A DNA stretch of 64,000 nucleotides, taken from the NCBI GenBank assembly GCA_021555105.2, contig CP134604.1, forward strand, positions 2,728,001-2,792,000, read 5' to 3'. A model generated the notes under the pieces. That model did no database searches and was not told where the DNA came from. It saw only the letters and a program-made list of their open reading frames with translations. This DNA comes from Thalassospiraceae bacterium LMO-JJ14 (lineage in GTDB: Bacteria; Pseudomonadota; Alphaproteobacteria; Rhodospirillales; Casp-alpha2). Of the stretch, positions 1 through 64,000 are shown in pieces. Position 1 is the first letter of the stretch. Each line of letters begins with the position of its first letter. The translations under genes were made by a program, and so were the position numbers.

Positions 1-962
1 GGGTATGCCATCCACGCGACAAGTCCGAGTGCGATCCAGAATATTTCCCTGATCCTGCGCACCGCAGCGCAGGCAAGGCCAAGGCCGGGTACGCCGGTTA
101 TGGCACCGGAAATCAGGACAAAAGCCCCTTCCTGTGCACCGATACCGAGCGGAATGAAAAACACGGCAGCCCGTATCATCTGTGCAAGCGCCTCAATCAT
201 CCAGGCATCCGCCCAACCGATTTCATTCCCGAGGAGCAGAAACGTCACGTATATTTCAACGACGCCCAGTACCCAGTTAATGAAGGCAAGGACGAGCGAC
301 GCCAATAACCGCCCACGATGGCGCGTGTAGAAAGTGACAAATCGATGGTCCAGCTCTTCGATGACCCTGATTGCTCCGGCGGCGCGCTCCGCCCATGCTT
401 GCCCGGAAAACCTCGCCACCAGCCAACTTGATGCCTTGTATCGCTGGATCGCGAACATCAGTAACGTACCTATACTCAGAAAGACCAACCCTGCACTGGC
501 GGTGGCTTGCAGCGGGCCGTCGATCACGTCGGAGAGAGCCATGAAAACGAAGCCGATCATCAGGAATACGATCAGGCCAATCATGTTGACGGTCCGCGCC
601 ATGACGATCGAAGCCGTCGCTTCGGTATAACGCACGCCATACCTGGCCTTGAGGAGCACTGCTTTGACAGGTTCGCCTGCAAAACCGCCGGCGGGAACGG
701 TATTGTTGAACGCCTCGCCTGCCAAGCGGACGATAAAGGTTCGCCTTATCCAGGTCAGACTCACCGGTAGCGATGTCAGGATCAGCAGCCAGGAAACAGA
801 ATCGCCCAGAAACGCCAGAAAATAGATGCCGATGACAATAACGATCCCCACGGCACCGACCTGAAGCACCCGCCCGGCAACATCGTTCAGGTCGATACCG
901 CTGATAATCCAATACAGCAGACCGACACCAATCAAAAGCGAGAGGACTTTCCAGCTACGCAT
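1..962 (-). CDS. hpnL: HpnL-like integral membrane protein (UPF0104/LPG-synthase TM family), partial
   Basis: The reading frame starts at the ATG at 960-962 and runs off the left edge of the window, giving about 320 residues without a stop. The N-terminus (MRSWKVLSLLIGVGLLYWII) is a membrane segment, and further hydrophobic helices follow along the whole length. Around residues 85-100 lies a conserved-looking NNTVPAGGFAGEPVKA segment, and near the end FFIPLGIGAQEGAFVL, both typical of the lysylphosphatidylglycerol-synthase transmembrane / UPF0104 family. The hopanoid-associated member is HpnL, a putative lipid-handling membrane protein of unknown reaction. The start overlaps the 3' end of hpnN by 8 nt, so the two are translationally coupled. 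A longer competing frame at 277-912 is arginine-rich and is only a shadow. The hpnL symbol rests on family plus position; a generic UPF0104 flippase is the alternative. Confidence 0.75.
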   Translation of the reverse strand, partial: MRSWKVLSLLIGVGLLYWIISGIDLNDVAGRVLQVGAVGIVIVIGIYFLAFLGDSVSWLLILTSLPVSLTWIRRTFIVRLAGEAFNNTVPAGGFAGEPVKAVLLKARYGVRYTEATASIVMARTVNMIGLIVFLMIGFVFMALSDVIDGPLQATASAGLVFLSIGTLLMFAIQRYKASSWLVARFSGQAWAERAAGAIRVIEELDHRFVTFYTRHRGRLLASLVLAFINWVLGVVEIYVTFLLLGNEIGWADAWMIEALAQMIRAAVFFIPLGIGAQEGAFVLISGAITGVPGLGLACAAVRRIREIFWIALGLVAWMAY

Positions 963-3621
963 CCACCTGCCCATTATCAATATGGCCTTTATCCGAATGG
1001 CCAGCATCACGAGAACGCATCATCAGCGCCATCAGCGCCGGCAGGAATATCAGAATCGCGACCAGGCTTAGCGATATGGCGATACTGAGCAATAGCCCCA
1101 TGCTGGCTGTCCCCGGATGGCCGGAAAGCATGATCGAGCCGAATGACCCCAGCGTCGTCAGGGCGCTCAGCAGAACAGCACGCGGTGTCGTCGTCGACAT
1201 GGCATCGTGGTGGTCGGTATCGCTCGCGACAATGGCGCGCTGGCGCAACACGATGTGAATGCCGAAATCGACACTCAGGCCGAACAGAAGCGGCAGCACG
1301 ATCACATTGGCAAAATTGAACGGCACACCAGCCACGGCAGAAACCGCCAAGGTCCACAATGCGGCGACACAAACGGGTGCGAAAACCAGAAAGACGTCCC
1401 GGAGACGACGCAAAACAACCCAAAGCACGCAGCCTATGCCCAGCAAGGCAATAACCAGCGCCTTGCCAAAAGCGTCCAGAACGGCGCGACCTGCTTCGAC
1501 GATGATTATCGGTCCGCCTGTGGCTTGCGGCGCAACGCTCTGCACTGCCTCGACGAATTCACGAAGCCTTACCGGGTCGCGCAAATCGGCTTTCGGCCGC
1601 ACATCTAGGCGGGCTCTGCCGTCCTCGCTCAGATACCTGCTTTTCAGTTCCGCCGGAAGCCCTGCGACATCCACTTCCGAAGCTTCGAGCGCCGTCACCA
1701 GATCTTCAAGACGTCCCGGCAGATACCTGAAAAGTGCCTGATTGATACGCGCCGCCTGCTCTGCACGAGTGCCGTTCAATGCGGCAGCCAAACGGGTCGC
1801 TGCCGGGCCAAGAGCGGCATCGCTGGACAAGGCACTCAAGCTTTCGGCAATCTGATTCAACGCCGTATCCAGATTCTGCCCCGACAACGCAATCGCGCCT
1901 GGAGGAGCGAAAAACGCCGGCCCCATGAAGAGTGCCATACGCTCAATGATGGCAAGTTTGGCCGCCTGCGCATCCGGGATCAGTGAAAATATACTGTCGA
2001 CATTATCGACCGCATCCAGCGCCTGCAGTTCGGCGATTATTTTCTCCGCACCTGCCATGTCCGGTGTGAGAATTTCCGATGAGTACGGGTGGATATCACC
2101 ATCACCCATCAGATCGAAGAGTGTCACCACGGATGGTGCATCCGGGTCCTTCAGGTTCATCGGGTCGAAGTCGAAACGGGTGCCGGTGGCAAGCCATGCG
2201 GACACGATTGCACTCACAACACCGATCATGACGATCTTTGCCGCCGATTTCCGGAACCTGCGTTGAGGATGCGGTGTTTCATGCATGGCCTTGAGCACCG
2301 GCGGTGTGCGAACCAGCAGCCGCAACAATGCAGGCAACACTGTCAAATTGCAGATCAGCGCAATGAACATGCCGACACCTGCAATAAGGCCAAGCTCGGC
2401 AAGCCCGACATAATCCGTCGGTAAAAACGAGAAGAATGCGATAGCCGTGGTTAGTGCGCAGATCGCGAGGGACCCGCCGACGCTACGCCCACCCTTGGCA
2501 AGCGCTTCCGACCACTGACCGGACAAACCTGAATACTCAACAGCCCTGAGCACGAAATGAATGCCGAAATCGACACTAAGACCGACAAACAACACAGCAA
2601 ACGCGACGGAAATCAGATTCAACGAACCCAGCGCCAGAATTGCGAAGGCCCCCGTCCACAACAAACCGAAAATCAGGGTCATGAATAGGGCAACCATCAC
2701 CCCCAAAGAACGAATGCCTATCATCAAAACAAGGATAACAATCGTCAGCGAAATCAGACCGGCAAGCCCCATCCCCTCTTCGACGCTTTTCAATTCATCG
2801 CTTTCCAGCGCTGCCGACCCGGTCAGGCGCAGATTATACCCTCCATCCAGCAATTTTTCGTTTTGGGCGATTTCATGAACCGTATCGCTGGCACGAGCCG
2901 CCGGATGCAGGGAGCCATAATCGAGTTTCGGCCGTGTCTGGATCAACCGACGCACCGGACCGGTGGCCGGCATTGCCCCCAAAATCAACTCGGACCAAAC
3001 AAGGTGCGCATCCTCGCCTGCCCGCACGCGTTCGGCGACATCCGCCATCTTGTCTAAAACGGCGGCGGCTTCGGCTGATGTCCCTGTCTTCGTACCCGCA
3101 TCCGCCATCAGTTCAAGCATCCCGGCAAGGCCAAATAAATTCGGCTGCTGCCAGAGTGTCCCGAGAAAAGGCTGTGCCGACGCAAGCTTTAGGGAAAGGT
3201 CTTCAAGCTCTGTTGTCTCTAGATACAGAAAACCGTGCTTGCGCAGGAACGGATCGGCTTCGGCGGCAAAAACATCCTCGAAAATCTCGGCTCTGGCCCG
3301 CATGGCATCGACAAGACGCCGCACACTGTCATCCGCGGCATCGGCGTTCGAAGCTTCAAGTACGACCAGAAGGTTGCTGTCCAGAACCGGGAACGCCTGA
3401 TCGAGGGCAATCGCATTCTGGCGAAATGCGAGATCCGCCGATAACATGTCCTCGTTATCGGTATCGATGCGCAGATTTTCCGCCAGATAGAAAACGGCAG
3501 CAATACTGATCAGAATGGATGTGACAAGCACCAGCACGGCACGCCGCTGGCAAATATCCACCCAGCAGCCGACGCCGTTGGCGAAACGGTCATCTTCCCG
3601 GTTTTCCGCTGTCGGCAGCAC
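955..3621 (-). CDS. hpnN: Hopanoid-associated RND transporter HpnN
   Basis: This is an inner-membrane RND/MMPL transporter. In Rhodopseudomonas, HpnN moves hopanoids from the inner to the outer membrane. The sequence shows the two-fold RND plan: a TM helix at about residues 25-45, a periplasmic domain, a bundle of five TM helices (about 285-440), a second TM and periplasmic domain, and a second TM bundle near the C-terminus. The motif GLSVDFGIHFVLR recurs in the second half as GLSVDFGIHIVLR. At 888 aa it fits the family length. I place the start at the GTG at 3621, because AGGAGG lies 5 nt upstream; the GTG at 3639 is possible but has no comparable ribosome site. It is coupled to the hpnL-like gene downstream and is divergent from the phosphotransferase at 3765. 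Confidence 0.9.
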   Translation of the reverse strand: MLPTAENREDDRFANGVGCWVDICQRRAVLVLVTSILISIAAVFYLAENLRIDTDNEDMLSADLAFRQNAIALDQAFPVLDSNLLVVLEASNADAADDSVRRLVDAMRARAEIFEDVFAAEADPFLRKHGFLYLETTELEDLSLKLASAQPFLGTLWQQPNLFGLAGMLELMADAGTKTGTSAEAAAVLDKMADVAERVRAGEDAHLVWSELILGAMPATGPVRRLIQTRPKLDYGSLHPAARASDTVHEIAQNEKLLDGGYNLRLTGSAALESDELKSVEEGMGLAGLISLTIVILVLMIGIRSLGVMVALFMTLIFGLLWTGAFAILALGSLNLISVAFAVLFVGLSVDFGIHFVLRAVEYSGLSGQWSEALAKGGRSVGGSLAICALTTAIAFFSFLPTDYVGLAELGLIAGVGMFIALICNLTVLPALLRLLVRTPPVLKAMHETPHPQRRFRKSAAKIVMIGVVSAIVSAWLATGTRFDFDPMNLKDPDAPSVVTLFDLMGDGDIHPYSSEILTPDMAGAEKIIAELQALDAVDNVDSIFSLIPDAQAAKLAIIERMALFMGPAFFAPPGAIALSGQNLDTALNQIAESLSALSSDAALGPAATRLAAALNGTRAEQAARINQALFRYLPGRLEDLVTALEASEVDVAGLPAELKSRYLSEDGRARLDVRPKADLRDPVRLREFVEAVQSVAPQATGGPIIIVEAGRAVLDAFGKALVIALLGIGCVLWVVLRRLRDVFLVFAPVCVAALWTLAVSAVAGVPFNFANVIVLPLLFGLSVDFGIHIVLRQRAIVASDTDHHDAMSTTTPRAVLLSALTTLGSFGSIMLSGHPGTASMGLLLSIAISLSLVAILIFLPALMALMMRSRDAGHSDKGHIDNGQVDA

Positions 3622-3764
3622 GCGGCCCTCCTGCTCCACCCGGCACCAGTCACCTTGGAACCATCAACGGCTTATACGAAGCAACATGGCCCGGAACAAC
3701 CGTTCTTGACAGCAGCGCCTCTGCCGCACACCTTCCCGGCACCTGTGAGGAGCGCGATACGGTT

Positions 3765-4376
3765 ATGAAAAAACCCCCATTCGATCAACGGATCGCAGCT
3801 GTTATGGTACGGCCGCTCGTCCATACGTCGATAACGCCCAACCATATCTCGCTGTTTACACTCGTACTGGCGTTGAGCGGGGCTGGAATGCTTGCAACCG
3901 GGGATGCTCATCTTGCCGTCTGGGGGGCCGGGCTGTTCGTCATAGCCCGCTTTTTCGATCATTTTGACGGTGAATTGGCGCGCCAGTCCGGCAAAACGTC
4001 AAAGCTCGGGTATTATCTCGACTACATTGTCGGGTCCGTCAGTTACGCCGCGCTTTTCTTCTGCATGGGCTGGGGTTTCAAAGACAGCGATCTCGGCATT
4101 TGGGCCATTGTGCTCGGGTCCGGTGGCGCTGCCGCCGCAATCATTTCGATGTTTACAAACCTGGGTATCGACCGTGAAACCGGTGGTGATGAAAGCGGGG
4201 CGGCCGTCGGTTATCCCGGTTTCGCCGGTTTTGAGCTGGAAGACGGGATTTACCTTCTGTGGCCGGTTACCTGGCTCGGCTTTCTTTATCCGTTTTTTAT
4301 CGCCGCCGGATTTGGCGCTACGGTTTATTGCCTGTACACCTGCGTCACGCTACTCAGGATGCGCGCGCGTCCTTGA
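3765..4376 (+). CDS. CDP-alcohol phosphotransferase-like protein with altered active-site motif (CAP-1)
   Basis: This 203-aa membrane protein belongs to the CDP-alcohol phosphatidyltransferase family, whose members transfer a phosphoalcohol (or phosphonate) from CMP to a lipid alcohol or the reverse. The signature D-x2-DG-x2-AR-x8-G-x3-D-x3-D is seen as D65, D68-G69, A72-R73, G82 and D86. The last position is G90 instead of the aspartate normally assigned as catalytic base. Hydrophobic segments occupy about 28-63, 91-125 and 165-195. It is divergent from hpnN and convergent with a second family member (4354-4965), the two 3' ends overlapping by 23 bp. Its setting beside PEP mutase suggests phosphonolipid work. 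The missing Asp could mean altered chemistry, a structural partner of the second copy, or loss of activity. Confidence 0.8.
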   Translation: MKKPPFDQRIAAVMVRPLVHTSITPNHISLFTLVLALSGAGMLATGDAHLAVWGAGLFVIARFFDHFDGELARQSGKTSKLGYYLDYIVGSVSYAALFFCMGWGFKDSDLGIWAIVLGSGGAAAAIISMFTNLGIDRETGGDESGAAVGYPGFAGFELEDGIYLLWPVTWLGFLYPFFIAAGFGATVYCLYTCVTLLRMRARP

Positions 4377-4965
4377 GGGCTTTGCGAAACAGGAAAACAA
4401 ACAGGATTGCGAAAGCCGGTGCACCGATGGCGGCGGCCGTTAAAAGCTGATCGGACCAGCCGAGCAGCACGGCAATCGGCACGAACAGCATCGCATCATC
4501 CGGATCAAAGCCGAAAATACCGCCGATCTCGGCAGCGCGTGCACCCTGAAGCCGTTCAATTCGGATAACCAGCATCAGGATTGTTGCCACCGCACCGCCC
4601 GCCAGAATCCCCATCGGAATGGCCCAAAGACCGAAACCGCTTTCGCGCAATCCGATGCCGAGTCCAACAAAGATCAAGGCATTGCAGAACGCATCGGCGA
4701 ACAGATCGTAGGTGTGCCCGCCCGGACTTGTCCGCCCCGTCATGCGCGCCAGATCCCCGTCTGCACGGTCCAGCAACATCGAAAGAATGAACAGTATTGC
4801 ACCGTAGTTCGACCATTCAACTTTGCCATATGCCAAGCAAACGGCAGCGCCGACACCGGCAAGAATACGAACCGTCGTTACCTGGTTCGGCGTTACCGGC
4901 GTCTTTGCCAGCGGACGGACGATGGTTGCCCGTGCGATCTTGTGGATCCATGTGTTATGCGACAT
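4354..4965 (-). CDS. CDP-alcohol phosphotransferase (CAP-2), candidate phosphonolipid synthase
   Basis: This 203-aa membrane protein carries the complete CDP-alcohol phosphotransferase signature: D66, D69-G70, A73-R74, G83, D87 and D91. These residues bind two metal ions and the CDP moiety at the membrane face. Hydrophobic helices follow at about 32-65, 93-130 and 155-195. It starts 8 nt after the stop of phosphonopyruvate decarboxylase and is therefore the last gene of a pepM-ppd-CAP operon read leftwards. In that setting the likely reaction is transfer of a CMP-activated phosphonate (for example CMP-2-aminoethylphosphonate) to diacylglycerol or another lipid alcohol. Family and operon are seen; the precise donor and acceptor are inferred. 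A common phosphatidylglycerophosphate-type synthase is less likely given the neighbours. Confidence 0.85.
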   Translation of the reverse strand: MSHNTWIHKIARATIVRPLAKTPVTPNQVTTVRILAGVGAAVCLAYGKVEWSNYGAILFILSMLLDRADGDLARMTGRTSPGGHTYDLFADAFCNALIFVGLGIGLRESGFGLWAIPMGILAGGAVATILMLVIRIERLQGARAAEIGGIFGFDPDDAMLFVPIAVLLGWSDQLLTAAAIGAPAFAILFVFLFRKALKDARAS

Positions 4966-4973
4966 GCCCTGCC

Positions 4974-6116
4974 CTAATCTTCCGCAAGAAAGTCCTTGAA
5001 GCGTCGTGCAACTTCGGGCGGCTTCACTGTCGGCCGGCCGAGTTTGGGCAACGAGCCGGGGGCGATCTTCATATGGATCAGTGTCGGCCCCGCCCCTTTC
5101 AGGGCAGCCTCAAGGGCCTGTTCCAGTCCTGCCGTGTCGTCGGCACGAACGGAATTTGCATATCCGCATGCTACCGCACAGGCCGCGAAATCGACACCAC
5201 CTGAAACCGTCGGCTGCCCGCCCGTTGAATCGTAGGTGCCGTTATCGAGGAGCAGATGTACCAGGTTCTTTGGCCGGTAAGCTCCGATGGTCGACAGCGT
5301 CCCCATCTTCATCATCAACGCGCCATCGCCATCGACGACGATGATCGGCTTGTCGGTGTTCAATGCCACGCCAAGCCCCATACCGGCAGCACAGCCCATG
5401 GAGCCGACCTGATACAAGTGCTGTTTCCGGTCCTCAATCGTGAATAACTCACGCCCGGACTTGCCTGTTGTTACGATGATTCCGGCATTGTCGGGGGCCA
5501 CTTTCAGCATCGCCTCAAGCGCAGCGTAGCGGCCTGGTAGATCGCCATGATTGCGAAGATCGGCAACACTGCCACCAGCATCTGCAACGGGGTTCACAAC
5601 ATCGCCAAGGTCCTGATCGGCAACATCGCCCTTTTGCATGATGAAAGCCGCCGGCAACTGGCTTTCGTTCATCTGCGCCAGTACATCATCCAGCATAGGC
5701 GCGACGTTGTCGTCATCCGAGGGGAAAAGGCTATAGGGAATGCGCATGACTTCGAACAGGTCCGGCGTAATTTCGCCCATCAATTCATGTTGCGGCTCGT
5801 CGCTCAATCCCGGACCGGCGCGCCACGTGCAGATGACGAGAGTCGGTATGCGGAACGGATAGTTCAGTGATGTCAGTGGATTGACCGCGTTTCCCAGGCC
5901 GGAATTCTGAAACATGACCACGGTTTGACGTCCGCACAACCAGGCACCTGCGGCGATTGCTACCGCTTCGCCTTCACTGGCGGCAGCGACATAGCTGGCG
6001 TCATTGTCATTCAGCACGCCATTGATCAATGGCGTCAGAAATGAACACGGCACGCCGGTAAAGAAATCAAACCCCTTGAACTTGGCGTGACGCAGAAACG
6101 TTTCCGCATCGATCAC
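4974..6116 (-). CDS. ppd: Phosphonopyruvate decarboxylase
   Basis: This 380-aa thiamine-diphosphate enzyme makes phosphonoacetaldehyde and CO2 from phosphonopyruvate, the irreversible step that pulls PEP mutase forward. The N-terminal pyrimidine-binding half contains [16 protein letters not shown] (about 18-33) and the [11 protein letters not shown] segment (47-57) with the ThDP-activating glutamate. The C-terminal half has the ThDP/Mg motif GDG at 263-265 followed by N292 in [16 protein letters not shown]. Length fits Ppd (about 375-400 aa) and is shorter than acetolactate-synthase relatives. It starts with GTG overlapping the pepM stop (GTGA, 4 nt), and the CAP-2 gene follows after 8 nt. 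Sulfopyruvate decarboxylase is the nearest alternative, but the fused PEP mutase immediately upstream decides for phosphonopyruvate. Confidence 0.93.
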
Positions 6117-7771
6117 AGGAATTGTCCGGCATTAATCAGATCGGCATAGTCGTCCACATCCAGCCATTGCCCTACGACATAAACGACGGCGATCTTTTCA
6201 CCCTTCTCGGCGAGTCTCGTCAGAAGCTGAGGCAAACCTGCATTCTTTATGGCTCCGTCTTTTTGCATCTGTTCTATTTCATCGCGGACGCGTGCTGCCC
6301 CATTCTCGCTCAATCGAATCAGACCGGTCCATTCTCCGTGGCGTTGATTTTCCGGAATATTATCCCCGGCGGCCTTCAAATATACCGTCTCCTGATCCAG
6401 GTAAGACGCCGAATATGGACGGCTGCACGAAACGAAATCGCGGACCCAGTCATTGGATTTGGATTGACGTTCATGCCATTGCGCATCAGAGACGACAACT
6501 ATGTCCGCTTCGGTGTCTTCAACAAGGTCAATGAAATACTGGCGGAACAGGATATCGCCATAAGAGACATAGACGGGGCCATGCAGTGCATCCAATGCAC
6601 AAGCCAAGCTTGATACTTCACCGCCCCGTTCGTGCATATCGTTATCAATCGTCTTTATATCGGGAAGATTGACAGCATCTTTTTTGTAACCACGGACGAC
6701 CGTGACATCACGTATGCCACTGTTCCTGTATATATCGACCAGGCGACGCAGAAGAGGTTGCCCGCGAACTTCCAGCATGCACTTCGGTTTGTCTTCGGTC
6801 ATTTCACCAAATGCGGAACCGCGTGAAGCGGCCAGTATGATTGCGTTCACCGAATTGGTTTTTTGCGGCAGATATCGGCGTTCTGCATCCGCCAACTCGC
6901 CATTTCCCATCAAATCGAAGACATCGCTCACCGAAACGACGCCATTCTCGATGCCTGAGAGCGAGCGGTCCCGGTAAATCCTGTTCGAAGTCTCACGCAT
7001 CGCCGTAATCGCGGCCCGCATATTGTGATTGGCCCATATAATCAGCGAAGCGCCTGCTTCTTCAAAAGTTTCAGTCGGCGTTGCATAGTACTTGGTCGGC
7101 ACCAGCACGACCGGGCAACGGTTTTCCCAGCTGGAAATGAAAGACAAAACTTCGTCTGCAGTGGACTTTTTGGAGTGAATCAGTATCGCATCGGCACCTG
7201 CCTCGTGATAGGCCTCCGCACGGCGTAATGCTTCTTCGACGCCCCACCCGGCGATCAATGCCTCAACACGCGCAACGATCTGGAAGTCGTCATCAAGCTG
7301 GCTGTCTTTGCCTGCCTTGATCTTACCACAGAACTCGTCGATATCGGCCAAGGGCTGACCGTCGCCGATAAACGAATTGGTTTTCGGGAAAAGCTTGTCC
7401 TCGATACAGATACCGGCAATGCCGCGCTGTTCGAATTTCTGCACTGCACGACGCAAATTGTTGAAGTTGCCCCATCCCGTATCCCCATCAACAAGGATCG
7501 GCAAGGAACTCGCATCGCTCATGAATTCAAGAACATCCAGAATCTGGGTCCAAGAAGCTTCATTGTTGTCACGAACACCCAATGCAGCAGACATCGATAG
7601 TCCGGATGCCCATATTCCCTTGAATCCTGCTTCCTCGACAATCTTCGCGGAAAGCCCATTGTGAGCTTCCATGATGAATTCAAGCTCAGGTGAACAGAGC
7701 ATGTTCCTGAGTTGAGAGGTTTTTCGAAGTGACCGGTTATTTGCCTTTTGTCGCCGTGCTTGTTCAATCAT
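6113..7771 (-). CDS. pepM: Phosphoenolpyruvate mutase fused to a phosphonate nucleotidyltransferase (PepM-PntC type)
   Basis: This is a two-domain protein of 552 aa. Residues 1 to about 295 are PEP mutase, which isomerises PEP to phosphonopyruvate and forms the C-P bond. The diagnostic EDKxxxxxNS motif is at 124-133 ([10 protein letters not shown]), with the metal-site DGDTGWGN stretch near 95-102. Residues about 306-552 are a nucleotidyltransferase: [13 protein letters not shown], then [19 protein letters not shown], ending in [10 protein letters not shown]. PntC-type enzymes make CMP-activated phosphonates, and fusion to PepM is a known arrangement. I use the ATG at 7771 because GAGGA lies 8-9 nt upstream; a TTG 45 nt further upstream has no ribosome site. 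Ppd is coupled by a 4-nt overlap. The P-loop-like signature is slightly unusual (AASRGSAF rather than AAGxGSRL). Confidence 0.94.
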
Positions 7772-7924
7772 TCGATATTCCTCGAGAAAAAGATGCAGCC
7801 ATGACGTTAGTGACAAGGCTTAACGCCAGCGCTCTGTAATCTCAAGAACATCCGTCGAGAAATCGTGACAGCTTGCCCACCACCAGTTATAGGATGGCCG
7901 AATTAACGAACCGTGGAGGCGAAA

Positions 7925-8680
7925 ATGCTCCGAACTCCCCATTTGACCGACGACGATCTCGCCGCCTTCGAGCGTGACGGCTATCTGGTGAAACGAGGTG
8001 GTTTCAACCCCGAAGACATGGCGCTGATTTCAGCCTGGACGGACGACGTTCTGGCGATGCCCGAAGTTTCGGGCCGGCACTGGGTGTATCATGAGGAAAG
8101 CCGCAAGGATGGTGCCGATCTGGTCAACAGAATCGAAAACATCGCCCCATTTCATGACGGTTTCCATACCATGACCGAGGCACTCAAGGCGCCGGTGTCG
8201 CAACTGCTCGGCGAGCCTGCTACGCTTTTCAAGGAAAAAATTAATTTCAAAATGCCGGGTGGCGGCGGCTTCGCACCGCATCAGGACAGCCAGGCCGGTT
8301 GGGATACTTATGCCGACTTCTTCATTTCCGCACTCGTCAGCATTGACAGAGCGACCCTTGAAAACGGCTGCCTGCAGCTCGTCGCCGGACACCACAAATC
8401 AGGTCTGGTGAAGTCGTGGGAGCCCCTCAACGATGATGAAATGAAGGGCATGTTCTTCGAGCCGGTCCCGACCGAGCCGGGCGATATCGTATTCTTTGAC
8501 TGCTATGCGCCGCATGCCTCCGAAGCCAACATGAGCGACAGCGTACGCCGGATATACTATGCGACCTATAACCGTGCCTCGGCCGGGGATCACATGGCGC
8601 AGTATTACGCCGACAAGCACAAAAACTTTCCGCCCGACATCGACCGCGATCCGGATAAGAAATACGTTTTCCGGGTTTGA
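7925..8680 (+). CDS. PhyH-family Fe(II)/2-oxoglutarate dioxygenase, PhnY/TmpA-like
   Basis: This 251-aa phytanoyl-CoA-dioxygenase-family protein keeps the iron ligands H119-x-D121 (in GGGGFAPHQDSQAGW) and H197 (in FFDCYAPHASEANM), with R208/R209 placed to hold 2-oxoglutarate. The family includes PhnY and TmpA, which hydroxylate C1 of 2-aminoethylphosphonate or its trimethyl derivative. The segments KEKINFKMPGGGGFAPHQD and HWVYHEES resemble that subgroup as I remember it. The start is the ATG at 7925, with GGAGG 5 nt upstream; an in-frame GTG at 7913 lies before that site. It is divergent from pepM, sharing a ~150-bp intergenic region. A role in 1-hydroxylation of a phosphonate headgroup is inference; other PhyH substrates, such as lipids, remain possible. 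Confidence 0.8.
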   Translation: MLRTPHLTDDDLAAFERDGYLVKRGGFNPEDMALISAWTDDVLAMPEVSGRHWVYHEESRKDGADLVNRIENIAPFHDGFHTMTEALKAPVSQLLGEPATLFKEKINFKMPGGGGFAPHQDSQAGWDTYADFFISALVSIDRATLENGCLQLVAGHHKSGLVKSWEPLNDDEMKGMFFEPVPTEPGDIVFFDCYAPHASEANMSDSVRRIYYATYNRASAGDHMAQYYADKHKNFPPDIDRDPDKKYVFRV

Positions 8681-8703
8681 TCGGAGGGTTTAGAAGCGCA
8701 GCC

Positions 8704-9354
8704 TCAAGGCAAGCCGTTTCGTCCATGACGCATAAATGCAGGGCGTTCGCTCAGTAATTCGTAGTAGGCAGTAACCGCGTTCATTTCGGGACGTGAAATA
8801 CCGTCCAGCATAAACCACCTGTTGACCACAAGACCGACTGGAATGTCAGCGAGTGTGAAATCAGCGCCGACAACATACGGCCCACCGCTTTCCAGATGCG
8901 CATTCAGCAACCCTATTTCATGAATAAGGTCCGCACGGCCGCGTTCGACGAACCACGGGTTGTCCCATGGGTGCTCACCCAACTGTCCGCCAAGAAATGC
9001 ACCTCGCAAGGCATGCGTTACATCGTAGGCAACCCAGTCCATCCACTGTTCAATCTTTTGACGTTGAACAAGGCCCGACGGATACAGGATCTCATTACAT
9101 GCCTTGGCGGCCAGATATCGAATGATCGCATTCGATTCCCGCATAACATTGTCGCCATCGATGACCACCGGCACTTGAGCTGCGGGATTGAGCGCCAAAA
9201 ATTCCGGGCTTGTACAGGCCTTGAAACCGCGCCCGTAATCCTGCCGGTCATAAGCGATGCTCAATTCGTCGCAGGCCCAAAGGACCTTCCGGACATTAAA
9301 CGAATTGCTGCGCCCGAGTATCTGCAACACCGGTGTGTCGCTGCTGACTGACAT
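8704..9354 (-). CDS. Glutathione S-transferase family protein
   Basis: This 216-aa soluble protein has the two-domain GST layout. The thioredoxin-like N-terminal domain is at about 8-88, with LGRSNSFNVRKVLWACDEL at the glutathione site, the cis-proline segment AAQVPVVIDGD and the ESNAIIRYLA motif. An all-helical C-terminal domain follows, with GPYVVGADFTLADIPVG. A ribosome site AAAGGA precedes the ATG by 6 nt. It follows the nucleotidyltransferase gene by 32 bp and probably belongs to an hpnA-nucleotidyltransferase-GST transcription unit read leftwards. Its 3' end converges with the dioxygenase. It resembles the GST at 54112 in motif wording but is not a close copy. The substrate cannot be told from the sequence. 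Confidence 0.88.
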   Translation of the reverse strand: MSVSSDTPVLQILGRSNSFNVRKVLWACDELSIAYDRQDYGRGFKACTSPEFLALNPAAQVPVVIDGDNVMRESNAIIRYLAAKACNEILYPSGLVQRQKIEQWMDWVAYDVTHALRGAFLGGQLGEHPWDNPWFVERGRADLIHEIGLLNAHLESGGPYVVGADFTLADIPVGLVVNRWFMLDGISRPEMNAVTAYYELLSERPAFMRHGRNGLP

Positions 9355-9386
9355 GGCGGTTCCTTTCAGGCTCTTGTATGAGCGGA

Positions 9387-10130
9387 TTAAGACGTCAGTT
9401 TCGGTAATATGACTTCCCGGGCGCGTTCAAGATCTTCCGGAAAATCTATTTCAATCCAGTCGAGATCTGAGATATCGACAATCCCAAAAGCACCACGCGG
9501 CCCGCCGACAATAACATCACGGATCGCTTCTTCGTAAGTCGCCATCAACTGGCCACCCTCGATGTAGTTTTCCAGCGACGCCGCCACGAGCGGACCGGTC
9601 TCACGCGAAACCGTCATAAAGCCGGGCCATTCACCCATGGCATCGAACTGGCCGACGATACGCTTGCCGAAGTCGACAACGGTGCCGTTGCGGAGGCAAA
9701 TTCGGACCGGGTCGTCCCCTTCGTCCAGATCATCGTCATAAACAAAAGCGCTCGCCTCGACGCTGTCGATCAGGCGCTTCAGAATTTCGGTGTCGTACAG
9801 CACATCCGCATCCATGAAGAGGACATCCTGCCCACATCGGTAGGCTTCGCGGGCATACCACATGGAAATGATGCTGCCGCCGCGATACATCGGATTTTCG
9901 ATAATCTCCAGAAACCCGTCTGGGGCGCACCGCTCGGCTTCGGCGACGACGAGGTCTTTCCTGTAACCGACGACGAGAGTCAGCTTTTCGATGCCGAAAT
10001 TCTGAAGATATTCGATATGGCGAGCCAGCAAGGTCTGGCCGTCAAACTCGATCAGGCTTTTCGGTGGCTGGGTGCGGCTATCCCCAAAGAGACGGCTGCC
10101 GACACCTGCGGCAAGTATGATGGCATGCAT
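9387..10130 (-). CDS. NTP-transferase-family nucleotidyltransferase
   Basis: This 247-aa Rossmann-like nucleotidyltransferase opens with MHAIILAAGVGSRLFGD, the NTP-binding signature, followed by PPKSLIEFDGQTLLARHIEYL. The metal site is at VLFMDADVLYD, and a late WIEIDFPEDLERA segment matches the family's second metal-ligand region. Such enzymes make CDP- or UDP-activated alcohols, choline or sugars; the closest types by wording are PntC/LicC-like cytidylyltransferases. It is distinct from the nucleotidyltransferase domain fused to PepM. It follows hpnA by 51 bp and precedes the GST. With two CDP-alcohol phosphotransferases nearby, it is a candidate for providing a second CMP-activated headgroup, which is inference. 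Confidence 0.85.
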   Translation of the reverse strand: MHAIILAAGVGSRLFGDSRTQPPKSLIEFDGQTLLARHIEYLQNFGIEKLTLVVGYRKDLVVAEAERCAPDGFLEIIENPMYRGGSIISMWYAREAYRCGQDVLFMDADVLYDTEILKRLIDSVEASAFVYDDDLDEGDDPVRICLRNGTVVDFGKRIVGQFDAMGEWPGFMTVSRETGPLVAASLENYIEGGQLMATYEEAIRDVIVGGPRGAFGIVDISDLDWIEIDFPEDLERAREVILPKLTS

Positions 10131-10181
10131 AAGTGATATCCCTGTTTGCGGGCCCGTATATTTGTTGAATGAGGCTAGAAG

Positions 10182-11246
10182 TCAAGAACGCTTGCCGGTA
10201 TCGCCAAGATAGGCGTTCGCCTGAAACCAGTCGACAGCATCCGCCAAAGCCTGTGTCCCGGGACGGTGAGTGTATCCGAGTTCGTACTCTGCCCGTCTGG
10301 AGGAAAAGAACATCTTTTTCTTCGACATTTTGAGCCCATCGACCGTTGCGAACGGCTCGCCCCGACCGGTCACGGCGCACCACATTTCCGCCGCCCAAGC
10401 CATCGGATAGATCGGAGCGCGTGGAATTTGCAAAAATGGCGGTTTGACACCGGCATGCTGGGCAACCGTATTCAGGATTGCGCGTAGCGTCATATCATCG
10501 CCGCCAAGAATATAACGACGCCCCTTTTTACCTTTTTCGAAAGCCAGTAAATGACCTTCGGCAACATCATCGACGTGTGCCACATTCAAACCTGTGTCGA
10601 CGTAAGCCGGCATGCGGCCGGCGGCAGCTTCGACCACAAGCCGCCCCGTCGGTGTCGGTTTGATATCGCGAGGGCCAATGGGGGTCGACGGATTGACGAT
10701 CACGCAATCCAGCCCGGTTTCGGCAATTACCGCTTGCGCAGCTTCTTCCGCACGGAACTTTGATTGCTTGTAGACACCGATCATGTCGCTGAAGCCGACC
10801 GGTGTTTCCTCATCCGCCGGACGTCCTGACGGATCAATACCGAGTACCGCGACACTGGAGGTATATACAGCCCGTTCAACCCCCACTTCATGCGCTTTCG
10901 CGAGGATAGCGCGTGTCCCTTCCACATTGGCGCGGAACATTGACGCCGGATCGCGGGTCCAGAGACGGTAATCCGCAGCGACATGGAATAACCCTGTACA
11001 ACCCGCCAACGCGGGTATCAGGCTTTCAGGCCGCATCAGGTCGCCTTCGCACACCGAAACATCAAGACCGGACAAATTCCGCCGGTCACTGCCCGGCCGG
11101 ACCAGTACCCGTACGTGCGCGCCGCGCGCCAAAAGCACGCGCACGACCGCAGAACCGACAAAGCCTGTCGCGCCGGTAACCAGGTATGGACCATTGTTAA
11201 GCTGCACAGCCTGTTTCCTGTAATTCATCACAGCCGAGTTTTCCAT
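10182..11246 (-). CDS. hpnA: Hopanoid-associated sugar epimerase HpnA
   Basis: This 354-aa protein is an extended short-chain dehydrogenase/epimerase. The dinucleotide-binding GATGFVGSAVVRVLL lies near residues 24-38, and the catalytic Y-x3-K is in GVYKQSKFRAEEAA. NPSTPIGPRDIKPTPTG follows, and the C-terminus is characteristic of the HpnA subfamily. HpnA sits in hopanoid clusters and is thought to act on a sugar or ribose-derived side chain, but its exact reaction is not established. It is divergent from ispH, with 101 bp between, and leads a leftward unit with the nucleotidyltransferase and GST genes. The first ATG has no strong ribosome site, and an in-frame ATG six codons later could also serve. 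Confidence 0.88.
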   Translation of the reverse strand: MENSAVMNYRKQAVQLNNGPYLVTGATGFVGSAVVRVLLARGAHVRVLVRPGSDRRNLSGLDVSVCEGDLMRPESLIPALAGCTGLFHVAADYRLWTRDPASMFRANVEGTRAILAKAHEVGVERAVYTSSVAVLGIDPSGRPADEETPVGFSDMIGVYKQSKFRAEEAAQAVIAETGLDCVIVNPSTPIGPRDIKPTPTGRLVVEAAAGRMPAYVDTGLNVAHVDDVAEGHLLAFEKGKKGRRYILGGDDMTLRAILNTVAQHAGVKPPFLQIPRAPIYPMAWAAEMWCAVTGRGEPFATVDGLKMSKKKMFFSSRRAEYELGYTHRPGTQALADAVDWFQANAYLGDTGKRS

Positions 11247-11347
11247 GGAAAAACCGGCGCAAAGACGTTAAACACCCATTGATAACGGTGGATTGATATC
11301 TACCTTTTATCATAAGGCCGGCCTGCAATGAGCATGTCCGGTGCGAT

Positions 11348-12337
11348 ATGAAAACCCCCGGGATATTTGACGTCATGAGCGAACCCATCGAAATCATCCT
11401 CGCCAACCCACGCGGTTTTTGTGCCGGCGTCGAACGCGCCATTGAAATTGTCGAAAAGGCTCTGATCAAATACGGTCCGCCTATCTATGTGCGGCACGAA
11501 ATCGTACATAACAAGCACGTGGTCGAATCGCTGCGCGCCAAGGGTGCCGTATTCGTGGATGAAATCGATGAAATCCCGGAAGGCGCCGTGACCATTTTCA
11601 GCGCGCACGGTGTAGCGGAAAAGGTCGAGATTGCCGCCCGTTCGCGTGATCTGCCTGTTATCGACGCAACATGCCCGCTGGTTTCCAAGGTCCACAAGGA
11701 AGGTCAAAATCAGGCCGGCAAAGGCCGTCAGGTTATACTTATCGGCCACCGGGGTCATCCGGAAGTGGAAGGCACACAAGGCCGTATTCCGGGTGGCGTG
11801 TTGATTGTCAGCGATCCCCGTGAAGTGGCAGGGCTTGAAGTTCAAGACCCGGAAAAACTGGCATATGTGACACAAACCACGCTCTCCGTCGACGAAACGC
11901 GCGCGACCATTGACGCCCTGAAGAAACGCTTTCCAAGTATTGTCGGCCCGGACGTCAAAGACATCTGCTATGCAACGCAAAACCGACAGCAGGCCGTTCG
12001 TGAACTGTCGCAAACGGTTGATCTGCTGTTGGTCGTTGGTGCAAAAAACAGTTCCAATTCCAACCGTCTGGCGGAACTCGGCGGTGAAAATGGCACGCCG
12101 TCCTATCTGATCGACGATGCATCCATGATCCAGGATTCCTGGTTCGACGGTGTGTCCAAGGTTGGTCTGACGGCCGGTGCATCGGCACCCGAAGAGCTGG
12201 TCCAGGGTGTCGTCAAGCGGATCGGCGCACTACGAGGTGCGACTGTTCGTAATCATGACGGCGTTGAGGAAAATGTCGTTTTCAAATTGCCGCGGGAGCT
12301 TATCGATGCCGAGCCTGCCAGCGCGGTCGGAGACTGA
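11348..12337 (+). CDS. ispH: 4-hydroxy-3-methylbut-2-enyl diphosphate reductase IspH (LytB)
   Basis: This 329-aa iron-sulfur enzyme catalyses the last step of the MEP pathway, forming IPP and DMAPP from HMBPP. The three cluster cysteines are visible as C25 ([12 protein letters not shown]), C109 ([13 protein letters not shown]) and C207 ([12 protein letters not shown]). The catalytic glutamate is in [13 protein letters not shown] (E141), and the TQTTLS segment follows. An in-frame ATG at codon 10 (MSEPIEII) is an alternative start close to the usual IspH N-terminus. hpnH begins 2 nt after its stop, so the two are co-transcribed. This places isoprenoid precursor supply with the radical SAM step of hopanoid extension. 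Confidence 0.95.
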
Positions 12338-12339
12338 AT

Positions 12340-13494
12340 ATGGCGGTTCCCCTGATCCAGCAAGCCCGTGTCGGCGCATATATCATGAAGCAACGCCTGA
12401 AGGGTGTTGAAAAGTACCCGCTTGTCCTGATGCTGGAGCCCTTGTTCCGCTGCAACCTCGCCTGTCCGGGCTGCGGCAAGATCGATTACGAGGACGATAT
12501 CCTCAACAAGCGGCTGAGCTTTGACGAATGCATGGAAGCCGTCGATGACTGCGGCGCGCCTATTGTCTCCATACCGGGTGGTGAGCCGCTTATTCACAAG
12601 GAAATCAAACAGATTGTCGAAGGCATCGTTGCGCGCAAGAAATTCGTATATCTGTGTACCAATGCCCTGCTGCTTGAGAAGCGGCTCGATGACTTCACGC
12701 CGTCACCATACCTGACATTCTCGGTTCATCTGGATGGGCTTGAAACGCATCACGACCACGCGGTTGACCAGAAAGGCACATTCAAGCGTGCTGTATCCGC
12801 AATCAAGGCGGCTAAGGCCCGCGGCTTTCGGGTAAATATCAATTGTACCCTTTTCAACCAAATGACCGCCGAAGAGTGTGCCGAATTCTTTGATTTCTGC
12901 ACCAACGAGCTGCAGGTCGAAGGGATCACCATATCGCCGGGTTATGCTTACGAGCGCGCGCCCGATCAGGAGCACTTCCTGCAACGAGGCAAGACCAAGG
13001 AACTGTTCCGCCAGATCTTTCGCTTAAAGGGTGACAAGAAGTGGCGCTTTAGCCAGTCCAGTCTGTTTATGGATTTCCTTGCCGGCAACCAGCAGTACCA
13101 TTGCCAGCCATGGGGCAACCCGACACGCAACATCTTCGGCTGGCAGAAACCTTGCTACCTGCTTAGCGAGGGATACGTGAAATCCTTCAAGGAATTGATG
13201 GATGACACGCCCTGGGACCAGTACGGCACCGGCAACTACGAAAAATGTGCCAATTGCATGGTGCATTGCGGCTACGAACCAACCGCCGTCGCCGACACGG
13301 TGAAACACCCCTTGAAAGCACTGGGGGTCTTCCTGCGCGGCATCGACACCGAGAAACCTATGGCGCCTGAAATTTCACTCGAAAATCAACGTCCGGCGGA
13401 ATTCGTCTTCGAAAACCTGGTCGAGACCATGTCGCAAAAACTAGAGCGCGAAAAAGCCGAAGCCCGGTCCAAGGACGCGGGTCGCGCCGCTTAA
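12340..13494 (+). CDS. hpnH: Adenosyl-hopene transferase HpnH (radical SAM)
   Basis: This 384-aa radical SAM enzyme joins the 5'-deoxyadenosyl group to diploptene to give adenosylhopene, the first committed step to C35 hopanoids. The cluster motif C-x3-C-x2-C is at C38, C42 and C45 (FRCNLACPGCGKIDY). GGEPLIH and VHLDGLETHHD follow as in the core domain, and a C-terminal cysteine set (YEKCANCMVHCGYEPTA) fits the HpnH extension. It starts 2 nt after ispH. The 3' end overlaps the convergent hpnG by 54 bp. The last ~25 residues are charged (KLEREKAEARSKDAG) and are likely a variable tail. Confidence 0.95.
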   Translation: MAVPLIQQARVGAYIMKQRLKGVEKYPLVLMLEPLFRCNLACPGCGKIDYEDDILNKRLSFDECMEAVDDCGAPIVSIPGGEPLIHKEIKQIVEGIVARKKFVYLCTNALLLEKRLDDFTPSPYLTFSVHLDGLETHHDHAVDQKGTFKRAVSAIKAAKARGFRVNINCTLFNQMTAEECAEFFDFCTNELQVEGITISPGYAYERAPDQEHFLQRGKTKELFRQIFRLKGDKKWRFSQSSLFMDFLAGNQQYHCQPWGNPTRNIFGWQKPCYLLSEGYVKSFKELMDDTPWDQYGTGNYEKCANCMVHCGYEPTAVADTVKHPLKALGVFLRGIDTEKPMAPEISLENQRPAEFVFENLVETMSQKLEREKAEARSKDAGRAA

Positions 13495-14118
13495 GCTCTC
13501 CATTGCTTGCCTGTTATATCTGTTGAGGTCGAGCAACCGTCCTATTGTCCACGGTTGCAGGCAAACCCCGGCGATTACCGGCAACAGACTGATGCTGCCA
13601 TCAGGCCTGACGGAATCCAGGGCATATCCGGGAATATCGTAACCCGCCGGATCGATAATCGCGCGCAGGACGGCAAACGGGATGCCCGCTTCGTCAGCCA
13701 TGGCGGCGACGATATGACTTTCCATATCGAGGGCTGCGATGCCCTCCCTCTTGAACCAAGCCTTGTCTTCACTGCCCGCAACATAATCGACCCCCGCCAC
13801 GATGGATGTTTGTATGTTGAATACGGCTGCCAGGCGTCCACACCAGTCGCTATCCGCTGCAAACGCGTGCCCATCCGAATTCATGACGCGATCAGCGATA
13901 ACCAGATCACCTGGTTGCAGCAACGGAGAAACGCCCCCGGCGCTGCCGAAGCTCAATATCCCGTCCACGCCCAATCCAATCAGTGCAGCAACACCGTCAC
14001 GGGCCCGCGACGGTCGGGCACCGGACAGGCGCACGTAAGGCGCATCCTCCGTGCCCATAACGGGCGCAAGGGCAGCTTCCTCGCTCTTAACGCCGGTAAT
14101 GATGCCGATACGCGGCAC
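13441..14118 (-). CDS. hpnG: Adenosylhopane nucleosidase/phosphorylase HpnG
   Basis: This 225-aa member of the nucleoside phosphorylase fold removes adenine from adenosylhopane to give ribosylhopane-type product. Family segments seen are MPRIGIITGVKSEEAAL at the start, the glycine-rich ILSFGSAGGVSPLLQPGDLVIAD stretch (about 55-77) and ALDMESHIVAAMADEAGIPFAVLRAI, with the Glu that contacts the ribose. It lies 5 nt downstream of shc on the same strand, so it is the last gene of the shc unit, and it converges on hpnH with a 54-bp overlap. HpnH and HpnG act consecutively, so both steps are present here. No hpnO aminotransferase is in the window. Confidence 0.93.
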   Translation of the reverse strand: MPRIGIITGVKSEEAALAPVMGTEDAPYVRLSGARPSRARDGVAALIGLGVDGILSFGSAGGVSPLLQPGDLVIADRVMNSDGHAFAADSDWCGRLAAVFNIQTSIVAGVDYVAGSEDKAWFKREGIAALDMESHIVAAMADEAGIPFAVLRAIIDPAGYDIPGYALDSVRPDGSISLLPVIAGVCLQPWTIGRLLDLNRYNRQAMESLSGATRVLGPGFGFFAL

Positions 14119-14123
14119 CGCCG

Positions 14124-16076
14124 TCAGATGCCGTATTTGGGGGTGCGCTCGTTACCGCGCGACAAGTTCACGTAGCGGGCAAGGGTCCATAACGGGAAAT
14201 AGGCGCTGTAGCCGTGGTAGCGAAGATAGAACACGCGCGGAAACCCGACGGCATTGAAGTACTCCTCGTCCCACTTGCCGCCTTCGCGGGGCGCTTCCAT
14301 CAGATAACTGATGCCTCGCTCGACCGCTTGCGAATTGATCTCACCTGCGGCAATCAGCCCCAATAACGCCCAAGACGTTTGCGAAGGCGTCGAGGTTTTA
14401 ACTTCATCTCGGCGGTGCTGCCAGTAACTGGCGCAATCCTCGCCCCAGCCGCCATCGGCAAATTGCCGGGCCTTGAGCCATTCGACGGCCTTGCGGATAT
14501 AAGGCGCGTCCATATCCTCGCCGACCGCATTCAGCGCACAGAGCACGGACCATGTGCCATAGACGTAATTGTTGCCCCAGCGCCCAAACCACGAACCATC
14601 CGTTTCCTGTTCGCGTTTCAGGTATTCGACGCCGCGACGCACACTTTCGCGTTCCTGCCCATATCCGAGTTGCGCCAGGAATGAAACGCAGCGTGCACTG
14701 ACATCCGCCGTTGGCGGGTCCAGCAGCGCTCCGTGATCGGCAAACGGAATGTGTTGCAGGACGTAGTATTCATTATCGATATCGAAGGCCCCCCAACCAC
14801 CGTTTTTCGATTGCATGCCTTCTATCCAGATTTTGGCGCGTTCTATTGCGGTCTGGTAACGCTCCGCATCGGCACGATGCAGCAACATGCCGACGACGGC
14901 TGTATCGTCGACATCGGGGTAATAATCGTTGTTGTACTGAAACGCCCAGCCACCCGGTTTAAGCCCCGGCCGGTTGACAGCCCAGTCACCCGCAACATCG
15001 AGAATCTGCCGATCTGCGAGCCAGTCCGTGGCCGCGACCAGCGCCTTCTCGCTCATATCCAGACCGGCTTCCATCAGCGCATGGCCGCCAAGAGACGTAT
15101 CCCAGATCGGGGACAGGCAAGGCTGGCAATACCCTTCACCATTCTTGAAGGTCAAAAGCTTGTCGATGGATTCCCTGGCGATCATATAATCCGGATCGTC
15201 ACGGGCGTATCCCAATGCATCAAACGCCATGACGGTATTGGCCATGGCCGGGAAAATCGCTCCAAGACCGTCTTCTCCATTCAGTCTCGGACCGATGAAA
15301 TCAAGGCAGCGTTTTATCGCCTTCTTTTCCAGGCCCGACGGGAACAGCGGCTCGACGATCTTTGCAATACGATCGATACCCAGACACAACGTGCCGATCC
15401 AGTGCCCCGTCGGATTGACCATATACTCGTCTTCGTCATTGGCGGGGCGAATGAACAACTCCTCAATACCGATGCCTCTGGGGTTCTTCGCTTTTGGTTT
15501 AAGGACCGCCAAAATCAGCAAAGGCACCATGACTGTCCGTGACCAGTACGAAATCTTATCGACATGGAACGGTGACCAGCGCGGTATCAGAAGCGCCTCG
15601 GCGCGCATCACCGGAACAGCACGCCACGGCACCTGTTCGAACAGCGCCAGTGCGATACGCGTAAAGACATTGGCTTTGGCTGCACCACCGTGCGCCAGAA
15701 TGGCTTTACGGGCCGCTTTCATATGCGGCGCTTCGGGATCGTCGCCGACCAGCTTCAAGGCGTAATAGGCCTTCACTGAAGCACTGATATTGAAATCCCC
15801 ATCGTGATAGAGCGGCCAACCGCCGTGCTTGTCTTCCTGGATGCGGCGCAGATAAACAGCAAGCTTCTTTTCGATCTCGTCGTTCGGCTCGCCCAGATAG
15901 TGATTGAGCAGGATGTACTCAGCCGGAATCGTCGCATCGGCCTCCAGCTCAAAGGCCCAATACCCCTCGCTTTGCTGCTCTCCCAAGAACCATTCACGCG
16001 ATACGGAGACGACCTTCTCGACATGTTCGAGAGAGTCATTACTGCCTTTCGCTGCCTGAGCGCTGAGTTCAACCAA
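14124..16076 (-). CDS. shc: Squalene-hopene cyclase
   Basis: This 650-aa monotopic membrane enzyme cyclises squalene to hopene and hopanol. The catalytic acid motif DxDD is D388-V-D390-D391 in YYPDVDDTAVVGM. QW-type repeats are visible, including DGSWFGRWGNNYVYGTW, DGGWGEDCASYW and GGWGAFDIDNEYY. Length matches the family (630-660 aa). The start is a TTG at 16076 with AAAGGA 8 nt upstream; no better ATG is present. hpnG follows after 5 nt. The 96-bp gap to hpnE upstream may hold a promoter or simply be read through. Equivalent to hpnF in hopanoid nomenclature. Confidence 0.97.
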   Translation of the reverse strand: MVELSAQAAKGSNDSLEHVEKVVSVSREWFLGEQQSEGYWAFELEADATIPAEYILLNHYLGEPNDEIEKKLAVYLRRIQEDKHGGWPLYHDGDFNISASVKAYYALKLVGDDPEAPHMKAARKAILAHGGAAKANVFTRIALALFEQVPWRAVPVMRAEALLIPRWSPFHVDKISYWSRTVMVPLLILAVLKPKAKNPRGIGIEELFIRPANDEDEYMVNPTGHWIGTLCLGIDRIAKIVEPLFPSGLEKKAIKRCLDFIGPRLNGEDGLGAIFPAMANTVMAFDALGYARDDPDYMIARESIDKLLTFKNGEGYCQPCLSPIWDTSLGGHALMEAGLDMSEKALVAATDWLADRQILDVAGDWAVNRPGLKPGGWAFQYNNDYYPDVDDTAVVGMLLHRADAERYQTAIERAKIWIEGMQSKNGGWGAFDIDNEYYVLQHIPFADHGALLDPPTADVSARCVSFLAQLGYGQERESVRRGVEYLKREQETDGSWFGRWGNNYVYGTWSVLCALNAVGEDMDAPYIRKAVEWLKARQFADGGWGEDCASYWQHRRDEVKTSTPSQTSWALLGLIAAGEINSQAVERGISYLMEAPREGGKWDEEYFNAVGFPRVFYLRYHGYSAYFPLWTLARYVNLSRGNERTPKYGI

Positions 16077-16172
16077 TGATGGGTTCCTTTAGAGCGACCA
16101 GCCCCCACGGAGCTTTACGCAAATCAAGTCCGATAACGCTGATCAAGACCATAGACTTGTGTCAAAATTTCG

Positions 16173-17417
16173 TCATCTATTCAAGGCTAACCCTGTACAG
16201 CGATGCCCCGATCTGATTGCACCCTCAATCGTCGCCGGAAGCCCGGTATCGGTCCAATCTCCGGCCAGCCAAAGATTTCTGATCCCGGTTTCGGGTCCGG
16301 AGCGGCGGCTGATCTGTTGTGGCGTCTGTGCAAAAGTCGCACGTTTTTCCTTAATGACCCGAACTGGCGGCAAAATATCCGGATTCATAGCCAGAATCCG
16401 GGCGATCTCGTGCCAGATACGGGCTGCAATATCGCTCGCGGTCTCATCTACGACGTGATCGGCGGCGCTGATCGTCACCGATGCGATGTTTCCGCGCAGA
16501 AACAACCACTCGGCCAAACCGCCCAGGATGCCGATGATCCGCGCGCGCCGTTCACCGCCAATATCGAAATGGACGTTGACGATTGCGCGAAATTCATCGG
16601 GAACGGATACCCCCGCGATCAGTTCTCCGGCGATTGAGGGCGGCAGCGCAGAAATCACGATATCGTCGTCCGCCAATCGGATCGTCTCTCCGTCCAGATC
16701 GAGGGCGCGCACGCTTGTATCCTGAATATTCAGTCCGCGGCATCGCACCCCGAGCCTCACGTCCGCCCCCTGGGCGCGAAGATACGCCAGCGCCGGGTCG
16801 ACAAAGCTGAATCCCAGCCCACGCTTTGCCAATACAGGCCGGCAGGACATGCCGCCCTGCATCACGGTTTCCCGGATCACGGGCGCCAACAGCGCTGCGG
16901 CTGCGCGCTCAGGTTCGGTATTCAGAACGGCGATGGCAAAGGGCTTCCAGAAGCGTTCATAAAGTTGTCCGGTATCTTTCAAAACATCGGCAACACATGC
17001 ATCGGGACCGGCTTTGAAAAGCTTTCGGCTACGCCAGAAGTCCCTGAGCCGCACACCAGGTATTCCGTGATGCGGGCACAACAACCGCCACGGGATACGT
17101 CCCTTGCCAAGCGCGACTTCCCAGGTTTCACCCGTCCCCACGTCTTGAAACGGAAGACATGCCGGCAGGATATCGATCGTTTCCATGGCACCGGTTCTTG
17201 CGAGATAGCGCATGGCGTCGACATTGCCGCTCAGGACCAGATGGTTGCCGTTATCGATATCGCAACCGAGTTGTTTGTCGAAGAAACTCCGGCAGCGGCC
17301 ACCGGCTTGCGGCGCGGCCTCGATCAAGGTGACCGCTACGCCCTGCTCGCATAGCGATGTTGCCGCAGCAAGGCCGGCAACGCCACCGCCCAGGACGAAG
17401 GCCTTGCGGGTTGTCAC
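16173..17417 (-). CDS. hpnE: Hydroxysqualene dehydroxylase HpnE (FAD-dependent)
   Basis: This 414-aa flavoprotein of the amine-oxidase/phytoene-desaturase fold reduces hydroxysqualene to squalene, the third step of the HpnC-HpnD-HpnE route. The N-terminal FAD-binding motif is VLGGGVAGLAAATSLCEQG (about 8-26), followed by ExxPQAGGRCRSF. The C-terminal FAD segment is NLWLAGDWTDTGLPATIEGAIRSG (about 382-405). It starts with GTG inside the hpnD stop (GTGA, 4-nt overlap), so it is translated together with hpnD. Order hpnC-hpnB-hpnD-hpnE-shc on one strand follows the pathway, with hpnB inserted. Confidence 0.94.
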   Translation of the reverse strand: MTTRKAFVLGGGVAGLAAATSLCEQGVAVTLIEAAPQAGGRCRSFFDKQLGCDIDNGNHLVLSGNVDAMRYLARTGAMETIDILPACLPFQDVGTGETWEVALGKGRIPWRLLCPHHGIPGVRLRDFWRSRKLFKAGPDACVADVLKDTGQLYERFWKPFAIAVLNTEPERAAAALLAPVIRETVMQGGMSCRPVLAKRGLGFSFVDPALAYLRAQGADVRLGVRCRGLNIQDTSVRALDLDGETIRLADDDIVISALPPSIAGELIAGVSVPDEFRAIVNVHFDIGGERRARIIGILGGLAEWLFLRGNIASVTISAADHVVDETASDIAARIWHEIARILAMNPDILPPVRVIKEKRATFAQTPQQISRRSGPETGIRNLWLAGDWTDTGLPATIEGAIRSGHRCTGLALNR

Positions 17418-18295
17418 CCGAATACTCCGTACCTTACGGCAATCATGATTTTCTCAAACTTCGAGGGTCCGACATCCGTTTCAAGATTTTGCCAACCTCG
17501 TTTCTGCAGTTTGTCGAGAATACGGCAATAGACCTGCATCATCATCACCGCCGGGCGAACGGCATCGGGATCGGCTGCGGCGATTACGGTTTTCGCAGCC
17601 TCGAAGTGTTTTTCCGCACGGTCGGCAAGATCATCGCAAAGCCCCGCCAGGCCGGGTGCGGTGATCACATCTTCGATACCTTCGCCATCCGCACCGGCAC
17701 CAGCCAGCAGATCCGCCGGCAGGTAAACCCGGTCACGTCCCGCATCCTCGACGATATCGCGAAGGATATTGGTCAGTTGCAGCGCCATCCCAAGTTCGGC
17801 GGAAAGGCGAACACCCTCGTCTTCGCCAAGGCCGAATATCCGGACACATAGCCTGCCGACGGCGCAAGCCACACGGTCGCAGTACAGCGCCAGCTCATCC
17901 ATATCGGCGAGACGGACACGCGGTGCGGCATCCATTTCCATACCGTCGATTACCGCCAGAAAATCGGCTTTTTGAAGATTGAAGGTTCTGACCGGGTCCA
18001 GCAGGGCCCGTGAAATCGGGTGGTGACATGTGCCGCCATACAGCAATTCAATTTCATGGCGCCAGGCATCCAGCAGTTCACGTTTGCGATCCAGCGGCAG
18101 ATCGCCATCGGCGATATCGTCGACATCGCGGCAAAAGGCATAGACGGCGAAAACACCCCGGCGGCGCGGCGTATCCAGTCGGCGCATGGCCCAGAAAAAA
18201 GACGTCCCTGCACGCCTCACCAGCGCCTCGACATAGGCATCGGGCGGGTCAGCCGGCAGGTCCGGCTCCAACGGCAGGGGCTCATGCACGCTCAT
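17414..18295 (-). CDS. hpnD: Presqualene diphosphate synthase HpnD
   Basis: This 293-aa trans-isoprenyl (squalene/phytoene synthase) fold protein joins two farnesyl diphosphates to presqualene diphosphate. The first Asp-rich motif is FCRDVDDIADG (about 54-64), and the second is LTNILRDIVEDAGRDRVYLP (about 155-174), holding Mg-diphosphate. It is coupled to hpnE by a 4-nt overlap and lies 72 bp after hpnB. HpnC at 19512 is the second family member; having both HpnC and HpnD with HpnE is the bacterial replacement for a single squalene synthase. Assignment as D rather than C rests on its coupling to hpnE and on segment wording. Confidence 0.92.
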   Translation of the reverse strand: MSVHEPLPLEPDLPADPPDAYVEALVRRAGTSFFWAMRRLDTPRRRGVFAVYAFCRDVDDIADGDLPLDRKRELLDAWRHEIELLYGGTCHHPISRALLDPVRTFNLQKADFLAVIDGMEMDAAPRVRLADMDELALYCDRVACAVGRLCVRIFGLGEDEGVRLSAELGMALQLTNILRDIVEDAGRDRVYLPADLLAGAGADGEGIEDVITAPGLAGLCDDLADRAEKHFEAAKTVIAAADPDAVRPAVMMMQVYCRILDKLQKRGWQNLETDVGPSKFEKIMIAVRYGVFG

Positions 18296-18367
18296 GGCGG
18301 CATGGATACACTACCCGCATGGATGCGTCATCTGTTAGCTAACACCGGAAGTTCGGGCAATACACCT

Positions 18368-19504
18368 TCAGGAATAGGTCCGCCCCTTCCAGGCACCACC
18401 CTGCCCGGCATAATGACGCCGGGCCGAATCCAGTGTCATCAGCGCATAAAGCGTGCCCGCAAAAGGCAGAGACAAAGACCAGAGCGTATTCAGCCGGTAC
18501 AAATCCAGTGTCGGCAGGTATGTCCAGGCCATAACCAGCCATGCGGTAGCGCCCAGCGACACCAAAACCGGATCCGACATCAAAATCCCGGACAAAACGG
18601 CTAACGGCGGCATTACATACAGAATGCCCATGCCGGCGAGAGTCCCTGCCAGCAGCAGAGGATTGTGCTTCAACTGCACATAGGCGGATCGTGCCACCAT
18701 GTTCCAGATCGACGGCAAGTCATCGTATGCCCGCAGGCTGTATGTCTCTTCCGCCAATCCGAGCCAGACCGGACGGTGCCGCTTGATCAGCCGTGCCAGA
18801 GCGCAGTCATCAATGAGCTGATCGCGAATTTCGGCGATCCCGCCTGCAGCCTTGAGTGTGTCGGCATGTACCAGCATGCAGCCGCCGGCGGCCGCCGCTA
18901 TTGGTGCCTCAGGGTCGTTGACGCGGGGAAACGGATAAAGCTTTTGAAAGAAATAGACGAATGCCGGAATCAGAAATTTCTCCCAGGCCGATATGCTTCT
19001 CAGCTTCACCATCAGCGAGACGAGACCAAGCTGTCCGTCTCCGGCCTTGCCAACCAGTCTGCTTAAGCTGTCCGGCGCATGTTCGATATCGGCATCGGTC
19101 AGAAGAATATACGTTGCATCCCCAGCCGCAGCGATCCCCTGATGCACCGCCCACATCTTGCCGACCCAACCTTCCGCCAGAGGCTCGCCATCGATGATAT
19201 TCAAACGCTTGCTCTCACCAGCCTTCAAAGCGGCACGGGCCGCATCGGCGGTGCCGTCCGTGCTGTTATCGTCAACGACGACAATCCGGAAATTCCCCGC
19301 ATAGTCCTGATCCAGCAGCGCACGTACGGTACGGCCGATGCTGTCCGCCTCGTCACGCGCCGGGATAACGCATACAACATCGGGGGCTTTCTCTATATTA
19401 ACTGAATTTATATTAAGCAATTGATCTGAATGCCAAAACCGCCCATGGAATAGGCTCAAATAGACCCAGATCGAAAGCGATAGCGCGGCAAGGAACAGCG
19501 TCAT
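18368..19504 (-). CDS. hpnB: Hopanoid-associated glycosyltransferase HpnB (GT2)
   Basis: This 378-aa membrane-anchored family-2 glycosyltransferase starts with a hydrophobic helix (MTLFLAALSLSIWVYLSLFH). The GT2 core follows: VVCVIPARDEADSIGRTVRALL, the nucleotide-sugar DDNSTDGTADAAR, and the metal-binding LLTDADIEHAP. Three or four hydrophobic segments end the protein. HpnB is common in hopanoid clusters, but its acceptor and product are not established. I use the ATG at 19504, which lies 7 nt after the hpnC stop; an upstream in-frame start at 19558 would overlap hpnC by 47 bp and adds residues unlike the family. It sits between hpnC and hpnD in one leftward operon. Confidence 0.88.
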   Translation of the reverse strand: MTLFLAALSLSIWVYLSLFHGRFWHSDQLLNINSVNIEKAPDVVCVIPARDEADSIGRTVRALLDQDYAGNFRIVVVDDNSTDGTADAARAALKAGESKRLNIIDGEPLAEGWVGKMWAVHQGIAAAGDATYILLTDADIEHAPDSLSRLVGKAGDGQLGLVSLMVKLRSISAWEKFLIPAFVYFFQKLYPFPRVNDPEAPIAAAAGGCMLVHADTLKAAGGIAEIRDQLIDDCALARLIKRHRPVWLGLAEETYSLRAYDDLPSIWNMVARSAYVQLKHNPLLLAGTLAGMGILYVMPPLAVLSGILMSDPVLVSLGATAWLVMAWTYLPTLDLYRLNTLWSLSLPFAGTLYALMTLDSARRHYAGQGGAWKGRTYS

Positions 19505-19511
19505 GTCATTG

Positions 19512-20375
19512 TCAGGCAAATAAACCGGCAACGGCACCGCGCACGATGCAACATGCATAACCGGGTTTTGTTAATTCGACACGCGCCGCCAGTGGATCGT
19601 TCGAAGCCAGTTTGCCGATCAGGGCATCGGCGATCCGGATAATGGCAGCGCTTTCCATGGCCAGACGGCGGCTGGCAACACTCGCGGGCAAAGGCCGGGC
19701 ATCGCGCATCAATTCTCGTGTCGCTGCCAGACATCGGTCGATCACGATACGAAGCGCTGGAGAAGCCTTCCTTTCATCGAGCATTTCAACCGTGGCCCCG
19801 GCTTCTTTCATCCATCCCATGGGCAGGTAGACCCGGTCCAGGGTTCTGTAATCGTCCTGACAATCCTGCAAGTGATTGATGACCTGCAAGGCGTTACAGA
19901 GCGCATCAGACGACACATAGCCATCGGTTGTTCCGCCGGTCAGATCGATCAGATAGCGGCCCACGGGTGCCGCGGAACGGATACAATAGCCCATCAGATC
20001 ATCCCAGCCGTCATAGCGGGCTTTGACTACGTCCTGTTTGAAGGCATCGATGAGATCAAGGCAATGCCGCTCGGAAACCGCCGATGCAATCAGGCTTTGC
20101 CGCATCTCGATACCCGTCCGGTAAGCAGGGTCCTTGGTTTCATCCCCAACTACGGCGGCGGCAAACCCGTCCAGACGACTGATTTTTTCATCTGATGTGA
20201 GCATCGGGTTATCGGCAATGTCATCGATCGCACGGGCATACCGATAAAACACGGCAACATGCGGCCGCGCTGCAGGTGGCAAGAGAAATGAGCCGACAGG
20301 AAAGTTTTCATACGCCGCGTCCTTGCCTGAAGGCGTTTCAACCTCCGCCTCAGGCGGCGCTGACGATGTGTTCAC
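19512..20375 (-). CDS. hpnC: Hydroxysqualene synthase HpnC
   Basis: This 287-aa squalene/phytoene-synthase fold enzyme converts presqualene diphosphate to hydroxysqualene. The motifs are FYRYARAIDDIADNP (about 44-58), and VINHLQDCQDDYRTLDRVYLP around residue 165, where the second motif has Q in place of the usual D (LQDCQDD), as is common in HpnC. The start is a GTG that overlaps the hpnM stop by 4 nt (GTGA). hpnB follows after 7 nt. The N-terminal ~20 residues are acidic and probably unstructured. Confidence 0.92.
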   Translation of the reverse strand: MNTSSAPPEAEVETPSGKDAAYENFPVGSFLLPPAARPHVAVFYRYARAIDDIADNPMLTSDEKISRLDGFAAAVVGDETKDPAYRTGIEMRQSLIASAVSERHCLDLIDAFKQDVVKARYDGWDDLMGYCIRSAAPVGRYLIDLTGGTTDGYVSSDALCNALQVINHLQDCQDDYRTLDRVYLPMGWMKEAGATVEMLDERKASPALRIVIDRCLAATRELMRDARPLPASVASRRLAMESAAIIRIADALIGKLASNDPLAARVELTKPGYACCIVRGAVAGLFA

Positions 20376-21040
20376 GGTTTTTTCGTTGCCTCTTCGGTCG
20401 AAGCCATACGTTCGGCACGGGCAGATTCAAGGCGTTCCTCAAGGGTCGAGAGCAGAGCACCGACATCGCCGCCGTTATCGCGAAGAACCGATGAAAACTC
20501 TGAACGCTGCGTCTGCGCCATACTCAATCCCTCAACCATGATATCGATAATCTTGAGCTTATCTTCCGTACCCCGAACCCGCCAGTCTACCCTGAGCGGT
20601 TTGCCGGCATTCGGGCGCTGCAACGTCGTTTGCACCAGAACCTGACTGGCATCGATATTGCGCACGCCGGCAATCTCCAGGGTTTCGCCCGAATATTTCT
20701 GGAAACGGTGTGCATACGTCGAAATCATGAGTTTCTCAAAAAGGTTCAGATAACGATCCCGCTGTTCCTCGCTGGCAGCGCGCCAGTAACGTCCGCCCAG
20801 CACCCAGCGTGCGATCGACTTGAATGCGATGTAGTCATGGATGATCCCGCTGAAGCGCCGCTCCTGCTCTTCAACTGTGATCGACGTGTCCGTCAATTTG
20901 GTAATGGCATCATCCGCAAGTGTGACAATAAATTTTTCCGCTTTTTCGGAAAAATCATCTCCGGCTGCCGATGCGCTTTGCGGCGCAATTGCCATCATCA
21001 CAGTGAATATTCCCACTGCAATCGCGTGCCGTATGAACAT
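20372..21040 (-). CDS. hpnM: Hopanoid-associated MlaC/Ttg2D-like periplasmic lipid-binding protein HpnM
   Basis: This 222-aa exported protein has a signal peptide (MFIRHAIAVGIFTVMMAIA, cleavage near SASA-AGDD). The mature part matches the MlaC/Ttg2D fold: FSGIIHDYIAFKSIARWVLGGRYWRAASEEQRDRY, then FQKYSGETLEI and VDWRVRGTEDKLKIIDIMVEGLSM. MlaC proteins ferry phospholipid across the periplasm; the hopanoid-cluster member HpnM is presumed to carry hopanoids or assist HpnN. The start at 21040 is chosen for the signal peptide and the GGAG/GAGGGGG just upstream; the frame extends to 21067. It is first gene of the hpnM-C-B-D-E operon and is translationally coupled to hpnC. Confidence 0.88.
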   Translation of the reverse strand: MFIRHAIAVGIFTVMMAIAPQSASAAGDDFSEKAEKFIVTLADDAITKLTDTSITVEEQERRFSGIIHDYIAFKSIARWVLGGRYWRAASEEQRDRYLNLFEKLMISTYAHRFQKYSGETLEIAGVRNIDASQVLVQTTLQRPNAGKPLRVDWRVRGTEDKLKIIDIMVEGLSMAQTQRSEFSSVLRDNGGDVGALLSTLEERLESARAERMASTEEATKKP

Positions 21041-21204
21041 GTCTCCACCCCCTCGTTCCTGGGCCATAGCTTAACGGATGACCGGCCGTGCTCAAAGTGT
21101 ACTCGGTAAAAAAATAATACGTAATTTCCGCAAGGCCATCTTTGTATCATTTCGCCATTTTTCATTCCCGTCCGTTCCCATTACACTCTGATGTTGTGCC
21201 GACC

Positions 21205-22524
21205 ATGGGGAGAAATATTTTGGTTTGCTGTCATCATTATCAATTGCAAGCTGGCTGTGACGAAGCATTTCGGGTCGATGGGCAGTCCCTTGTGTTCGGC
21301 CCCGGCTGCCTGTCCGAAGCCGGTTCGCATGCGATGGCCCTCGGCCTGAAGAAAGTCGCACTGTTCACTGACAAGACACTTTCCGCATCCGATCACGTCG
21401 GGAAAGTGATGAAATCACTGCACGCTGCCGGCATCGATGTGGCCCTGTATGACGATGTCGCCGTGGAGCCGACGGATGAAAGCTTCAAAACTGCGGCGGC
21501 CTTCGCTCAGGACGGGAATTTCGACGGTTTTGTGTCGGTTGGCGGCGGATCGGTCATCGACACCTGCAAGGCCGCAAACCTTTACGCCACATATCCCGCC
21601 GACTTTCTGACCTACGTCAATGCCCCGATCGGTGGCGGCGTCCCCGTACCAGGGCCTGTTAAACCGCATATCGCCTGCCCCACGACTTCGGGTACCGGTT
21701 CCGAAGCAACCGGTATTACCATATTCGATCTGCTGTCGATGAAGGCAAAAACGGGAATTGCGTCACTGCATCTGAAGCCGACATTGGGCCTGGTCGACCC
21801 ACACGTGACACATACGCTGCCGAAAAACGTCATCGCCGCAACGGCCTTCGATGTGCTGTCTCATGCGCTCGAATGTATGACGGCGCGCCCGTTTACGGTC
21901 AGGGATAAACCGCAAAATCCGACAGCTCGGCCCTATTCTCAGGGCGGCAATCCCTGGAGCGACCTGATCGCCAAGGAAGCGCTGAAACTGGTCGGCGAGC
22001 ATATGGTCGCCGCCGTCACCGACCCGGATAATATGGAAGCGCGCGAATACCTTATGTGGGCGTCGTCTCTGGCCGGGATCGCTTTTGGCCAGGCTGGCTG
22101 CCATCTGCCGCATGGAATGTCATACGCCGTTTCCGGGCTTGTGAAGGATTTCCGGCCCGAAGGGTATCCTCAGGAAGCCCCCATCGTCCCGCACGGCATG
22201 TCGGTTATCCTGAATGCACCGTCCGTATTCCGCCTGACCGGGCCGCATGCACCGGAACGTCATCTCGCGGCGTATACCTGCCTTGGCGGCACCCATGATG
22301 CAGGACCGACCGAAGCCGGAGAAGCCGTGGCCGAACATCTGATCGCCATGATGAAGGCGACCGACATTCCGAATGGCCTCAAGGGTGTCGGATACAGCGT
22401 AGCGGATCTGGACAAGCTGACGGACGGCGCATTCCCGCAAAAAAGGCTGCTGGGCCTCGCCCCCTGTCAGATAGAACGGGACGACCTCTACAAGTTGTTC
22501 GAAGGTGCTCTCAGCTACTGGTGA
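21205..22524 (+). CDS. Iron-containing alcohol dehydrogenase, hydroxyacid-oxoacid transhydrogenase type
   Basis: This protein of about 439 aa belongs to the Fe-ADH (group III) family. It shows the NAD-binding GFVSVGGGSVIDTCKAANLY, the CPTTSGTGSEATGITIF loop, and the metal-ligand histidines in ATAFDVLSHALECMTARPF and GQAGCHLPHGMSYAVSG. The insertion VRDKPQNPTARPYSQGGNPWSD and the PIGGGVPVPGPVKP segment are typical of ADHFE1/HOT, which transfers hydride between 4-hydroxybutyrate or similar hydroxyacids and 2-oxoglutarate. The start is uncertain: the ATG at 21205, or a TTG at 21220 with GGGGAG 6 nt upstream. The 3' end overlaps the convergent comC gene by 10 bp. Its link to the neighbouring sulfolactate genes is unclear. 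Confidence 0.85.
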   Translation: MGRNILVCCHHYQLQAGCDEAFRVDGQSLVFGPGCLSEAGSHAMALGLKKVALFTDKTLSASDHVGKVMKSLHAAGIDVALYDDVAVEPTDESFKTAAAFAQDGNFDGFVSVGGGSVIDTCKAANLYATYPADFLTYVNAPIGGGVPVPGPVKPHIACPTTSGTGSEATGITIFDLLSMKAKTGIASLHLKPTLGLVDPHVTHTLPKNVIAATAFDVLSHALECMTARPFTVRDKPQNPTARPYSQGGNPWSDLIAKEALKLVGEHMVAAVTDPDNMEAREYLMWASSLAGIAFGQAGCHLPHGMSYAVSGLVKDFRPEGYPQEAPIVPHGMSVILNAPSVFRLTGPHAPERHLAAYTCLGGTHDAGPTEAGEAVAEHLIAMMKATDIPNGLKGVGYSVADLDKLTDGAFPQKRLLGLAPCQIERDDLYKLFEGALSYW

Positions 22525-23522
22525 TCGGCAGCCCGCACTTTGAGATCGTCGATCAGACTATCCGGGATATCGACACCGTCTTTCGCCGAGGTTTCCCGGA
22601 TTGCGAAACGGCGCGCGCCCGGCATCCGGGTCCCGTCCTGTGACTGGATGGCTTCGGCCAAAACCGACATACGGTTCTCGAAGGCTCCACCTGAGAATCC
22701 GGCCGGGTCTATAACGATGAAAAACTGGCCGATATGCGGCGACGGCCCCTTGTCATCAAAGAATGACGAGGCTTCAAAACCATGGTTGGAGCCGGTCAGT
22801 GTCGCTGTCAGAATTTCGACCATCATCACCAGCGCCGCGCCTTTGGCATCCCCCATCGGTAGGAGCGATCCGCCCATCGCCGCCTTGGCATCGGTCGTCG
22901 GCTGACCATCGGCGTCGACCGCCCAACCTTCGGGGATGGCTTCGCCCTTGTCGGCGGCGAGTTTGATTTTACCGCGTGCAACCTTGGACGTCGACAGATC
23001 GGCAATGATCGGCGGCTTGCCTTGAAGCGGACAGGCAAAGGCAACGGGATTGGTGCCGTAAATGGCCCTGCTGCCGCCCCAGGGCGCAATTGCAGCCGGA
23101 GAATTGGTGAAGCCCAGCGCCAGATACCCCTGGTCCGCGAACGGCTCCACATGGTGCCCTGCAACACCCGCATGATGTGAATTACCGATGGCAAGTCCGA
23201 CAATACCAGTCTCGCCGATACGCTCGAGTGCCGCGTCGATACCGGCCTCGATCGCAGGATAGGCAAATCCGGATTTGGCGTCGACACGGACAGATGCCGT
23301 TTTCGGCAACGTGACGTCCGGCACCGCGAAACCGTCGACCTTACCGGCCCTGGCCTGATCCGCATAAGCCGGCAGGCGCGAAACCCCATGCGACGGGATA
23401 CCGTCCGCATCCGCCTTGATCAGCGCACGGGCAACCGCTGCTGCATTTTCAGGCGAGGTTTTGGACGCCACCAGAACCTCGACGGCAAGATCATGAAGAT
23501 CGCTCAGGGAAAGTCGTGCCAT
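22515..23522 (-). CDS. comC: Ldh2-family 2-hydroxyacid dehydrogenase, ComC-type (R)-sulfolactate dehydrogenase
   Basis: This 335-aa NAD(P)-dependent oxidoreductase of the malate/L-lactate/L-sulfolactate dehydrogenase (Ldh2) family shows HGVSRLPAYADQARAG near residues 45-60, GLAIGNSHHAGVAGHHVEPFAD, and FTNSPAAIAPWGG. In sulfolactate degraders ComC reduces sulfopyruvate to (R)-sulfolactate, the isomer cleaved by SuyAB. The start is the ATG at 23522, after the slcC stop (23530) with AGGAG about 11 nt upstream; the frame extends further to 23564. The suyA-suyB-slcC-comC order on one strand strongly supports the sulfolactate role. On its own the family assignment would also allow other hydroxyacids. 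Confidence 0.82.
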   Translation of the reverse strand: MARLSLSDLHDLAVEVLVASKTSPENAAAVARALIKADADGIPSHGVSRLPAYADQARAGKVDGFAVPDVTLPKTASVRVDAKSGFAYPAIEAGIDAALERIGETGIVGLAIGNSHHAGVAGHHVEPFADQGYLALGFTNSPAAIAPWGGSRAIYGTNPVAFACPLQGKPPIIADLSTSKVARGKIKLAADKGEAIPEGWAVDADGQPTTDAKAAMGGSLLPMGDAKGAALVMMVEILTATLTGSNHGFEASSFFDDKGPSPHIGQFFIVIDPAGFSGGAFENRMSVLAEAIQSQDGTRMPGARRFAIRETSAKDGVDIPDSLIDDLKVRAADHQ

Positions 23523-23529
23523 GGGTCTT

Positions 23530-24459
23530 TCAACTCCTGAGACAATTTGCGACCGCGTCAGCAATCATATTACTGACCCTATCATCCGCCTCAACGGTGC
23601 GCGCACCGGCATGCGGCGTCAGCAAAAGGTTCGGCACATCCTTGAACAGGTTGTCCGCTGACAACGGTTCGACGTCAAAGGTATCGAGAAAGGCGCCACC
23701 AATGGTGCCGGCCTTGAGGGCCGAAACCAAATCCGCCTCGTTGATGATGCCGCCGCGCGCCAGGTTGAACAGCAAGGCATCCGGTTTCATCTTCGACATC
23801 GCCGCTGCATCGAACATATCTCGTGTTTCATCGTTGAGCGGCACATGCACCGACACCGCATCAGCATCGCTGATAACGGCTTCCAGATCCGCCCGAGGTT
23901 CAACACCGTGTTCGGACCAGACCTTGTCGTTGATATCGATATAGGGATCCCAGGCCGTCACGGTCATGCCGACACCCTTGGCGCGCCATGCCAAAGCTTT
24001 ACCGATAGAGCCGAAACCGACGATGGCGAGAGTCTTCCCCGCCACTTCGCGGCCCATCATGCGCATGCGCGGCCAACCGCCGGCAATCACCTCGTCGGTG
24101 ACGTGGTAAGCATCCCTGAGCATCACGAAAAGTCCGCCGATGGCAAGTTCGGCAACGGAATCGGAGTTGGCCCCGGTTGCCGGAAAAACAGCGATCCCCT
24201 TGGCTTTGCAGGCATCGGTATCGATGTTGTCGAGGCCGACTCCCAGTCTGCCGACGCACTTCAGTGCATCGGCTTTTTCAAGAACGACGCCTCGGACCTG
24301 TGTCTGATTGCGGACGATCAGGCCCGTCGCTCCCTGCAGAGCCTCGGCAATGGCGTCCGGCTGGTCCCACAGATCAACGTCGTAGTGAACATTGTATTCG
24401 GATTTGAGGCGTTCGAGCGCGCCCGGGTCGATAAATTCTGTAATGACGATGTCGGTCAT
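23530..24459 (-). CDS. slcC: D-isomer-type 2-hydroxyacid dehydrogenase, SlcC-type (S)-sulfolactate dehydrogenase
   Basis: This 309-aa protein of the phosphoglycerate-dehydrogenase/D-2-hydroxyacid family has the Rossmann motif LAIVGFGSIGKALAWRAKGVGM (about 145-166). The catalytic set is R in NLARGGIINEADL, E in DTFDVEPL, and H in LLLTPHAGART. In Chromohalobacter SlcC oxidises (S)-sulfolactate to sulfopyruvate, which ComC then reduces to the (R) isomer. The stop lies 7 nt before comC. Upstream, an intrinsic-terminator-like hairpin separates it from suyB, so slcC-comC may receive only part of the suyAB transcription or have their own promoter. Confidence 0.82.
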   Translation of the reverse strand: MTDIVITEFIDPGALERLKSEYNVHYDVDLWDQPDAIAEALQGATGLIVRNQTQVRGVVLEKADALKCVGRLGVGLDNIDTDACKAKGIAVFPATGANSDSVAELAIGGLFVMLRDAYHVTDEVIAGGWPRMRMMGREVAGKTLAIVGFGSIGKALAWRAKGVGMTVTAWDPYIDINDKVWSEHGVEPRADLEAVISDADAVSVHVPLNDETRDMFDAAAMSKMKPDALLFNLARGGIINEADLVSALKAGTIGGAFLDTFDVEPLSADNLFKDVPNLLLTPHAGARTVEADDRVSNMIADAVANCLRS

Positions 24460-24480
24460 GCTGCGCTTTGTCTCTTGGGT

Positions 24481-24519
24481 AAAAAAAGGAAACGGCCGGT
24501 ACCGAAGTAGTACCGGCCG
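24481..24519 (-). terminator. Intrinsic terminator-like hairpin after suyB
   Basis: A perfect 10-bp inverted repeat (CGGCCGGTAC at 24493-24502, GTACCGGCCG at 24510-24519) with a 7-nt loop is followed, in the leftward direction, by TTTCC and a run of seven T. It sits 8 nt after the suyB stop and 21 nt before the slcC start, and would end or attenuate suyAB transcripts. Confidence 0.85.
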
Positions 24520-24526
24520 CTGCCAC

Positions 24527-25813
24527 TTAAGCGCTGCGATACAGTTTGGTCAACACGAACTGGCGATGGCCAAGAGCCTCCGCCGCCGTCAAACGGCCGT
24601 TGCAAGTGCGCATCGTGATATCGATCAGGCCGTCACCAGCTTGGTCGAGATTCATCTCGCGGCGCAGGATACCCGAGCAATCGTAGTCGATGTGTTCACG
24701 CATGGTGCGAACCGTCCGCGGGTTTGCCGTCAGCTTGATCACCGGCTCGATCGGGTTACCGACGACATTGCCCTGCCCGGTCGGGAACAGATGCACGACG
24801 AAGCCGGCAGCCGCCTGCAGGGTCACGCATTCGGCAGCCGCCGAGGACGTGTCCATGAAGTAGAGACCGGCACCCTTGGCGGGATCTTCGGCCGGACCGA
24901 GGACGTCGACGTACTTCGCTTTCTTGCCGATTTTCTCCAGGTTGCCAAAGGCTTTTTCCTCGATGGTGGTCAGACCGCCTTCGATGTTACCCTTGGTCGG
25001 CTGGCTGTCCGACAGATCGGACGTTTTGAACGGCTCAATGACCTCGTCCATGTAAGCCTGCCAGGTTTTCATGAACTTCTCACCGGCCGCCTTGGTCTTG
25101 CCGCGCGTGGCGCAGACCATTTCCGCACCGGTGATTTCAGACGTTTCACCGAAGCATGTCGTGGCGCCCCAGGAATCCATCTTGTCGATGAAGTTCCCGA
25201 CGGTCGGGTTAGATGCGAGACCGGATGTGGTGTCGGATTCCCCGCACTTCACGGAAACCCAAAGCTCATCGATCGAGCAGGTTTCACGCTGCTTTTCCGA
25301 TGCCCAATGCAGGAACTCCTTGGCTTGGCGTGACGCCGCCCAGATCACCTTGTGATCTCCGTTCTGCTCGATGGCATAGCCGGCAACAGGCTTGCCGGTC
25401 TTGGCGATACCGTCGACGACGATTTGCGTCCAGGCCGTTTCAATACCGATAACGATCACGGCGGCAACGTTCGGGTTGGAACCGGTGCCGATCAGGGTAC
25501 GGAAATGCAGGTCGAGATCTTCGCCGAACTGCAGACGGCCATAAGGGTGCGGGATAGCCATCGTGCCCTTGACGTTGTTGGCGACTGCTTCACATGCGGC
25601 GTTCGACAGATCGTCCAACGGCAGGATGACAACGTGATTTCGAACCCCGACACGACCGTTTTCACGGCGATACCCGGTGAAGGTCGGCTTCCGACCCTTG
25701 CGAACGGAAAGGTAATCCGGCTCAGGAATGTAAAGCGGCGCGTCCTCAACGAGCTTGGGAACGACGGGCGATTTTGCTTTCGCGACGGCTTTCTTTGTTT
25801 TCTTGGCAGCCAT
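24527..25813 (-). CDS. suyB: (R)-Sulfolactate sulfo-lyase large subunit SuyB (UxaA family)
   Basis: This 428-aa large subunit of the altronate-dehydratase (UxaA) superfamily, together with SuyA, splits (R)-sulfolactate into pyruvate and sulfite. Family segments are [32 protein letters not shown] (about 45-76), [21 protein letters not shown], and the cysteine-bearing [22 protein letters not shown], which probably binds an iron-sulfur cluster. The C-terminus has [23 protein letters not shown]. The first ~25 residues are Lys/Ala-rich ([14 protein letters not shown]), an odd basic extension. I start at the ATG at 25813, 2 nt after the suyA stop. Altronate or galactarate dehydratase would be the alternative, but the split SuyA subunit and the two dehydrogenases favour sulfolactate. 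Confidence 0.87.
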
Positions 25814-25815
25814 GA

Positions 25816-26109
25816 TTACCACCTCTTCGTCTTGACGTTATGGACATGGACGTGACCGCCCTTGGCAATATTGGCAATCGCTTTGCCGATATCGTGGCCG
25901 TACTTGATGATAGTGTCGCCTTTCTTGATATCGTTGAGCGCGATTTTATGGCCCAACGGAATGGCGTCCTTGCTCTTCATCTTCAACGTGCTGTCCTTGG
26001 CCATCAGCCAGCCTTCAAGGCCGGAGCCCTTTTTGACTGTTTCGACGACGACGACGCCGACTGTATCGGCGACTTCGTGGACAAGAAAATCTGGTGCTTT
26101 GGGCACTGT
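25816..26109 (-). CDS. suyA: (R)-Sulfolactate sulfo-lyase small subunit SuyA (SAF domain)
   Basis: This is a 97-aa SAF-domain protein. [22 protein letters not shown] at the start and [31 protein letters not shown] in the second half match the small subunit of UxaA-type lyases. The start is taken as the GTG at 26109 because GGAGGG lies 4 nt upstream; an ATG at 26121 actually forms part of that ribosome site. It lies 2 nt before suyB and is the promoter-proximal gene of the suyAB unit, divergent from the GntR regulator. The intergenic region contains a perfect 12-bp palindrome. Confidence 0.88.
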
Positions 26110-26182
26110 TCCCTCCATGGAAAAAAGTTGTTTCAAAGGGACACTAGCTTTTCACTTGCAAGAGTCAAGATATTCTTATAAC

Positions 26183-26194
26183 TCTTATATAAGA
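26183..26194. promoter_or_regulatory. Candidate GntR operator in the suyA-suyR divergent promoter
   Basis: TCTTATATAAGA is a perfect 12-bp palindrome midway between the divergent suyA and GntR-family genes, preceded by a half-copy TCTTATA at 26174-26180. HutC-type regulators bind short A/T-rich palindromes next to their own gene, so this is the likeliest operator. No binding data are implied. Confidence 0.5.
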
Positions 26195-26209
26195 CTTAAG
26201 GAGGCAGCT

Positions 26210-26947
26210 TTGAACGATCCGTTTCACCGGCCAGCCAAACAGCCACTTTATGTGTCGGTCCGAGATTCCGTACTTGAGCGGATCGGCTCGGGTGCCTGGG
26301 CACCCGGTGACATGCTGCCGAGCGAATTCGCCCTCGCCGACGAGTTCGATGTCAGCCAGGGCACCATTCGAAAGGCGCTCGACGATTTGGCTGCACGTAA
26401 TCTCGTCGTCCGCCGCCAGGGCAAAGGCACATTTATTGCGGCACATACGCCTGAACGCGCCCTGTTCCACTTCTTTCATATCGTCGCTGACGACGGTGTC
26501 CGGGAGCTCCCGACAAAAAGCCATGTTCTGAGCTGCCGTCGCCGCCGTGCCGACAAAGACGAGACTGAGCAACTCATGCTGGATCGTCAGGACAGGGTTG
26601 TGGAAATTCGTCGTATTCGTGAAATGGACGGCAAGACGGCGATGGCTGAAACCGTCTGCGTACCGGCTGAGATGTTTCCTGATCTCGACAAGCGCGCGAT
26701 CGAAGAAGTGCCGAACGAGCTTTATCAGATGTACGAGGAACGCTACGGCATTACCGTGCACCGTGCCCTTGAAAGACTCCGCGCAGTCGCGGCCTCACCT
26801 GAAGATGCCTCAGCTCTCGGTGTTAAAGCAGGCACGCCGCTGCTGGAAATATCACGGATCGCGGAAACGCTGGGCGGCCGTCCGGTGGAAATGCGTAAAA
26901 GCCGCTGCCTGACCGATGGCCGGCACTATCAATCGATCATCGTTTAG
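26210..26947 (+). CDS. suyR: GntR/HutC-family transcriptional regulator, probable SuyR
   Basis: This 245-aa regulator has a winged-helix GntR domain at about residues 12-77 (DMLPSEFALADEFDVSQGTIRKALDDLAARNLVVRRQGKGTF) and a UTRA ligand-binding domain at about 95-238, which places it in the HutC subfamily. The start is a TTG at 26210, decided by AAGGAGG 5 nt upstream; the longer open frame beginning at 25862 merely runs through the divergent suyA region. It is divergent from suyAB and so most likely controls it, with sulfolactate or a related compound as inducer (inference). The 3' end lies 9 bp from the convergent DUF934 gene. Confidence 0.88.
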   Translation: MNDPFHRPAKQPLYVSVRDSVLERIGSGAWAPGDMLPSEFALADEFDVSQGTIRKALDDLAARNLVVRRQGKGTFIAAHTPERALFHFFHIVADDGVRELPTKSHVLSCRRRRADKDETEQLMLDRQDRVVEIRRIREMDGKTAMAETVCVPAEMFPDLDKRAIEEVPNELYQMYEERYGITVHRALERLRAVAASPEDASALGVKAGTPLLEISRIAETLGGRPVEMRKSRCLTDGRHYQSIIV

Positions 26948-26956
26948 CGAAAAATG

Positions 26957-27460
26957 TCAGACCGATGACGGCATGCCGTGCCGCTTAGCCCAGATTGCCT
27001 GTGCGCCGTCGGCAGCCGTCTGATATGACGCCGACATGGCATCCGTCGATTTATCCCAGCCTGCGGGATCGGCATCATCGGCAACCTCGAACGCATCAAA
27101 ACCACAGCGCTGCATGAAGGCATACTGATCGCGCAGTACATTCCCCGTTGCACGAATTTCACCCTTATATCCGTAGCGTTGACGCAGCAGGCGCGCCTGC
27201 GAATAGGCACGTCCGTCGGTATAGGCGGGAAATGTCAGGAAAACGGCATCAATAGTCTCGAGATCTTCGACAATCTGTGACGGTGACTGGTGATTTCCGA
27301 TGGCCACGGCGACGGGGGCATTCCTGCCCCGCAGCGTATCCGCTTCGGACAACCAGCGTTCAAGGCTGACCACAACAGCCGTTTCATTGGCTATGTCCGC
27401 GTCTTCATCAATGCGCACCCAATCGTCAGCGACGATCATCCCACCTTTAAGCAGCGGCAT
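26957..27460 (-). CDS. DUF934 protein, sulfite-reductase partner
   Basis: This 167-aa protein of the DUF934 family is regularly encoded beside CysI in alphaproteobacteria and presumed to assist sulfite reduction. Family wording is seen in AVVVSLERWLSEADTLRGRNAPVAVAIGN, LTFPAYTDGRAYSQARLLRQRYGYKGEIRATGNVLRDQYAFMQRCGFDAFEV. No cofactor motif is evident. The ATG at 27460 overlaps the last codons of cysI by 14 bp and has GGGGAG just upstream, so it is translationally coupled. Convergent with the GntR gene. Confidence 0.87.
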   Translation of the reverse strand: MPLLKGGMIVADDWVRIDEDADIANETAVVVSLERWLSEADTLRGRNAPVAVAIGNHQSPSQIVEDLETIDAVFLTFPAYTDGRAYSQARLLRQRYGYKGEIRATGNVLRDQYAFMQRCGFDAFEVADDADPAGWDKSTDAMSASYQTAADGAQAIWAKRHGMPSSV

Positions 27461-29117
27461 GTTGCTTCTCCCCGAATAGTGCCTTCTTGAATGGCGTTAC
27501 ACCGACCCGACGATAGGCATCGATAAACGTCTCGCTATCTTTTCTGAGTTTCAAAAACGTCTCTATTACGGCTTCCACCGCATTGACGATTTCTGCGCTC
27601 GAGAATGCCGGACCGACGATTTTACCGATTGCCGCATTTTCGTCGGCACTGCCGCCGAGAGTAAGCTGGTAATATTCCTCGCCCCGGCGATCGACGCCCA
27701 GAATACCGATATGGCCGGCATGATGGTGGCCGCAGGCATTAATGCAGCCCGAAATGTTCAATGTCAGCGGGCCGATGTCGAACTGCCTTTTGATGTCGGC
27801 AAAGCGGCGTTGTATACGCTGCGCCACCGGTATCGAGCGGGCGTTGGCAAGCGAGCAGTAATCAAGGCCCGGGCAGGCAATGATATCGCTAATCAGGCCC
27901 AGGTTCGGCGTACTAAGCTGGATTTCATCGAGCCTTTGCCACAACGCGTAAACATCCGATTTCTTGACGTCGGCGAAAACCAGGTTCTGCTCGTGGGCGA
28001 CACGCAGCTCTCCGAGCGAATATTCATCGGCGAGATCGGCGATGGCCTCCATCTGCGCCGCCGTTGCATCGCCGGGGGCGCCGCCGATAGGTTTCAGCGA
28101 GATATTGACGACGGCATATCCCGGCTTCTTGTGCGGTGCCAGATTGGAGCGCACCCAACGACCGAATGTCGGATTTTCGAACTGCTTGACCTGAAACGTA
28201 TGATCTTGATCGGATATATTCTCATACTCGGGGTCGGTAAAATGACCACGGACGCGCTGTAGTTCCTCATCGGGTAAATCAATCCCCTCTGCCTTCAAGC
28301 CTTCCCATTCGGCTTCCACCAAATCACGGAGTTTTTCGATCCCGGTCTCATGGACGAGGATCTTGATCCGTGCCTTGAATTTATTGTCGCGGCGCCCAAG
28401 CTGGTTATAGACGCGCAGAACTGCTTCCAGATAAGACAGCAGATATGCCGCCGGCAGAAACTCTCGAACCGTTCGACCGATCATCGGTGTACGGCCCAAC
28501 CCGCCGCCGACCAATACTTCGAAACCCGCTTCGCCTGCTGCATTGCGTTTCAGGATCAAGCCGATGTCATGAAACTTCACGGCGGTTCGGTCATGTGGAG
28601 AGCCTGTTACTGCAATCTTGAACTTACGCGGCAGGAAGGAAAATTCCGGATGCAGCGACGACCACTGGCGGATCAACTCCGCCCAGACACGGGAATCGTC
28701 AAGCTCCTCTGGGTCGACACCGGCAAACTGATCGGCGGTCACGTTGCGGATGCAGTTGCCCGACGTCTGAATAGCATGCATCTCCACCGATGCCAGTTCC
28801 TCAAGGATATCTGGTGTATCTTCCAGCCGAGGCCAGTTGAACTGAATATTCTGGCGTGTCGTGAAGTGCGCATACCCTCTGTCATACGTACGCGCAATTT
28901 GCGCCAGCTTGCGCATTTGAGTCGAAGACAACAAACCATAGGGAATTGCGACCCGCAGCATATAGGCATGGAGTTGCAGATACAGTCCGTTCATCAGGCG
29001 CAGTGGCCTGAACTCCTCCTCCGTCAGATCTCCTGACATACGGCGCGCGACCTGATCGCGGAATTGAGAGACGCGCTCGGAAACGAAAGACTGATCGAAA
29101 TCATCGTATTGATACAT
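27447..29117 (-). CDS. cysI: Sulfite reductase hemoprotein (nitrite/sulfite reductase family)
   Basis: This 556-aa siroheme/[4Fe-4S] enzyme reduces sulfite to sulfide by six electrons. The signature is C-x5-C (CPGLDYC, about residue 425) and C-x3-C (CINAC, about 470), which ligate the cluster-siroheme pair. Duplicated ferredoxin-like half domains and TTRQNIQFNW near residue 87 fit the family. It is the middle gene of DUF2849-cysI-DUF934, 3 nt after the first and overlapping the third. A nitrite reductase is possible by fold alone, but the DUF934 partner is typical of the assimilatory sulfite enzyme. It could also take up the sulfite released by SuyAB nearby. Confidence 0.92.
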   Translation of the reverse strand: MYQYDDFDQSFVSERVSQFRDQVARRMSGDLTEEEFRPLRLMNGLYLQLHAYMLRVAIPYGLLSSTQMRKLAQIARTYDRGYAHFTTRQNIQFNWPRLEDTPDILEELASVEMHAIQTSGNCIRNVTADQFAGVDPEELDDSRVWAELIRQWSSLHPEFSFLPRKFKIAVTGSPHDRTAVKFHDIGLILKRNAAGEAGFEVLVGGGLGRTPMIGRTVREFLPAAYLLSYLEAVLRVYNQLGRRDNKFKARIKILVHETGIEKLRDLVEAEWEGLKAEGIDLPDEELQRVRGHFTDPEYENISDQDHTFQVKQFENPTFGRWVRSNLAPHKKPGYAVVNISLKPIGGAPGDATAAQMEAIADLADEYSLGELRVAHEQNLVFADVKKSDVYALWQRLDEIQLSTPNLGLISDIIACPGLDYCSLANARSIPVAQRIQRRFADIKRQFDIGPLTLNISGCINACGHHHAGHIGILGVDRRGEEYYQLTLGGSADENAAIGKIVGPAFSSAEIVNAVEAVIETFLKLRKDSETFIDAYRRVGVTPFKKALFGEKQHAAA

Positions 29118-29120
29118 GGA

Positions 29121-29498
29121 TCATATCCCGTCCATAAATACAGCTGAGACATCGGTGCGTGGATCGAAATGCTCGGGCACCGATTTTTTAGCGAAGGCCG
29201 GATGGGTCGACGGACCAAAGGCCCGTATTTTTTCACGATAACTGTCAGGCACAACAATCCGACCCTGCCCTTCCGGCAGACGAATTTCCGCATCAATCAG
29301 ATATGCGCCGACAACGGAAGGCGAAGCTTCGGCTTCCGCCACCAACTCGGCAATATCCTCTTCGCGTTCGGCAATGCGTGCCTCGTCGATGTGAGGTGTC
29401 CATTCCCCGTCATAGCCGAGAAAAACAACAATCCCGTCCGCCAGGCGGTTGGCTGTGGCGAGTTGTACCGACATTTTAATTCTCCCTCGAGCGTCCAT
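29121..29498 (-). CDS. DUF2849 protein, first gene of the cysI operon
   Basis: This 125-aa protein belongs to the DUF2849 family, found almost only upstream of CysI in alphaproteobacteria, with unknown function. It shows NRLADGIVVFLGYDGEWTPHIDEARIAE near the start and YLIDAEIRLPEGQGRIVVPDSYREKIRAFGPSTHP in the second half. It lies 3 nt upstream of cysI. The AT-rich block upstream (29508-29602) probably carries the operon promoter. Confidence 0.85.
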   Translation of the reverse strand: MDARGRIKMSVQLATANRLADGIVVFLGYDGEWTPHIDEARIAEREEDIAELVAEAEASPSVVGAYLIDAEIRLPEGQGRIVVPDSYREKIRAFGPSTHPAFAKKSVPEHFDPRTDVSAVFMDGI

Positions 29499-29507
29499 AT
29501 GACGACC

Positions 29508-29602
29508 TTATTACTATTATAAATGGGAGATAAAATTAATAATGTCAAATTAATATGTTAATTAATTTTATAATACATATATATTTTGTATATTATGTAA
29601 AT
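29508..29602. promoter_or_regulatory. AT-rich spacer with probable cysI-operon promoter and kinase-gene 3' region
   Basis: About 95 bp that is strikingly A+T-rich in an otherwise GC-rich window, with TTAATTAATT-type stretches and several TATAAT-like hexamers. It lies upstream of DUF2849 and directly downstream of the kinase stop. I cannot single out one -35/-10 pair. No long hairpin is visible. Confidence 0.45.
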
Positions 29603-30520
29603 TTAGGATGTTTTACTGATGACCTTGATACGCGCTGTGCGCAGTGGAATCCTGCTTCGTTCCGGAAGGGCCTGTATGTCGGAAACGAATTCTTCAAGTT
29701 TTTGAAGAACTTCGCGTGCATCGGATGGGCGGTCTCGGCGGCGGTGCTGCAGACAGTTCTCTATCAGATCCACCAGCCCTTGCGGAATGCCGAACCGTCC
29801 GGCCCGCATGGGTGCACGGCCCTGCTTGGGCAACCGGCCGCTCAACATCCGGTACATAACAACCCCGGCAGAATAAACATCGGAACGCACATCGACCTCT
29901 GTCGCGCTTTTGCGCTGCTCGGGGCTGATGTACTCAAGCGTACCAACCCAGATGCCGGACCGCGACCCAACGGCACCCGGCACCTTGACCATGCCGAAAT
30001 CACAGAGCTTTACCCGCCCCTGCTTCTTGCTGTCGAGAAGCACGTTCGGCGGCTTGATGTCCCGATGTACGAGCCCCGCCTCGTGTAAGGCACTTAGGCC
30101 GTCAAGCATTTGCCGCCAGATTTCCACTGCGCGGCGTGGTGATAAAGCTCGTGGCCGCCACTTTCTGTCCAGTTTCTCGATCTCTTCAGGTGTCTCGGCA
30201 TCCTCGCCAATCTCGAACAGAAGATTGGCCTGCATGAACGGCATCACGAAATAAGGATCGCCGTCCTCGGTTTCCCCGACATCGACAACCCTTATGAGGT
30301 GCGGATGCTCGAAGCGCGCCATAATGCCGGCTTCATCAACAAACCGGGCACGCCAAAAATCTTCTCCGTACTTGGCATTTTCACCGATGTTGTTGCCTTT
30401 GGGATGAAATACCTTAAGCGCAAAATAACCTTCGCATTCTGGATCGCGAGCAATGTAGATATCGGAAAAGCCCGTTTCCAGAAGCGGCGCTTCGATCACG
30501 TATTTACCGATCTTATCCAT
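29603..30520 (-). CDS. Soluble Hanks-type Ser/Thr protein kinase
   Basis: This 305-aa protein has a complete kinase domain. The ATP lysine is K36 (GYFALKVF), the catalytic loop is HRDIKPPN (H152, D154, K156, N159), DFG is at 174-176, and SPE at 199-201 stands for APE. RSDVYSAGVVMYRMLSGRLP follows. The glycine loop is degenerate (LLETGFSDIY). No transmembrane helix, PASTA or other sensor domain is seen; the last ~30 residues are basic. It lies downstream of the giant adhesin gene on the same strand but behind a strong terminator, so it may have separate transcription. Its substrate is unknown; control of adhesin export or surface display is one guess. Confidence 0.9.
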   Translation of the reverse strand: MDKIGKYVIEAPLLETGFSDIYIARDPECEGYFALKVFHPKGNNIGENAKYGEDFWRARFVDEAGIMARFEHPHLIRVVDVGETEDGDPYFVMPFMQANLLFEIGEDAETPEEIEKLDRKWRPRALSPRRAVEIWRQMLDGLSALHEAGLVHRDIKPPNVLLDSKKQGRVKLCDFGMVKVPGAVGSRSGIWVGTLEYISPEQRKSATEVDVRSDVYSAGVVMYRMLSGRLPKQGRAPMRAGRFGIPQGLVDLIENCLQHRRRDRPSDAREVLQKLEEFVSDIQALPERSRIPLRTARIKVISKTS

Positions 30521-30562
30521 TGCTGAAGAATGCCAAAGCCCATTCGCCTCTGCAAAAGGAAA

Positions 30563-30586
30563 GGGACCCGCATATCTGCGGGTCCC
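30563..30586 (-). terminator. Intrinsic terminator of the giant adhesin gene
   Basis: A perfect 10-bp stem (GGGACCCGCA / TGCGGGTCCC) with a 4-nt loop, followed leftwards by TTTCCTTTT. It begins 24 nt after the adhesin stop and lies before the kinase start at 30520. Confidence 0.93.
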
Positions 30587-30610
30587 TGCTCCGGTTTATA
30601 TTCGAATGGC

Positions 30611-33600
30611 TTACCACTCCAGTTTTTCAACACCCTCGAATGTAAGTTCGCTGCCATCAGCAAGTTCGATCTTACCGGATGCCTCGCTGTCGAAGACGAT
30701 ACCGTCTTCGCTCTCGGTATAAGTCGCGCCGTCATCTAGCTGCATGGTCCAGCCGCTGTCGCCGCCCGGACCACCGTCTACGCCGTCCAGTTGGATCGTA
30801 TCGGACCAGCCATTGCCGCCGTCGAAGTAATCCGCACCGTCGCCCGCTCCAAAGATGAACAGGTCGTCGCCCTGGCCACCCAGAGCCACGTCGTCTCCGG
30901 CGCCGCCTTCCATGATGTCGTTACCGTCGCCGCCAATCAGCGTGTCGTCCCCGGCGCCGCCATACATGACGTCGTCGCCATCCTCGCCGCTGATGTAATC
31001 GTTGCCGTCGCCGCCATCAATGGTGTCGTCGCCGCCGCCGGTATAGATATCATCATCGCCATCGCCACCCAGGATGACATCCTCGGACTGGCTGGAAGCG
31101 TCGTTATCCCAGGTGTCGCCACCATTATCCAACTGCTCGAACGAGGTGTCGCTCGAGGAATCGTCGATCCCGGCAATGGTCGTCACAGTATTCGTGCTGC
31201 CGTCATCCTCGGTCGACGTGGCACTGACCGTGAAGGCGAAGTCCCCGGTGTCGGAAGGCACGGAAATCTGCAGACCGTCCATCTGATCGCCGGTGAGCGA
31301 AAACTCACCATCCGTACCCGTAATTTCATTACCATCTGAGTCCAGAAGAACGGCACCATCCGGGAGGTCGGTCAGGGATACAGAGAGGGATTCAGAACCG
31401 TCGACATCCGCCAGATTGGTTGTGATGTTCACCGGATACGTGATGATTTCATCGCCACCACCGCTGGCGTCCATCATATCTTCGACGCCCAATTCATAGA
31501 GATCTTGAACCTGTTCGTCGGTCAGCGGCTGGTCATAAACCGCGATATCATCAATGTGACCATCGAAGAAATCACCCATGTTGCTGGCTTCGTTGTCGCC
31601 GCTCCACATCTGAGAGGCGCCGAAGGTCCAAGGATTCTGGTTTCCTTCCAGCCCGCCGGTGTAACTCGGATCGGATGCCACCAATTCTCCGTTCTGGAAA
31701 ATCTTCATACCGCCTTCACCCCAAGTCACCGTGACCTGATTCCATTCGCCGCTATCAACATCGCCGCCGGAAATGGTGTGTGAACTACTAGTGTCCTGCA
31801 TGCGTAGTTCAAGCTGACCGCTGGAATTAATCGACAGGTTGAAATGCCCGCCATCGTCATAACCATATGAATCTGACGATGCCAGTGTCCCGTCATTGCT
31901 TTCATCGGAATTGAACCAAAGCGTCAACGAACCGCTGGCCGGCTTCAAATCGGCACTGTGCGGCACTTCGATATACTGACCGTCATTATCCTTGAATTCT
32001 GCAGCCGTATTCAATTCGGCGGACACGCCACTATGTGCCCCTGAATGATGAATGTTCGTGGAATCATCCATATCAAGATCGTATTTCGAATACGCTTCAC
32101 CGATGGAATGGCCATCGTGATCGCCGATCTGATCATTCATGGTGAGGCCACTGGTTTCATCCATGTTCCAGTAGGCAACCGGCGTCGGGTTACCGCCACT
32201 GGTGGTCCCTTCACCAAGTTCGACGGATACTGTCGGTTCATCGGCAATGCCCGCAACATCGACACTGAGAGTCGCCGTTGACGTCGCCGTATCGCCGGTC
32301 GAAGTCTCCGTCGTCGTCGCGGTGATCGTCAGATCGAAGTTGTCATTGCTGTCCGCCGGCGGCGTAATGGTCAGACCTTCAAGCTGATCTTGCGTTACTT
32401 CCGCCGAACCGCCTGAAATCGAGATCTCGTTGCCGTCACCATCCAGCAGCACAGCGCCGTCAGGAATATCGGAAATGGTCACGGAAAGGGTTTCCGAGCC
32501 ATCGCTGTCCACCATATCGATGCCGATATCGAGGGCGATCGCCGCATCCTCGAAGCCAGACACATCGCTCTCGGTAATCGTCGCGCCTTCTGCGTACAGA
32601 TCGACGTCCGGCACGTCGACGGACAACATGGTCGACACCGTATTCGTATCGCCATCGCTTTCCGTCGCCGTTGCCGACACGGCCAGATCGAAATCATCCG
32701 TTCCGATCGGCACCTGAACCGACAGACCATCGAGTTGTCCGGAAGCAAGATCTGCCGAACCACCGGTGACTGTAATTTCGTTGCCGCCGCCATCCAACAG
32801 CACGGCGCCATCAGGCAGATTATCGACGGTAATTGTCAGTGTTTCCGAACCGTCCTCATCTGACAGTGAAGAGTCGATGTCTAGATCGAAGCTGATCATC
32901 GGTGGATCCAGGTCAACATCTACGGTTTCCGTCGCCAGCGTCGTATTCCAGTCATCGCCGGTTTCGATCTGGAAATTGTCGATGGCCATGCCCTCACCGG
33001 ATGCCGTGGCATCAACATGCATGTCGACCTGCACTTGGCCGTTTTCATCCAACGTCACCTCAAAGCTATAGCTGTTGTCGCTATCGCTCGACGAATTAAC
33101 GACCTGATCACCGTTCAGAGAGAGCTGGAAGTAATCCGCATAAGAACCACCTTCGTCCCATCCGCCGAAATCCTGCGTGTCGAACGAAATCGTCACGGTT
33201 TGGCCAGCATGTTCTTCGCCGAAGTCGAACGTCTTTGTCGCCGTTTCATCCTTGCCGATATTCATCGTGCCGTTCGAGCAACCAACTTCATTACCCCAAC
33301 CGGAAGCACCACTAGTAAATTGTTCACTGACCAGGGTTTCACCGGCGTCACCGGGTCCTTCGACAGAAATGGTTAACGAAACATCACTGCCTTCCGAGCC
33401 CTCAGCCGGCGTGACGTTCAAGCCGTCAAGATCACCGGCGTCGAGTGACCAGGTACCGTCACCGTTGTCCGTACCGCCGGACAGGGAAGCACCCTCCGGC
33501 ACACCCGATACAGTCACGGTGGCACCCTCGGTGTCCGCTGCATCCAGCGTCGATTGCGAAACGCTGACATCCGTTGAGCCGCCGGTCACTTCACCGTCAC

Positions 33601-36600
33601 CGATGCTGGCGCTGAGTTGAGGCGCATCCGCGACACCGACAACGTCGACATCAATGGATGCCGTACTGGTGCTCGTCTCACCCGTCGATTCTTCCGTGCT
33701 CGTCGTCGTAATAGTCAACGAGAAGTCTTCATTACTATCGACAGGCGGTTTGATATTCAGGCCTTCAAGCTGGTCCGCGGAAACCTCGGCGGAACCTTCC
33801 GAAATCGTGATCACATTGCCACTGCCATCGGTCAGCACTGCGCCCTCTGGAATATCGCTGATGGTGATCGTCAGGCTTTCCGAACCGTCCACGTCTAGCT
33901 GCGTAACATCAATATCGAGCGCAATCGCGGCGTCTTCGTTCCCGGAAGCATCGGATGCATTGATGGTCGCGCCGTCAACCGAGACATCTATGTCCTCAGC
34001 ACTCAAACTCAATGTCACGGTAGAGGTGTCGCCATCATCTTCTGTCGAGGTCGCGCTTACCGTGAAATCGAACCCGTCAAAAGCGTTATCGCCGCTGAGC
34101 GTTACAGTCAGACCTTCAAGATCACCGGCATCGACCGTCCAGCTACCATCTTCGTTCTGCGTTCCAGCACTCAGGGCAGCGCCGTCCGGCAGATCGTCAA
34201 TTGTGATGGAGAGACTTTCCGAGCCGTCAATGTCATTGAGATTCGTTGAGATATCGAGCGGATACTCGACACTCGTTTCACCGCCAACTGTGGTTTCATA
34301 GCTGATGCTGTGAATCAGATAGTCGTCATCCTGGCCCGGTGCCGAGAAGACGATCTGGTCAAACGAACCTCCGTCATCCGCCGTCAGCGTCACCGCTGAA
34401 TCTACGTTATCGGTCACACCGGTCACTTCGCCTTCGCCGACTTTCACGCCGTCACGATAGACTTCATACGTTGCGTGTTCCGAACTCGACATCCAGGCAA
34501 AGGAAACATCGGCTGATGAGACATCATCATCGAAACTGACAACGATCTCTTCAGATACATCATCACCGGCGTTATAGCCTAATTCCGAGGAAGCACCGGA
34601 CGCATTTCCGGAAACGCCGAAGCCGCCCGGGGACTGATTGTAACTGAGATTCTCAGTGGACGCATCGGACAACGTTCCATCGGGATTGATCGTACGACCG
34701 CCGATATTGAAACCGGCATCTGTACTGTTGTAGTTGCTGCTGTCGATGGTGACTTCTACTTGTTCACCTTCCGTTTGCGTAACCGTCGGCGCACCTAGCT
34801 CTGCTGTGAGTGTCGGCGCATCGGCGACACCGGTGACATCGACATCAATGGTGCCATCGACGGTTACGGTCTGACCGTTTTCCTCGGTCGTGACCGACAC
34901 CCCAAGGGTAAAGTCTGTGTTGCTGTCATCCGCCGGCGTAACGGTAAGACCTTCCAGATCACCCTCTTCAAGCGTCCAGGTGCCGTTACCGTTATCCGTA
35001 CCGGCTGAAAGCACAGCTCCATCCGGAACATCCGTGATGGTGATCGACGAGATATCGTCGACGCTGGAGACATCGATATCGAGCGCGATTGCCGTATCTT
35101 CCGAACCCGTCGTGTCCGCGACCGAAAGATCCGCCTCATCGACAACCCCGTCGACGGTAATGCTGACGGTCGCGGTATCCGTGCCACCCTGGCCGTCGGA
35201 GACGGTGTAGGTGAAGTCGGTGGCCCCGTTCCAGTCCGCATCCGGCGTGAAGGTGAACGTGCCGTCGCCGTTATCGACGATCGCGCCGTGCTCCGGCTGG
35301 TCGAAGCCGGTGATCGACAGCGCATCGCCGTCGACATCGCTGTCGTTGCCCAGGAGATCGGCGGCGGTGAACGTGATGGTGCCGTCTTCGGTGCCGCTCA
35401 GCGCATCGTCGCCGGCAACCGGGCCGTCGTTGATGGAATCCACATCAACGGTAATGGACGACGTCGTCGTTGCGCTGTCGCCGTTTGCATCTTCCGTACT
35501 GGTTGCCGTAATCGTCAGGTCAAATGAGCCATTGAAATTATCGGGCGGTGTGATCATCAAACCTTCAAGCTGATCTGCAGAAACATCGGCCGCACCATCG
35601 GTTACCGTGATTTCGTTACCGCTCGCATCCATCAAAACAGCACCATCGGGGATATCGGAAATCGTCACGGAAAGCGTTTCCGATCCGTCCGTATCCTGCA
35701 GTGCCGCACCGATATCGAGGCTGACGGCTGAGTCCTCGTTTCCGGTTGCATCGTTTGCGGTAATTACCGGTGCATCTGCATCGGCCTCAACGGAAACACT
35801 GAGCGTTGAAGTCGTTGTTGACGTATCGCCCGTCGATTCTTCGACCGTTGTCGCCGTGATCGTGAGATCGAAATCACCATCCGAATTTTCCGGCGGTGTG
35901 ATGGTCAGCCCTTCAAGCTGATCGGCGCTGACTTCCGCTGATCCGCCTGAGATCGTGATTTCATTGCCGCTGCCATCGGTCAATATCGCGCCATCGGGAA
36001 TGTCGCTGATCGTAACCGTCAGGCTTTCGGAGCCATCCGTATCCAGTTGCGTTACGTCAATGTCGAGCGCAATAGCGGCATCTTCGGCCCCTGCGGCATC
36101 TACAGCATCGATCGTTGCACCTTCAGCCGTTGCATCGGTTTCTGTTCCGGTCGACGATATCGTCTGCGTGACGGTTGACGTATCGCCATCGTTTTCCGTC
36201 GAGGTGGCGCTGACGGAAAGATCGAAAGTCTGACCAGCATCGTCGCCGGTAAGCGTGATCTGCAAATCATCCAGATCACCTGATTCAAGCGTCCAGGAGC
36301 CATCCGGGTTTTGTGTACCCGCAGACAGCAAAGCCCCGTCCGGCAATCCATCAACCGTGATCGACAGACTTTCGGAACCATCGGTATCCGTCAGGCCGGA
36401 GGAAATATCCAGATCGTAGGTTACAACGGTTTCCGAACTGCTATCCGGCCACTGCACGATATCTTCATTCCCGATGACCTCTCCGTCACCAAAGGCAATC
36501 GCTTCAATGTTGTTGACGGTAAGGGTCTCACCGGTATCCAGATCAACGATCTGTGCACTGATCTGCCCGTTATTGTTGGTCAGATTATTAACCTGATACG

Positions 36601-39600
36601 AGCTTGAAGGCTTACCCATCATCACGGTGTCCTGACCGGACGCGCCGCTGACTGAGGTGTTGCCTCCGATATTACCATTGAAGACAACCTGGTCCCCGCC
36701 GGCGCCCATGCTGATGTTATTGCCGCCAGCCGTGTCGCCGTTAATAACGAGCAGATCGTCACCGGCCTGCAGCGAAATATTCTGGTTCATCGGCATGCCG
36801 TCCAGAATCATGGTGTCGTCGCCGGAAGTCGTCGTGCCGAGCCCCGTTGTCTCCATATCATCCCAACTACCGGGGATCTCATTATAGGTGACTTGCGGTT
36901 CGCCAAGATCCACGCTCAAGGTCGGCGCATCGGCGACACCGGTGACATCGACATCAATGGTGCCATCGACGGTTACGGTCTGACCGTTTTCCTCGGTCGT
37001 GACCGACACCCCAAGGGTAAAGTCTGTGTTGCTGTCATCCGCCGGCGTAACGGTAAGACCTTCCAGATCACCCTCTTCAAGCGTCCAGGTGCCGTTACCG
37101 TTATCCGTACCGGCTGAAAGCACAGCTCCATCCGGAACATCCGTGATGGTGATCGACGAGATATCGTCGACGCTGGAGACATCGATATCGAGCGCGATTG
37201 CCGTATCTTCCGAACCCGTCGTGTCCGCGACCGAAAGATCCGCCTCATCGACAACCCCGTCGACGGTAATGCTGACGGTCGCGGTATCGGTCCCGCCCTG
37301 GCCGTCGGAGACGGTGTAGGTGAAGTCGGTCGCCCCGTTCCAGTCCGCGTCCGGCGTGAAGGTGAACGTGCCGTCGCCGTTATCGACGATCGCGCCGTGC
37401 TCCGGCTGGTCGAAGCCGGTGATCGACAGCGCATCGCCGTCGACATCGCTGTCGTTGCCCAGGAGATCGGCGGCGGTGAACGTGATGGTGCCGTCTTCGG
37501 TGCCGCTCAGCGCATCGTCGCCGGCCACCGGGCCGTCGTTGACCCCGTCGACGGTAATGCTGACGGTCGCGGTATCGGTCCCGCCCTGACCGTCGGAGAC
37601 GGTGTAGGTGAAGTCGGTGGCCCCGTTCCAGTCCGCGTCCGGCGTGAAGGTGAACGTGCCGTCGCCGTTATCGACGATCGCGCCGTGCTCCGGCTGGTCG
37701 AAGCCGGTGATCGACAGCGCATCGCCGTCGACATCGCTGTCGTTGCCCAGGAGATCGGCGGCGGTGAACGTGATGGTGCCGTCTTCGGTGCCGCTCAGCG
37801 CATCGTCGCCGGCAACCGGGCCGTCGTTGACCCCGTCGACGGTAATGCTGACGGTCGCGGTATCCGTGCCGCCCTGACCGTCGGAGACGGTGTAGGTGAA
37901 GTCGGTGGCCCCGTTCCAGTCCGCATCCGGCGTGAAGGTGAACGTGCCGTCGCCGTTATCGACGATCGCGCCGTGCTCCGGCTGGTCGAAGCCGGTGATC
38001 GACAGCGCATCGCCGTCGACATCGCTGTCGTTGCCCAGGAGATCGGCGGCGGTGAACGTGATGGTGCCGTCTTCGGTGCCGCTCAGCGCATCGTCGCCGG
38101 CAACCGGGCCGTCGTTGACCCCGTCGACGGTAATGCTGACGGTCGCGGTATCGGTCCCGCCCTGGCCGTCGGAGACGGTGTAGGTGAAGTCGGTGGCCCC
38201 GTTCCAGTCCGCATCCGGCGTGAAGGTGAACGTGCCGTCGCCGTTATCGACGATCGCGCCGTGCTCCGGCTGGTCGAAGCCGGTGATCGACAGCGCATCG
38301 CCGTCGACATCGCTGTCGTTGCCGAGCAGATCGGCGGCGGTGAACGTGATGGTGCCGTCTTCGGTGCCGCTCAGCGCATCGTCGCCGGCAACCGGGCCGT
38401 CGTTGACCCCGTCGACCGTAATGCTGACGGTCGCGGTATCCGTGCCACCCTGACCGTCGGAGACGGTGTAGGTGAAGTCGGTCGCCCCGTTCCAGTCCGC
38501 GTCCGGCGTGAAGGTGAACGTGCCGTCGCCGTTATCGACGATCGCGCCGTGCTCCGGCTGGTCGAAGCCGGTGATCGACAGCGCATCGCCGTCGACATCG
38601 CTGTCGTTGCCGAGCAGATCGGCGGCGGTGAACGTGATGGTGCCGTCTTCGGTGCCGCTCAGCGCATCGTCGCCGGCAACCGGGCCGTCGTTGACCCCGT
38701 CGACGGTAATGCTGACGGTCGCGGTATCCGTGCCGCCCTGACCGTCGGAGACGGTGTAGGTGAAGTCGGTGGCCCCGTTCCAGTCCGCATCCGGCGTGAA
38801 GGTGAACGTGCCGTCGCCGTTATCGACGATCGCGCCGTGCTCCGGCTGGTCGAAGCCGGTGATCGACAGCGCATCGCCGTCGACATCGCTGTCGTTGCCC
38901 AGGAGATCGGCGGCGGTGAACGTGATGGTGCCGTCTTCGGTGCCGCTCAGCGCATCGTCGCCGGCCACCGGGCCGTCGTTGACCCCGTCGACCGTAATGC
39001 TGACGGTCGCGGTATCGGTCCCGCCCTGACCGTCGGAGACGGTGTAGGTGAAGTCGGTGGCCCCGTTCCAGTCCGCGTCCGGCGTGAAGGTGAACGTGCC
39101 GTCGCCGTTATCGACGATCGCGCCGTGCTCCGGCTGGTCGAAGCCGGTGATCGACAGCGCATCGCCGTCGACATCGCTGTCGTTGCCGAGCAGATCGGCG
39201 GCGGTGAACGTGATGGTGCCGTCTTCGGTGCCGCTCAGCGCATCGTCGCCGGCAACCGGGCCGTCGTTGACCCCGTCGACGGTAATGCTGACGGTCGCGG
39301 TATCCGTGCCGCCCTGACCGTCGGAGACGGTGTAGGTGAAGTCGGTGGCCCCGTTCCAGTCCGCATCCGGCGTGAAGGTGAACGTGCCGTCGCCGTTATC
39401 GACGATCGCGCCGTGCTCCGGCTGGTCGAAGCCGGTGATCGACAGCGCATCGCCGTCGACATCGCTGTCGTTGCCCAGGAGATCGGCGGCGGTGAACGTG
39501 ATGGTGCCGTCTTCGGTGCCGCTCAGCGCATCGTCGCCGGCAACCGGGCCGTCGTTGACCCCGTCGACGGTAATGCTGACGGTCGCGGTATCCGTGCCGC

Positions 39601-42600
39601 CCTGACCGTCGGAGACGGTGTAGGTGAAGTCGGTGGCCCCGTTCCAGTCCGCATCCGGCGTGAAGGTGAACGTGCCGTCGCCGTTATCGACGATCGCGCC
39701 GTGCTCCGGCTGGTCGAAGCCGGTGATCGACAGCGCATCGCCGTCGACATCGCTGTCGTTGCCCAGGAGATCGGCGGCGGTGAACGTGATGGTGCCGTCT
39801 TCGGTGCCGCTCAGCGCATCGTCGCCGGCCACCGGGCCGTCGTTGACCCCGTCGACCGTAATGCTGACGGTCGCGGTATCGGTCCCGCCCTGACCGTCGG
39901 AGACGGTGTAGGTGAAGTCGGTGGCCCCGTTCCAGTCCGCGTCCGGCGTGAAGGTGAACGTGCCGTCGCCGTTATCGACGATCGCGCCGTGCTCCGGCTG
40001 GTCGAAGCCGGTGATCGACAGCGCATCGCCGTCGACATCGCTGTCGTTGCCGAGCAGATCGGCGGCGGTGAACGTGATGGTGCCGTCTTCGGTGCCGCTC
40101 AGCGCATCGTCGCCGGCAACCGGGCCGTCGTTGACCCCGTCGACCGTAATACTGACGGTCGCGGTATCCGTGCCGCCCTGACCGTCGGAGACGGTGTAGG
40201 TGAAGTCGGTGGCCCCGTTCCAGTCCGCGTCCGGCGTGAAGGTGAACGTGCCGTCGCCGTTATCGACGATCGCGCCGTGCTCCGGCTGGTCGAAGCCGGT
40301 GATCGACAGCGCATCGCCGTCGACATCGCTGTCGTTGCCCAGGAGATCGGCGGCGGTGAACGTGATGGTGCCGTCTTCGGTGCCGCTCAGCGCATCGTCG
40401 CCGGCAACCGGGCCGTCGTTGACCCCGTCGACCGTAATGCTGACGGTCGCGGTATCGGTCCCGCCCTGACCGTCGGAGACGGTGTAGGTGAAGTCGGTGG
40501 CCCCGTTCCAGTCCGCGTCCGGCGTGAAGGTGAACGTGCCGTCGCCGTTATCGACGATCGCGCCGTGCTCCGGCTGGTCGAAGCCGGTGATCGACAGCGC
40601 ATCGCCGTCGACATCGCTGTCGTTGCCGAGCAGATCGGCGGCGGTGAACGTGATGGTGCCGTCTTCGGTGCCGCTCAGCGCATCGTCGCCGGCAACCGGG
40701 CCGTCGTTGACCCCGTCGACCGTAATACTGACGGTCGCGGTATCCGTGCCGCCCTGACCGTCGGAGACGGTGTAGGTGAAGTCGGTGGCCCCGTTCCAGT
40801 CCGCGTCCGGCGTGAAGGTGAACGTGCCGTCGCCGTTATCGACGATCGCGCCGTGCTCCGGCTGGTCGAAGCCGGTGATCGACAGCGCATCGCCGTCGAC
40901 ATCGCTGTCGTTGCCCAGGAGATCGGCGGCGGTGAACGTGATGGTGCCGTCTTCGGTGCCGCTCAGCGCATCGTCGCCGGCCACCGGGCCGTCGTTGACC
41001 CCGTCGACGGTAATGCTGACGGTCGCGGTATCTTCCCCGCCCTGACCGTCGGAGACGGTGTAGGTGAAGTCGGTGGCCCCATTCCAGTCCGCATCCGGCG
41101 TGAAGGTGAACGTGCCGTCGCCGTTATCGACGATCGCGCCGTGCTCCGGCTGGTCGAAGCCGGTGATCGACAGCGCATCGCCGTCGACATCGCTGTCGTT
41201 GCCGAGCAGATCGGCGGCGGTGAACGTGATGGTGCCGTCTTCGGTGCCGCTCAGCGCATCGTCGCCGGCAACCGGGCCGTCGTTGACCCCGTCGACGGTA
41301 ATGCTGACGGTCGCGGTATCGGTCCCGCCCTGGCCGTCGGAGACGGTGTAGGTGAAGTCGGTGGCCCCGTTCCAGTCCGCATCCGGCGTGAAGGTGAACG
41401 TGCCGTCGCCGTTATCGACGATCGCGCCGTGCTCCGGCTGGTCGAAGCCGGTGATCGACAGCGCATCGCCGTCGACATCGCTGTCGTTGCCCAGGAGATC
41501 GGCGGCGGTGAACGTGATGGTGCCGTCTTCGGTGCCGCTCAGCGCATCGTCGCCGGCAACCGGGCCGTCGTTGACCCCGTCGACCGTAATGCTGACGGTC
41601 GCGGTATCGGTCCCGCCCTGACCGTCGGAGACGGTGTAGGTGAAGTCGGTGGCCCCGTTCCAGTCCGCGTCCGGCGTGAAGGTGAACGTGCCGTCGCCGT
41701 TATCGACGATCGCGCCGTGCTCCGGCTGGTCGAAGCCGGTGATCGACAGCGCATCGCCGTCGACATCGCTGTCGTTGCCGAGCAGATCGGCGGCGGTGAA
41801 CGTGATGGTGCCGTCTTCGGTGCCGCTCAGCGCATCGTCGCCGGCAACCGGGCCGTCGTTGACCCCGTCGACCGTAATACTGACGGTCGCGGTATCCGTG
41901 CCGCCCTGACCGTCGGAGACGGTGTAGGTGAAGTCGGTGGCCCCGTTCCAGTCCGCGTCCGGCGTGAAGGTGAACGTGCCGTCGCCGTTATCGACGATCG
42001 CGCCGTGCTCCGGCTGGTCGAAGCCGGTGATCGACAGCGCATCGCCGTCGACATCGCTGTCGTTGCCCAGGAGATCGGCGGCGGTGAACGTGATGGTGCC
42101 GTCTTCGGTGCCGCTCAGCGCATCGTCGCCGGCCACCGGGCCGTCGTTGACCCCGTCGACGGTAATGCTGACGGTCGCGGTATCTTCCCCGCCCTGACCG
42201 TCGGAGACGGTGTAGGTGAAGTCGGTGGCCCCATTCCAGTCCGCATCCGGCGTGAAGGTGAACGTGCCGTCGCCGTTATCGACGATCGCGCCGTGCTCCG
42301 GCTGGTCGAAGCCGGTGATCGACAGCGCATCGCCGTCGACATCGCTGTCGTTGCCGAGCAGATCGGCGGCGGTGAACGTGATGGTGCCGTCTTCGGTGCC
42401 GCTCAGCGCATCGTCGCCGGCAACCGGGCCGTCGTTGACCCCGTCGACGGTAATGCTGACGGTCGCGGTATCGGTCCCGCCCTGGCCGTCGGAGACGGTG
42501 TAGGTGAAGTCGGTGGCCCCGTTCCAGTCCGCATCCGGCGTGAAGGTGAACGTGCCGTCGCCGTTATCGACGATCGCGCCGTGCTCCGGCTGGTCGAAGC

Positions 42601-45600
42601 CGGTGATCGACAGCGCATCGCCGTCGACATCGCTGTCGTTGCCCAGGAGATCGGCGGCGGTGAACGTGATGGTGCCGTCTTCGGTGCCGCTCAGCGCATC
42701 GTCGCCGGCAACCGGGCCGTCGTTGACCCCGTCGACGGTAATGCTGACGGTCGCGGTATCGGTCCCGCCCTGGCCGTCGGAGACGGTGTAGGTGAAGTCG
42801 GTGGCCCCGTTCCAGTCCGCGTCCGGCGTGAAGGTGAACGTGCCGTCGCCGTTATCGACGATCGCGCCGTGCTCCGGCTGGTCGAAGCCGGTGATCGACA
42901 GCGCATCGCCGTCGACATCGCTGTCGTTGCCGAGCAGATCGGCGGCGGTGAACGTGATGGTGCCGTCTTCGGTGCCGCTCAGCGCATCGTCGCCGGCAAC
43001 CGGGCCGTCGTTGACCCCGTCGACCGTAATACTGACGGTCGCGGTATCCGTGCCGCCCTGACCGTCGGAGACGGTGTAGGTGAAGTCGGTGGCCCCGTTC
43101 CAGTCCGCGTCCGGCGTGAAGGTGAACGTGCCGTCGCCGTTATCGACGATCGCGCCGTGCTCCGGCTGGTCGAAGCCGGTGATCGACAGCGCATCGCCGT
43201 CGACATCGCTGTCGTTGCCCAGGAGATCGGCGGCGGTGAACGTGATGGTGCCGTCTTCGGTGCCGCTCAGCGCATCGTCGCCGGCCACCGGGCCGTCGTT
43301 GACCCCGTCGACGGTAATGCTGACGGTCGCGGTATCGGTCCCGCCCTGACCGTCGGAGACGGTGTAGGTGAAGTCGGTGGCCCCGTTCCAGTCCGCGTCC
43401 GGCGTGAAGGTGAACGTGCCGTCGCCGTTATCGACGATCGCGCCGTGCTCCGGCTGGTCGAAGCCGGTGATCGACAGCGCATCGCCGTCGACATCGCTGT
43501 CGTTGCCGAGCAGATCGGCGGCGGTGAACGTGATGGTGCCGTCTTCGGTGCCGCTCAGCGCATCGTCGCCGGCAACCGGGCCGTCGTTGACCCCGTCGAC
43601 CGTAATACTGACGGTCGCGGTATCCGTGCCGCCCTGACCGTCGGAGACGGTGTAGGTGAAGTCGGTGGCCCCGTTCCAGTCCGCGTCCGGCGTGAAGGTG
43701 AACGTGCCGTCGCCGTTATCGACGATCGCGCCGTGCTCCGGCTGGTCGAAGCCGGTGATCGACAGCGCATCGCCGTCGACATCGCTGTCGTTGCCCAGGA
43801 GATCGGCGGCGGTGAACGTGATGGTGCCGTCTTCGGTGCCGCTCAGCGCATCGTCGCCGGCAACCGGGCCGTCGTTGACCCCGTCGACCGTAATGCTGAC
43901 GGTCGCGGTATCGGTCCCGCCCTGACCGTCGGAGACGGTGTAGGTGAAGTCGGTGGCCCCGTTCCAGTCCGCGTCCGGCGTGAAGGTGAACGTGCCGTCG
44001 CCGTTATCGACGATCGCGCCGTGCTCCGGCTGGTCGAAGCCGGTGATCGACAGCGCATCGCCGTCGACATCGCTGTCGTTGCCGAGCAGATCGGCGGCGG
44101 TGAACGTGATGGTGCCGTCTTCGGTGCCGCTCAGCGCATCGTCGCCGGCAACCGGGCCGTCGTTGACCCCGTCGACCGTAATACTGACGGTCGCGGTATC
44201 CGTGCCGCCCTGACCGTCGGAGACGGTGTAGGTGAAGTCGGTGGCCCCGTTCCAGTCCGCGTCCGGCGTGAAGGTGAACGTGCCGTCGCCGTTATCGACG
44301 ATCGCGCCGTGCTCCGGCTGGTCGAAGCCGGTGATCGACAGCGCATCGCCGTCGACATCGCTGTCGTTGCCCAGGAGATCGGCGGCGGTGAACGTGATGG
44401 TGCCGTCTTCGGTGCCGCTCAGCGCATCGTCGCCGGCCACCGGGCCGTCGTTGACCCCGTCGACGGTAATGCTGACGGTCGCGGTATCTTCCCCGCCCTG
44501 ACCGTCGGAGACGGTGTAGGTGAAGTCGGTGGCCCCATTCCAGTCCGCATCCGGCGTGAAGGTGAACGTGCCGTCGCCGTTATCGACGATCGCGCCGTGC
44601 TCCGGCTGGTCGAAGCCGGTGATCGACAGCGCATCGCCGTCGACATCGCTGTCGTTGCCGAGCAGATCGGCGGCGGTGAACGTGATGGTGCCGTCTTCGG
44701 TGCCGCTCAGCGCATCGTCGCCGGCAACCGGGCCGTCGTTGACCCCGTCGACGGTAATGCTGACGGTCGCGGTATCGGTCCCGCCCTGGCCGTCGGAGAC
44801 GGTGTAGGTGAAGTCGGTGGCCCCGTTCCAGTCCGCATCCGGCGTGAAGGTGAACGTGCCGTCGCCGTTATCGACGATCGCGCCGTGCTCCGGCTGGTCG
44901 AAGCCGGTGATCGACAGCGCATCGCCGTCGACATCGCTGTCGTTGCCCAGGAGATCGGCGGCGGTGAACGTGATGGTGCCGTCTTCGGTGCCGCTCAGCG
45001 CATCGTCGCCGGCAACCGGGCCGTCGTTGACCCCGTCGACGGTAATGCTGACGGTCGCGGTATCGGTCCCGCCCTGGCCGTCGGAGACGGTGTAGGTGAA
45101 GTCGGTGGCCCCGTTCCAGTCCGCGTCCGGCGTGAAGGTGAACGTGCCGTCGCCGTTATCGACGATCGCGCCGTGCTCCGGCTGGTCGAAGCCGGTGATC
45201 GACAGCGCATCGCCGTCGACATCGCTGTCGTTGCCGAGCAGATCGGCGGCGGTGAACGTGATGGTGCCGTCTTCGGTGCCGCTCAGCGCATCGTCGCCGG
45301 CAACCGGGCCGTCGTTGACCCCGTCGACCGTAATACTGACGGTCGCGGTATCCGTGCCGCCCTGACCGTCGGAGACGGTGTAGGTGAAGTCGGTGGCCCC
45401 GTTCCAGTCCGCGTCCGGCGTGAAGGTGAACGTGCCGTCGCCGTTATCGACGATCGCGCCGTGCTCCGGCTGGTCGAAGCCGGTGATCGACAGCGCATCG
45501 CCGTCGACATCGCTGTCGTTGCCCAGGAGATCGGCGGCGGTGAACGTGATGGTGCCGTCTTCGGTGCCGCTCAGCGCATCGTCGCCGGCAACCGGGCCGT

Positions 45601-48600
45601 CGTTGACCCCGTCGACGGTAATGCTGACGGTCGCGGTATCGGTCCCGCCCTGGCCGTCGGAGACGGTGTAGGTGAAGTCGGTGGCCCCGTTCCAGTCCGC
45701 ATCCGGCGTGAAGGTGAACGTGCCGTCGCCGTTATCGACGATCGCGCCGTGCTCCGGCTGGTCGAAGCCGGTGATCGACAGCGCATCGCCGTCGACATCG
45801 CTGTCGTTGCCCAGGAGATCGGCGGCGGTGAACGTGATGGTGCCGTCTTCGGTGCCGCTCAGCGCATCGTCGCCGGCAACCGGGCCGTCATTTGTATTGT
45901 CCACATTGACGGTAATCGTCGCCGATTGAGTGACACCCGCAGTGTCGGAATTCTCTGCTTCGGTCGAGGTTGCCGTCACATTGAGATCAAAGCTGCCCGT
46001 GTAATCTGTTGGCGGTGTAATCTGCAGACCGGACAGATCCGCAGGGTCGATCTGTGCGACGCCCTCGCTGATGTTGATCACCGTTCCGCTGGCTGTGGTC
46101 AGCGTTGAGCCGTTCGGAATGTCCGAAATCGTGATCGACAGCGTTTCCGAACCGTCTGCATCCGTCAGCGCCGAGGAGATATCCAGTTCGATGGCCGAGT
46201 CTTCCTGACCGGCAACATCCGAAACCGTCAACGTCGGATCATCGGCAACAGCCTCAACCGCCACGTTCAGGGTATTGGTCGTCGTACTGGTGCTGTCGCC
46301 GTCTGTCGTCGTCACCGACACTTCGAGCGGGAAATCACCATCCGAGTTTTCCGGCGGCGTAATGCTGAGACCATTTAACTGTTCTGAAGTTAACTCAACA
46401 GAACCACCTGTAATTTCAATAACTTGTGTCGCACCATTTCCATCCACATAGGTCAGCTGCGCACCATCCGGAATACCATCAATGGAAATCGAAACGGCTT
46501 CAGAGGAATCGCCCGCCGTCACGTCGATGTCGAGCGGAATGACCGTATCTTCAAAACCGGAAGCATCTACAAGATCAACAGTGGCACCATCTGCGATCCC
46601 ATCGACATTGACCGTGATCGATCCCAGGGTCTGTGCCGTATCGCCGCCATCGCCTTCGGTTGAAGTCGCGGTAACGGAAAGATCGAACGTACCGGCGAAG
46701 TCGTCCGGCGGCGTCACCGTCAGACCCTCGAGCTGGCCCGCTTCAAGCGTCGCCGAACCGTCCGTGATCGTGACCGGATTGCCCGCACCGTCCGTCAGGA
46801 TGGCGCCATCCGGAATGTCCGAGATCGTGATCGACAGCGTTTCCGAACCGTCCGTGTCCGCCAGGGCCGAGGAGATATCCAGCGCAATCGCCGTGTCCTC
46901 GTCGCCACCCGCAACCGCCGTCAGATCAAGCGTCGGCGCATCCGCATCCGCCGCCACATCGACATTCAACTGGCCGTTGACGGTGGTCGTGTCTTCGCCG
47001 TCCGTCGTCGTCACCGCGACATCGAGCGTGAAGTCGCCGTCCGAGTTCTCCGGCGGCGTGATCGTCAACCCTTCGAGCTGCGCCGTGGTCAGATCGGCGG
47101 AACCGCCGGTGATCGTGATCTCGTTCCCGGCACCGTCGGTCAGCACCGCCCCGTCGGGGATGTTGGATATCGTCACCGAAACGGATTCCGAGCCGTCCGC
47201 GTCCGTCGAGGCCGCCGTGATGTTCAACGCAATCGCCTGATCCTCGGTCCCCGCCGCGTCCTGCGTCGCCAAGTCCGCGGCATCGGCCACGGCATCGACA
47301 TTGACCGTGATCGATCCCAGGGTCTGTGCCGTATCGCCGCCATCGCCTTCGGTTGAAGTCGCGGTAACGGAAAGATCGAACGTACCGGCGAAGTCGTCCG
47401 GCGGCGTCACCGTCAGACCCTCGAGCTGGCCCGCTTCAAGCGTCGCCGAACCGTCCGTGATCGTGACCGGATTGCCCGCACCGTCCGTCAGGATGGCGCC
47501 ATCCGGAATGTCCGAGATCGTGATCGACAGCGTTTCCGAACCGTCCGTGTCCGCCAGGGCCGAGGAGATATCCAGCGCAATCGCCGTGTCCTCGTCGCCA
47601 CCCGCAACCGCCGTCAGATCAAGCGTCGGCGCATCCGCATCCGCCGCCACATCGACATTCAACTGGCCGTTGACGGTGGTCGTGTCTTCGCCGTCCGTCG
47701 TCGTCACCGCGACATCGAGCGTGAAGTCGCCGTCCGAGTTCTCCGGCGGCGTGATCGTCAACCCTTCGAGCTGCGCCGTGGTCAGATCGGCGGAACCGCC
47801 GGTGATCGTGATCTCGTTCCCGGCACCGTCGGTCAGCACCGCCCCGTCGGGGATGTTGGATATCGTCACCGAAACGGATTCCGAGCCGTCCACGTCCGTC
47901 GAGGCCGCCGTGATGTTCAACGCAATCGCCTGATCCTCGGTCCCCGCCGCGTCCTGCGTCGCCAAGTCCGCGGCATCGGCCACGGCATCGACATTGACCG
48001 TGATCGTCCCGGTTGTTTCGGCCATAGCACCGCCGTTCTGCTCGGTCGACGTCGCCGTCACACCAAGATCGAACGTACCGGCGAAATCATCCGGCGGTGT
48101 AATGGTCAGGTTGTCCAGCAGTGTCGGATCACTCGCGAGATCTTCGGAGGAGATGGTCCACGTGCCATCACCATTGTCGGCCCCTGCCGACAGTACTGCA
48201 CCGTCCGGCACGCCGGATATTGTAACCGACAGGCTTTCAGAACCATCGGTGTCGGTAACGGCGGCACTGATATCCAGCGATATCGCACCATCTTCCGACC
48301 CTGTTGCCAGCGCCGTCAGATCAAGCGTCGGCGCATCCGCATCCGCCGCCACATCGACATTCAACTGGCCGTTGACGGTGGTCGTGTCTTCGCCGTCCGT
48401 CGTCGTCACCGCGACATCGAGCGTGAAGTCGCCGTCCGAGTTCTCCGGCGGCGTGATCGTCAACCCTTCGAGCTGCGCCGTGGTCAGATCGGCGGAACCG
48501 CCGGTGATCGTGATCTCGTTCCCGGCACCGTCGGTCAGCACCGCCCCGTCGGGGATGTTGGATATCGTCACCGAAACGGATTCCGAGCCGTCCACGTCCG

Positions 48601-51600
48601 TCGAGGCCGCCGTGATGTTCAACGCAATCGCCTGATCCTCGGTCCCCGCCGCGTCCTGCGTCGCCAAGTCCGCGGCATCGGCCACGGCATCGACATTGAC
48701 CGTGATCGTCCCGGTTGTTTCGGCCATAGCACCGCCGTTCTGCTCGGTCGACGTCGCCGTCACACCAAGATCGAACGTACCGGCGAAATCATCCGGCGGT
48801 GTAATGGTCAGGTTGTCCAGCAGTGTCGGATCACTCGCGAGATCTTCGGAGGAGATGGTCCACGTGCCATCACCATTGTCGGCCCCTGCCGACAGTACTG
48901 CACCGTCCGGCACGCCGGATATTGTAACCGACAGGCTTTCAGAACCATCGGTGTCGGTAACGGCGGCACTGATATCCAGCGATATCGCACCATCTTCCGA
49001 CCCTGTTGCCAGCGCCGTCAGATCAAGCGTCGGCGCATCGGCAGCCGCATCAACTTCAACAAAAAGCTGTACGGGCTCATCATCATCGGCCGTGACCGAA
49101 AGAGTAAAATCAACGTCGGAATTTTCCGGCGGTACAATTGCCAGATTCTCAAAGTCCGTGACCGTATAGGTGCCGTCACCGTTATCGGTCGCGCCAATCA
49201 GGGTTGCACCGTCCGGCACTCCTGAGATGGTTATTGTGTCGGCCGCGCCGGGATCAATGTGCAGGCTGATGGCCTCGTCTTCGCTTCCGGAAGCACCTTC
49301 GACATCCAGCGTGCCTTCGATATCCACATTGAAAGTACTGACGTCGATGCCGCCATCCGTCGAGATCGCCGTCACCTGAACCGTGAAGTTGCCTTCGTAA
49401 TCTTGCGGCGGCGTCATAATCAGGCCGGAAACCTCGCCGGCACTCAGCGACCATGTACCGTCACCGTTATCGGTCCCCTTATTAAGGACGGAACCTTCAG
49501 GAATGCCGCTCAGAATCAGGGTGTCGACGGTTTCCGTCGTCGACGGGTCCATGAAAGCCGAAATCTGGAGTTCGACATCATTGTCTTCGGTGCCCAAGAC
49601 ATTTTCGGTTTCGAGTGTCGGGGCATCGAGGACCGGCGTCACGGTAACACCAAATGTCGATGTCACGCTCGCTTCGTCCCCACCTACCGTTTCCGTCGCA
49701 GTTGCGCTGACTTCAAGACTGAAATCGCCATAGTAATCCTGCGGCGGTGTAATCGTCAGGTTATCGAGCAAGTCAGGGTTACTTGCAAAATCATCTGCGG
49801 AAATGGTCCACGTGCCGTCTCCGTTGCCGGAACCATAGTTCAGCGAGGAACCATCGGGAATGTTGGAAATGGTCAAAGACAGTGTCTCAGAGCCGTCCAG
49901 ATCCGTCAGGGATGCCGATATGTCCAGCGGCACGGCGGTATCTTCGGCGCCTGTAACGCTGCCGGTATCAAGGGTCGGATCATCAGCTTCCTCGGTCGGC
50001 TCGGGAACGCCATCAACGGTAATTGTCACCGTCGCCGTGTCTTCGCCGCCTTCGCCATCGGAAATCGTGTAGTTGAAATCGGTCTCGCCGTTCCAGTCCT
50101 GGTTCGGCGTAAAGGTATAGGTACCGTCGCCGTTGTCCGTAATGCTGCCGTTGTCCGGCTGCTCGAAGCTGACGATCGAGAGCGTATCGCCATCGGCATC
50201 GCTATCGTTACCGAGCAGATCCTGCGCGGTAAATGTGATCGGCGTGTCTTCTTCGCCCGACATGGCATCATCGACCGCATCCGGCGGATCGTTCACGCCG
50301 TCAACGGTAATGGTCACCGTCGCCGTGTCTTCGCCGCCTTCGCCATCGGAAATCGTGTAGTTGAAATCGGTCTCGCCGTTCCAGTCCTGGTTCGGCGTAA
50401 AGGTATACGTTCCGTCGCCGTTATCGGTGATGGTGCCGTTATCCGGCTGCTCGAAACTGGTGATCGTCAACGTATCACCGTCGGGATCACTATCGTTGCC
50501 GAGAATATCCGCAGACGTAAACGTAATCGGCGTGTCTTCGGCGCCGGTCATGGCATCGTCGACCGCGTCGGGGGGATCGTTCACACCGTCAACGGTGATC
50601 TGTACCGTCGCCGTGTCTTCGCCGCCTTCGCCATCGGAAATCGTGTAATTGAAATCGGTCTCGCCGTTCCAGTCCTGGTTCGGCGTAAAGGTATACGTGC
50701 CGTCGCCGTTATCGGTGATGGTGCCGTTATCCGGCTGTTCGAAACTGGTGATCGTCAGCGCGTCGCCATCGGGGTCGCTGTCGTTACCGAGCAGATCGGC
50801 AGATGTGAAGGTTATCGGTGTATCTTCCGTGCCCGACATGGCGTCATCGACCGCATCCGGCGGATCGTTGATGCCGTCTGTCGTGATATTGACGGTCGCA
50901 CTCGACGTGCCGCCATTGCCGTCGGTAATCGTGTAGTTGAAATTCGTCTGACCATCCCAATTCGCATCCGGTGTAAAGGTGTACGTGCCGTCACCGTTGT
51001 CGGTAATGGTACCGTCATCCGGCTGTTCAAAACCGGTGATCGTCAGCGCATCACCCTCGGCATCACTATCGTTGCCGAGAATATCCTGGGCACTGAACGT
51101 TACCGGATTACCGTCAACGCTTTGGAAGGTATCGTCAGCTGCAACCGGCGGGTCGTTGATGCCATCGACATCAATCGTCACCGTCGCATTCGAAGTTCCG
51201 CCGTTGCCGTCGGTGATGGTGTAGTTGAAATCGGTCTCGCCGTTCCAGTCCTGGTTCGGCGTAAATGTATACGTGCCGTCGCCGTTATCGGTGATGGTGC
51301 CGTTATCCGGCTGATCGAAGCTGGTGATCGAAAGCTGGTCACCGTCCGGGTCGGTATCGTTGCCAAGCAGATCTGCGGACGAAAAAGTAATCGGCGTGTC
51401 TTCAGCACCCGACATCGAATCGTCGCTGGCGACCGGCGGATCATTCACACCGTCAACGGTGATCTGAACCGTCGCGGTGTCTTCGCCGCCTTCACCATCG
51501 GAAATCGTGTAGTTGAAATCGGTCTCGCCGTTCCAGTCCTGGTTCGGCGTAAAGGTATAGGTACCGTCGCCGTTGTCCGTAATGCTGCCGTTGTCCGGCT

Positions 51601-52417
51601 GCTCGAAGCTGACGATCGAGAGCGTATCGCCATCGGCATCGCTATCGTTACCGAGCAGATCCTGCGCGGTAAATGTGATCGGCGTGTCTTCGGTGCCGGA
51701 CATCGCATCGTCGAGTGCGTCCGGCGGATTATTCGGATCGACAACTTCCGTGGGGACCGTTGCTTCCGTCGGCGTGGTCGGCTGGGTTGCATCGGTCGGT
51801 GTCGTTGCTTCCGTCGGCTCAACCGCGACCGTCGGTCCGGTCGGTCCGGCCGGCGGCGTAGGTGCCGCAGCAATAAATTCTTCGGAGTCCGCTTCAACGG
51901 CGCGTTCTTCAGGCTGCTGCTCGGGCTCGGCTTCCACCACTTCTTCTGGTTCTGAAGGCGCCCGTTCCTGCCTGGGCTCGAAACCGAATTCGGTTTCCGG
52001 CTCGGCGTTGCGGTCGTACTGGGGTTCCTGTCCATCCGGGTTGATGAATTCCGGCTCGGCTTCGGGCTCTTCCTCAAGGGCGCTAATTCCGCCTTCAGGA
52101 TTGATCACCTGCCCGGTCGGCGGCAACCCGTCGGTAATTTCCTGGTCGGTAAGCTGGCTACCGGTATGGATGGTCGACATGGACTGGGAAAGCGCAGGTT
52201 CCGGGTTGTCGTCGTCTTCGCCGAATGACCGGTCTGGCTGGTCTTCAGGATCTTCAAGCGGCGCATCGCCGTCACCGAACTGGCTCAGTTCATCGAGAAT
52301 ACGTTGCGATTCGGCAGAAGAGGCCTCGTTGTCCTCTTCATCCTCTTCATCGACGTCGTTCGCATTCGGGTTGATATCGTCTTCAGCCATTTTTTTCATC
52401 CATTCCGTAGTGCGCAT
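30611..52417 (-). CDS. Giant repetitive RTX adhesin (7268 aa), probable type I secretion substrate
   Basis: One uninterrupted frame. Residues 1-230: acidic, Pro/Glu/Thr-rich, no Sec signal. About 230-805: six diverged 96-residue cadherin-like repeats (DxDGDxLxIxxF, WNGETDFNYT). About 806-2175: longer Ig/cadherin-like units with the theme GSEDxAIxLDI. About 2176-5055: 30 nearly identical 96-residue repeats. About 5189-5330: a beta-roll-like insert. Further units follow, with one isolated copy of the 96-mer at about 5660-5755. A lectin-like LamG domain lies at about 6740-6980 (VAYWNMDETSGLTM). Classical RTX nonapeptides (GGDGDDDIYTGGGDDT) lie at about 7109-7205. The last ~50 residues are probably the uncleaved secretion signal. 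The layout is that of large calcium-dependent surface adhesins of biofilm-forming bacteria. No exporter genes are in the window. The start could also be an ATG at 52399 or 52390. A terminator follows at 30563. Confidence 0.93.
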   Translation of the reverse strand: MRTTEWMKKMAEDDINPNANDVDEEDEEDNEASSAESQRILDELSQFGDGDAPLEDPEDQPDRSFGEDDDNPEPALSQSMSTIHTGSQLTDQEITDGLPPTGQVINPEGGISALEEEPEAEPEFINPDGQEPQYDRNAEPETEFGFEPRQERAPSEPEEVVEAEPEQQPEERAVEADSEEFIAAAPTPPAGPTGPTVAVEPTEATTPTDATQPTTPTEATVPTEVVDPNNPPDALDDAMSGTEDTPITFTAQDLLGNDSDADGDTLSIVSFEQPDNGSITDNGDGTYTFTPNQDWNGETDFNYTISDGEGGEDTATVQITVDGVNDPPVASDDSMSGAEDTPITFSSADLLGNDTDPDGDQLSITSFDQPDNGTITDNGDGTYTFTPNQDWNGETDFNYTITDGNGGTSNATVTIDVDGINDPPVAADDTFQSVDGNPVTFSAQDILGNDSDAEGDALTITGFEQPDDGTITDNGDGTYTFTPDANWDGQTNFNYTITDGNGGTSSATVNITTDGINDPPDAVDDAMSGTEDTPITFTSADLLGNDSDPDGDALTITSFEQPDNGTITDNGDGTYTFTPNQDWNGETDFNYTISDGEGGEDTATVQITVDGVNDPPDAVDDAMTGAEDTPITFTSADILGNDSDPDGDTLTITSFEQPDNGTITDNGDGTYTFTPNQDWNGETDFNYTISDGEGGEDTATVTITVDGVNDPPDAVDDAMSGEEDTPITFTAQDLLGNDSDADGDTLSIVSFEQPDNGSITDNGDGTYTFTPNQDWNGETDFNYTISDGEGGEDTATVTITVDGVPEPTEEADDPTLDTGSVTGAEDTAVPLDISASLTDLDGSETLSLTISNIPDGSSLNYGSGNGDGTWTISADDFASNPDLLDNLTITPPQDYYGDFSLEVSATATETVGGDEASVTSTFGVTVTPVLDAPTLETENVLGTEDNDVELQISAFMDPSTTETVDTLILSGIPEGSVLNKGTDNGDGTWSLSAGEVSGLIMTPPQDYEGNFTVQVTAISTDGGIDVSTFNVDIEGTLDVEGASGSEDEAISLHIDPGAADTITISGVPDGATLIGATDNGDGTYTVTDFENLAIVPPENSDVDFTLSVTADDDEPVQLFVEVDAAADAPTLDLTALATGSEDGAISLDISAAVTDTDGSESLSVTISGVPDGAVLSAGADNGDGTWTISSEDLASDPTLLDNLTITPPDDFAGTFDLGVTATSTEQNGGAMAETTGTITVNVDAVADAADLATQDAAGTEDQAIALNITAASTDVDGSESVSVTISNIPDGAVLTDGAGNEITITGGSADLTTAQLEGLTITPPENSDGDFTLDVAVTTTDGEDTTTVNGQLNVDVAADADAPTLDLTALATGSEDGAISLDISAAVTDTDGSESLSVTISGVPDGAVLSAGADNGDGTWTISSEDLASDPTLLDNLTITPPDDFAGTFDLGVTATSTEQNGGAMAETTGTITVNVDAVADAADLATQDAAGTEDQAIALNITAASTDVDGSESVSVTISNIPDGAVLTDGAGNEITITGGSADLTTAQLEGLTITPPENSDGDFTLDVAVTTTDGEDTTTVNGQLNVDVAADADAPTLDLTAVAGGDEDTAIALDISSALADTDGSETLSITISDIPDGAILTDGAGNPVTITDGSATLEAGQLEGLTVTPPDDFAGTFDLSVTATSTEGDGGDTAQTLGSITVNVDAVADAADLATQDAAGTEDQAIALNITAASTDADGSESVSVTISNIPDGAVLTDGAGNEITITGGSADLTTAQLEGLTITPPENSDGDFTLDVAVTTTDGEDTTTVNGQLNVDVAADADAPTLDLTAVAGGDEDTAIALDISSALADTDGSETLSITISDIPDGAILTDGAGNPVTITDGSATLEAGQLEGLTVTPPDDFAGTFDLSVTATSTEGDGGDTAQTLGSITVNVDGIADGATVDLVDASGFEDTVIPLDIDVTAGDSSEAVSISIDGIPDGAQLTYVDGNGATQVIEITGGSVELTSEQLNGLSITPPENSDGDFPLEVSVTTTDGDSTSTTTNTLNVAVEAVADDPTLTVSDVAGQEDSAIELDISSALTDADGSETLSITISDIPNGSTLTTASGTVINISEGVAQIDPADLSGLQITPPTDYTGSFDLNVTATSTEAENSDTAGVTQSATITVNVDNTNDGPVAGDDALSGTEDGTITFTAADLLGNDSDVDGDALSITGFDQPEHGAIVDNGDGTFTFTPDADWNGATDFTYTVSDGQGGTDTATVSITVDGVNDGPVAGDDALSGTEDGTITFTAADLLGNDSDVDGDALSITGFDQPEHGAIVDNGDGTFTFTPDADWNGATDFTYTVSDGQGGTDTATVSITVDGVNDGPVAGDDALSGTEDGTITFTAADLLGNDSDVDGDALSITGFDQPEHGAIVDNGDGTFTFTPDADWNGATDFTYTVSDGQGGTDTATVSITVDGVNDGPVAGDDALSGTEDGTITFTAADLLGNDSDVDGDALSITGFDQPEHGAIVDNGDGTFTFTPDADWNGATDFTYTVSDGQGGTDTATVSITVDGVNDGPVAGDDALSGTEDGTITFTAADLLGNDSDVDGDALSITGFDQPEHGAIVDNGDGTFTFTPDADWNGATDFTYTVSDGQGGEDTATVSITVDGVNDGPVAGDDALSGTEDGTITFTAADLLGNDSDVDGDALSITGFDQPEHGAIVDNGDGTFTFTPDADWNGATDFTYTVSDGQGGTDTATVSITVDGVNDGPVAGDDALSGTEDGTITFTAADLLGNDSDVDGDALSITGFDQPEHGAIVDNGDGTFTFTPDADWNGATDFTYTVSDGQGGTDTATVSITVDGVNDGPVAGDDALSGTEDGTITFTAADLLGNDSDVDGDALSITGFDQPEHGAIVDNGDGTFTFTPDADWNGATDFTYTVSDGQGGTDTATVSITVDGVNDGPVAGDDALSGTEDGTITFTAADLLGNDSDVDGDALSITGFDQPEHGAIVDNGDGTFTFTPDADWNGATDFTYTVSDGQGGTDTATVSITVDGVNDGPVAGDDALSGTEDGTITFTAADLLGNDSDVDGDALSITGFDQPEHGAIVDNGDGTFTFTPDADWNGATDFTYTVSDGQGGTDTATVSITVDGVNDGPVAGDDALSGTEDGTITFTAADLLGNDSDVDGDALSITGFDQPEHGAIVDNGDGTFTFTPDADWNGATDFTYTVSDGQGGTDTATVSITVDGVNDGPVAGDDALSGTEDGTITFTAADLLGNDSDVDGDALSITGFDQPEHGAIVDNGDGTFTFTPDADWNGATDFTYTVSDGQGGTDTATVSITVDGVNDGPVAGDDALSGTEDGTITFTAADLLGNDSDVDGDALSITGFDQPEHGAIVDNGDGTFTFTPDADWNGATDFTYTVSDGQGGEDTATVSITVDGVNDGPVAGDDALSGTEDGTITFTAADLLGNDSDVDGDALSITGFDQPEHGAIVDNGDGTFTFTPDADWNGATDFTYTVSDGQGGTDTATVSITVDGVNDGPVAGDDALSGTEDGTITFTAADLLGNDSDVDGDALSITGFDQPEHGAIVDNGDGTFTFTPDADWNGATDFTYTVSDGQGGTDTATVSITVDGVNDGPVAGDDALSGTEDGTITFTAADLLGNDSDVDGDALSITGFDQPEHGAIVDNGDGTFTFTPDADWNGATDFTYTVSDGQGGTDTATVSITVDGVNDGPVAGDDALSGTEDGTITFTAADLLGNDSDVDGDALSITGFDQPEHGAIVDNGDGTFTFTPDADWNGATDFTYTVSDGQGGEDTATVSITVDGVNDGPVAGDDALSGTEDGTITFTAADLLGNDSDVDGDALSITGFDQPEHGAIVDNGDGTFTFTPDADWNGATDFTYTVSDGQGGTDTATVSITVDGVNDGPVAGDDALSGTEDGTITFTAADLLGNDSDVDGDALSITGFDQPEHGAIVDNGDGTFTFTPDADWNGATDFTYTVSDGQGGTDTATVSITVDGVNDGPVAGDDALSGTEDGTITFTAADLLGNDSDVDGDALSITGFDQPEHGAIVDNGDGTFTFTPDADWNGATDFTYTVSDGQGGTDTATVSITVDGVNDGPVAGDDALSGTEDGTITFTAADLLGNDSDVDGDALSITGFDQPEHGAIVDNGDGTFTFTPDADWNGATDFTYTVSDGQGGTDTATVSITVDGVNDGPVAGDDALSGTEDGTITFTAADLLGNDSDVDGDALSITGFDQPEHGAIVDNGDGTFTFTPDADWNGATDFTYTVSDGQGGTDTATVSITVDGVNDGPVAGDDALSGTEDGTITFTAADLLGNDSDVDGDALSITGFDQPEHGAIVDNGDGTFTFTPDADWNGATDFTYTVSDGQGGTDTATVSITVDGVNDGPVAGDDALSGTEDGTITFTAADLLGNDSDVDGDALSITGFDQPEHGAIVDNGDGTFTFTPDADWNGATDFTYTVSDGQGGTDTATVSITVDGVNDGPVAGDDALSGTEDGTITFTAADLLGNDSDVDGDALSITGFDQPEHGAIVDNGDGTFTFTPDADWNGATDFTYTVSDGQGGTDTATVSITVDGVNDGPVAGDDALSGTEDGTITFTAADLLGNDSDVDGDALSITGFDQPEHGAIVDNGDGTFTFTPDADWNGATDFTYTVSDGQGGTDTATVSITVDGVNDGPVAGDDALSGTEDGTITFTAADLLGNDSDVDGDALSITGFDQPEHGAIVDNGDGTFTFTPDADWNGATDFTYTVSDGQGGTDTATVSITVDGVNDGPVAGDDALSGTEDGTITFTAADLLGNDSDVDGDALSITGFDQPEHGAIVDNGDGTFTFTPDADWNGATDFTYTVSDGQGGTDTATVSITVDGVNDGPVAGDDALSGTEDGTITFTAADLLGNDSDVDGDALSITGFDQPEHGAIVDNGDGTFTFTPDADWNGATDFTYTVSDGQGGTDTATVSITVDGVNDGPVAGDDALSGTEDGTITFTAADLLGNDSDVDGDALSITGFDQPEHGAIVDNGDGTFTFTPDADWNGATDFTYTVSDGQGGTDTATVSITVDGVVDEADLSVADTTGSEDTAIALDIDVSSVDDISSITITDVPDGAVLSAGTDNGNGTWTLEEGDLEGLTVTPADDSNTDFTLGVSVTTEENGQTVTVDGTIDVDVTGVADAPTLSVDLGEPQVTYNEIPGSWDDMETTGLGTTTSGDDTMILDGMPMNQNISLQAGDDLLVINGDTAGGNNISMGAGGDQVVFNGNIGGNTSVSGASGQDTVMMGKPSSSYQVNNLTNNNGQISAQIVDLDTGETLTVNNIEAIAFGDGEVIGNEDIVQWPDSSSETVVTYDLDISSGLTDTDGSESLSITVDGLPDGALLSAGTQNPDGSWTLESGDLDDLQITLTGDDAGQTFDLSVSATSTENDGDTSTVTQTISSTGTETDATAEGATIDAVDAAGAEDAAIALDIDVTQLDTDGSESLTVTISDIPDGAILTDGSGNEITISGGSAEVSADQLEGLTITPPENSDGDFDLTITATTVEESTGDTSTTTSTLSVSVEADADAPVITANDATGNEDSAVSLDIGAALQDTDGSETLSVTISDIPDGAVLMDASGNEITVTDGAADVSADQLEGLMITPPDNFNGSFDLTITATSTEDANGDSATTTSSITVDVDSINDGPVAGDDALSGTEDGTITFTAADLLGNDSDVDGDALSITGFDQPEHGAIVDNGDGTFTFTPDADWNGATDFTYTVSDGQGGTDTATVSITVDGVVDEADLSVADTTGSEDTAIALDIDVSSVDDISSITITDVPDGAVLSAGTDNGNGTWTLEEGDLEGLTVTPADDSNTDFTLGVSVTTEENGQTVTVDGTIDVDVTGVADAPTLTAELGAPTVTQTEGEQVEVTIDSSNYNSTDAGFNIGGRTINPDGTLSDASTENLSYNQSPGGFGVSGNASGASSELGYNAGDDVSEEIVVSFDDDVSSADVSFAWMSSSEHATYEVYRDGVKVGEGEVTGVTDNVDSAVTLTADDGGSFDQIVFSAPGQDDDYLIHSISYETTVGGETSVEYPLDISTNLNDIDGSESLSITIDDLPDGAALSAGTQNEDGSWTVDAGDLEGLTVTLSGDNAFDGFDFTVSATSTEDDGDTSTVTLSLSAEDIDVSVDGATINASDASGNEDAAIALDIDVTQLDVDGSESLTITISDIPEGAVLTDGSGNVITISEGSAEVSADQLEGLNIKPPVDSNEDFSLTITTTSTEESTGETSTSTASIDVDVVGVADAPQLSASIGDGEVTGGSTDVSVSQSTLDAADTEGATVTVSGVPEGASLSGGTDNGDGTWSLDAGDLDGLNVTPAEGSEGSDVSLTISVEGPGDAGETLVSEQFTSGASGWGNEVGCSNGTMNIGKDETATKTFDFGEEHAGQTVTISFDTQDFGGWDEGGSYADYFQLSLNGDQVVNSSSDSDNSYSFEVTLDENGQVQVDMHVDATASGEGMAIDNFQIETGDDWNTTLATETVDVDLDPPMISFDLDIDSSLSDEDGSETLTITVDNLPDGAVLLDGGGNEITVTGGSADLASGQLDGLSVQVPIGTDDFDLAVSATATESDGDTNTVSTMLSVDVPDVDLYAEGATITESDVSGFEDAAIALDIGIDMVDSDGSETLSVTISDIPDGAVLLDGDGNEISISGGSAEVTQDQLEGLTITPPADSNDNFDLTITATTTETSTGDTATSTATLSVDVAGIADEPTVSVELGEGTTSGGNPTPVAYWNMDETSGLTMNDQIGDHDGHSIGEAYSKYDLDMDDSTNIHHSGAHSGVSAELNTAAEFKDNDGQYIEVPHSADLKPASGSLTLWFNSDESNDGTLASSDSYGYDDGGHFNLSINSSGQLELRMQDTSSSHTISGGDVDSGEWNQVTVTWGEGGMKIFQNGELVASDPSYTGGLEGNQNPWTFGASQMWSGDNEASNMGDFFDGHIDDIAVYDQPLTDEQVQDLYELGVEDMMDASGGGDEIITYPVNITTNLADVDGSESLSVSLTDLPDGAVLLDSDGNEITGTDGEFSLTGDQMDGLQISVPSDTGDFAFTVSATSTEDDGSTNTVTTIAGIDDSSSDTSFEQLDNGGDTWDNDASSQSEDVILGGDGDDDIYTGGGDDTIDGGDGNDYISGEDGDDVMYGGAGDDTLIGGDGNDIMEGGAGDDVALGGQGDDLFIFGAGDGADYFDGGNGWSDTIQLDGVDGGPGGDSGWTMQLDDGATYTESEDGIVFDSEASGKIELADGSELTFEGVEKLEW
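34812..35440 (-). repeat. Displaced copy of a ~630-bp adhesin block (partner at 36921-37549)
   Basis: The sequence coding for the VVDEADLSVADTTGSEDTA domain plus one complete 96-residue repeat occurs here and again at 36921-37549, offset by exactly 2109 bp (703 codons). The two copies are almost identical through the boundary with unrelated flanks, showing duplication of a multi-domain segment within the gene. Confidence 0.9.
37250..45890 (-). repeat. Array of 30 tandem 288-bp (96-aa) repeats inside the adhesin gene
   Basis: The same 288-bp unit recurs in phase at 37320 + 288n for n = 0 to 29. Each unit encodes one 96-residue domain from NDGPVAGDDALSG to DTATVSITVDGV. Copies differ mainly at a few silent positions (GCATCC/GCGTCC, CCCAGG/CCGAGC, CAACC/CCACC, AATGCTG/AATACTG); three copies (units 13, 17 and 25) change GQGGT to GQGGE. 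The sharing of these markers reveals 4-unit superrepeats. A further single copy lies at about 35150-35440. Confidence 0.97.
46600..49030 (-). repeat. Alternating ~700-bp tandem units in the adhesin gene
   Basis: Two domain types of ~115 residues alternate. ADLATQDAAGTEDQAIALNI occurs three times (about 46940-47295, 47640-47990, 48330-48690). It is interleaved with two copies of GSEDGAISLDISAAVTDT and two of GDEDTAIALDISSALADT. Neighbouring two-domain units repeat with a period of 693 or 702 bp and are nearly identical at the DNA level. Confidence 0.88.
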
Positions 52418-52551
52418 GGACGGCCACCGACCGCGCGCGCGTTTACCAGCACCTTTGGCATAAGGAGAAATAGATCAAATGTCATGAAAATCCGAAGCTT
52501 TTGCCGACTAAGCTCAGAGGGGTGCTCTTAGTGCCGGGTTTAAGGCGTATT

Positions 52552-53949
52552 TCAGCCGTTTTTTGACGAAAACCAGGCCGGAACCGGCCACGGCGGCATG
52601 CTCTTCACGGCACCCCCGACATGGATCTGTCCGGGCAGTCGGCAGGCGGGCGGGAAGTCGTCTGCACCTCTGAACCGGAACACGCTGTCATGGACCTGAG
52701 CATGGTCGCGGATCAATGGCCAGACGACGTCCCGCAGGAATTCCTGATCGTTCCACTTGTTACGGCTGTAGCCCATCGCCACACCGGCAAGCGCGCGGAT
52801 ATTCGGCAACACCCGTGTCACACCGCCCCACATCCCGGCCAAAATAACCTCCATGTGATACGGGTGATCGCGCATCACGTGAAACAGCCGGCCTGATTTG
52901 ATCCAGTCGTCGACGGCCACCGCTTCCTGCATGTTGAGACGGGAATCCGCATCGCGGCAAATGAAGCGCTCGACCGTTGCGTCGTCGGATACCAGGAACC
53001 GCCACAACGGCTTCAATTCGACGATCTTCGGGTCGCGGATGATGTGGATTTCCGCCCCGAGACGGCGGAGTTCCTCGATCACCGGGGCAGGCACGCTGTC
53101 ATCGCAATAAAACCGGCAGCGCCAGCTTGGATAGATGTGCGGTGCGATCTGGGCGTTGACGATGGCGCCGTGGGTATAGACCGGATCATCGCCCCACAGG
53201 CTGAAGGAAATGATGTTCTTCTCGCGCGCCAGCGGATCGAACGGCGCATCGCGGTGCGTAAGCTCGAGTCCCAGGTCCAGGCGGGCGAACTGTGCCGTCG
53301 CAAAGGCATCCTTCATCTCCAGCGCAACCGCCGCCGCCTTGACGCATTCGGCCTCGTTGCCGGCCTGAAAATGGGTGATCACGAGCGCGTTGCGGGTCGG
53401 GATATCGGTCGGGTTGAGGGCAATCGCCCGCTCCATGGCTTGAACCGATTCCTTGAATTGTTTCAAGCGTCTATGGGAAACGCCGAGGAGACTCCAGGCC
53501 AGCGCGTTGCGCCCGCCGGTGTCGGTCTGCAGATACCATTTGAACAGCGGCACGGCCTCGACATCGTGGCCCATTTCCTGCGTCACGACGGCCAGATGAT
53601 AGCGTGCGCGGACGTAGGATTCGTCGGCCTTGAGCGCGCTGCGGAAGCTGATCTGCGCCTGTTCGCGCGCCCCTAGATCGCGCTGGCACATGCCCTGCAG
53701 CGTCCAGATATCGGCGCGTCCGGGCGCGGCCTCGAGGGTTTCCCGCAAAACCGCAAGCGCCTCGTTTTGCCGGCCGAGACGCCGGAGCGAAAGCGCCAGC
53801 ACCAGCGACAGACTGATTTTATCTGCACAAGCCTGCATATTTTCCCGGGCAGCGGTGACCGCGTTAACGAATTCAGCGCGCTTATAGAGCGCATAAGCCG
53901 CTTTTACTTCCGGTTCCGGGGAGTCTGGTTCGAACGTGCGCTCGTTCAT
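52552..53949 (-). CDS. TPR protein with C-terminal glycosyltransferase-like domain
   Basis: This protein of about 465 aa has tetratricopeptide-type helical repeats over roughly residues 10-235, for example LVLALSLRRLGRQNEALAVL and GVSHRRLKQFKESVQAMERAI. The C-terminal domain begins at KNIISFSLWGDDPVYTHGA and contains an RDADSRLN motif near residue 350, which resembles the metal-binding DxD of nucleotide-sugar glycosyltransferases, then HVMRDHPYH and ILAGMWGG. The frame continues upstream to 54066, but I prefer the ATG at 53949, with AAGGAG 12 nt upstream. It ends 134 bp before the giant adhesin start on the same strand, so it may glycosylate that protein or another surface polymer (inference). 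Confidence 0.75.
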   Translation of the reverse strand: MNERTFEPDSPEPEVKAAYALYKRAEFVNAVTAARENMQACADKISLSLVLALSLRRLGRQNEALAVLRETLEAAPGRADIWTLQGMCQRDLGAREQAQISFRSALKADESYVRARYHLAVVTQEMGHDVEAVPLFKWYLQTDTGGRNALAWSLLGVSHRRLKQFKESVQAMERAIALNPTDIPTRNALVITHFQAGNEAECVKAAAVALEMKDAFATAQFARLDLGLELTHRDAPFDPLAREKNIISFSLWGDDPVYTHGAIVNAQIAPHIYPSWRCRFYCDDSVPAPVIEELRRLGAEIHIIRDPKIVELKPLWRFLVSDDATVERFICRDADSRLNMQEAVAVDDWIKSGRLFHVMRDHPYHMEVILAGMWGGVTRVLPNIRALAGVAMGYSRNKWNDQEFLRDVVWPLIRDHAQVHDSVFRFRGADDFPPACRLPGQIHVGGAVKSMPPWPVPAWFSSKNG

Positions 53950-54111
53950 CGTCGGGGGCTGCTCCTTGCGCAGAACAAATTGCAATAACCAACGTGCGAC
54001 CGCGATACTGACAGCCGTCCGCAAAATCGGCAATCGTGCCTTTTCAAAGCCGGCTCGCGTTCCCAAATACCGAATGCTACGGTGCGCATCTTCAATTTGG
54101 GGGAAGACAAA

Positions 54112-54732
54112 ATGGTACGTGTTTTAGGACGCGCGAATTCGATCAACGTGCAGAAGGTCATGTGGATCGCTGCCGAGATCGGACTGGATGTCGAGCGGGT
54201 CGATGTCGGTGGTGCGTTCGGTGGCAACGACCAGGCGGATTATCTGGCGAAGAACCCGAACGGCCGCGTCCCCACCATCGAGGACGACGGCTTCATCCTT
54301 TGGGAGTCCAATACCATCGTCCGTTATCTGGCGGAAAAATACGGCTCCGCCCCCTGGAAGCCGGCGAAGATCGAAGATACCTTCCTCGCCCATCAGTGGA
54401 TGGATTTCTATCTGACGACCCTGCACCCGGACATGACGGTGCTGTTCTGGACGCTGGTCCGCACCCCACCCGAGAAACGCGATGCCGCCGCCTTCGACAA
54501 GGCACTGGCGCAAGCCGCGAAGACATGGGCCATCGTCGATGCGCACCTTGCCGACAATCCGTTCATGACCGGCACCGCGCCGAGCATGGGCGACGTGCCG
54601 CTCGGCTGCGCGGCGTACCGCTGGCACAATCTCGATCTCGCGCGTCCCGACCTGCCGCATCTCAAGCGCTGGTATGAAAGTCTGGCGTCACGCCTCGCCT
54701 ATCAGGAAAATGTCATGCTGCCCCTCACCTGA
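54112..54732 (+). CDS. Glutathione S-transferase family protein
   Basis: This 206-aa two-domain GST has MVRVLGRANSINVQKVMWIA at the glutathione site, the cis-proline segment NGRVPTIEDDG and ESNTIVRYLAEKYG, then a helical domain with GTAPSMGDVPLGCAAYRW. The start at 54112 is chosen because GGGGGAAG lies about 6 nt upstream; the frame extends to 54082. It is divergent from the TPR-glycosyltransferase gene. Motif wording resembles the GST at 8704, indicating the same GST subfamily. No substrate can be named. Confidence 0.9.
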   Translation: MVRVLGRANSINVQKVMWIAAEIGLDVERVDVGGAFGGNDQADYLAKNPNGRVPTIEDDGFILWESNTIVRYLAEKYGSAPWKPAKIEDTFLAHQWMDFYLTTLHPDMTVLFWTLVRTPPEKRDAAAFDKALAQAAKTWAIVDAHLADNPFMTGTAPSMGDVPLGCAAYRWHNLDLARPDLPHLKRWYESLASRLAYQENVMLPLT

Positions 54733-54799
54733 TTGAGGTGGCATTCACTAACAGCGTTTCCATATACATAAAAATGCACATCGATTTGGGGGATATCAC

Positions 54800-55666
54800 A
54801 TGAGCGACAAGGTCTACGCCGACTTCACGCAGGACCAGCTGGACTGGCAATACAACAACCGCGAACGCGTGCCGGAACATCCCGACGTGCTCGCCGCCTT
54901 GATGGCGCGGGGCGAGAAATTCATCGCCAAAGCGCCGCACGCGTTCGACCTTGCGTTCGGCGACACCCCGGCCGAAGCCGTCGACGTCTATCCGGCGCAC
55001 GAAAGCGACGAAGCGGCGCCGGTGCTGATCTTCTTTCACGGCGGCTACTGGTTTTCCCGCCACAAGAACGACTTCCGTTTCATCCCCGCCGGGTTCGCCC
55101 CCGCCGGCGCGATGGTCGTCGCCGTCAACTATGCGCTGATCCCCGACGTCGATATGGCCGAACTGGTGCGCCAGTGCCGCGCCTCGGTGAAGTGGACCTA
55201 TGACAACGCCGCCGATCACGGCGGCGATCCGGAACGCATCTATATCTCCGGTCATTCCGCCGGCGGTCATGTGACCGGCATGATGTTCGCCACCGACTGG
55301 GATGAATGGGGCGTGCCGTCCGGCGCCATCAAGGGCGGCATGGCGCTGTCGGGTCTTTACGATCTGGAGCCGATCCGCCTCAATTACATGAACACGACAC
55401 TCGGCTTCACCGAACAGACCGTCGCCGATTACAGCCCGAAGTATCTGAAGCCGACTGTCAGCGCGCCGCTGGTGTGCGCCGTCGGCGGTGCCGAGACGCC
55501 CGAGTTCCTGCGCCATAACAAGATGCTGGCGGGCCCGTGGGGCGACGCCGGTCTGACGGTCGAGGAAATCGTCGCACCGGGTCTCAACCACTTCACCATC
55601 CTCGGCGATTTCTCGACCGAAGGCTGTCAGCTCAATACCCGCATGCGCGAGCTGATGGGGCTCTGA
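54800..55666 (+). CDS. Alpha/beta hydrolase (esterase or arylformamidase-like)
   Basis: This 288-aa alpha/beta hydrolase has an oxyanion-hole HGGYW at 80-84 and a nucleophile elbow GHSAG at 151-155 (Ser153), with a late His in PGLNHFTIL. HGGYW and the flanking VDVYPAHES are typical of the carboxylesterase/kynurenine-formamidase-like group. GGGGGA lies upstream of the ATG. It shares a one-base stop/start overlap with the next gene, so the two form an operon. The natural ester or amide substrate is unknown. Confidence 0.87.
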   Translation: MSDKVYADFTQDQLDWQYNNRERVPEHPDVLAALMARGEKFIAKAPHAFDLAFGDTPAEAVDVYPAHESDEAAPVLIFFHGGYWFSRHKNDFRFIPAGFAPAGAMVVAVNYALIPDVDMAELVRQCRASVKWTYDNAADHGGDPERIYISGHSAGGHVTGMMFATDWDEWGVPSGAIKGGMALSGLYDLEPIRLNYMNTTLGFTEQTVADYSPKYLKPTVSAPLVCAVGGAETPEFLRHNKMLAGPWGDAGLTVEEIVAPGLNHFTILGDFSTEGCQLNTRMRELMGL

Positions 55667-56340
55667 TGCCGACGCCCCCGATCGACAAATTCTCCGTCGA
55701 CGTGTTCTGGTCGATGCGCAGCCCGTTTTGCTATCTCGCCCTCGACCGCCTGATCGAGATCGAACGCAATTTTCACTGCTTCATCAACATCCGCCCAGTG
55801 TGGCCGATTGCCGTGCGCACGCCCGGTTTCTTCAAAACCGTGAACCCGAAGTACCGGCGCTACCACACGCAGGATTGCACGCGTATGGCCGAATATCTGG
55901 GTATTCCGTTCCGCCGCCCGCCGGTCCCCGACCCGATCATCCAGGACGAGGCAACGATGGAGGTCGCCAGGGACCAGCCCTATATCCGCACCCTGACGCT
56001 ACTGTGCGCGGCGGCGCAGGTGCGCGACGCCGGGTTGCCGTTTCTCGACGAAGTCATGCGTCTATTGTGGGATGGTTCGACCGACAACTGGCACCAGGGC
56101 GATCATCTTTTGAACGCCATGAACGCCGCCGGCCTCAACGGGCATGCGTTGATGGCGGATATCGAGGCCGATCCCGAACGCTTTGAGGCGGTCATCGCCG
56201 AGAACGAAGCCGCACAGGAAGCGTCCGATCACTGGGGCGTGCCGCTGATGGTCTATAATGGCGAAACCTTCTTCGGCGAAGATCGCGTCGATATTTTATT
56301 GTGGCGCATGCTCAAGGACGGGCTCGAAGAACGGGCCTGA
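55666..56340 (+). CDS. DsbA-family / 2-hydroxychromene-2-carboxylate isomerase-like protein
   Basis: This 224-aa thioredoxin-fold protein of the DsbA/HCCA-isomerase superfamily starts VDVFWSMRSPFCYLALDRL, where the usual CxxC is replaced by a Ser-Pro type site. It ends DHWGVPLMVYNGETFFGEDRVDIL, the typical cis-Pro and C-terminal part. HCCA isomerases are glutathione-dependent and act in aromatic-ring breakdown. The ATG overlaps the hydrolase stop (TGATG). Together with the upstream GST and hydrolase this suggests a glutathione-linked degradation unit, though no ring-cleavage enzyme is visible. Confidence 0.82.
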   Translation: MPTPPIDKFSVDVFWSMRSPFCYLALDRLIEIERNFHCFINIRPVWPIAVRTPGFFKTVNPKYRRYHTQDCTRMAEYLGIPFRRPPVPDPIIQDEATMEVARDQPYIRTLTLLCAAAQVRDAGLPFLDEVMRLLWDGSTDNWHQGDHLLNAMNAAGLNGHALMADIEADPERFEAVIAENEAAQEASDHWGVPLMVYNGETFFGEDRVDILLWRMLKDGLEERA

Positions 56341-56353
56341 CGTTGTCGCTCCA

Positions 56354-56463
56354 CCCCCTCACCTAACCTCTCCCCCTGCAAGGGGGAGAGGGACGAGAGC
56401 GGACCGTGCATCGATACGAGAGTCCCTCTCCTCCATTCATGGAGGAGAGGACAGGTGAGGAGG
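56354..56463. repeat. Compound palindromic intergenic repeat (copy 1)
   Basis: Two hairpins (CTCTCCCCCT-tgca-AGGGGGAGAG and CTCTCCTCC-attcat-GGAGGAGAG) lie inside an outer inverted pair CCTCACCT/AGGTGAGG. A near-identical copy is at 58128-58236, and a related single hairpin at 62881-62906. This is REP/BIME-like. With the remnant at 56466, the element at 56551 and unremarkable sequence to 56836, it fills the 509-bp gap before the dnaJ gene. Confidence 0.88.
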
Positions 56464-56465
56464 CC

Positions 56466-56521
56466 CTACCCCCCGATCTTCTCTGAGTCCGGCAGCATGG
56501 CGACCAGCACATTGGCGGCCC
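56466..56521 (-). pseudogene. Remnant of the 3' end of the MFS transporter gene
   Basis: Read leftwards, this segment encodes ANVLVAMLPDSEKIGG followed by TAG, matching the C-terminus of the MFS gene at 58242 (ANVLVAMLPDAEKIEE, stop). The match stops abruptly upstream, so only about 17 codons remain. It adjoins repeat copy 1 exactly as the intact gene adjoins copy 2, so repeat and gene end were copied together. Confidence 0.8.
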
Positions 56522-56550
56522 GGCTTTACCGCGCAGGCGGGAATCCTTAA

Positions 56551-56642
56551 TTCACTTAAACCACAGAGGTACAGAGGTACAGAGGACGCGCCAAATTGCA
56601 GCACCTCTGTGTTCTCGGCGCCTCTGTGGTTCAATTGTGAAA
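56551..56642. repeat. Inverted-repeat element built on ACCACAGAGG
   Basis: Ends TTCACTTAAACCACAGAGG and CCTCTGTGGTTCAATTGTGAA are imperfect inverted repeats about 90 bp apart, with internal repeats of ACAGAGGT. It has no coding capacity and resembles small palindromic elements dispersed in many bacterial genomes. Confidence 0.7.
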
Positions 56643-56849
56643 TGGTTTGACTGGCCCCCGCCTGCGTCGGCGGTACGCCTAGGATGAGGCGCCGCAAAAG
56701 GCAGAGCCCATAATTGCCCCCCCCTCTCGTACAAAATAGTCGAGTATGGCAATATCCTGGTGTCCGGTGGCCTTCCAATAGGCATTTACCGGCCCATATC
56801 ATGATGGCGGACAGACCGTAGATCGAATACCAGCCAAAGGAGTCAGGCC

Positions 56850-57764
56850 GTGGCGGACGAGTTATACGATGTGCTTGGCGTCAAGAAGACCGCGACACAG
56901 GACGAGATAAAGAAGGCGCACCGCACCCGGGCGAAGAAGCATCACCCTGACCTCAACCCCGGCGACAAGGCGGCCGAGGAAACCTTCAAGAAAGTTCAGG
57001 CCGCCTACAACGTGCTGTCAGACGAAGAAAAACGCCGCCGCTACGATGCCGGCGAGATCGATGCCGAAGGCAACGAGACACAGCGCCAGTTCTACCGCGA
57101 ATACGCCGATGCCGGTGGCGATCATCCATATGCATCGCGCGCCGGGTATGACGATCTGGACGACATCTTCGCCGACATCTTCCGCGCACAGCAACGCCAG
57201 GGCGGCGGAAAGGCCCACATCCGCATGCGTGGCGGCGACGTCGGATACCGGATGGAGGTATCCTTCCTCGAAGCCGTCAACGGCGCGAAAAAGCGTATCA
57301 CCATGCCCGACGGCAAGTCGCTCGACATTACCATTCCGCCCGGTCACCGCGACGGTCAGATTCTCCGGCTCCGCGGCAAGGGAATGCCCGGCCTTGGCGG
57401 CGGCGAGCCCGGAGATGCGCATGTCGAGGTCCACGTCAAACCGCACCCGGACTTCGTCCGCCGTGACCGGGATATCCTTGTCGATCTGCCGGTCGCACTC
57501 AACGAGGCTGTCCTCGGTGCGAAGATGCCCGTGCCGACGGTCCGGGGCACGGTGATGATGACCATCCCGCCCGGCTCGAACAGTGGCGATATTCTGCGGC
57601 TCAAGGGCAAGGGTGTCGAGGCACATGGCAAGCATGCCGCCGGCGATCAGCTTGTGAAGCTCGTCGTCAAGCTGCCGAAAGAACCGGACGAAGCGCTCAA
57701 GGGCTTCCTTGAGGAATGGGCCAAGGACCACGGCTACGACCCACGCAAAGACGCGGAAGGATAA
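56850..57764 (+). CDS. cbpA: CbpA-type DnaJ co-chaperone
   Basis: This 304-aa type-II J-protein has its J domain at residues 4-67 with HPD at 32-34 ([11 protein letters not shown]), a Gly-poor linker (about 70-120), then two beta-barrel C-terminal domains (about 125-290). It has no zinc-finger cysteines, as in CbpA. It stimulates DnaK ATP hydrolysis and holds unfolded proteins. The start is a GTG with AAGGAG 7 nt upstream. A CbpM-like gene follows after 4 nt, completing the usual cbpA-cbpM pair. Confidence 0.93.
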
Positions 57765-57768
57765 CGCC

Positions 57769-58095
57769 ATGATGCATGAACAGGAAATTCTCGAGCGCTA
57801 CATGGACCTGCCGCGTGAAACGCTGCACATCTGGATCGAACAAGGCTGGGTCAAGCCCGAGCGTGGCCGGGAGGGTTACCGGTTCCGCGAAATCGACGTC
57901 GCCCGGGTCGGTCTGATCCATGAGTTTTCGACCGAGCTTGAACTGGGCGACGACGCAATGGAGGTGATCCTGCCGCTACTCGATCAGGTGCATGGCCTGC
58001 GCCGTCAGCTCCGCTGCCTCGCCGACGCCGTCAGCGCGCAGCCTGACGATGTGCGCCGGTCGATCGTCGAAGCTCTGGAAAAATCCGAGACGTGA
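57769..58095 (+). CDS. cbpM: CbpM-like chaperone modulator (MerR-fold)
   Basis: This 108-aa protein has a MerR-like winged-helix N-terminal half (LPRETLHIWIEQGWVKPERGREGYRFREIDVARV) and a helical C-terminal half (DDAMEVILPLLDQVHGLRRQLRCLADA). In Escherichia coli CbpM binds the J domain of CbpA and inhibits it. It sits 4 nt downstream of the J-protein gene. The ATG at 57769 is directly followed by a second ATG that could serve equally well. Confidence 0.88.
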   Translation: MMHEQEILERYMDLPRETLHIWIEQGWVKPERGREGYRFREIDVARVGLIHEFSTELELGDDAMEVILPLLDQVHGLRRQLRCLADAVSAQPDDVRRSIVEALEKSET

Positions 58096-58127
58096 CGCGG
58101 CGGTCACCTCCCTCACTTTATCAATAC

Positions 58128-58236
58128 CCCCTCGCCTAGCCTCTCCCCCTTAAAGGGGGAGAGGGATGAGAGCGATACGTGCCTTGATACGAGAGTCCCT
58201 CTCCTCCATTCATGGAGGAGAGGACAGGTGAGGAGG
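58128..58236. repeat. Compound palindromic intergenic repeat (copy 2)
   Basis: This has the same layout as copy 1: CTCTCCCCCT-taaa-AGGGGGAGAG, then CTCTCCTCC-attcat-GGAGGAGAG, ending GACAGGTGAGGAGG. It lies between the convergent cbpM and MFS genes, where its hairpins could end transcription from both sides. Confidence 0.88.
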
Positions 58237-58241
58237 CTCTC

Positions 58242-59462
58242 CTACTCCTCGATCTTTTCCGCGTCCGGCAGCATGGCGACGAGCACGTTGGCCATGAGCA
58301 TGGTCGCGGCCAGCAGATAGAACACCGCGCCGACGCCGTACAGATCGGCGATCCAGCCACCCAGCATCGGAATGATCAGCGACAGCCCCGACTGCACGCC
58401 GAACAGCGCGCTTGTCGCACTGCCGTGCATCGAGGGCGGCGTCAGGTCCATCATCCAGCTATGGATCACCGGGCGGATCGCGAACAGCACGAAGCCGAGC
58501 GCCGAAACCCCGGCGATGAACAGGTATTCGCTTTGCGCGATGGCGAGGAACGTGACGACCACGGTGGTCCCGGTGGCCGCCCCCAGCACCACCGGACGGC
58601 GGCCGATCCTGTCCGACCAGGCACCGGCAACCGGCCCGGCGAAGAAGCCGCCGAGCTGCATCGCGAACATGCCGACACCGGTCATGAACGGTCCGACCTT
58701 GAGCACGTTGGCGAGATAGATCGGTATGAACATCAGCAGACCGTTCTGCGTCATCGAGCGGAAGCCGGCCATCAGGCACAGGCCCATCGCCGCCTTGTCG
58801 GTGAACATCGCCTTGAGGCCGGTGAAGTATTCGCGGACCGTGATCTTGTTGGAAACCTGACCGTCGGCGTCCTTGTCCATGCGCGCGATCGACAACATGA
58901 TCAGCGCCGCGACGACAATCACCGGCATGCTGCCCCAGAACGCCGTGTCGCGCCAACTGAGCGCCGCCAGCACCGCGCCGATACACAGCGGCGCCAGACT
59001 GTCGCCCAATGACGCGCCCAGCGTGTGGATCGACAGCACATAGCCGCGGTTCTTCGGATACATCCCCGACAGGAACGAAATCGCCGCCGGGTGCCACAGA
59101 TTGTTGGTGCCGCCAATGACCATGACCAGCACGATCAGCACCACCAGCCCGCCCGCGAAACCGAACATCATCAGCGCCGCCGCGCCCGCCAGCAGCGAAA
59201 CCGCCTGCACCAGCACGCGCCGCCCCAACACATCGACGACCATGCCCGACCCGAAGTTGGCGACGAACGATGAAGCGTGGAATGTCGAGACCAGCAAACC
59301 GGCCTCGGTATAGCTGAGGCCCAGTTCCTCGGTCAGATACGGCAGCACCAGATAGAACGTGGCGGCGATCCAGTGCGTCGCCCCGTGACCGAGCGAAACC
59401 ACCCACGCCGGAATCTGTTCACGCACGCCCAGACCCGTCAGTCGTACAATCCGCTCGCCCAT
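58242..59462 (-). CDS. Major facilitator superfamily transporter
   Basis: This 406-aa protein has about 12 hydrophobic helices. The MFS loop motif between helices 2 and 3 reads GSGMVVDVLGRRVLVQ, and its counterpart in the second half is AGAWSDRIGRRPVVLG. A charged central loop at about 190-220 (ARMDKDADGQVSNKITVREY) separates the halves. Wording near the N-terminus (HGATHWIAATFYLVLPYLTEELGLSYTEAGLL) is reminiscent of Fsr-type efflux carriers, but the substrate is not determinable. A short decayed copy of its 3' end lies at 56466. Confidence 0.9.
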   Translation of the reverse strand: MGERIVRLTGLGVREQIPAWVVSLGHGATHWIAATFYLVLPYLTEELGLSYTEAGLLVSTFHASSFVANFGSGMVVDVLGRRVLVQAVSLLAGAAALMMFGFAGGLVVLIVLVMVIGGTNNLWHPAAISFLSGMYPKNRGYVLSIHTLGASLGDSLAPLCIGAVLAALSWRDTAFWGSMPVIVVAALIMLSIARMDKDADGQVSNKITVREYFTGLKAMFTDKAAMGLCLMAGFRSMTQNGLLMFIPIYLANVLKVGPFMTGVGMFAMQLGGFFAGPVAGAWSDRIGRRPVVLGAATGTTVVVTFLAIAQSEYLFIAGVSALGFVLFAIRPVIHSWMMDLTPPSMHGSATSALFGVQSGLSLIIPMLGGWIADLYGVGAVFYLLAATMLMANVLVAMLPDAEKIEE

Positions 59463-59793
59463 GTTTCCCCCGGTGTTGCCTGGTGAGTATTAACTGGCTC
59501 GTATTAACTCGCTGGGATTATATGCGGCGCAACGAATGTGACAAACGCAAAGGCACTGGTGAACGTGCCCGCTGTCTCGGTTTTCGCGTTATCGCCTCTT
59601 CATTATCCGTCGTCATTCCCGCGAAAGCGGGAACCCAGTCTTGGCGTCGATTAATCTAGGTCCCCGCTTTCGCGGGGATGACGATTTTTGAGATTCTCAA
59701 ACAGTACCCCCCTTGCAGCACGCCGATCCGCGCGCGAGAATGAGGGCAAATCAACATACGATCACACAACCAAATCTGACTGAGGAGACTGCC
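59463..59793. other. Intergenic region with REP-like palindrome
   Basis: 331 bp between the divergent MFS and crotonase genes. It holds an inverted repeat at 59611-59686 (CGTCATTCCCGCGAAAGCGGGA ... TCCCCGCTTTCGCGGGGATGACG), each arm itself a hairpin. The remainder must contain the promoters for both genes, but no clear -35/-10 pair stands out. The open frame starting at 59713 is the untranslated leader of the crotonase gene. Confidence 0.75.
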
Positions 59794-60603
59794 ATGCCGG
59801 ATGCCGGTAACGATGCCCCCGTGAAACGCCTGATCGTCGAAAAGGACGGCGCCATCGGCCGCGTCAAGATGGACAACCAGACGCGCCGCAACGCCATGAC
59901 GCTCGGCATGTGGCAGGATCTCGGCAAAGCCATCGAGGACTTCGCCGCTGACGACAACATCCGCGTCGTCATCGTCTCGGGCGAAGGCGGCAAGGCGTTC
60001 TGCGCCGGGGCCGATATTTCCGAGTTCGAGAAGAACCGCTCGTCCGAGGAAAGCGTGAAAATCTATAACGAGGCGGTCGAGCGCTCGTCCGACCTGCTGC
60101 GCACCATCGACAAGCCGACCATCGCCGCCATCGAAGGCTTCTGCGTCGGCGGCGGCGTCGGCATTGCGACGTGTTGCGACATGCGTATCGCCACCGACGA
60201 CTCGATCATCGCCATTCCCGCCGCCAAGCTGGGTCTCGGCTACCGGGTCGACGGCCTGAAGCCGCTGGTCGACATCATCGGCCCGAGCTATTCGATGGAG
60301 TTGTTCTATACAGCGCGCAAATTCACCGCCGACGAAGCCGAGCGTATGAACTACTTCAACCGGGTCATCCCGCGCGGCGAATTCGATGCCTATATCGCCG
60401 ATTATGCCGCCACCATCGCCGGCAACGCGCCGCTGACGATCAAGGCGGTCAAGGTTGTGGTCAAGGAATGCCTGAAGGACGACTCGGACCGCGATCACGC
60501 GCTTTGCGCATCCATCGTCGACGACTGCTTCAAGTCCGAGGACTATATCGAAGGCCGGCGCGCGTTCATGGAAAAGCGCAAAGCCGAATTCAAGGGCCGG
60601 TAA
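59794..60603 (+). CDS. Crotonase-superfamily protein lacking both hydratase glutamates
   Basis: This 269-aa enoyl-CoA-hydratase-fold protein has the oxyanion-hole segments GGKAFCAGADISEF (66-79) and EGFCVGGGVGIATCCDMRIA (114-133). The two catalytic glutamates of rat enoyl-CoA hydratase (E144, E164) fall on G123 and A143, so ordinary hydration is unlikely. Other crotonase chemistry (decarboxylation, isomerisation, thioester hydrolysis, C-C cleavage) is possible. The start at 59794 is set by GAGGAG about 7 nt upstream; the frame extends to 59713. It precedes the MmgE/PrpD gene by 27 bp and likely forms an operon with it and the DUF1932 dehydrogenase. Confidence 0.86.
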   Translation: MPDAGNDAPVKRLIVEKDGAIGRVKMDNQTRRNAMTLGMWQDLGKAIEDFAADDNIRVVIVSGEGGKAFCAGADISEFEKNRSSEESVKIYNEAVERSSDLLRTIDKPTIAAIEGFCVGGGVGIATCCDMRIATDDSIIAIPAAKLGLGYRVDGLKPLVDIIGPSYSMELFYTARKFTADEAERMNYFNRVIPRGEFDAYIADYAATIAGNAPLTIKAVKVVVKECLKDDSDRDHALCASIVDDCFKSEDYIEGRRAFMEKRKAEFKGR

Positions 60604-60630
60604 TCCGGAACAAGTAAGGGAGCAATCATC

Positions 60631-61998
60631 ATGGGAGACGTCGTCCTTACCCCGTTCGCCAAATTCTGCGCCGATGCCCGGACGCGCGATTTCGACGATG
60701 CGGTGTGGCACGCGGCCAAGCGCTGCGTGCTGGACTATTTCGGTGCGACCCTGCCCGGCGGCGCGGTGGCGCCGGCCAGCCTGCTGAAGGTCGCCTTCGC
60801 CGACATGCTGGGGCGCGGCGGGGCCAGGCTGTATCCCGGCGGCGAGGTGACCGATGCCCGGACGGCGGCGCTGATCAACGGCGCCGCCAGCCACACCGTC
60901 GAATTCGACGACATCTACCGTGACGGCATCTATCATCCCGGCGTGCCGGTGATCTCCGCCGCGCTGGCCATCGCCGAAGCAAGAGGGGTGTCGGGCGAGA
61001 CGCTGCTGCGCGGCGTGATCGCGGGTTACGAGGTGTCTAACCGCATCGCCGAGACCGTCAATCCGGCGCACTATGCGTTCTGGCACACGACGGGCACCGT
61101 CGGCACCTTCGGCGCGGCGGCGGCGGCGTGCACGATCCTGGGCCTTGACGACGAACAATCGCTGAATGCGCTGGCCAATGCGGGGACGCTGGCGGCCGGA
61201 CTGCAACAGGCGTTCCGCGGCGACGGCATGTCGAAGCCGATGCACGGCGGGCATGCGGCCGACACCGGCATCATGTGCGCACTTTCCGCCGGTGCCGGCG
61301 TGACCGGTATTCAGGACATGCTCGAAGGCGAACGCGGCTTCGGCAACGCCATGTGCGCAGGCGTCGACTGGTCGAAAGCGGCGGCAACGCTGGGCGACGA
61401 CTTCACGATCCTGCGCATGACCGTCAAGAACCACGCCGCATGCGGACACGGCCACGCCGCCATCGATGGCGCGCTGCAACTGCAGAAAGATCACGGCTTC
61501 ACCCCCGAGGACGTCCAGCGCATCGATGCCGGCACCTACGGCCCGGCGGTGGAGATCGTCGGGGCGCAGGAAACCACCTCGGCGTTCGAGGCCAAGTTCA
61601 GCCTGCCCTATTGCACCGCCGTCGCACTGTATGACGGCAGTTGCCGGATGAAGGCCTTCACCGACGAGCGCCGTGCCGATCCGAAGCTCCATGAACTCGC
61701 GAAAAAAGTGTTCGTGAGCAAGGACGACGACTGCGACGCCGCGTTCCCGAAACGCCGCTCGGCCAGGGTCAAGATCACGCTGACCGACGGCAGCGTGCAT
61801 GAATTCTATGCGCCGACGCGCAAGGGCGACCCCGACTCTCCGCTGAGCGACGCCGAACTGTCGGAAAAATACCGCGAGCTGGCGGAACCGGAAATCGGCG
61901 CCGAACGCACGGCGGCACTCGAAGCCGCGGTCTGGTCGCTGGAAAAGCTGGCGAGTGTCAGTGATCTGTATCCGGCCGGACGGGCGGCTGCGGAATGA
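60631..61998 (+). CDS. MmgE/PrpD-family protein
   Basis: This 455-aa protein belongs to the MmgE/PrpD family, which includes 2-methylcitrate dehydratase and aconitate decarboxylase. Seen are GAASHTVEFDDIYRDGIYHPGVPVISAALA (about 88-117), NRIAETVNPAHYAFWHTTGTVGTFGAAAAA and VKNHAACGHGHAAIDGAL. The ligand-binding helical core is at about 8-250 and the C-terminal domain at about 270-450. The reaction is probably a dehydration or decarboxylation of a small tri- or dicarboxylate, but no specific substrate can be read off; no prpB/prpC genes are near. AAGGGAG lies upstream of the ATG. The stop overlaps the next start by 4 nt. Confidence 0.88.
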   Translation: MGDVVLTPFAKFCADARTRDFDDAVWHAAKRCVLDYFGATLPGGAVAPASLLKVAFADMLGRGGARLYPGGEVTDARTAALINGAASHTVEFDDIYRDGIYHPGVPVISAALAIAEARGVSGETLLRGVIAGYEVSNRIAETVNPAHYAFWHTTGTVGTFGAAAAACTILGLDDEQSLNALANAGTLAAGLQQAFRGDGMSKPMHGGHAADTGIMCALSAGAGVTGIQDMLEGERGFGNAMCAGVDWSKAAATLGDDFTILRMTVKNHAACGHGHAAIDGALQLQKDHGFTPEDVQRIDAGTYGPAVEIVGAQETTSAFEAKFSLPYCTAVALYDGSCRMKAFTDERRADPKLHELAKKVFVSKDDDCDAAFPKRRSARVKITLTDGSVHEFYAPTRKGDPDSPLSDAELSEKYRELAEPEIGAERTAALEAAVWSLEKLASVSDLYPAGRAAAE

Positions 61999-62843
61999 GC
62001 GGGCCGAAACTGGGCTTCATCGGTTTCGGTGAAGCGGGATCGAACATCGCCGCCGGGCTGCTCGAACAGGGCCTTTCCGATATCACCGCCTATGCGCTGG
62101 AATGCCGTCATGTCGACGGTGTCACGGAATATCCGGATGCGGCGGGCGCCATTGCCGGACGCGATATCGTGTTTTCCGCCGTCACCGCCTCGGTCGCGCT
62201 CGAGGTCGCGGAAATGTGCGTGCCGTTGCTCGCGCCCGGACAGATCTATATCGACATCAACTCGGTCTCGCCGGGCACCAAGAAAAAGATCGCCGACGTC
62301 ATCAACGGCGCGGGCGGACGTTTCGTCGAATGCTCGGTCATGGGCTCGGTACCGGGACCGCGCCACACGGTGCCGATGCTGCTGTGCGGCGAAGCGGTGC
62401 CGGACGTGATCACGCAGCTCATCCCGTTCGCCATGAACATGACCGACCTCGGCCCCGACTACGGCCGCGCCGCGGCGACGAAAATGTTCAGATCGGTAAT
62501 GATCAAGGGGCTCGAGGCGCTGTTGCAGGAATGCGTGCTGGGCGCCGACAAGTACGGCGCCGCCGAACAGGTGCTGGAGTCCGTCGGCGAAGGCTATCCC
62601 GGCATCGACTGGGTCGAGCTGGCGCACCACATGCTGGGCCGCACCGCCGTGCACGGTACGCGCCGCGCCGCCGAGATGGATCAGGTGGCGGAAACGCTCC
62701 GCGAACTGGGCATCGAGCCGATGATGGCGTCATCCGCCGCGAAGCGCATCCGCTGGGCCGCCGATCACGGCCTGAAGGAGAAATTCGGCACCGAAGGCCC
62801 GAAGAGCTTCCACGAGGTGCTGGCGATCATCGGCAAGGACTGA
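61995..62843 (+). CDS. 6-phosphogluconate-dehydrogenase-like oxidoreductase with DUF1932 domain
   Basis: This 282-aa protein has an N-terminal Rossmann NAD(P) domain (KLGFIGFGEAGSNIAAGL at about 5-22, then DINSVSPGTKKKIADVI). A helical DUF1932 C-terminal domain follows (KMFRSVMIKGLEALLQECVLGADKYG). It belongs to the beta-hydroxyacid-dehydrogenase superfamily. ATGA overlap (4 nt) with the PrpD-like gene indicates coupled translation. With the crotonase and PrpD proteins it may oxidise or reduce a hydroxyacid intermediate, which is inference. Confidence 0.87.
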   Translation: MSGPKLGFIGFGEAGSNIAAGLLEQGLSDITAYALECRHVDGVTEYPDAAGAIAGRDIVFSAVTASVALEVAEMCVPLLAPGQIYIDINSVSPGTKKKIADVINGAGGRFVECSVMGSVPGPRHTVPMLLCGEAVPDVITQLIPFAMNMTDLGPDYGRAAATKMFRSVMIKGLEALLQECVLGADKYGAAEQVLESVGEGYPGIDWVELAHHMLGRTAVHGTRRAAEMDQVAETLRELGIEPMMASSAAKRIRWAADHGLKEKFGTEGPKSFHEVLAIIGKD

Positions 62844-62880
62844 GAGTCTCCTCTCCCTCCCACTCACTTCGTTCGCGGGC

Positions 62881-62906
62881 CCCTCCCTCTCCCAAGGGAG
62901 AGGGAC
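62881..62906. repeat. Short hairpin related to the compound palindromic repeats
   Basis: CCCTCTCCC-aa-GGGAGAGGG lies between the convergent DUF1932 and dehydrogenase genes. It shares the CTCTCCC/GGGAGAG core of the elements at 56354 and 58128 but is only a single arm. It may work as a bidirectional terminator. Confidence 0.6.
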
Positions 62907-62921
62907 AGGGAAAGGGGTTGC

Positions 62922-63983
62922 TTACTCCCCGACCTTCGCCGCCACCGCATCGCCGAACGACGACGTCGAACCCTTACCGCCGAGGTCCGGTGTGTGCGCC
63001 GTTTCGTCGGCAAGGGTTGCTTCGACCGCGCCCTGAAACGCCGCCGCCGCTTCGATCAGATTGTTGGCATTGGTGCGGCTGCCCATCCAGTCCATGAGCA
63101 TGGCAACCGAGACCATCAGTGCCGACGGGTTGGCCTTGCCCTGCCCGGCGATATCGGGCGCCGAGCCGTGTGCGGCCTGCGCGATCGCCACGTTGTCACC
63201 GGCATTGATCGAGCCGCCGAGGCCGAGACCGCCGCAAAGTTCCGCGCATTCGTCGGACAGGATATCGCCGTACATGTTGGTCGTCACCAGCACGTCGAAG
63301 TCGGCCGGGCGGCGGATCAGGTGCGCCGTCGCGGCGTCGATGATCAGTTCCTCGACCTCGATATCGGGCCAGGCTTCGGCTTCGGCCATGACCTCGTGCA
63401 GGAACAGCCCGTCCGTCACCTTGAGCACGTTTGCCTTGTGCACCACCGTCACCTTCTTGCGGCGCCGCGCCGCCATCTCAAACGCCTGCTTGGCGATGCG
63501 ACGCGATCCCTGCCGGGTGATCTTGCGGACCGAAAGCGCCACGTCTTCGGTCGGCATGAACTCGCCGCTCCCTAAGAACATGTTGCGGTCGGCATAAAAG
63601 CCTTCGGTGTTTTCACGCACCACGACCATGTCCATGTGCGCCGCCATCGACGGCACGCCTTGATACGTTTTCGACGGACGGATGTTGGCGTACAGATCGA
63701 GCTCCTTGCGCATGGTCCCGGACGGATTGACGCCGCCCTGGTCGCGCGGCGGATAGGCATAGCTGTCAACGGGGCCGAGGATCGTGCCGTCGGCTTCCTT
63801 GCATTCCTCGACCACGTCGTCGGGCAGCGTGGAGCCGCGCGTCGCCAGCGACGCCAGGCCGATTTCGCGGGTCTGCAGGTCGAAGCCGAGGCCGTATTTA
63901 TCGTCGAGCGCGCGCACAACCTTCAGCGTCGCATCCATAATTTCCGGACCGATGCCGTCGCCCGGCAGAACCATGATCTTCAT
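62922..63983 (-). CDS. Isocitrate/isopropylmalate-family decarboxylating dehydrogenase
   Basis: This 353-aa NAD(P)-dependent beta-decarboxylating dehydrogenase starts MKIMVLPGDGIGPEIMDATL. The substrate-binding TMRKELDLYANIRPSKTYQG is at about 90-109, VVRENTEGFYAD follows, and the metal site is VLVTTNMYGDILSDECAEL. HGSAPDIAGQGKANP closes the nucleotide site. Length and wording suit 3-isopropylmalate, tartrate/malate or homoisocitrate dehydrogenase; the absence of leuC/leuD neighbours makes the leucine pathway less likely. The ATG has AAGGAAAG upstream. Confidence 0.87.
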   Translation of the reverse strand: MKIMVLPGDGIGPEIMDATLKVVRALDDKYGLGFDLQTREIGLASLATRGSTLPDDVVEECKEADGTILGPVDSYAYPPRDQGGVNPSGTMRKELDLYANIRPSKTYQGVPSMAAHMDMVVVRENTEGFYADRNMFLGSGEFMPTEDVALSVRKITRQGSRRIAKQAFEMAARRRKKVTVVHKANVLKVTDGLFLHEVMAEAEAWPDIEVEELIIDAATAHLIRRPADFDVLVTTNMYGDILSDECAELCGGLGLGGSINAGDNVAIAQAAHGSAPDIAGQGKANPSALMVSVAMLMDWMGSRTNANNLIEAAAAFQGAVEATLADETAHTPDLGGKGSTSSFGDAVAAKVGE

Positions 63984-64000
63984 GCTGTTTCTTTCCTTCG

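Follow-up and report, generated by a model that had tools for sequence, protein, structure and literature searches.

Between hpnN and hpnA, Thalassospiraceae bacterium LMO-JJ14 carries a set of phosphonate-type genes, and the explanation that we favor, with confidence that is about even, is a Pnt-type phosphonyl-tailoring lipid pathway dedicated to hopanoid producers, in which a phosphonolipid is made with, and probably on, hopanoids. In this pathway, PepM would convert PEP to phosphonopyruvate, Ppd would convert this to phosphonoacetaldehyde, and an AEP transaminase (PhnW, encoded elsewhere in LMO-JJ14 and within the cluster in relatives) would yield 2-aminoethylphosphonate (AEP). The phosphonate might be hydroxylated by PhyH. 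CMP-AEP would be formed by NTP2, by the domain fused to PepM, or by both, and the CDP-alcohol phosphotransferase CAP2 could then move the AEP group from CMP-AEP to an alcohol; a bacteriohopanepolyol, through its polyol side chain, is the most likely acceptor. CAP1, a paralogue without the catalytic base, could act as partner or regulator of CAP2. Finally, the product is potentially delivered to the outer membrane by an HpnL-like protein and HpnN, whose genes have HpnM/MlaC and MlaA genes beside them. In its fullest form, the proposal is that Alpha- and Betaproteobacteria, many of them uncultured and some in culture, make bacteriohopanepolyols with an AEP or 1-hydroxy-AEP head group from a CMP-phosphonate, using a six-helix CAP and the catalytically dead paralogue CAP1; this we put forward tentatively, as somewhat short of an even bet.

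Phosphonates are widespread in the sea, where most are thought to reside on cell surfaces, and few of their carriers have been identified. Among the molecular fossils of bacteria, hopanoids are the principal ones, and they are interpreted through their head groups. A phosphonate-carrying hopanoid, a molecule so far undescribed, is a real possibility on the strength of these genes. Were many marine Rhodospirillales to place phosphonate on hopanoids, phosphonate phosphorus would gain a named carrier, a class of lipid that common hopanoid workflows miss would be added, and a function would be assigned to HpnL, NTP2 and the CAPs found in hopanoid clusters. Cultured carriers of the genes exist (Roseomonas, Mycetohabitans), and the idea is testable now.

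The locus between hpnN and hpnA

The window is a stretch of 64,000 nt (CP134604.1, 2,728,001-2,792,000, forward strand), to which the positions below refer; open reading frames and families were confirmed with Pfam and NCBIfam profiles. At one flank lies hpnN (955-3639, minus strand), encoding the RND-type hopanoid exporter (TIGR03480, 890 bits; cut-off 752). It is followed by the paralogue CAP1 (3765-4376, plus; PF01066, 2.1e-12), CAP2 (4354-4965, minus; PF01066, 8.2e-14), the phosphonopyruvate decarboxylase gene ppd (aepY; 4974-6116, minus; TIGR03297, 425 bits; cut-off 312.5) and pepM (aepX; 6113-7816, minus; TIGR02320, 389.8 bits; cut-off 319.55), which carries a MobA-like nucleotidyltransferase as a C-terminal fusion (PF12804). 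A PhyH-type Fe/2-oxoglutarate oxygenase (7913-8680, plus; PF05721), a glutathione S-transferase-like (GST) gene (8704-9354, minus; PF02798) and NTP2, a stand-alone PntC/LicC-like cytidylyltransferase (9387-10130, minus; PF12804), complete the interval.

On the far side are hpnA, for a hopanoid-associated epimerase/reductase (10182-11246, minus; TIGR03466, 490 bits, above cut-off), ispH (11348-12337, plus; NCBIfam equivalog, above cut-off), the adenosylhopane synthase gene hpnH for the C35 side chain (12340-13494, plus; TIGR03470, 561 bits), an hpnG-like phosphorylase gene (13441-14118, minus; 297 bits against a model built from the hpnG genes of relatives) and the squalene-hopene cyclase gene shc (14124-16076, minus; TIGR01507, 786 bits). 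The series ends with hpnE, hpnD, hpnB, hpnC and an hpnM-like gene of the MlaC family (16173-21067, minus); the former four exceed their cut-offs, and the hpnM-like gene scores 104 bits with the HpnM profile, below its cut-off of 160. The identity of the hopanoid cluster is given by shc, hpnH and hpnN, each above its profile cut-off.

The first-pass annotation had reported a cluster of pepM-nucleotidyltransferase, ppd, two CAPs, PhyH and a second nucleotidyltransferase, and all of these genes are real and lie where it had placed them. It described the flanks as hpnN/hpnL-like on one side and the other hopanoid genes on the opposite one. Most of the hpnL-like gene is outside the window, to its left (L136:11976-13010), and at 150 bits with TIGR03476 it falls below the HpnL cut-off of 195.65. 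The HpnL genes of Roseomonas, Mycetohabitans and family f23 exceed that cut-off. The GST gene was missing from the earlier gene list. It occurs at 2 of 78 loci, confined to the host genus; we dropped it as a component of the system for this reason, and it probably stands outside the phosphonate pathway.

A predicted route to CMP-AEP

PepM contains the diagnostic EDKxxxxxNS motif, whose E, D, K, N and S are invariant across 20 homologues, and closely resembles the solved PEP mutase 1m1b in a solved-structure search. Its gene likely starts at an ATG near 7771 and overlaps ppd by 4 bases. The fused nucleotidyltransferase domain does not match the PntC signature, having SRGSAF instead of G-x-G-(T/S)-R-x4-8-P-K, and gave weak general matches only in a comparison with solved structures. 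The best solved match of NTP2 is PntC (6pd1, 1.7e-18), and its GVGSR and PPK fit the signature with a spacing one residue longer than stated. NTP2 Asp107 aligns as in LicC and Glu200 as in PntC; in Tde-PntC, Glu104 and Glu196 lie near the AEP amine (PMC6697681). With PntC as its best solved match, NTP2, and not the fused domain alone, is likely to make the CMP-phosphonate. It is separated from hpnA by 51 bases on the same strand, and the two genes adjoin on the same strand at 31 of 31 loci.

No AEP transaminase gene is present at the LMO-JJ14 locus. The single PhnW above cut-off in this genome (G000:C1:1844251) lies among AEP catabolism genes and is 70% identical to a pepM-linked copy. A transaminase is encoded within the cluster at 19 of 78 CAP1 loci (about a quarter) and in separate clusters of other families. 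Since relatives have the transaminase inside their clusters, the head group is most likely AEP, and the families point with high confidence to a route to CMP-AEP by these enzymes. Curated profiles and motifs support the earlier prediction of a pathway in which a C2 phosphonate is activated with CMP and CDP-alcohol phosphotransferases take part, and the phosphonate can be refined to AEP. Hydroxyethylphosphonate was considered as a product, by way of an iron-dependent dehydrogenase (21142-22524), and is not supported: this enzyme scores far under the cut-off for the dehydrogenases of phosphonate pathways, and relatives have the transaminase instead.

The PhyH oxygenase may be a phosphonate alpha-hydroxylase. 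Among NCBIfam models it matches methylphosphonate hydroxylase (NF052437) best by a wide margin, with a score of 166 bits that falls far short of the cut-off of 500, and the iron ligands H123-x-D125...H201, an HxD...H arrangement of the PhnY* type, are invariant in 17 homologues. A role as hopanoid side-chain hydroxylase, giving pentols, was considered because PhyH also occurs at loci lacking pepM; it seems less likely, as phosphonate hydroxylases are the one family that PhyH clearly matches.

The predicted enzymes to CMP-AEP are those of the Pnt pathway (Ppm, Ppd, AEP transaminase and PntC), including a fused pepM-nucleotidyltransferase and a stand-alone PntC-like gene; the PntC clusters studied so far also have their AEP enzymes as separate genes close to a pepM fusion (PMC6697681). 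Whereas the Pnt pathway uses LicD or glycosyltransferases for transfer, the LMO-JJ14 set has CDP-alcohol phosphotransferases, is embedded in hopanoid genes and has no local transaminase. Kennedy-type choline/ethanolamine and Lic pathways similarly activate a small phospho- or phosphono-amine with a cytidylyl group and then transfer it by a CAP. They differ in that here the group is a phosphonate rather than a phosphate, the CAP has six helices rather than the ten of CPT/EPT, and the acceptor is probably a hopanoid.

The phosphotransferases and the acceptor

Of the two phosphotransferases, only CAP2 retains the catalytic aspartate. Its motif DRADGDLAR..GHTYDLFAD agrees with D1xxD2G1xxAR...G2xxxD3xxxD4, and D4 is conserved wherever the motif could be read (84 of 84 homologues). 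The corresponding region of CAP1, D-HF-DG-EL-AR-x8-G-YYL-D-YIV-G, departs from the CAP motif, with D4 replaced by Gly in 94 of 94 homologues. This missing fourth Asp is a new observation. In a PIP synthase, D4N abolished activity and kept binding (PMC4634129). CAP1 is best regarded as a probable non-catalytic or non-canonical partner, and CAP2 (203 residues, 8 bases from ppd) is the proposed transferase of the phosphonate head group.

Both models contain six membrane helices and one amphipathic helix; CAP1 has the six-helix CAP fold (pLDDT 87), and the fold of CAP2 is nearest to AF2299. The solved CAPs AF2299, IPCT-DIPP synthase and PIP synthases share fold and signature region with CAP1 and CAP2, although CAP1 is without the D4 base and such acceptors as are known differ. 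The three or four extra C-terminal helices of lipid-acceptor CAPs (CPT/EPT type) are absent from both models. The structural literature describes six-helix CAPs as serving soluble acceptors, and the known lipid-acceptor enzymes have three to four more helices (PMC4634129).

Evidence for a hopanoid acceptor comes from gene order and co-occurrence. The order CAP3-HpnL-HpnI-HpnJ-HpnK-CAP2 is found in 17 related genomes, and these hpnIJK-flanking CAPs tie the CAP2 family to hopanoid head-group genes. In a tree, the flanking CAP2 sequences form a clade whose sister group is CAP2 from phosphonate clusters that stand alone (support 97/97). The HpnI-HpnK-HpnJ pathway to the hopanoid cyclitol ether likewise adds a head group to bacteriohopanetetrol, but by a different chemistry of glycosylation, deacetylation and ring contraction, and a profile search of the LMO-JJ14 genome found no HpnJ above cut-off. 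We consider AEP transfer to a hopanoid about evenly balanced, and are less sure of it than of the route to CMP-AEP. Points against a hopanoid acceptor are the six-helix form of CAP2, the location of the module away from hopanoid genes in some genomes, and the occurrence of CAP2 and NTP2 without pepM. A published hopanoid survey that covered 54 alphaproteobacterial cultures reports none with phosphonate, using methods not aimed at phosphonates (PMC12583986).

Distribution and competing explanations

We surveyed 297 genomes of the order, 116 of them without hopanoid genes. CAP2 was found in 101 of the 297 and NTP2 in 102; every one is a hopanoid producer, and neither gene occurs in any of the 116. 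The association with hopanoid genes has p about 1e-29 unadjusted and about 1e-11 by genus, values that are inflated because the genomes are related. CAP2 is absent from 80 hopanoid genomes. Fused pepM occurs in 75 genomes, 73 of which are hopanoid producers. CAP2 and NTP2 are found together in 97 genomes, including 70 of the 75 with pepM. They occur without pepM in 29, some incomplete, so the substrate need not always be a phosphonate. Among relatives with both genes on one contig, fused pepM lies within 25 kb of hpnN in 26 of 29 and CAP1 in 48 of 48, distances that draft contigs bias toward near pairs. Nearly all relatives have hpnN adjoining CAP1, and CAP3 usually overlaps hpnN by 4 bases.

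The phosphonate-hopanoid neighbourhood is not due to chance. In three complete or near-complete genomes (G013, G024 and G170) pepM lies more than 1 Mb from hpnN, as a chance neighbourhood might allow, yet the gene order is shared by dozens of loci in many families, recurs in a second class and is accompanied by joint presence and absence; conserved order and joint occurrence rule this explanation out for practical purposes. The first-pass annotation had suggested a survey for pepM next to hpnN/hpnA; the association recurs within the order and in that second class and is not unique to LMO-JJ14.

An ordinary phosphonoglycerolipid, with AEP on diacylglycerol, is a possible though doubtful product; the hopanoid link would then reflect shared HpnL/HpnN/Mla-type transport or co-regulation. 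Phosphonolipids of the known kind have AEP on diacylglycerol or ceramide, the flippase-like HpnL belongs to the LPG_synthase_TM proteins, genes for MlaA and MlaC lie beside hpnN, and families f23 and f11 have full NTP2-AEPT-CAP2-HpnL-ppd-pepM clusters away from hopanoid genes. However, a general glycerolipid does not require that CAP2 and NTP2 be missing from every genome lacking hopanoid genes, CAP2-type genes flank hpnIJK even where pepM is absent, and the six-helix fold suits diacylglycerol no better. The stand-alone clusters of f23 and f11 also led us to drop, as a sole reading, the view that NTP2, CAP and PhyH serve hopanoids only and have no link to phosphonate.

It is less likely than not, but consistent with several observations, that the NTP2/CAP1/CAP2 core makes a phosphate-ester head group on hopanoids (e.g. 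phosphoethanolamine), with PepM and Ppd as optional additions that replace phosphate with phosphonate in some lineages. This would account for the 29 genomes without pepM, for loci L141 and L181, where CAP1, CAP2 and NTP2 alone lie between hpnN and hpnA, and for the pairing in NTP2 of an Asp as in LicC with a Glu as in PntC (PMC6697681). Against this, some of the 29 genomes are incomplete, imported AEP could serve because PhnW and AEP uptake genes are common, and PntC-like enzymes may be highly selective, largely refusing other substrates. We consider it quite improbable that the phosphonate ends up on a soluble product, an exopolysaccharide or a lipid A glycan while the CAPs have some other product. 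Known six-helix CAPs include ones with soluble acceptors, and the majority of studied PntC clusters tailor glycans (PMC6697681), but the core contains no LicD, glycan polymerase or polysaccharide genes, and its constant partners are HpnL, HpnN, hpnA and the CAPs.

The first-pass annotation had put forward the phosphono-hopanoid, as speculation, as something that would be new; the idea is not wholly so: shc was found linked to PEP mutase in Roseomonas, and an undiscovered 'terpene-phosphonate' was proposed in 2021 (PMC8776678). That study did not address enzyme logic, the phosphotransferase, the definition of the core, CAP1, or distribution beyond the Acetobacteraceae. Our literature searches, on hopanoids together with phosphonate and pepM and on hopanoids that are phosphorylated, returned no other match. 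The Roseomonas marmotae cluster analysed here is a shc-PEP mutase hybrid of the kind described there (PMC8776678), with a CAP2-HpnL-NTP2-pepM-ppd-transaminase set inside the hopanoid cluster. The same set lies beside the hopanoid cluster of Mycetohabitans rhizoxinica (Betaproteobacteria). Among plasmid records, 14 of the 15 with CAP2 also have hpnH, a gene found in only 31 of 72,556 records. In f23, f11 and Burkholderia the module is apart from hopanoid genes, and a CAP2-HpnL fusion suggested by a long open frame in f23 proved to be two adjoining genes in different frames.

Hopanoid gene context of the phosphonate gene set

The phosphonate gene set lies amid hopanoid genes, as the first-pass annotation had read it, bordered on the left by hpnN (955-3639, minus strand) and on the right by hpnA (10182-11246, minus), beyond which follow ispH, hpnH, hpnG, shc, hpnE, D, B, C and an hpnM-like gene. 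Between the borders lie two CDP-alcohol phosphotransferase paralogues, CAP1 (plus) and CAP2 (minus), the phosphonopyruvate decarboxylase gene ppd and a fused pepM (PEP mutase)-nucleotidyltransferase gene (both minus), a PhyH oxygenase gene (plus), a GST-like gene confined to this genus (8704-9354, minus) and NTP2, a stand-alone second nucleotidyltransferase (minus). Given the gene spacing (pepM and ppd overlapping by 4 bases, ppd and CAP2 8 bases apart, hpnA and NTP2 51 bases apart), pepM-ppd-CAP2 and hpnA-NTP2-GST likely form two minus-strand transcription units; CAP1 and CAP2 are convergent with a 23-base overlap. Left of the window, the same genome carries MlaA, two MlaC/HpnM genes and an HpnL-like gene (L136:9550-13010); with hpnN alongside, this places Mla-type lipid transport genes next to hopanoid export genes. 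An iron-containing alcohol dehydrogenase gene right of the hpnM-like gene (21142-22524) scores close to, yet under, models of sulfoacetaldehyde and phosphonate-pathway dehydrogenases, and shows no indication of pathway membership.

Comparison of the 40 nearest relatives found the order hpnN, CAP1/CAP2, ppd, pepM, PhyH, NTP2, hpnA, ispH, hpnH again in several families. Scanning genome contigs for CAP1 yielded 78 loci. Almost all of them carry a Rhodospirillales or Alphaproteobacteria label, and the majority are metagenome-derived. Thirty reach from hpnN to hpnA, and these contain CAP1 (30), NTP2 (30), CAP2 (28), PhyH (25), ppd (24), pepM (19) and a transaminase (11). Six hopanoid loci (L137, L145, L148, L149, L152 and L154) retain ppd without adjacent pepM; in the L137 genome (G002), pepM sits on a separate contig (L085), where its neighbours are ABC-transporter and nucleotidyltransferase genes.

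Among 297 sampled Rhodospirillales genomes, 181 carry hopanoid genes (HpnH or HpnN present), 102 NTP2, 101 CAP2, 75 fused pepM (above cut-off) and 67 CAP1. Every genome with CAP1, CAP2 or NTP2 is a hopanoid genome, as are 73 of the 75 with pepM; the other two (G060, G088) lack CAP2 and NTP2 and have a different form of pepM. CAP2 and NTP2 occur together in 97 genomes, with 9 mismatches. Kinship among genomes inflates such counts; when genera are counted instead, the restriction of CAP2 to those with hopanoid genes still has p near 1e-11. Two streamlined genomes of 1.3-1.4 Mb (G209, G228) retain pepM, CAP1, CAP2, NTP2, hpnH and hpnN, though scattered. That the neighbourhood arose by chance is exceedingly improbable.

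The module also occurs outside the order. One island on Roseomonas marmotae plasmid p1318-3 carries MlaA, HpnN, NTP2, aepX (pepM), aepY (ppd), HpnL, a 2-aminoethylphosphonate (AEP) transaminase and CAP2, followed by ispH, hpnH, hpnG, shc and hpnE, D, C, B, A. In Mycetohabitans rhizoxinica (Betaproteobacteria), pBRH01 carries CAP2, an oxygenase, HpnL, NTP2, aepX, aepY and a transaminase, then dxs, HpnN, HpnM-like, ispH, hpnH, hpnA and shc; the oxygenase (L257:15708-16415) is a 2OG enzyme (PF23169, halogenase D-like) in place of the Rhodospirillales PhyH. Burkholderia and Cupriavidus carry the same operon, hpnH in Burkholderia being distant though on the same replicon. The stretches read in Roseomonas and Mycetohabitans contained no CAP1.

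A probable CMP-AEP intermediate

PepM and Ppd, both of established families, would produce phosphonoacetaldehyde. An AEP transaminase is encoded inside the cluster in 19 of the 78 CAP1 loci, mostly between CAP2 and ppd, and in separate phosphonate clusters of two families (f23 and f11). The window's genome has a single such gene above cut-off. Located at 1.844 Mb, it shares 70% identity with a relative's pepM-linked copy but is surrounded by phnY, phnA and AEP uptake genes; its product is predicted to work in both directions. The surrounding region (about 1.836-1.850 Mb) holds a complete AEP breakdown set of phnW, phnA, a phnY-like dehydrogenase gene, an AEP-type ABC transporter and a DeoR-family regulator, so that one cell is predicted both to produce and to degrade AEP.

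The best solved-structure match of NTP2 is PntC, a CTP:AEP cytidylyltransferase; clusters of characterised PntC contain the pepM-fused domain as well as a separate stand-alone gene, and by our reading the enzymes with demonstrated AEP activity are apparently other than the pepM-fused domains (PMC6697681). The likely intermediate is CMP-AEP, given the transaminase in related clusters, the NTP2-PntC match and the presence of both gene forms in PntC clusters. PhyH retains its iron ligands, and its sole clear NCBIfam match is methylphosphonate hydroxylase, far under cut-off; 1-hydroxy-AEP is a plausible head-group variant. The PepM-fused nucleotidyltransferase domain (6113-6850) reads SRG-SAF where a GxG-S/T-R signature is usual, a feature conserved in relatives.

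The acceptor

The first-pass annotation had proposed a phosphonolipid pathway whose acceptor might be a hopanoid polyol. We consider a CMP-AEP lipid pathway highly probable, and the case for a hopanoid acceptor evenly poised. In its favour, the gene set is exclusive to hopanoid genomes, NTP2 and hpnA are co-directional neighbours in 31 of 31 loci, and a third paralogue, CAP3, as a rule shares a 4-base overlap with hpnN. Furthermore, 17 genomes, mostly without CAP1/CAP2 at hpnN, have the order CAP3-like, HpnL, HpnI, HpnJ, HpnK, CAP2-like, with the same phosphotransferase types on either side of the hopanoid cyclitol-ether genes. This arrangement (L232, L234-L249), found also where pepM is absent, suggests that hopanoid head-group chemistry includes a CDP-alcohol step. 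In the tree, its CAP2 clade is sister, with 97/97 support, to the CAP2 found in stand-alone phosphonate clusters, and the two together join the CAP2 from hpnN loci.

Against a hopanoid acceptor, however, the CAPs are six-helix proteins in predicted models, nearest to AF2299, a form that according to a structural study serves soluble acceptors, whereas enzymes with lipid acceptors have more helices (PMC4634129). Possibly the polyol side chain acts like a soluble acceptor, or the CAP1/CAP2 pair is different. The phosphonate module is also able to stand alone, and 29 genomes, some nearly complete, have CAP2 and NTP2 without pepM, so that a phosphate-ester version, or a supply of AEP by import, has to be taken into account. 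No phosphonate form is reported in a broad survey of the hopanoids of cultured Alphaproteobacteria (PMC12583986). Nor is a phosphono-hopanoid the wholly new idea it had first seemed, since PEP mutase was linked to shc in Roseomonas species in 2021 and an undiscovered terpene-phosphonate proposed (PMC8776678); the open-access literature, the part we covered, yielded no report of a phosphono- or phosphohopanoid. As far as could be checked, what is new is the enzyme logic, the core set and its confinement to hopanoid producers, the occurrence in a second class, the connection with hpnIJK, and CAP1.

CAP1 as a putative non-catalytic partner

The fourth Asp of the CAP motif is Gly in 94 of 94 CAP1 homologues (79 distinct) and Val in three further paralogues; it is retained in all CAP2 (84) and all CAP3 (56). 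CAP1 is conserved, at 54-85% identity to the window's protein; the remaining metal-binding residues are retained, and an invariant GFELEDG stretch is peculiar to it. In a PIP synthase, an Asn in place of the fourth Asp nearly abolished activity, while substrate binding was kept (PMC4634129). From these residues, CAP1 is predicted to be a non-catalytic partner.

To our knowledge, known CAPs are homodimers, and CAP1 may therefore form a heterodimer with CAP2. At three loci (L188, L192, L195), NTP2 has as its neighbour a second paralogue of the CAP1 type, in which Val replaces the fourth Asp.
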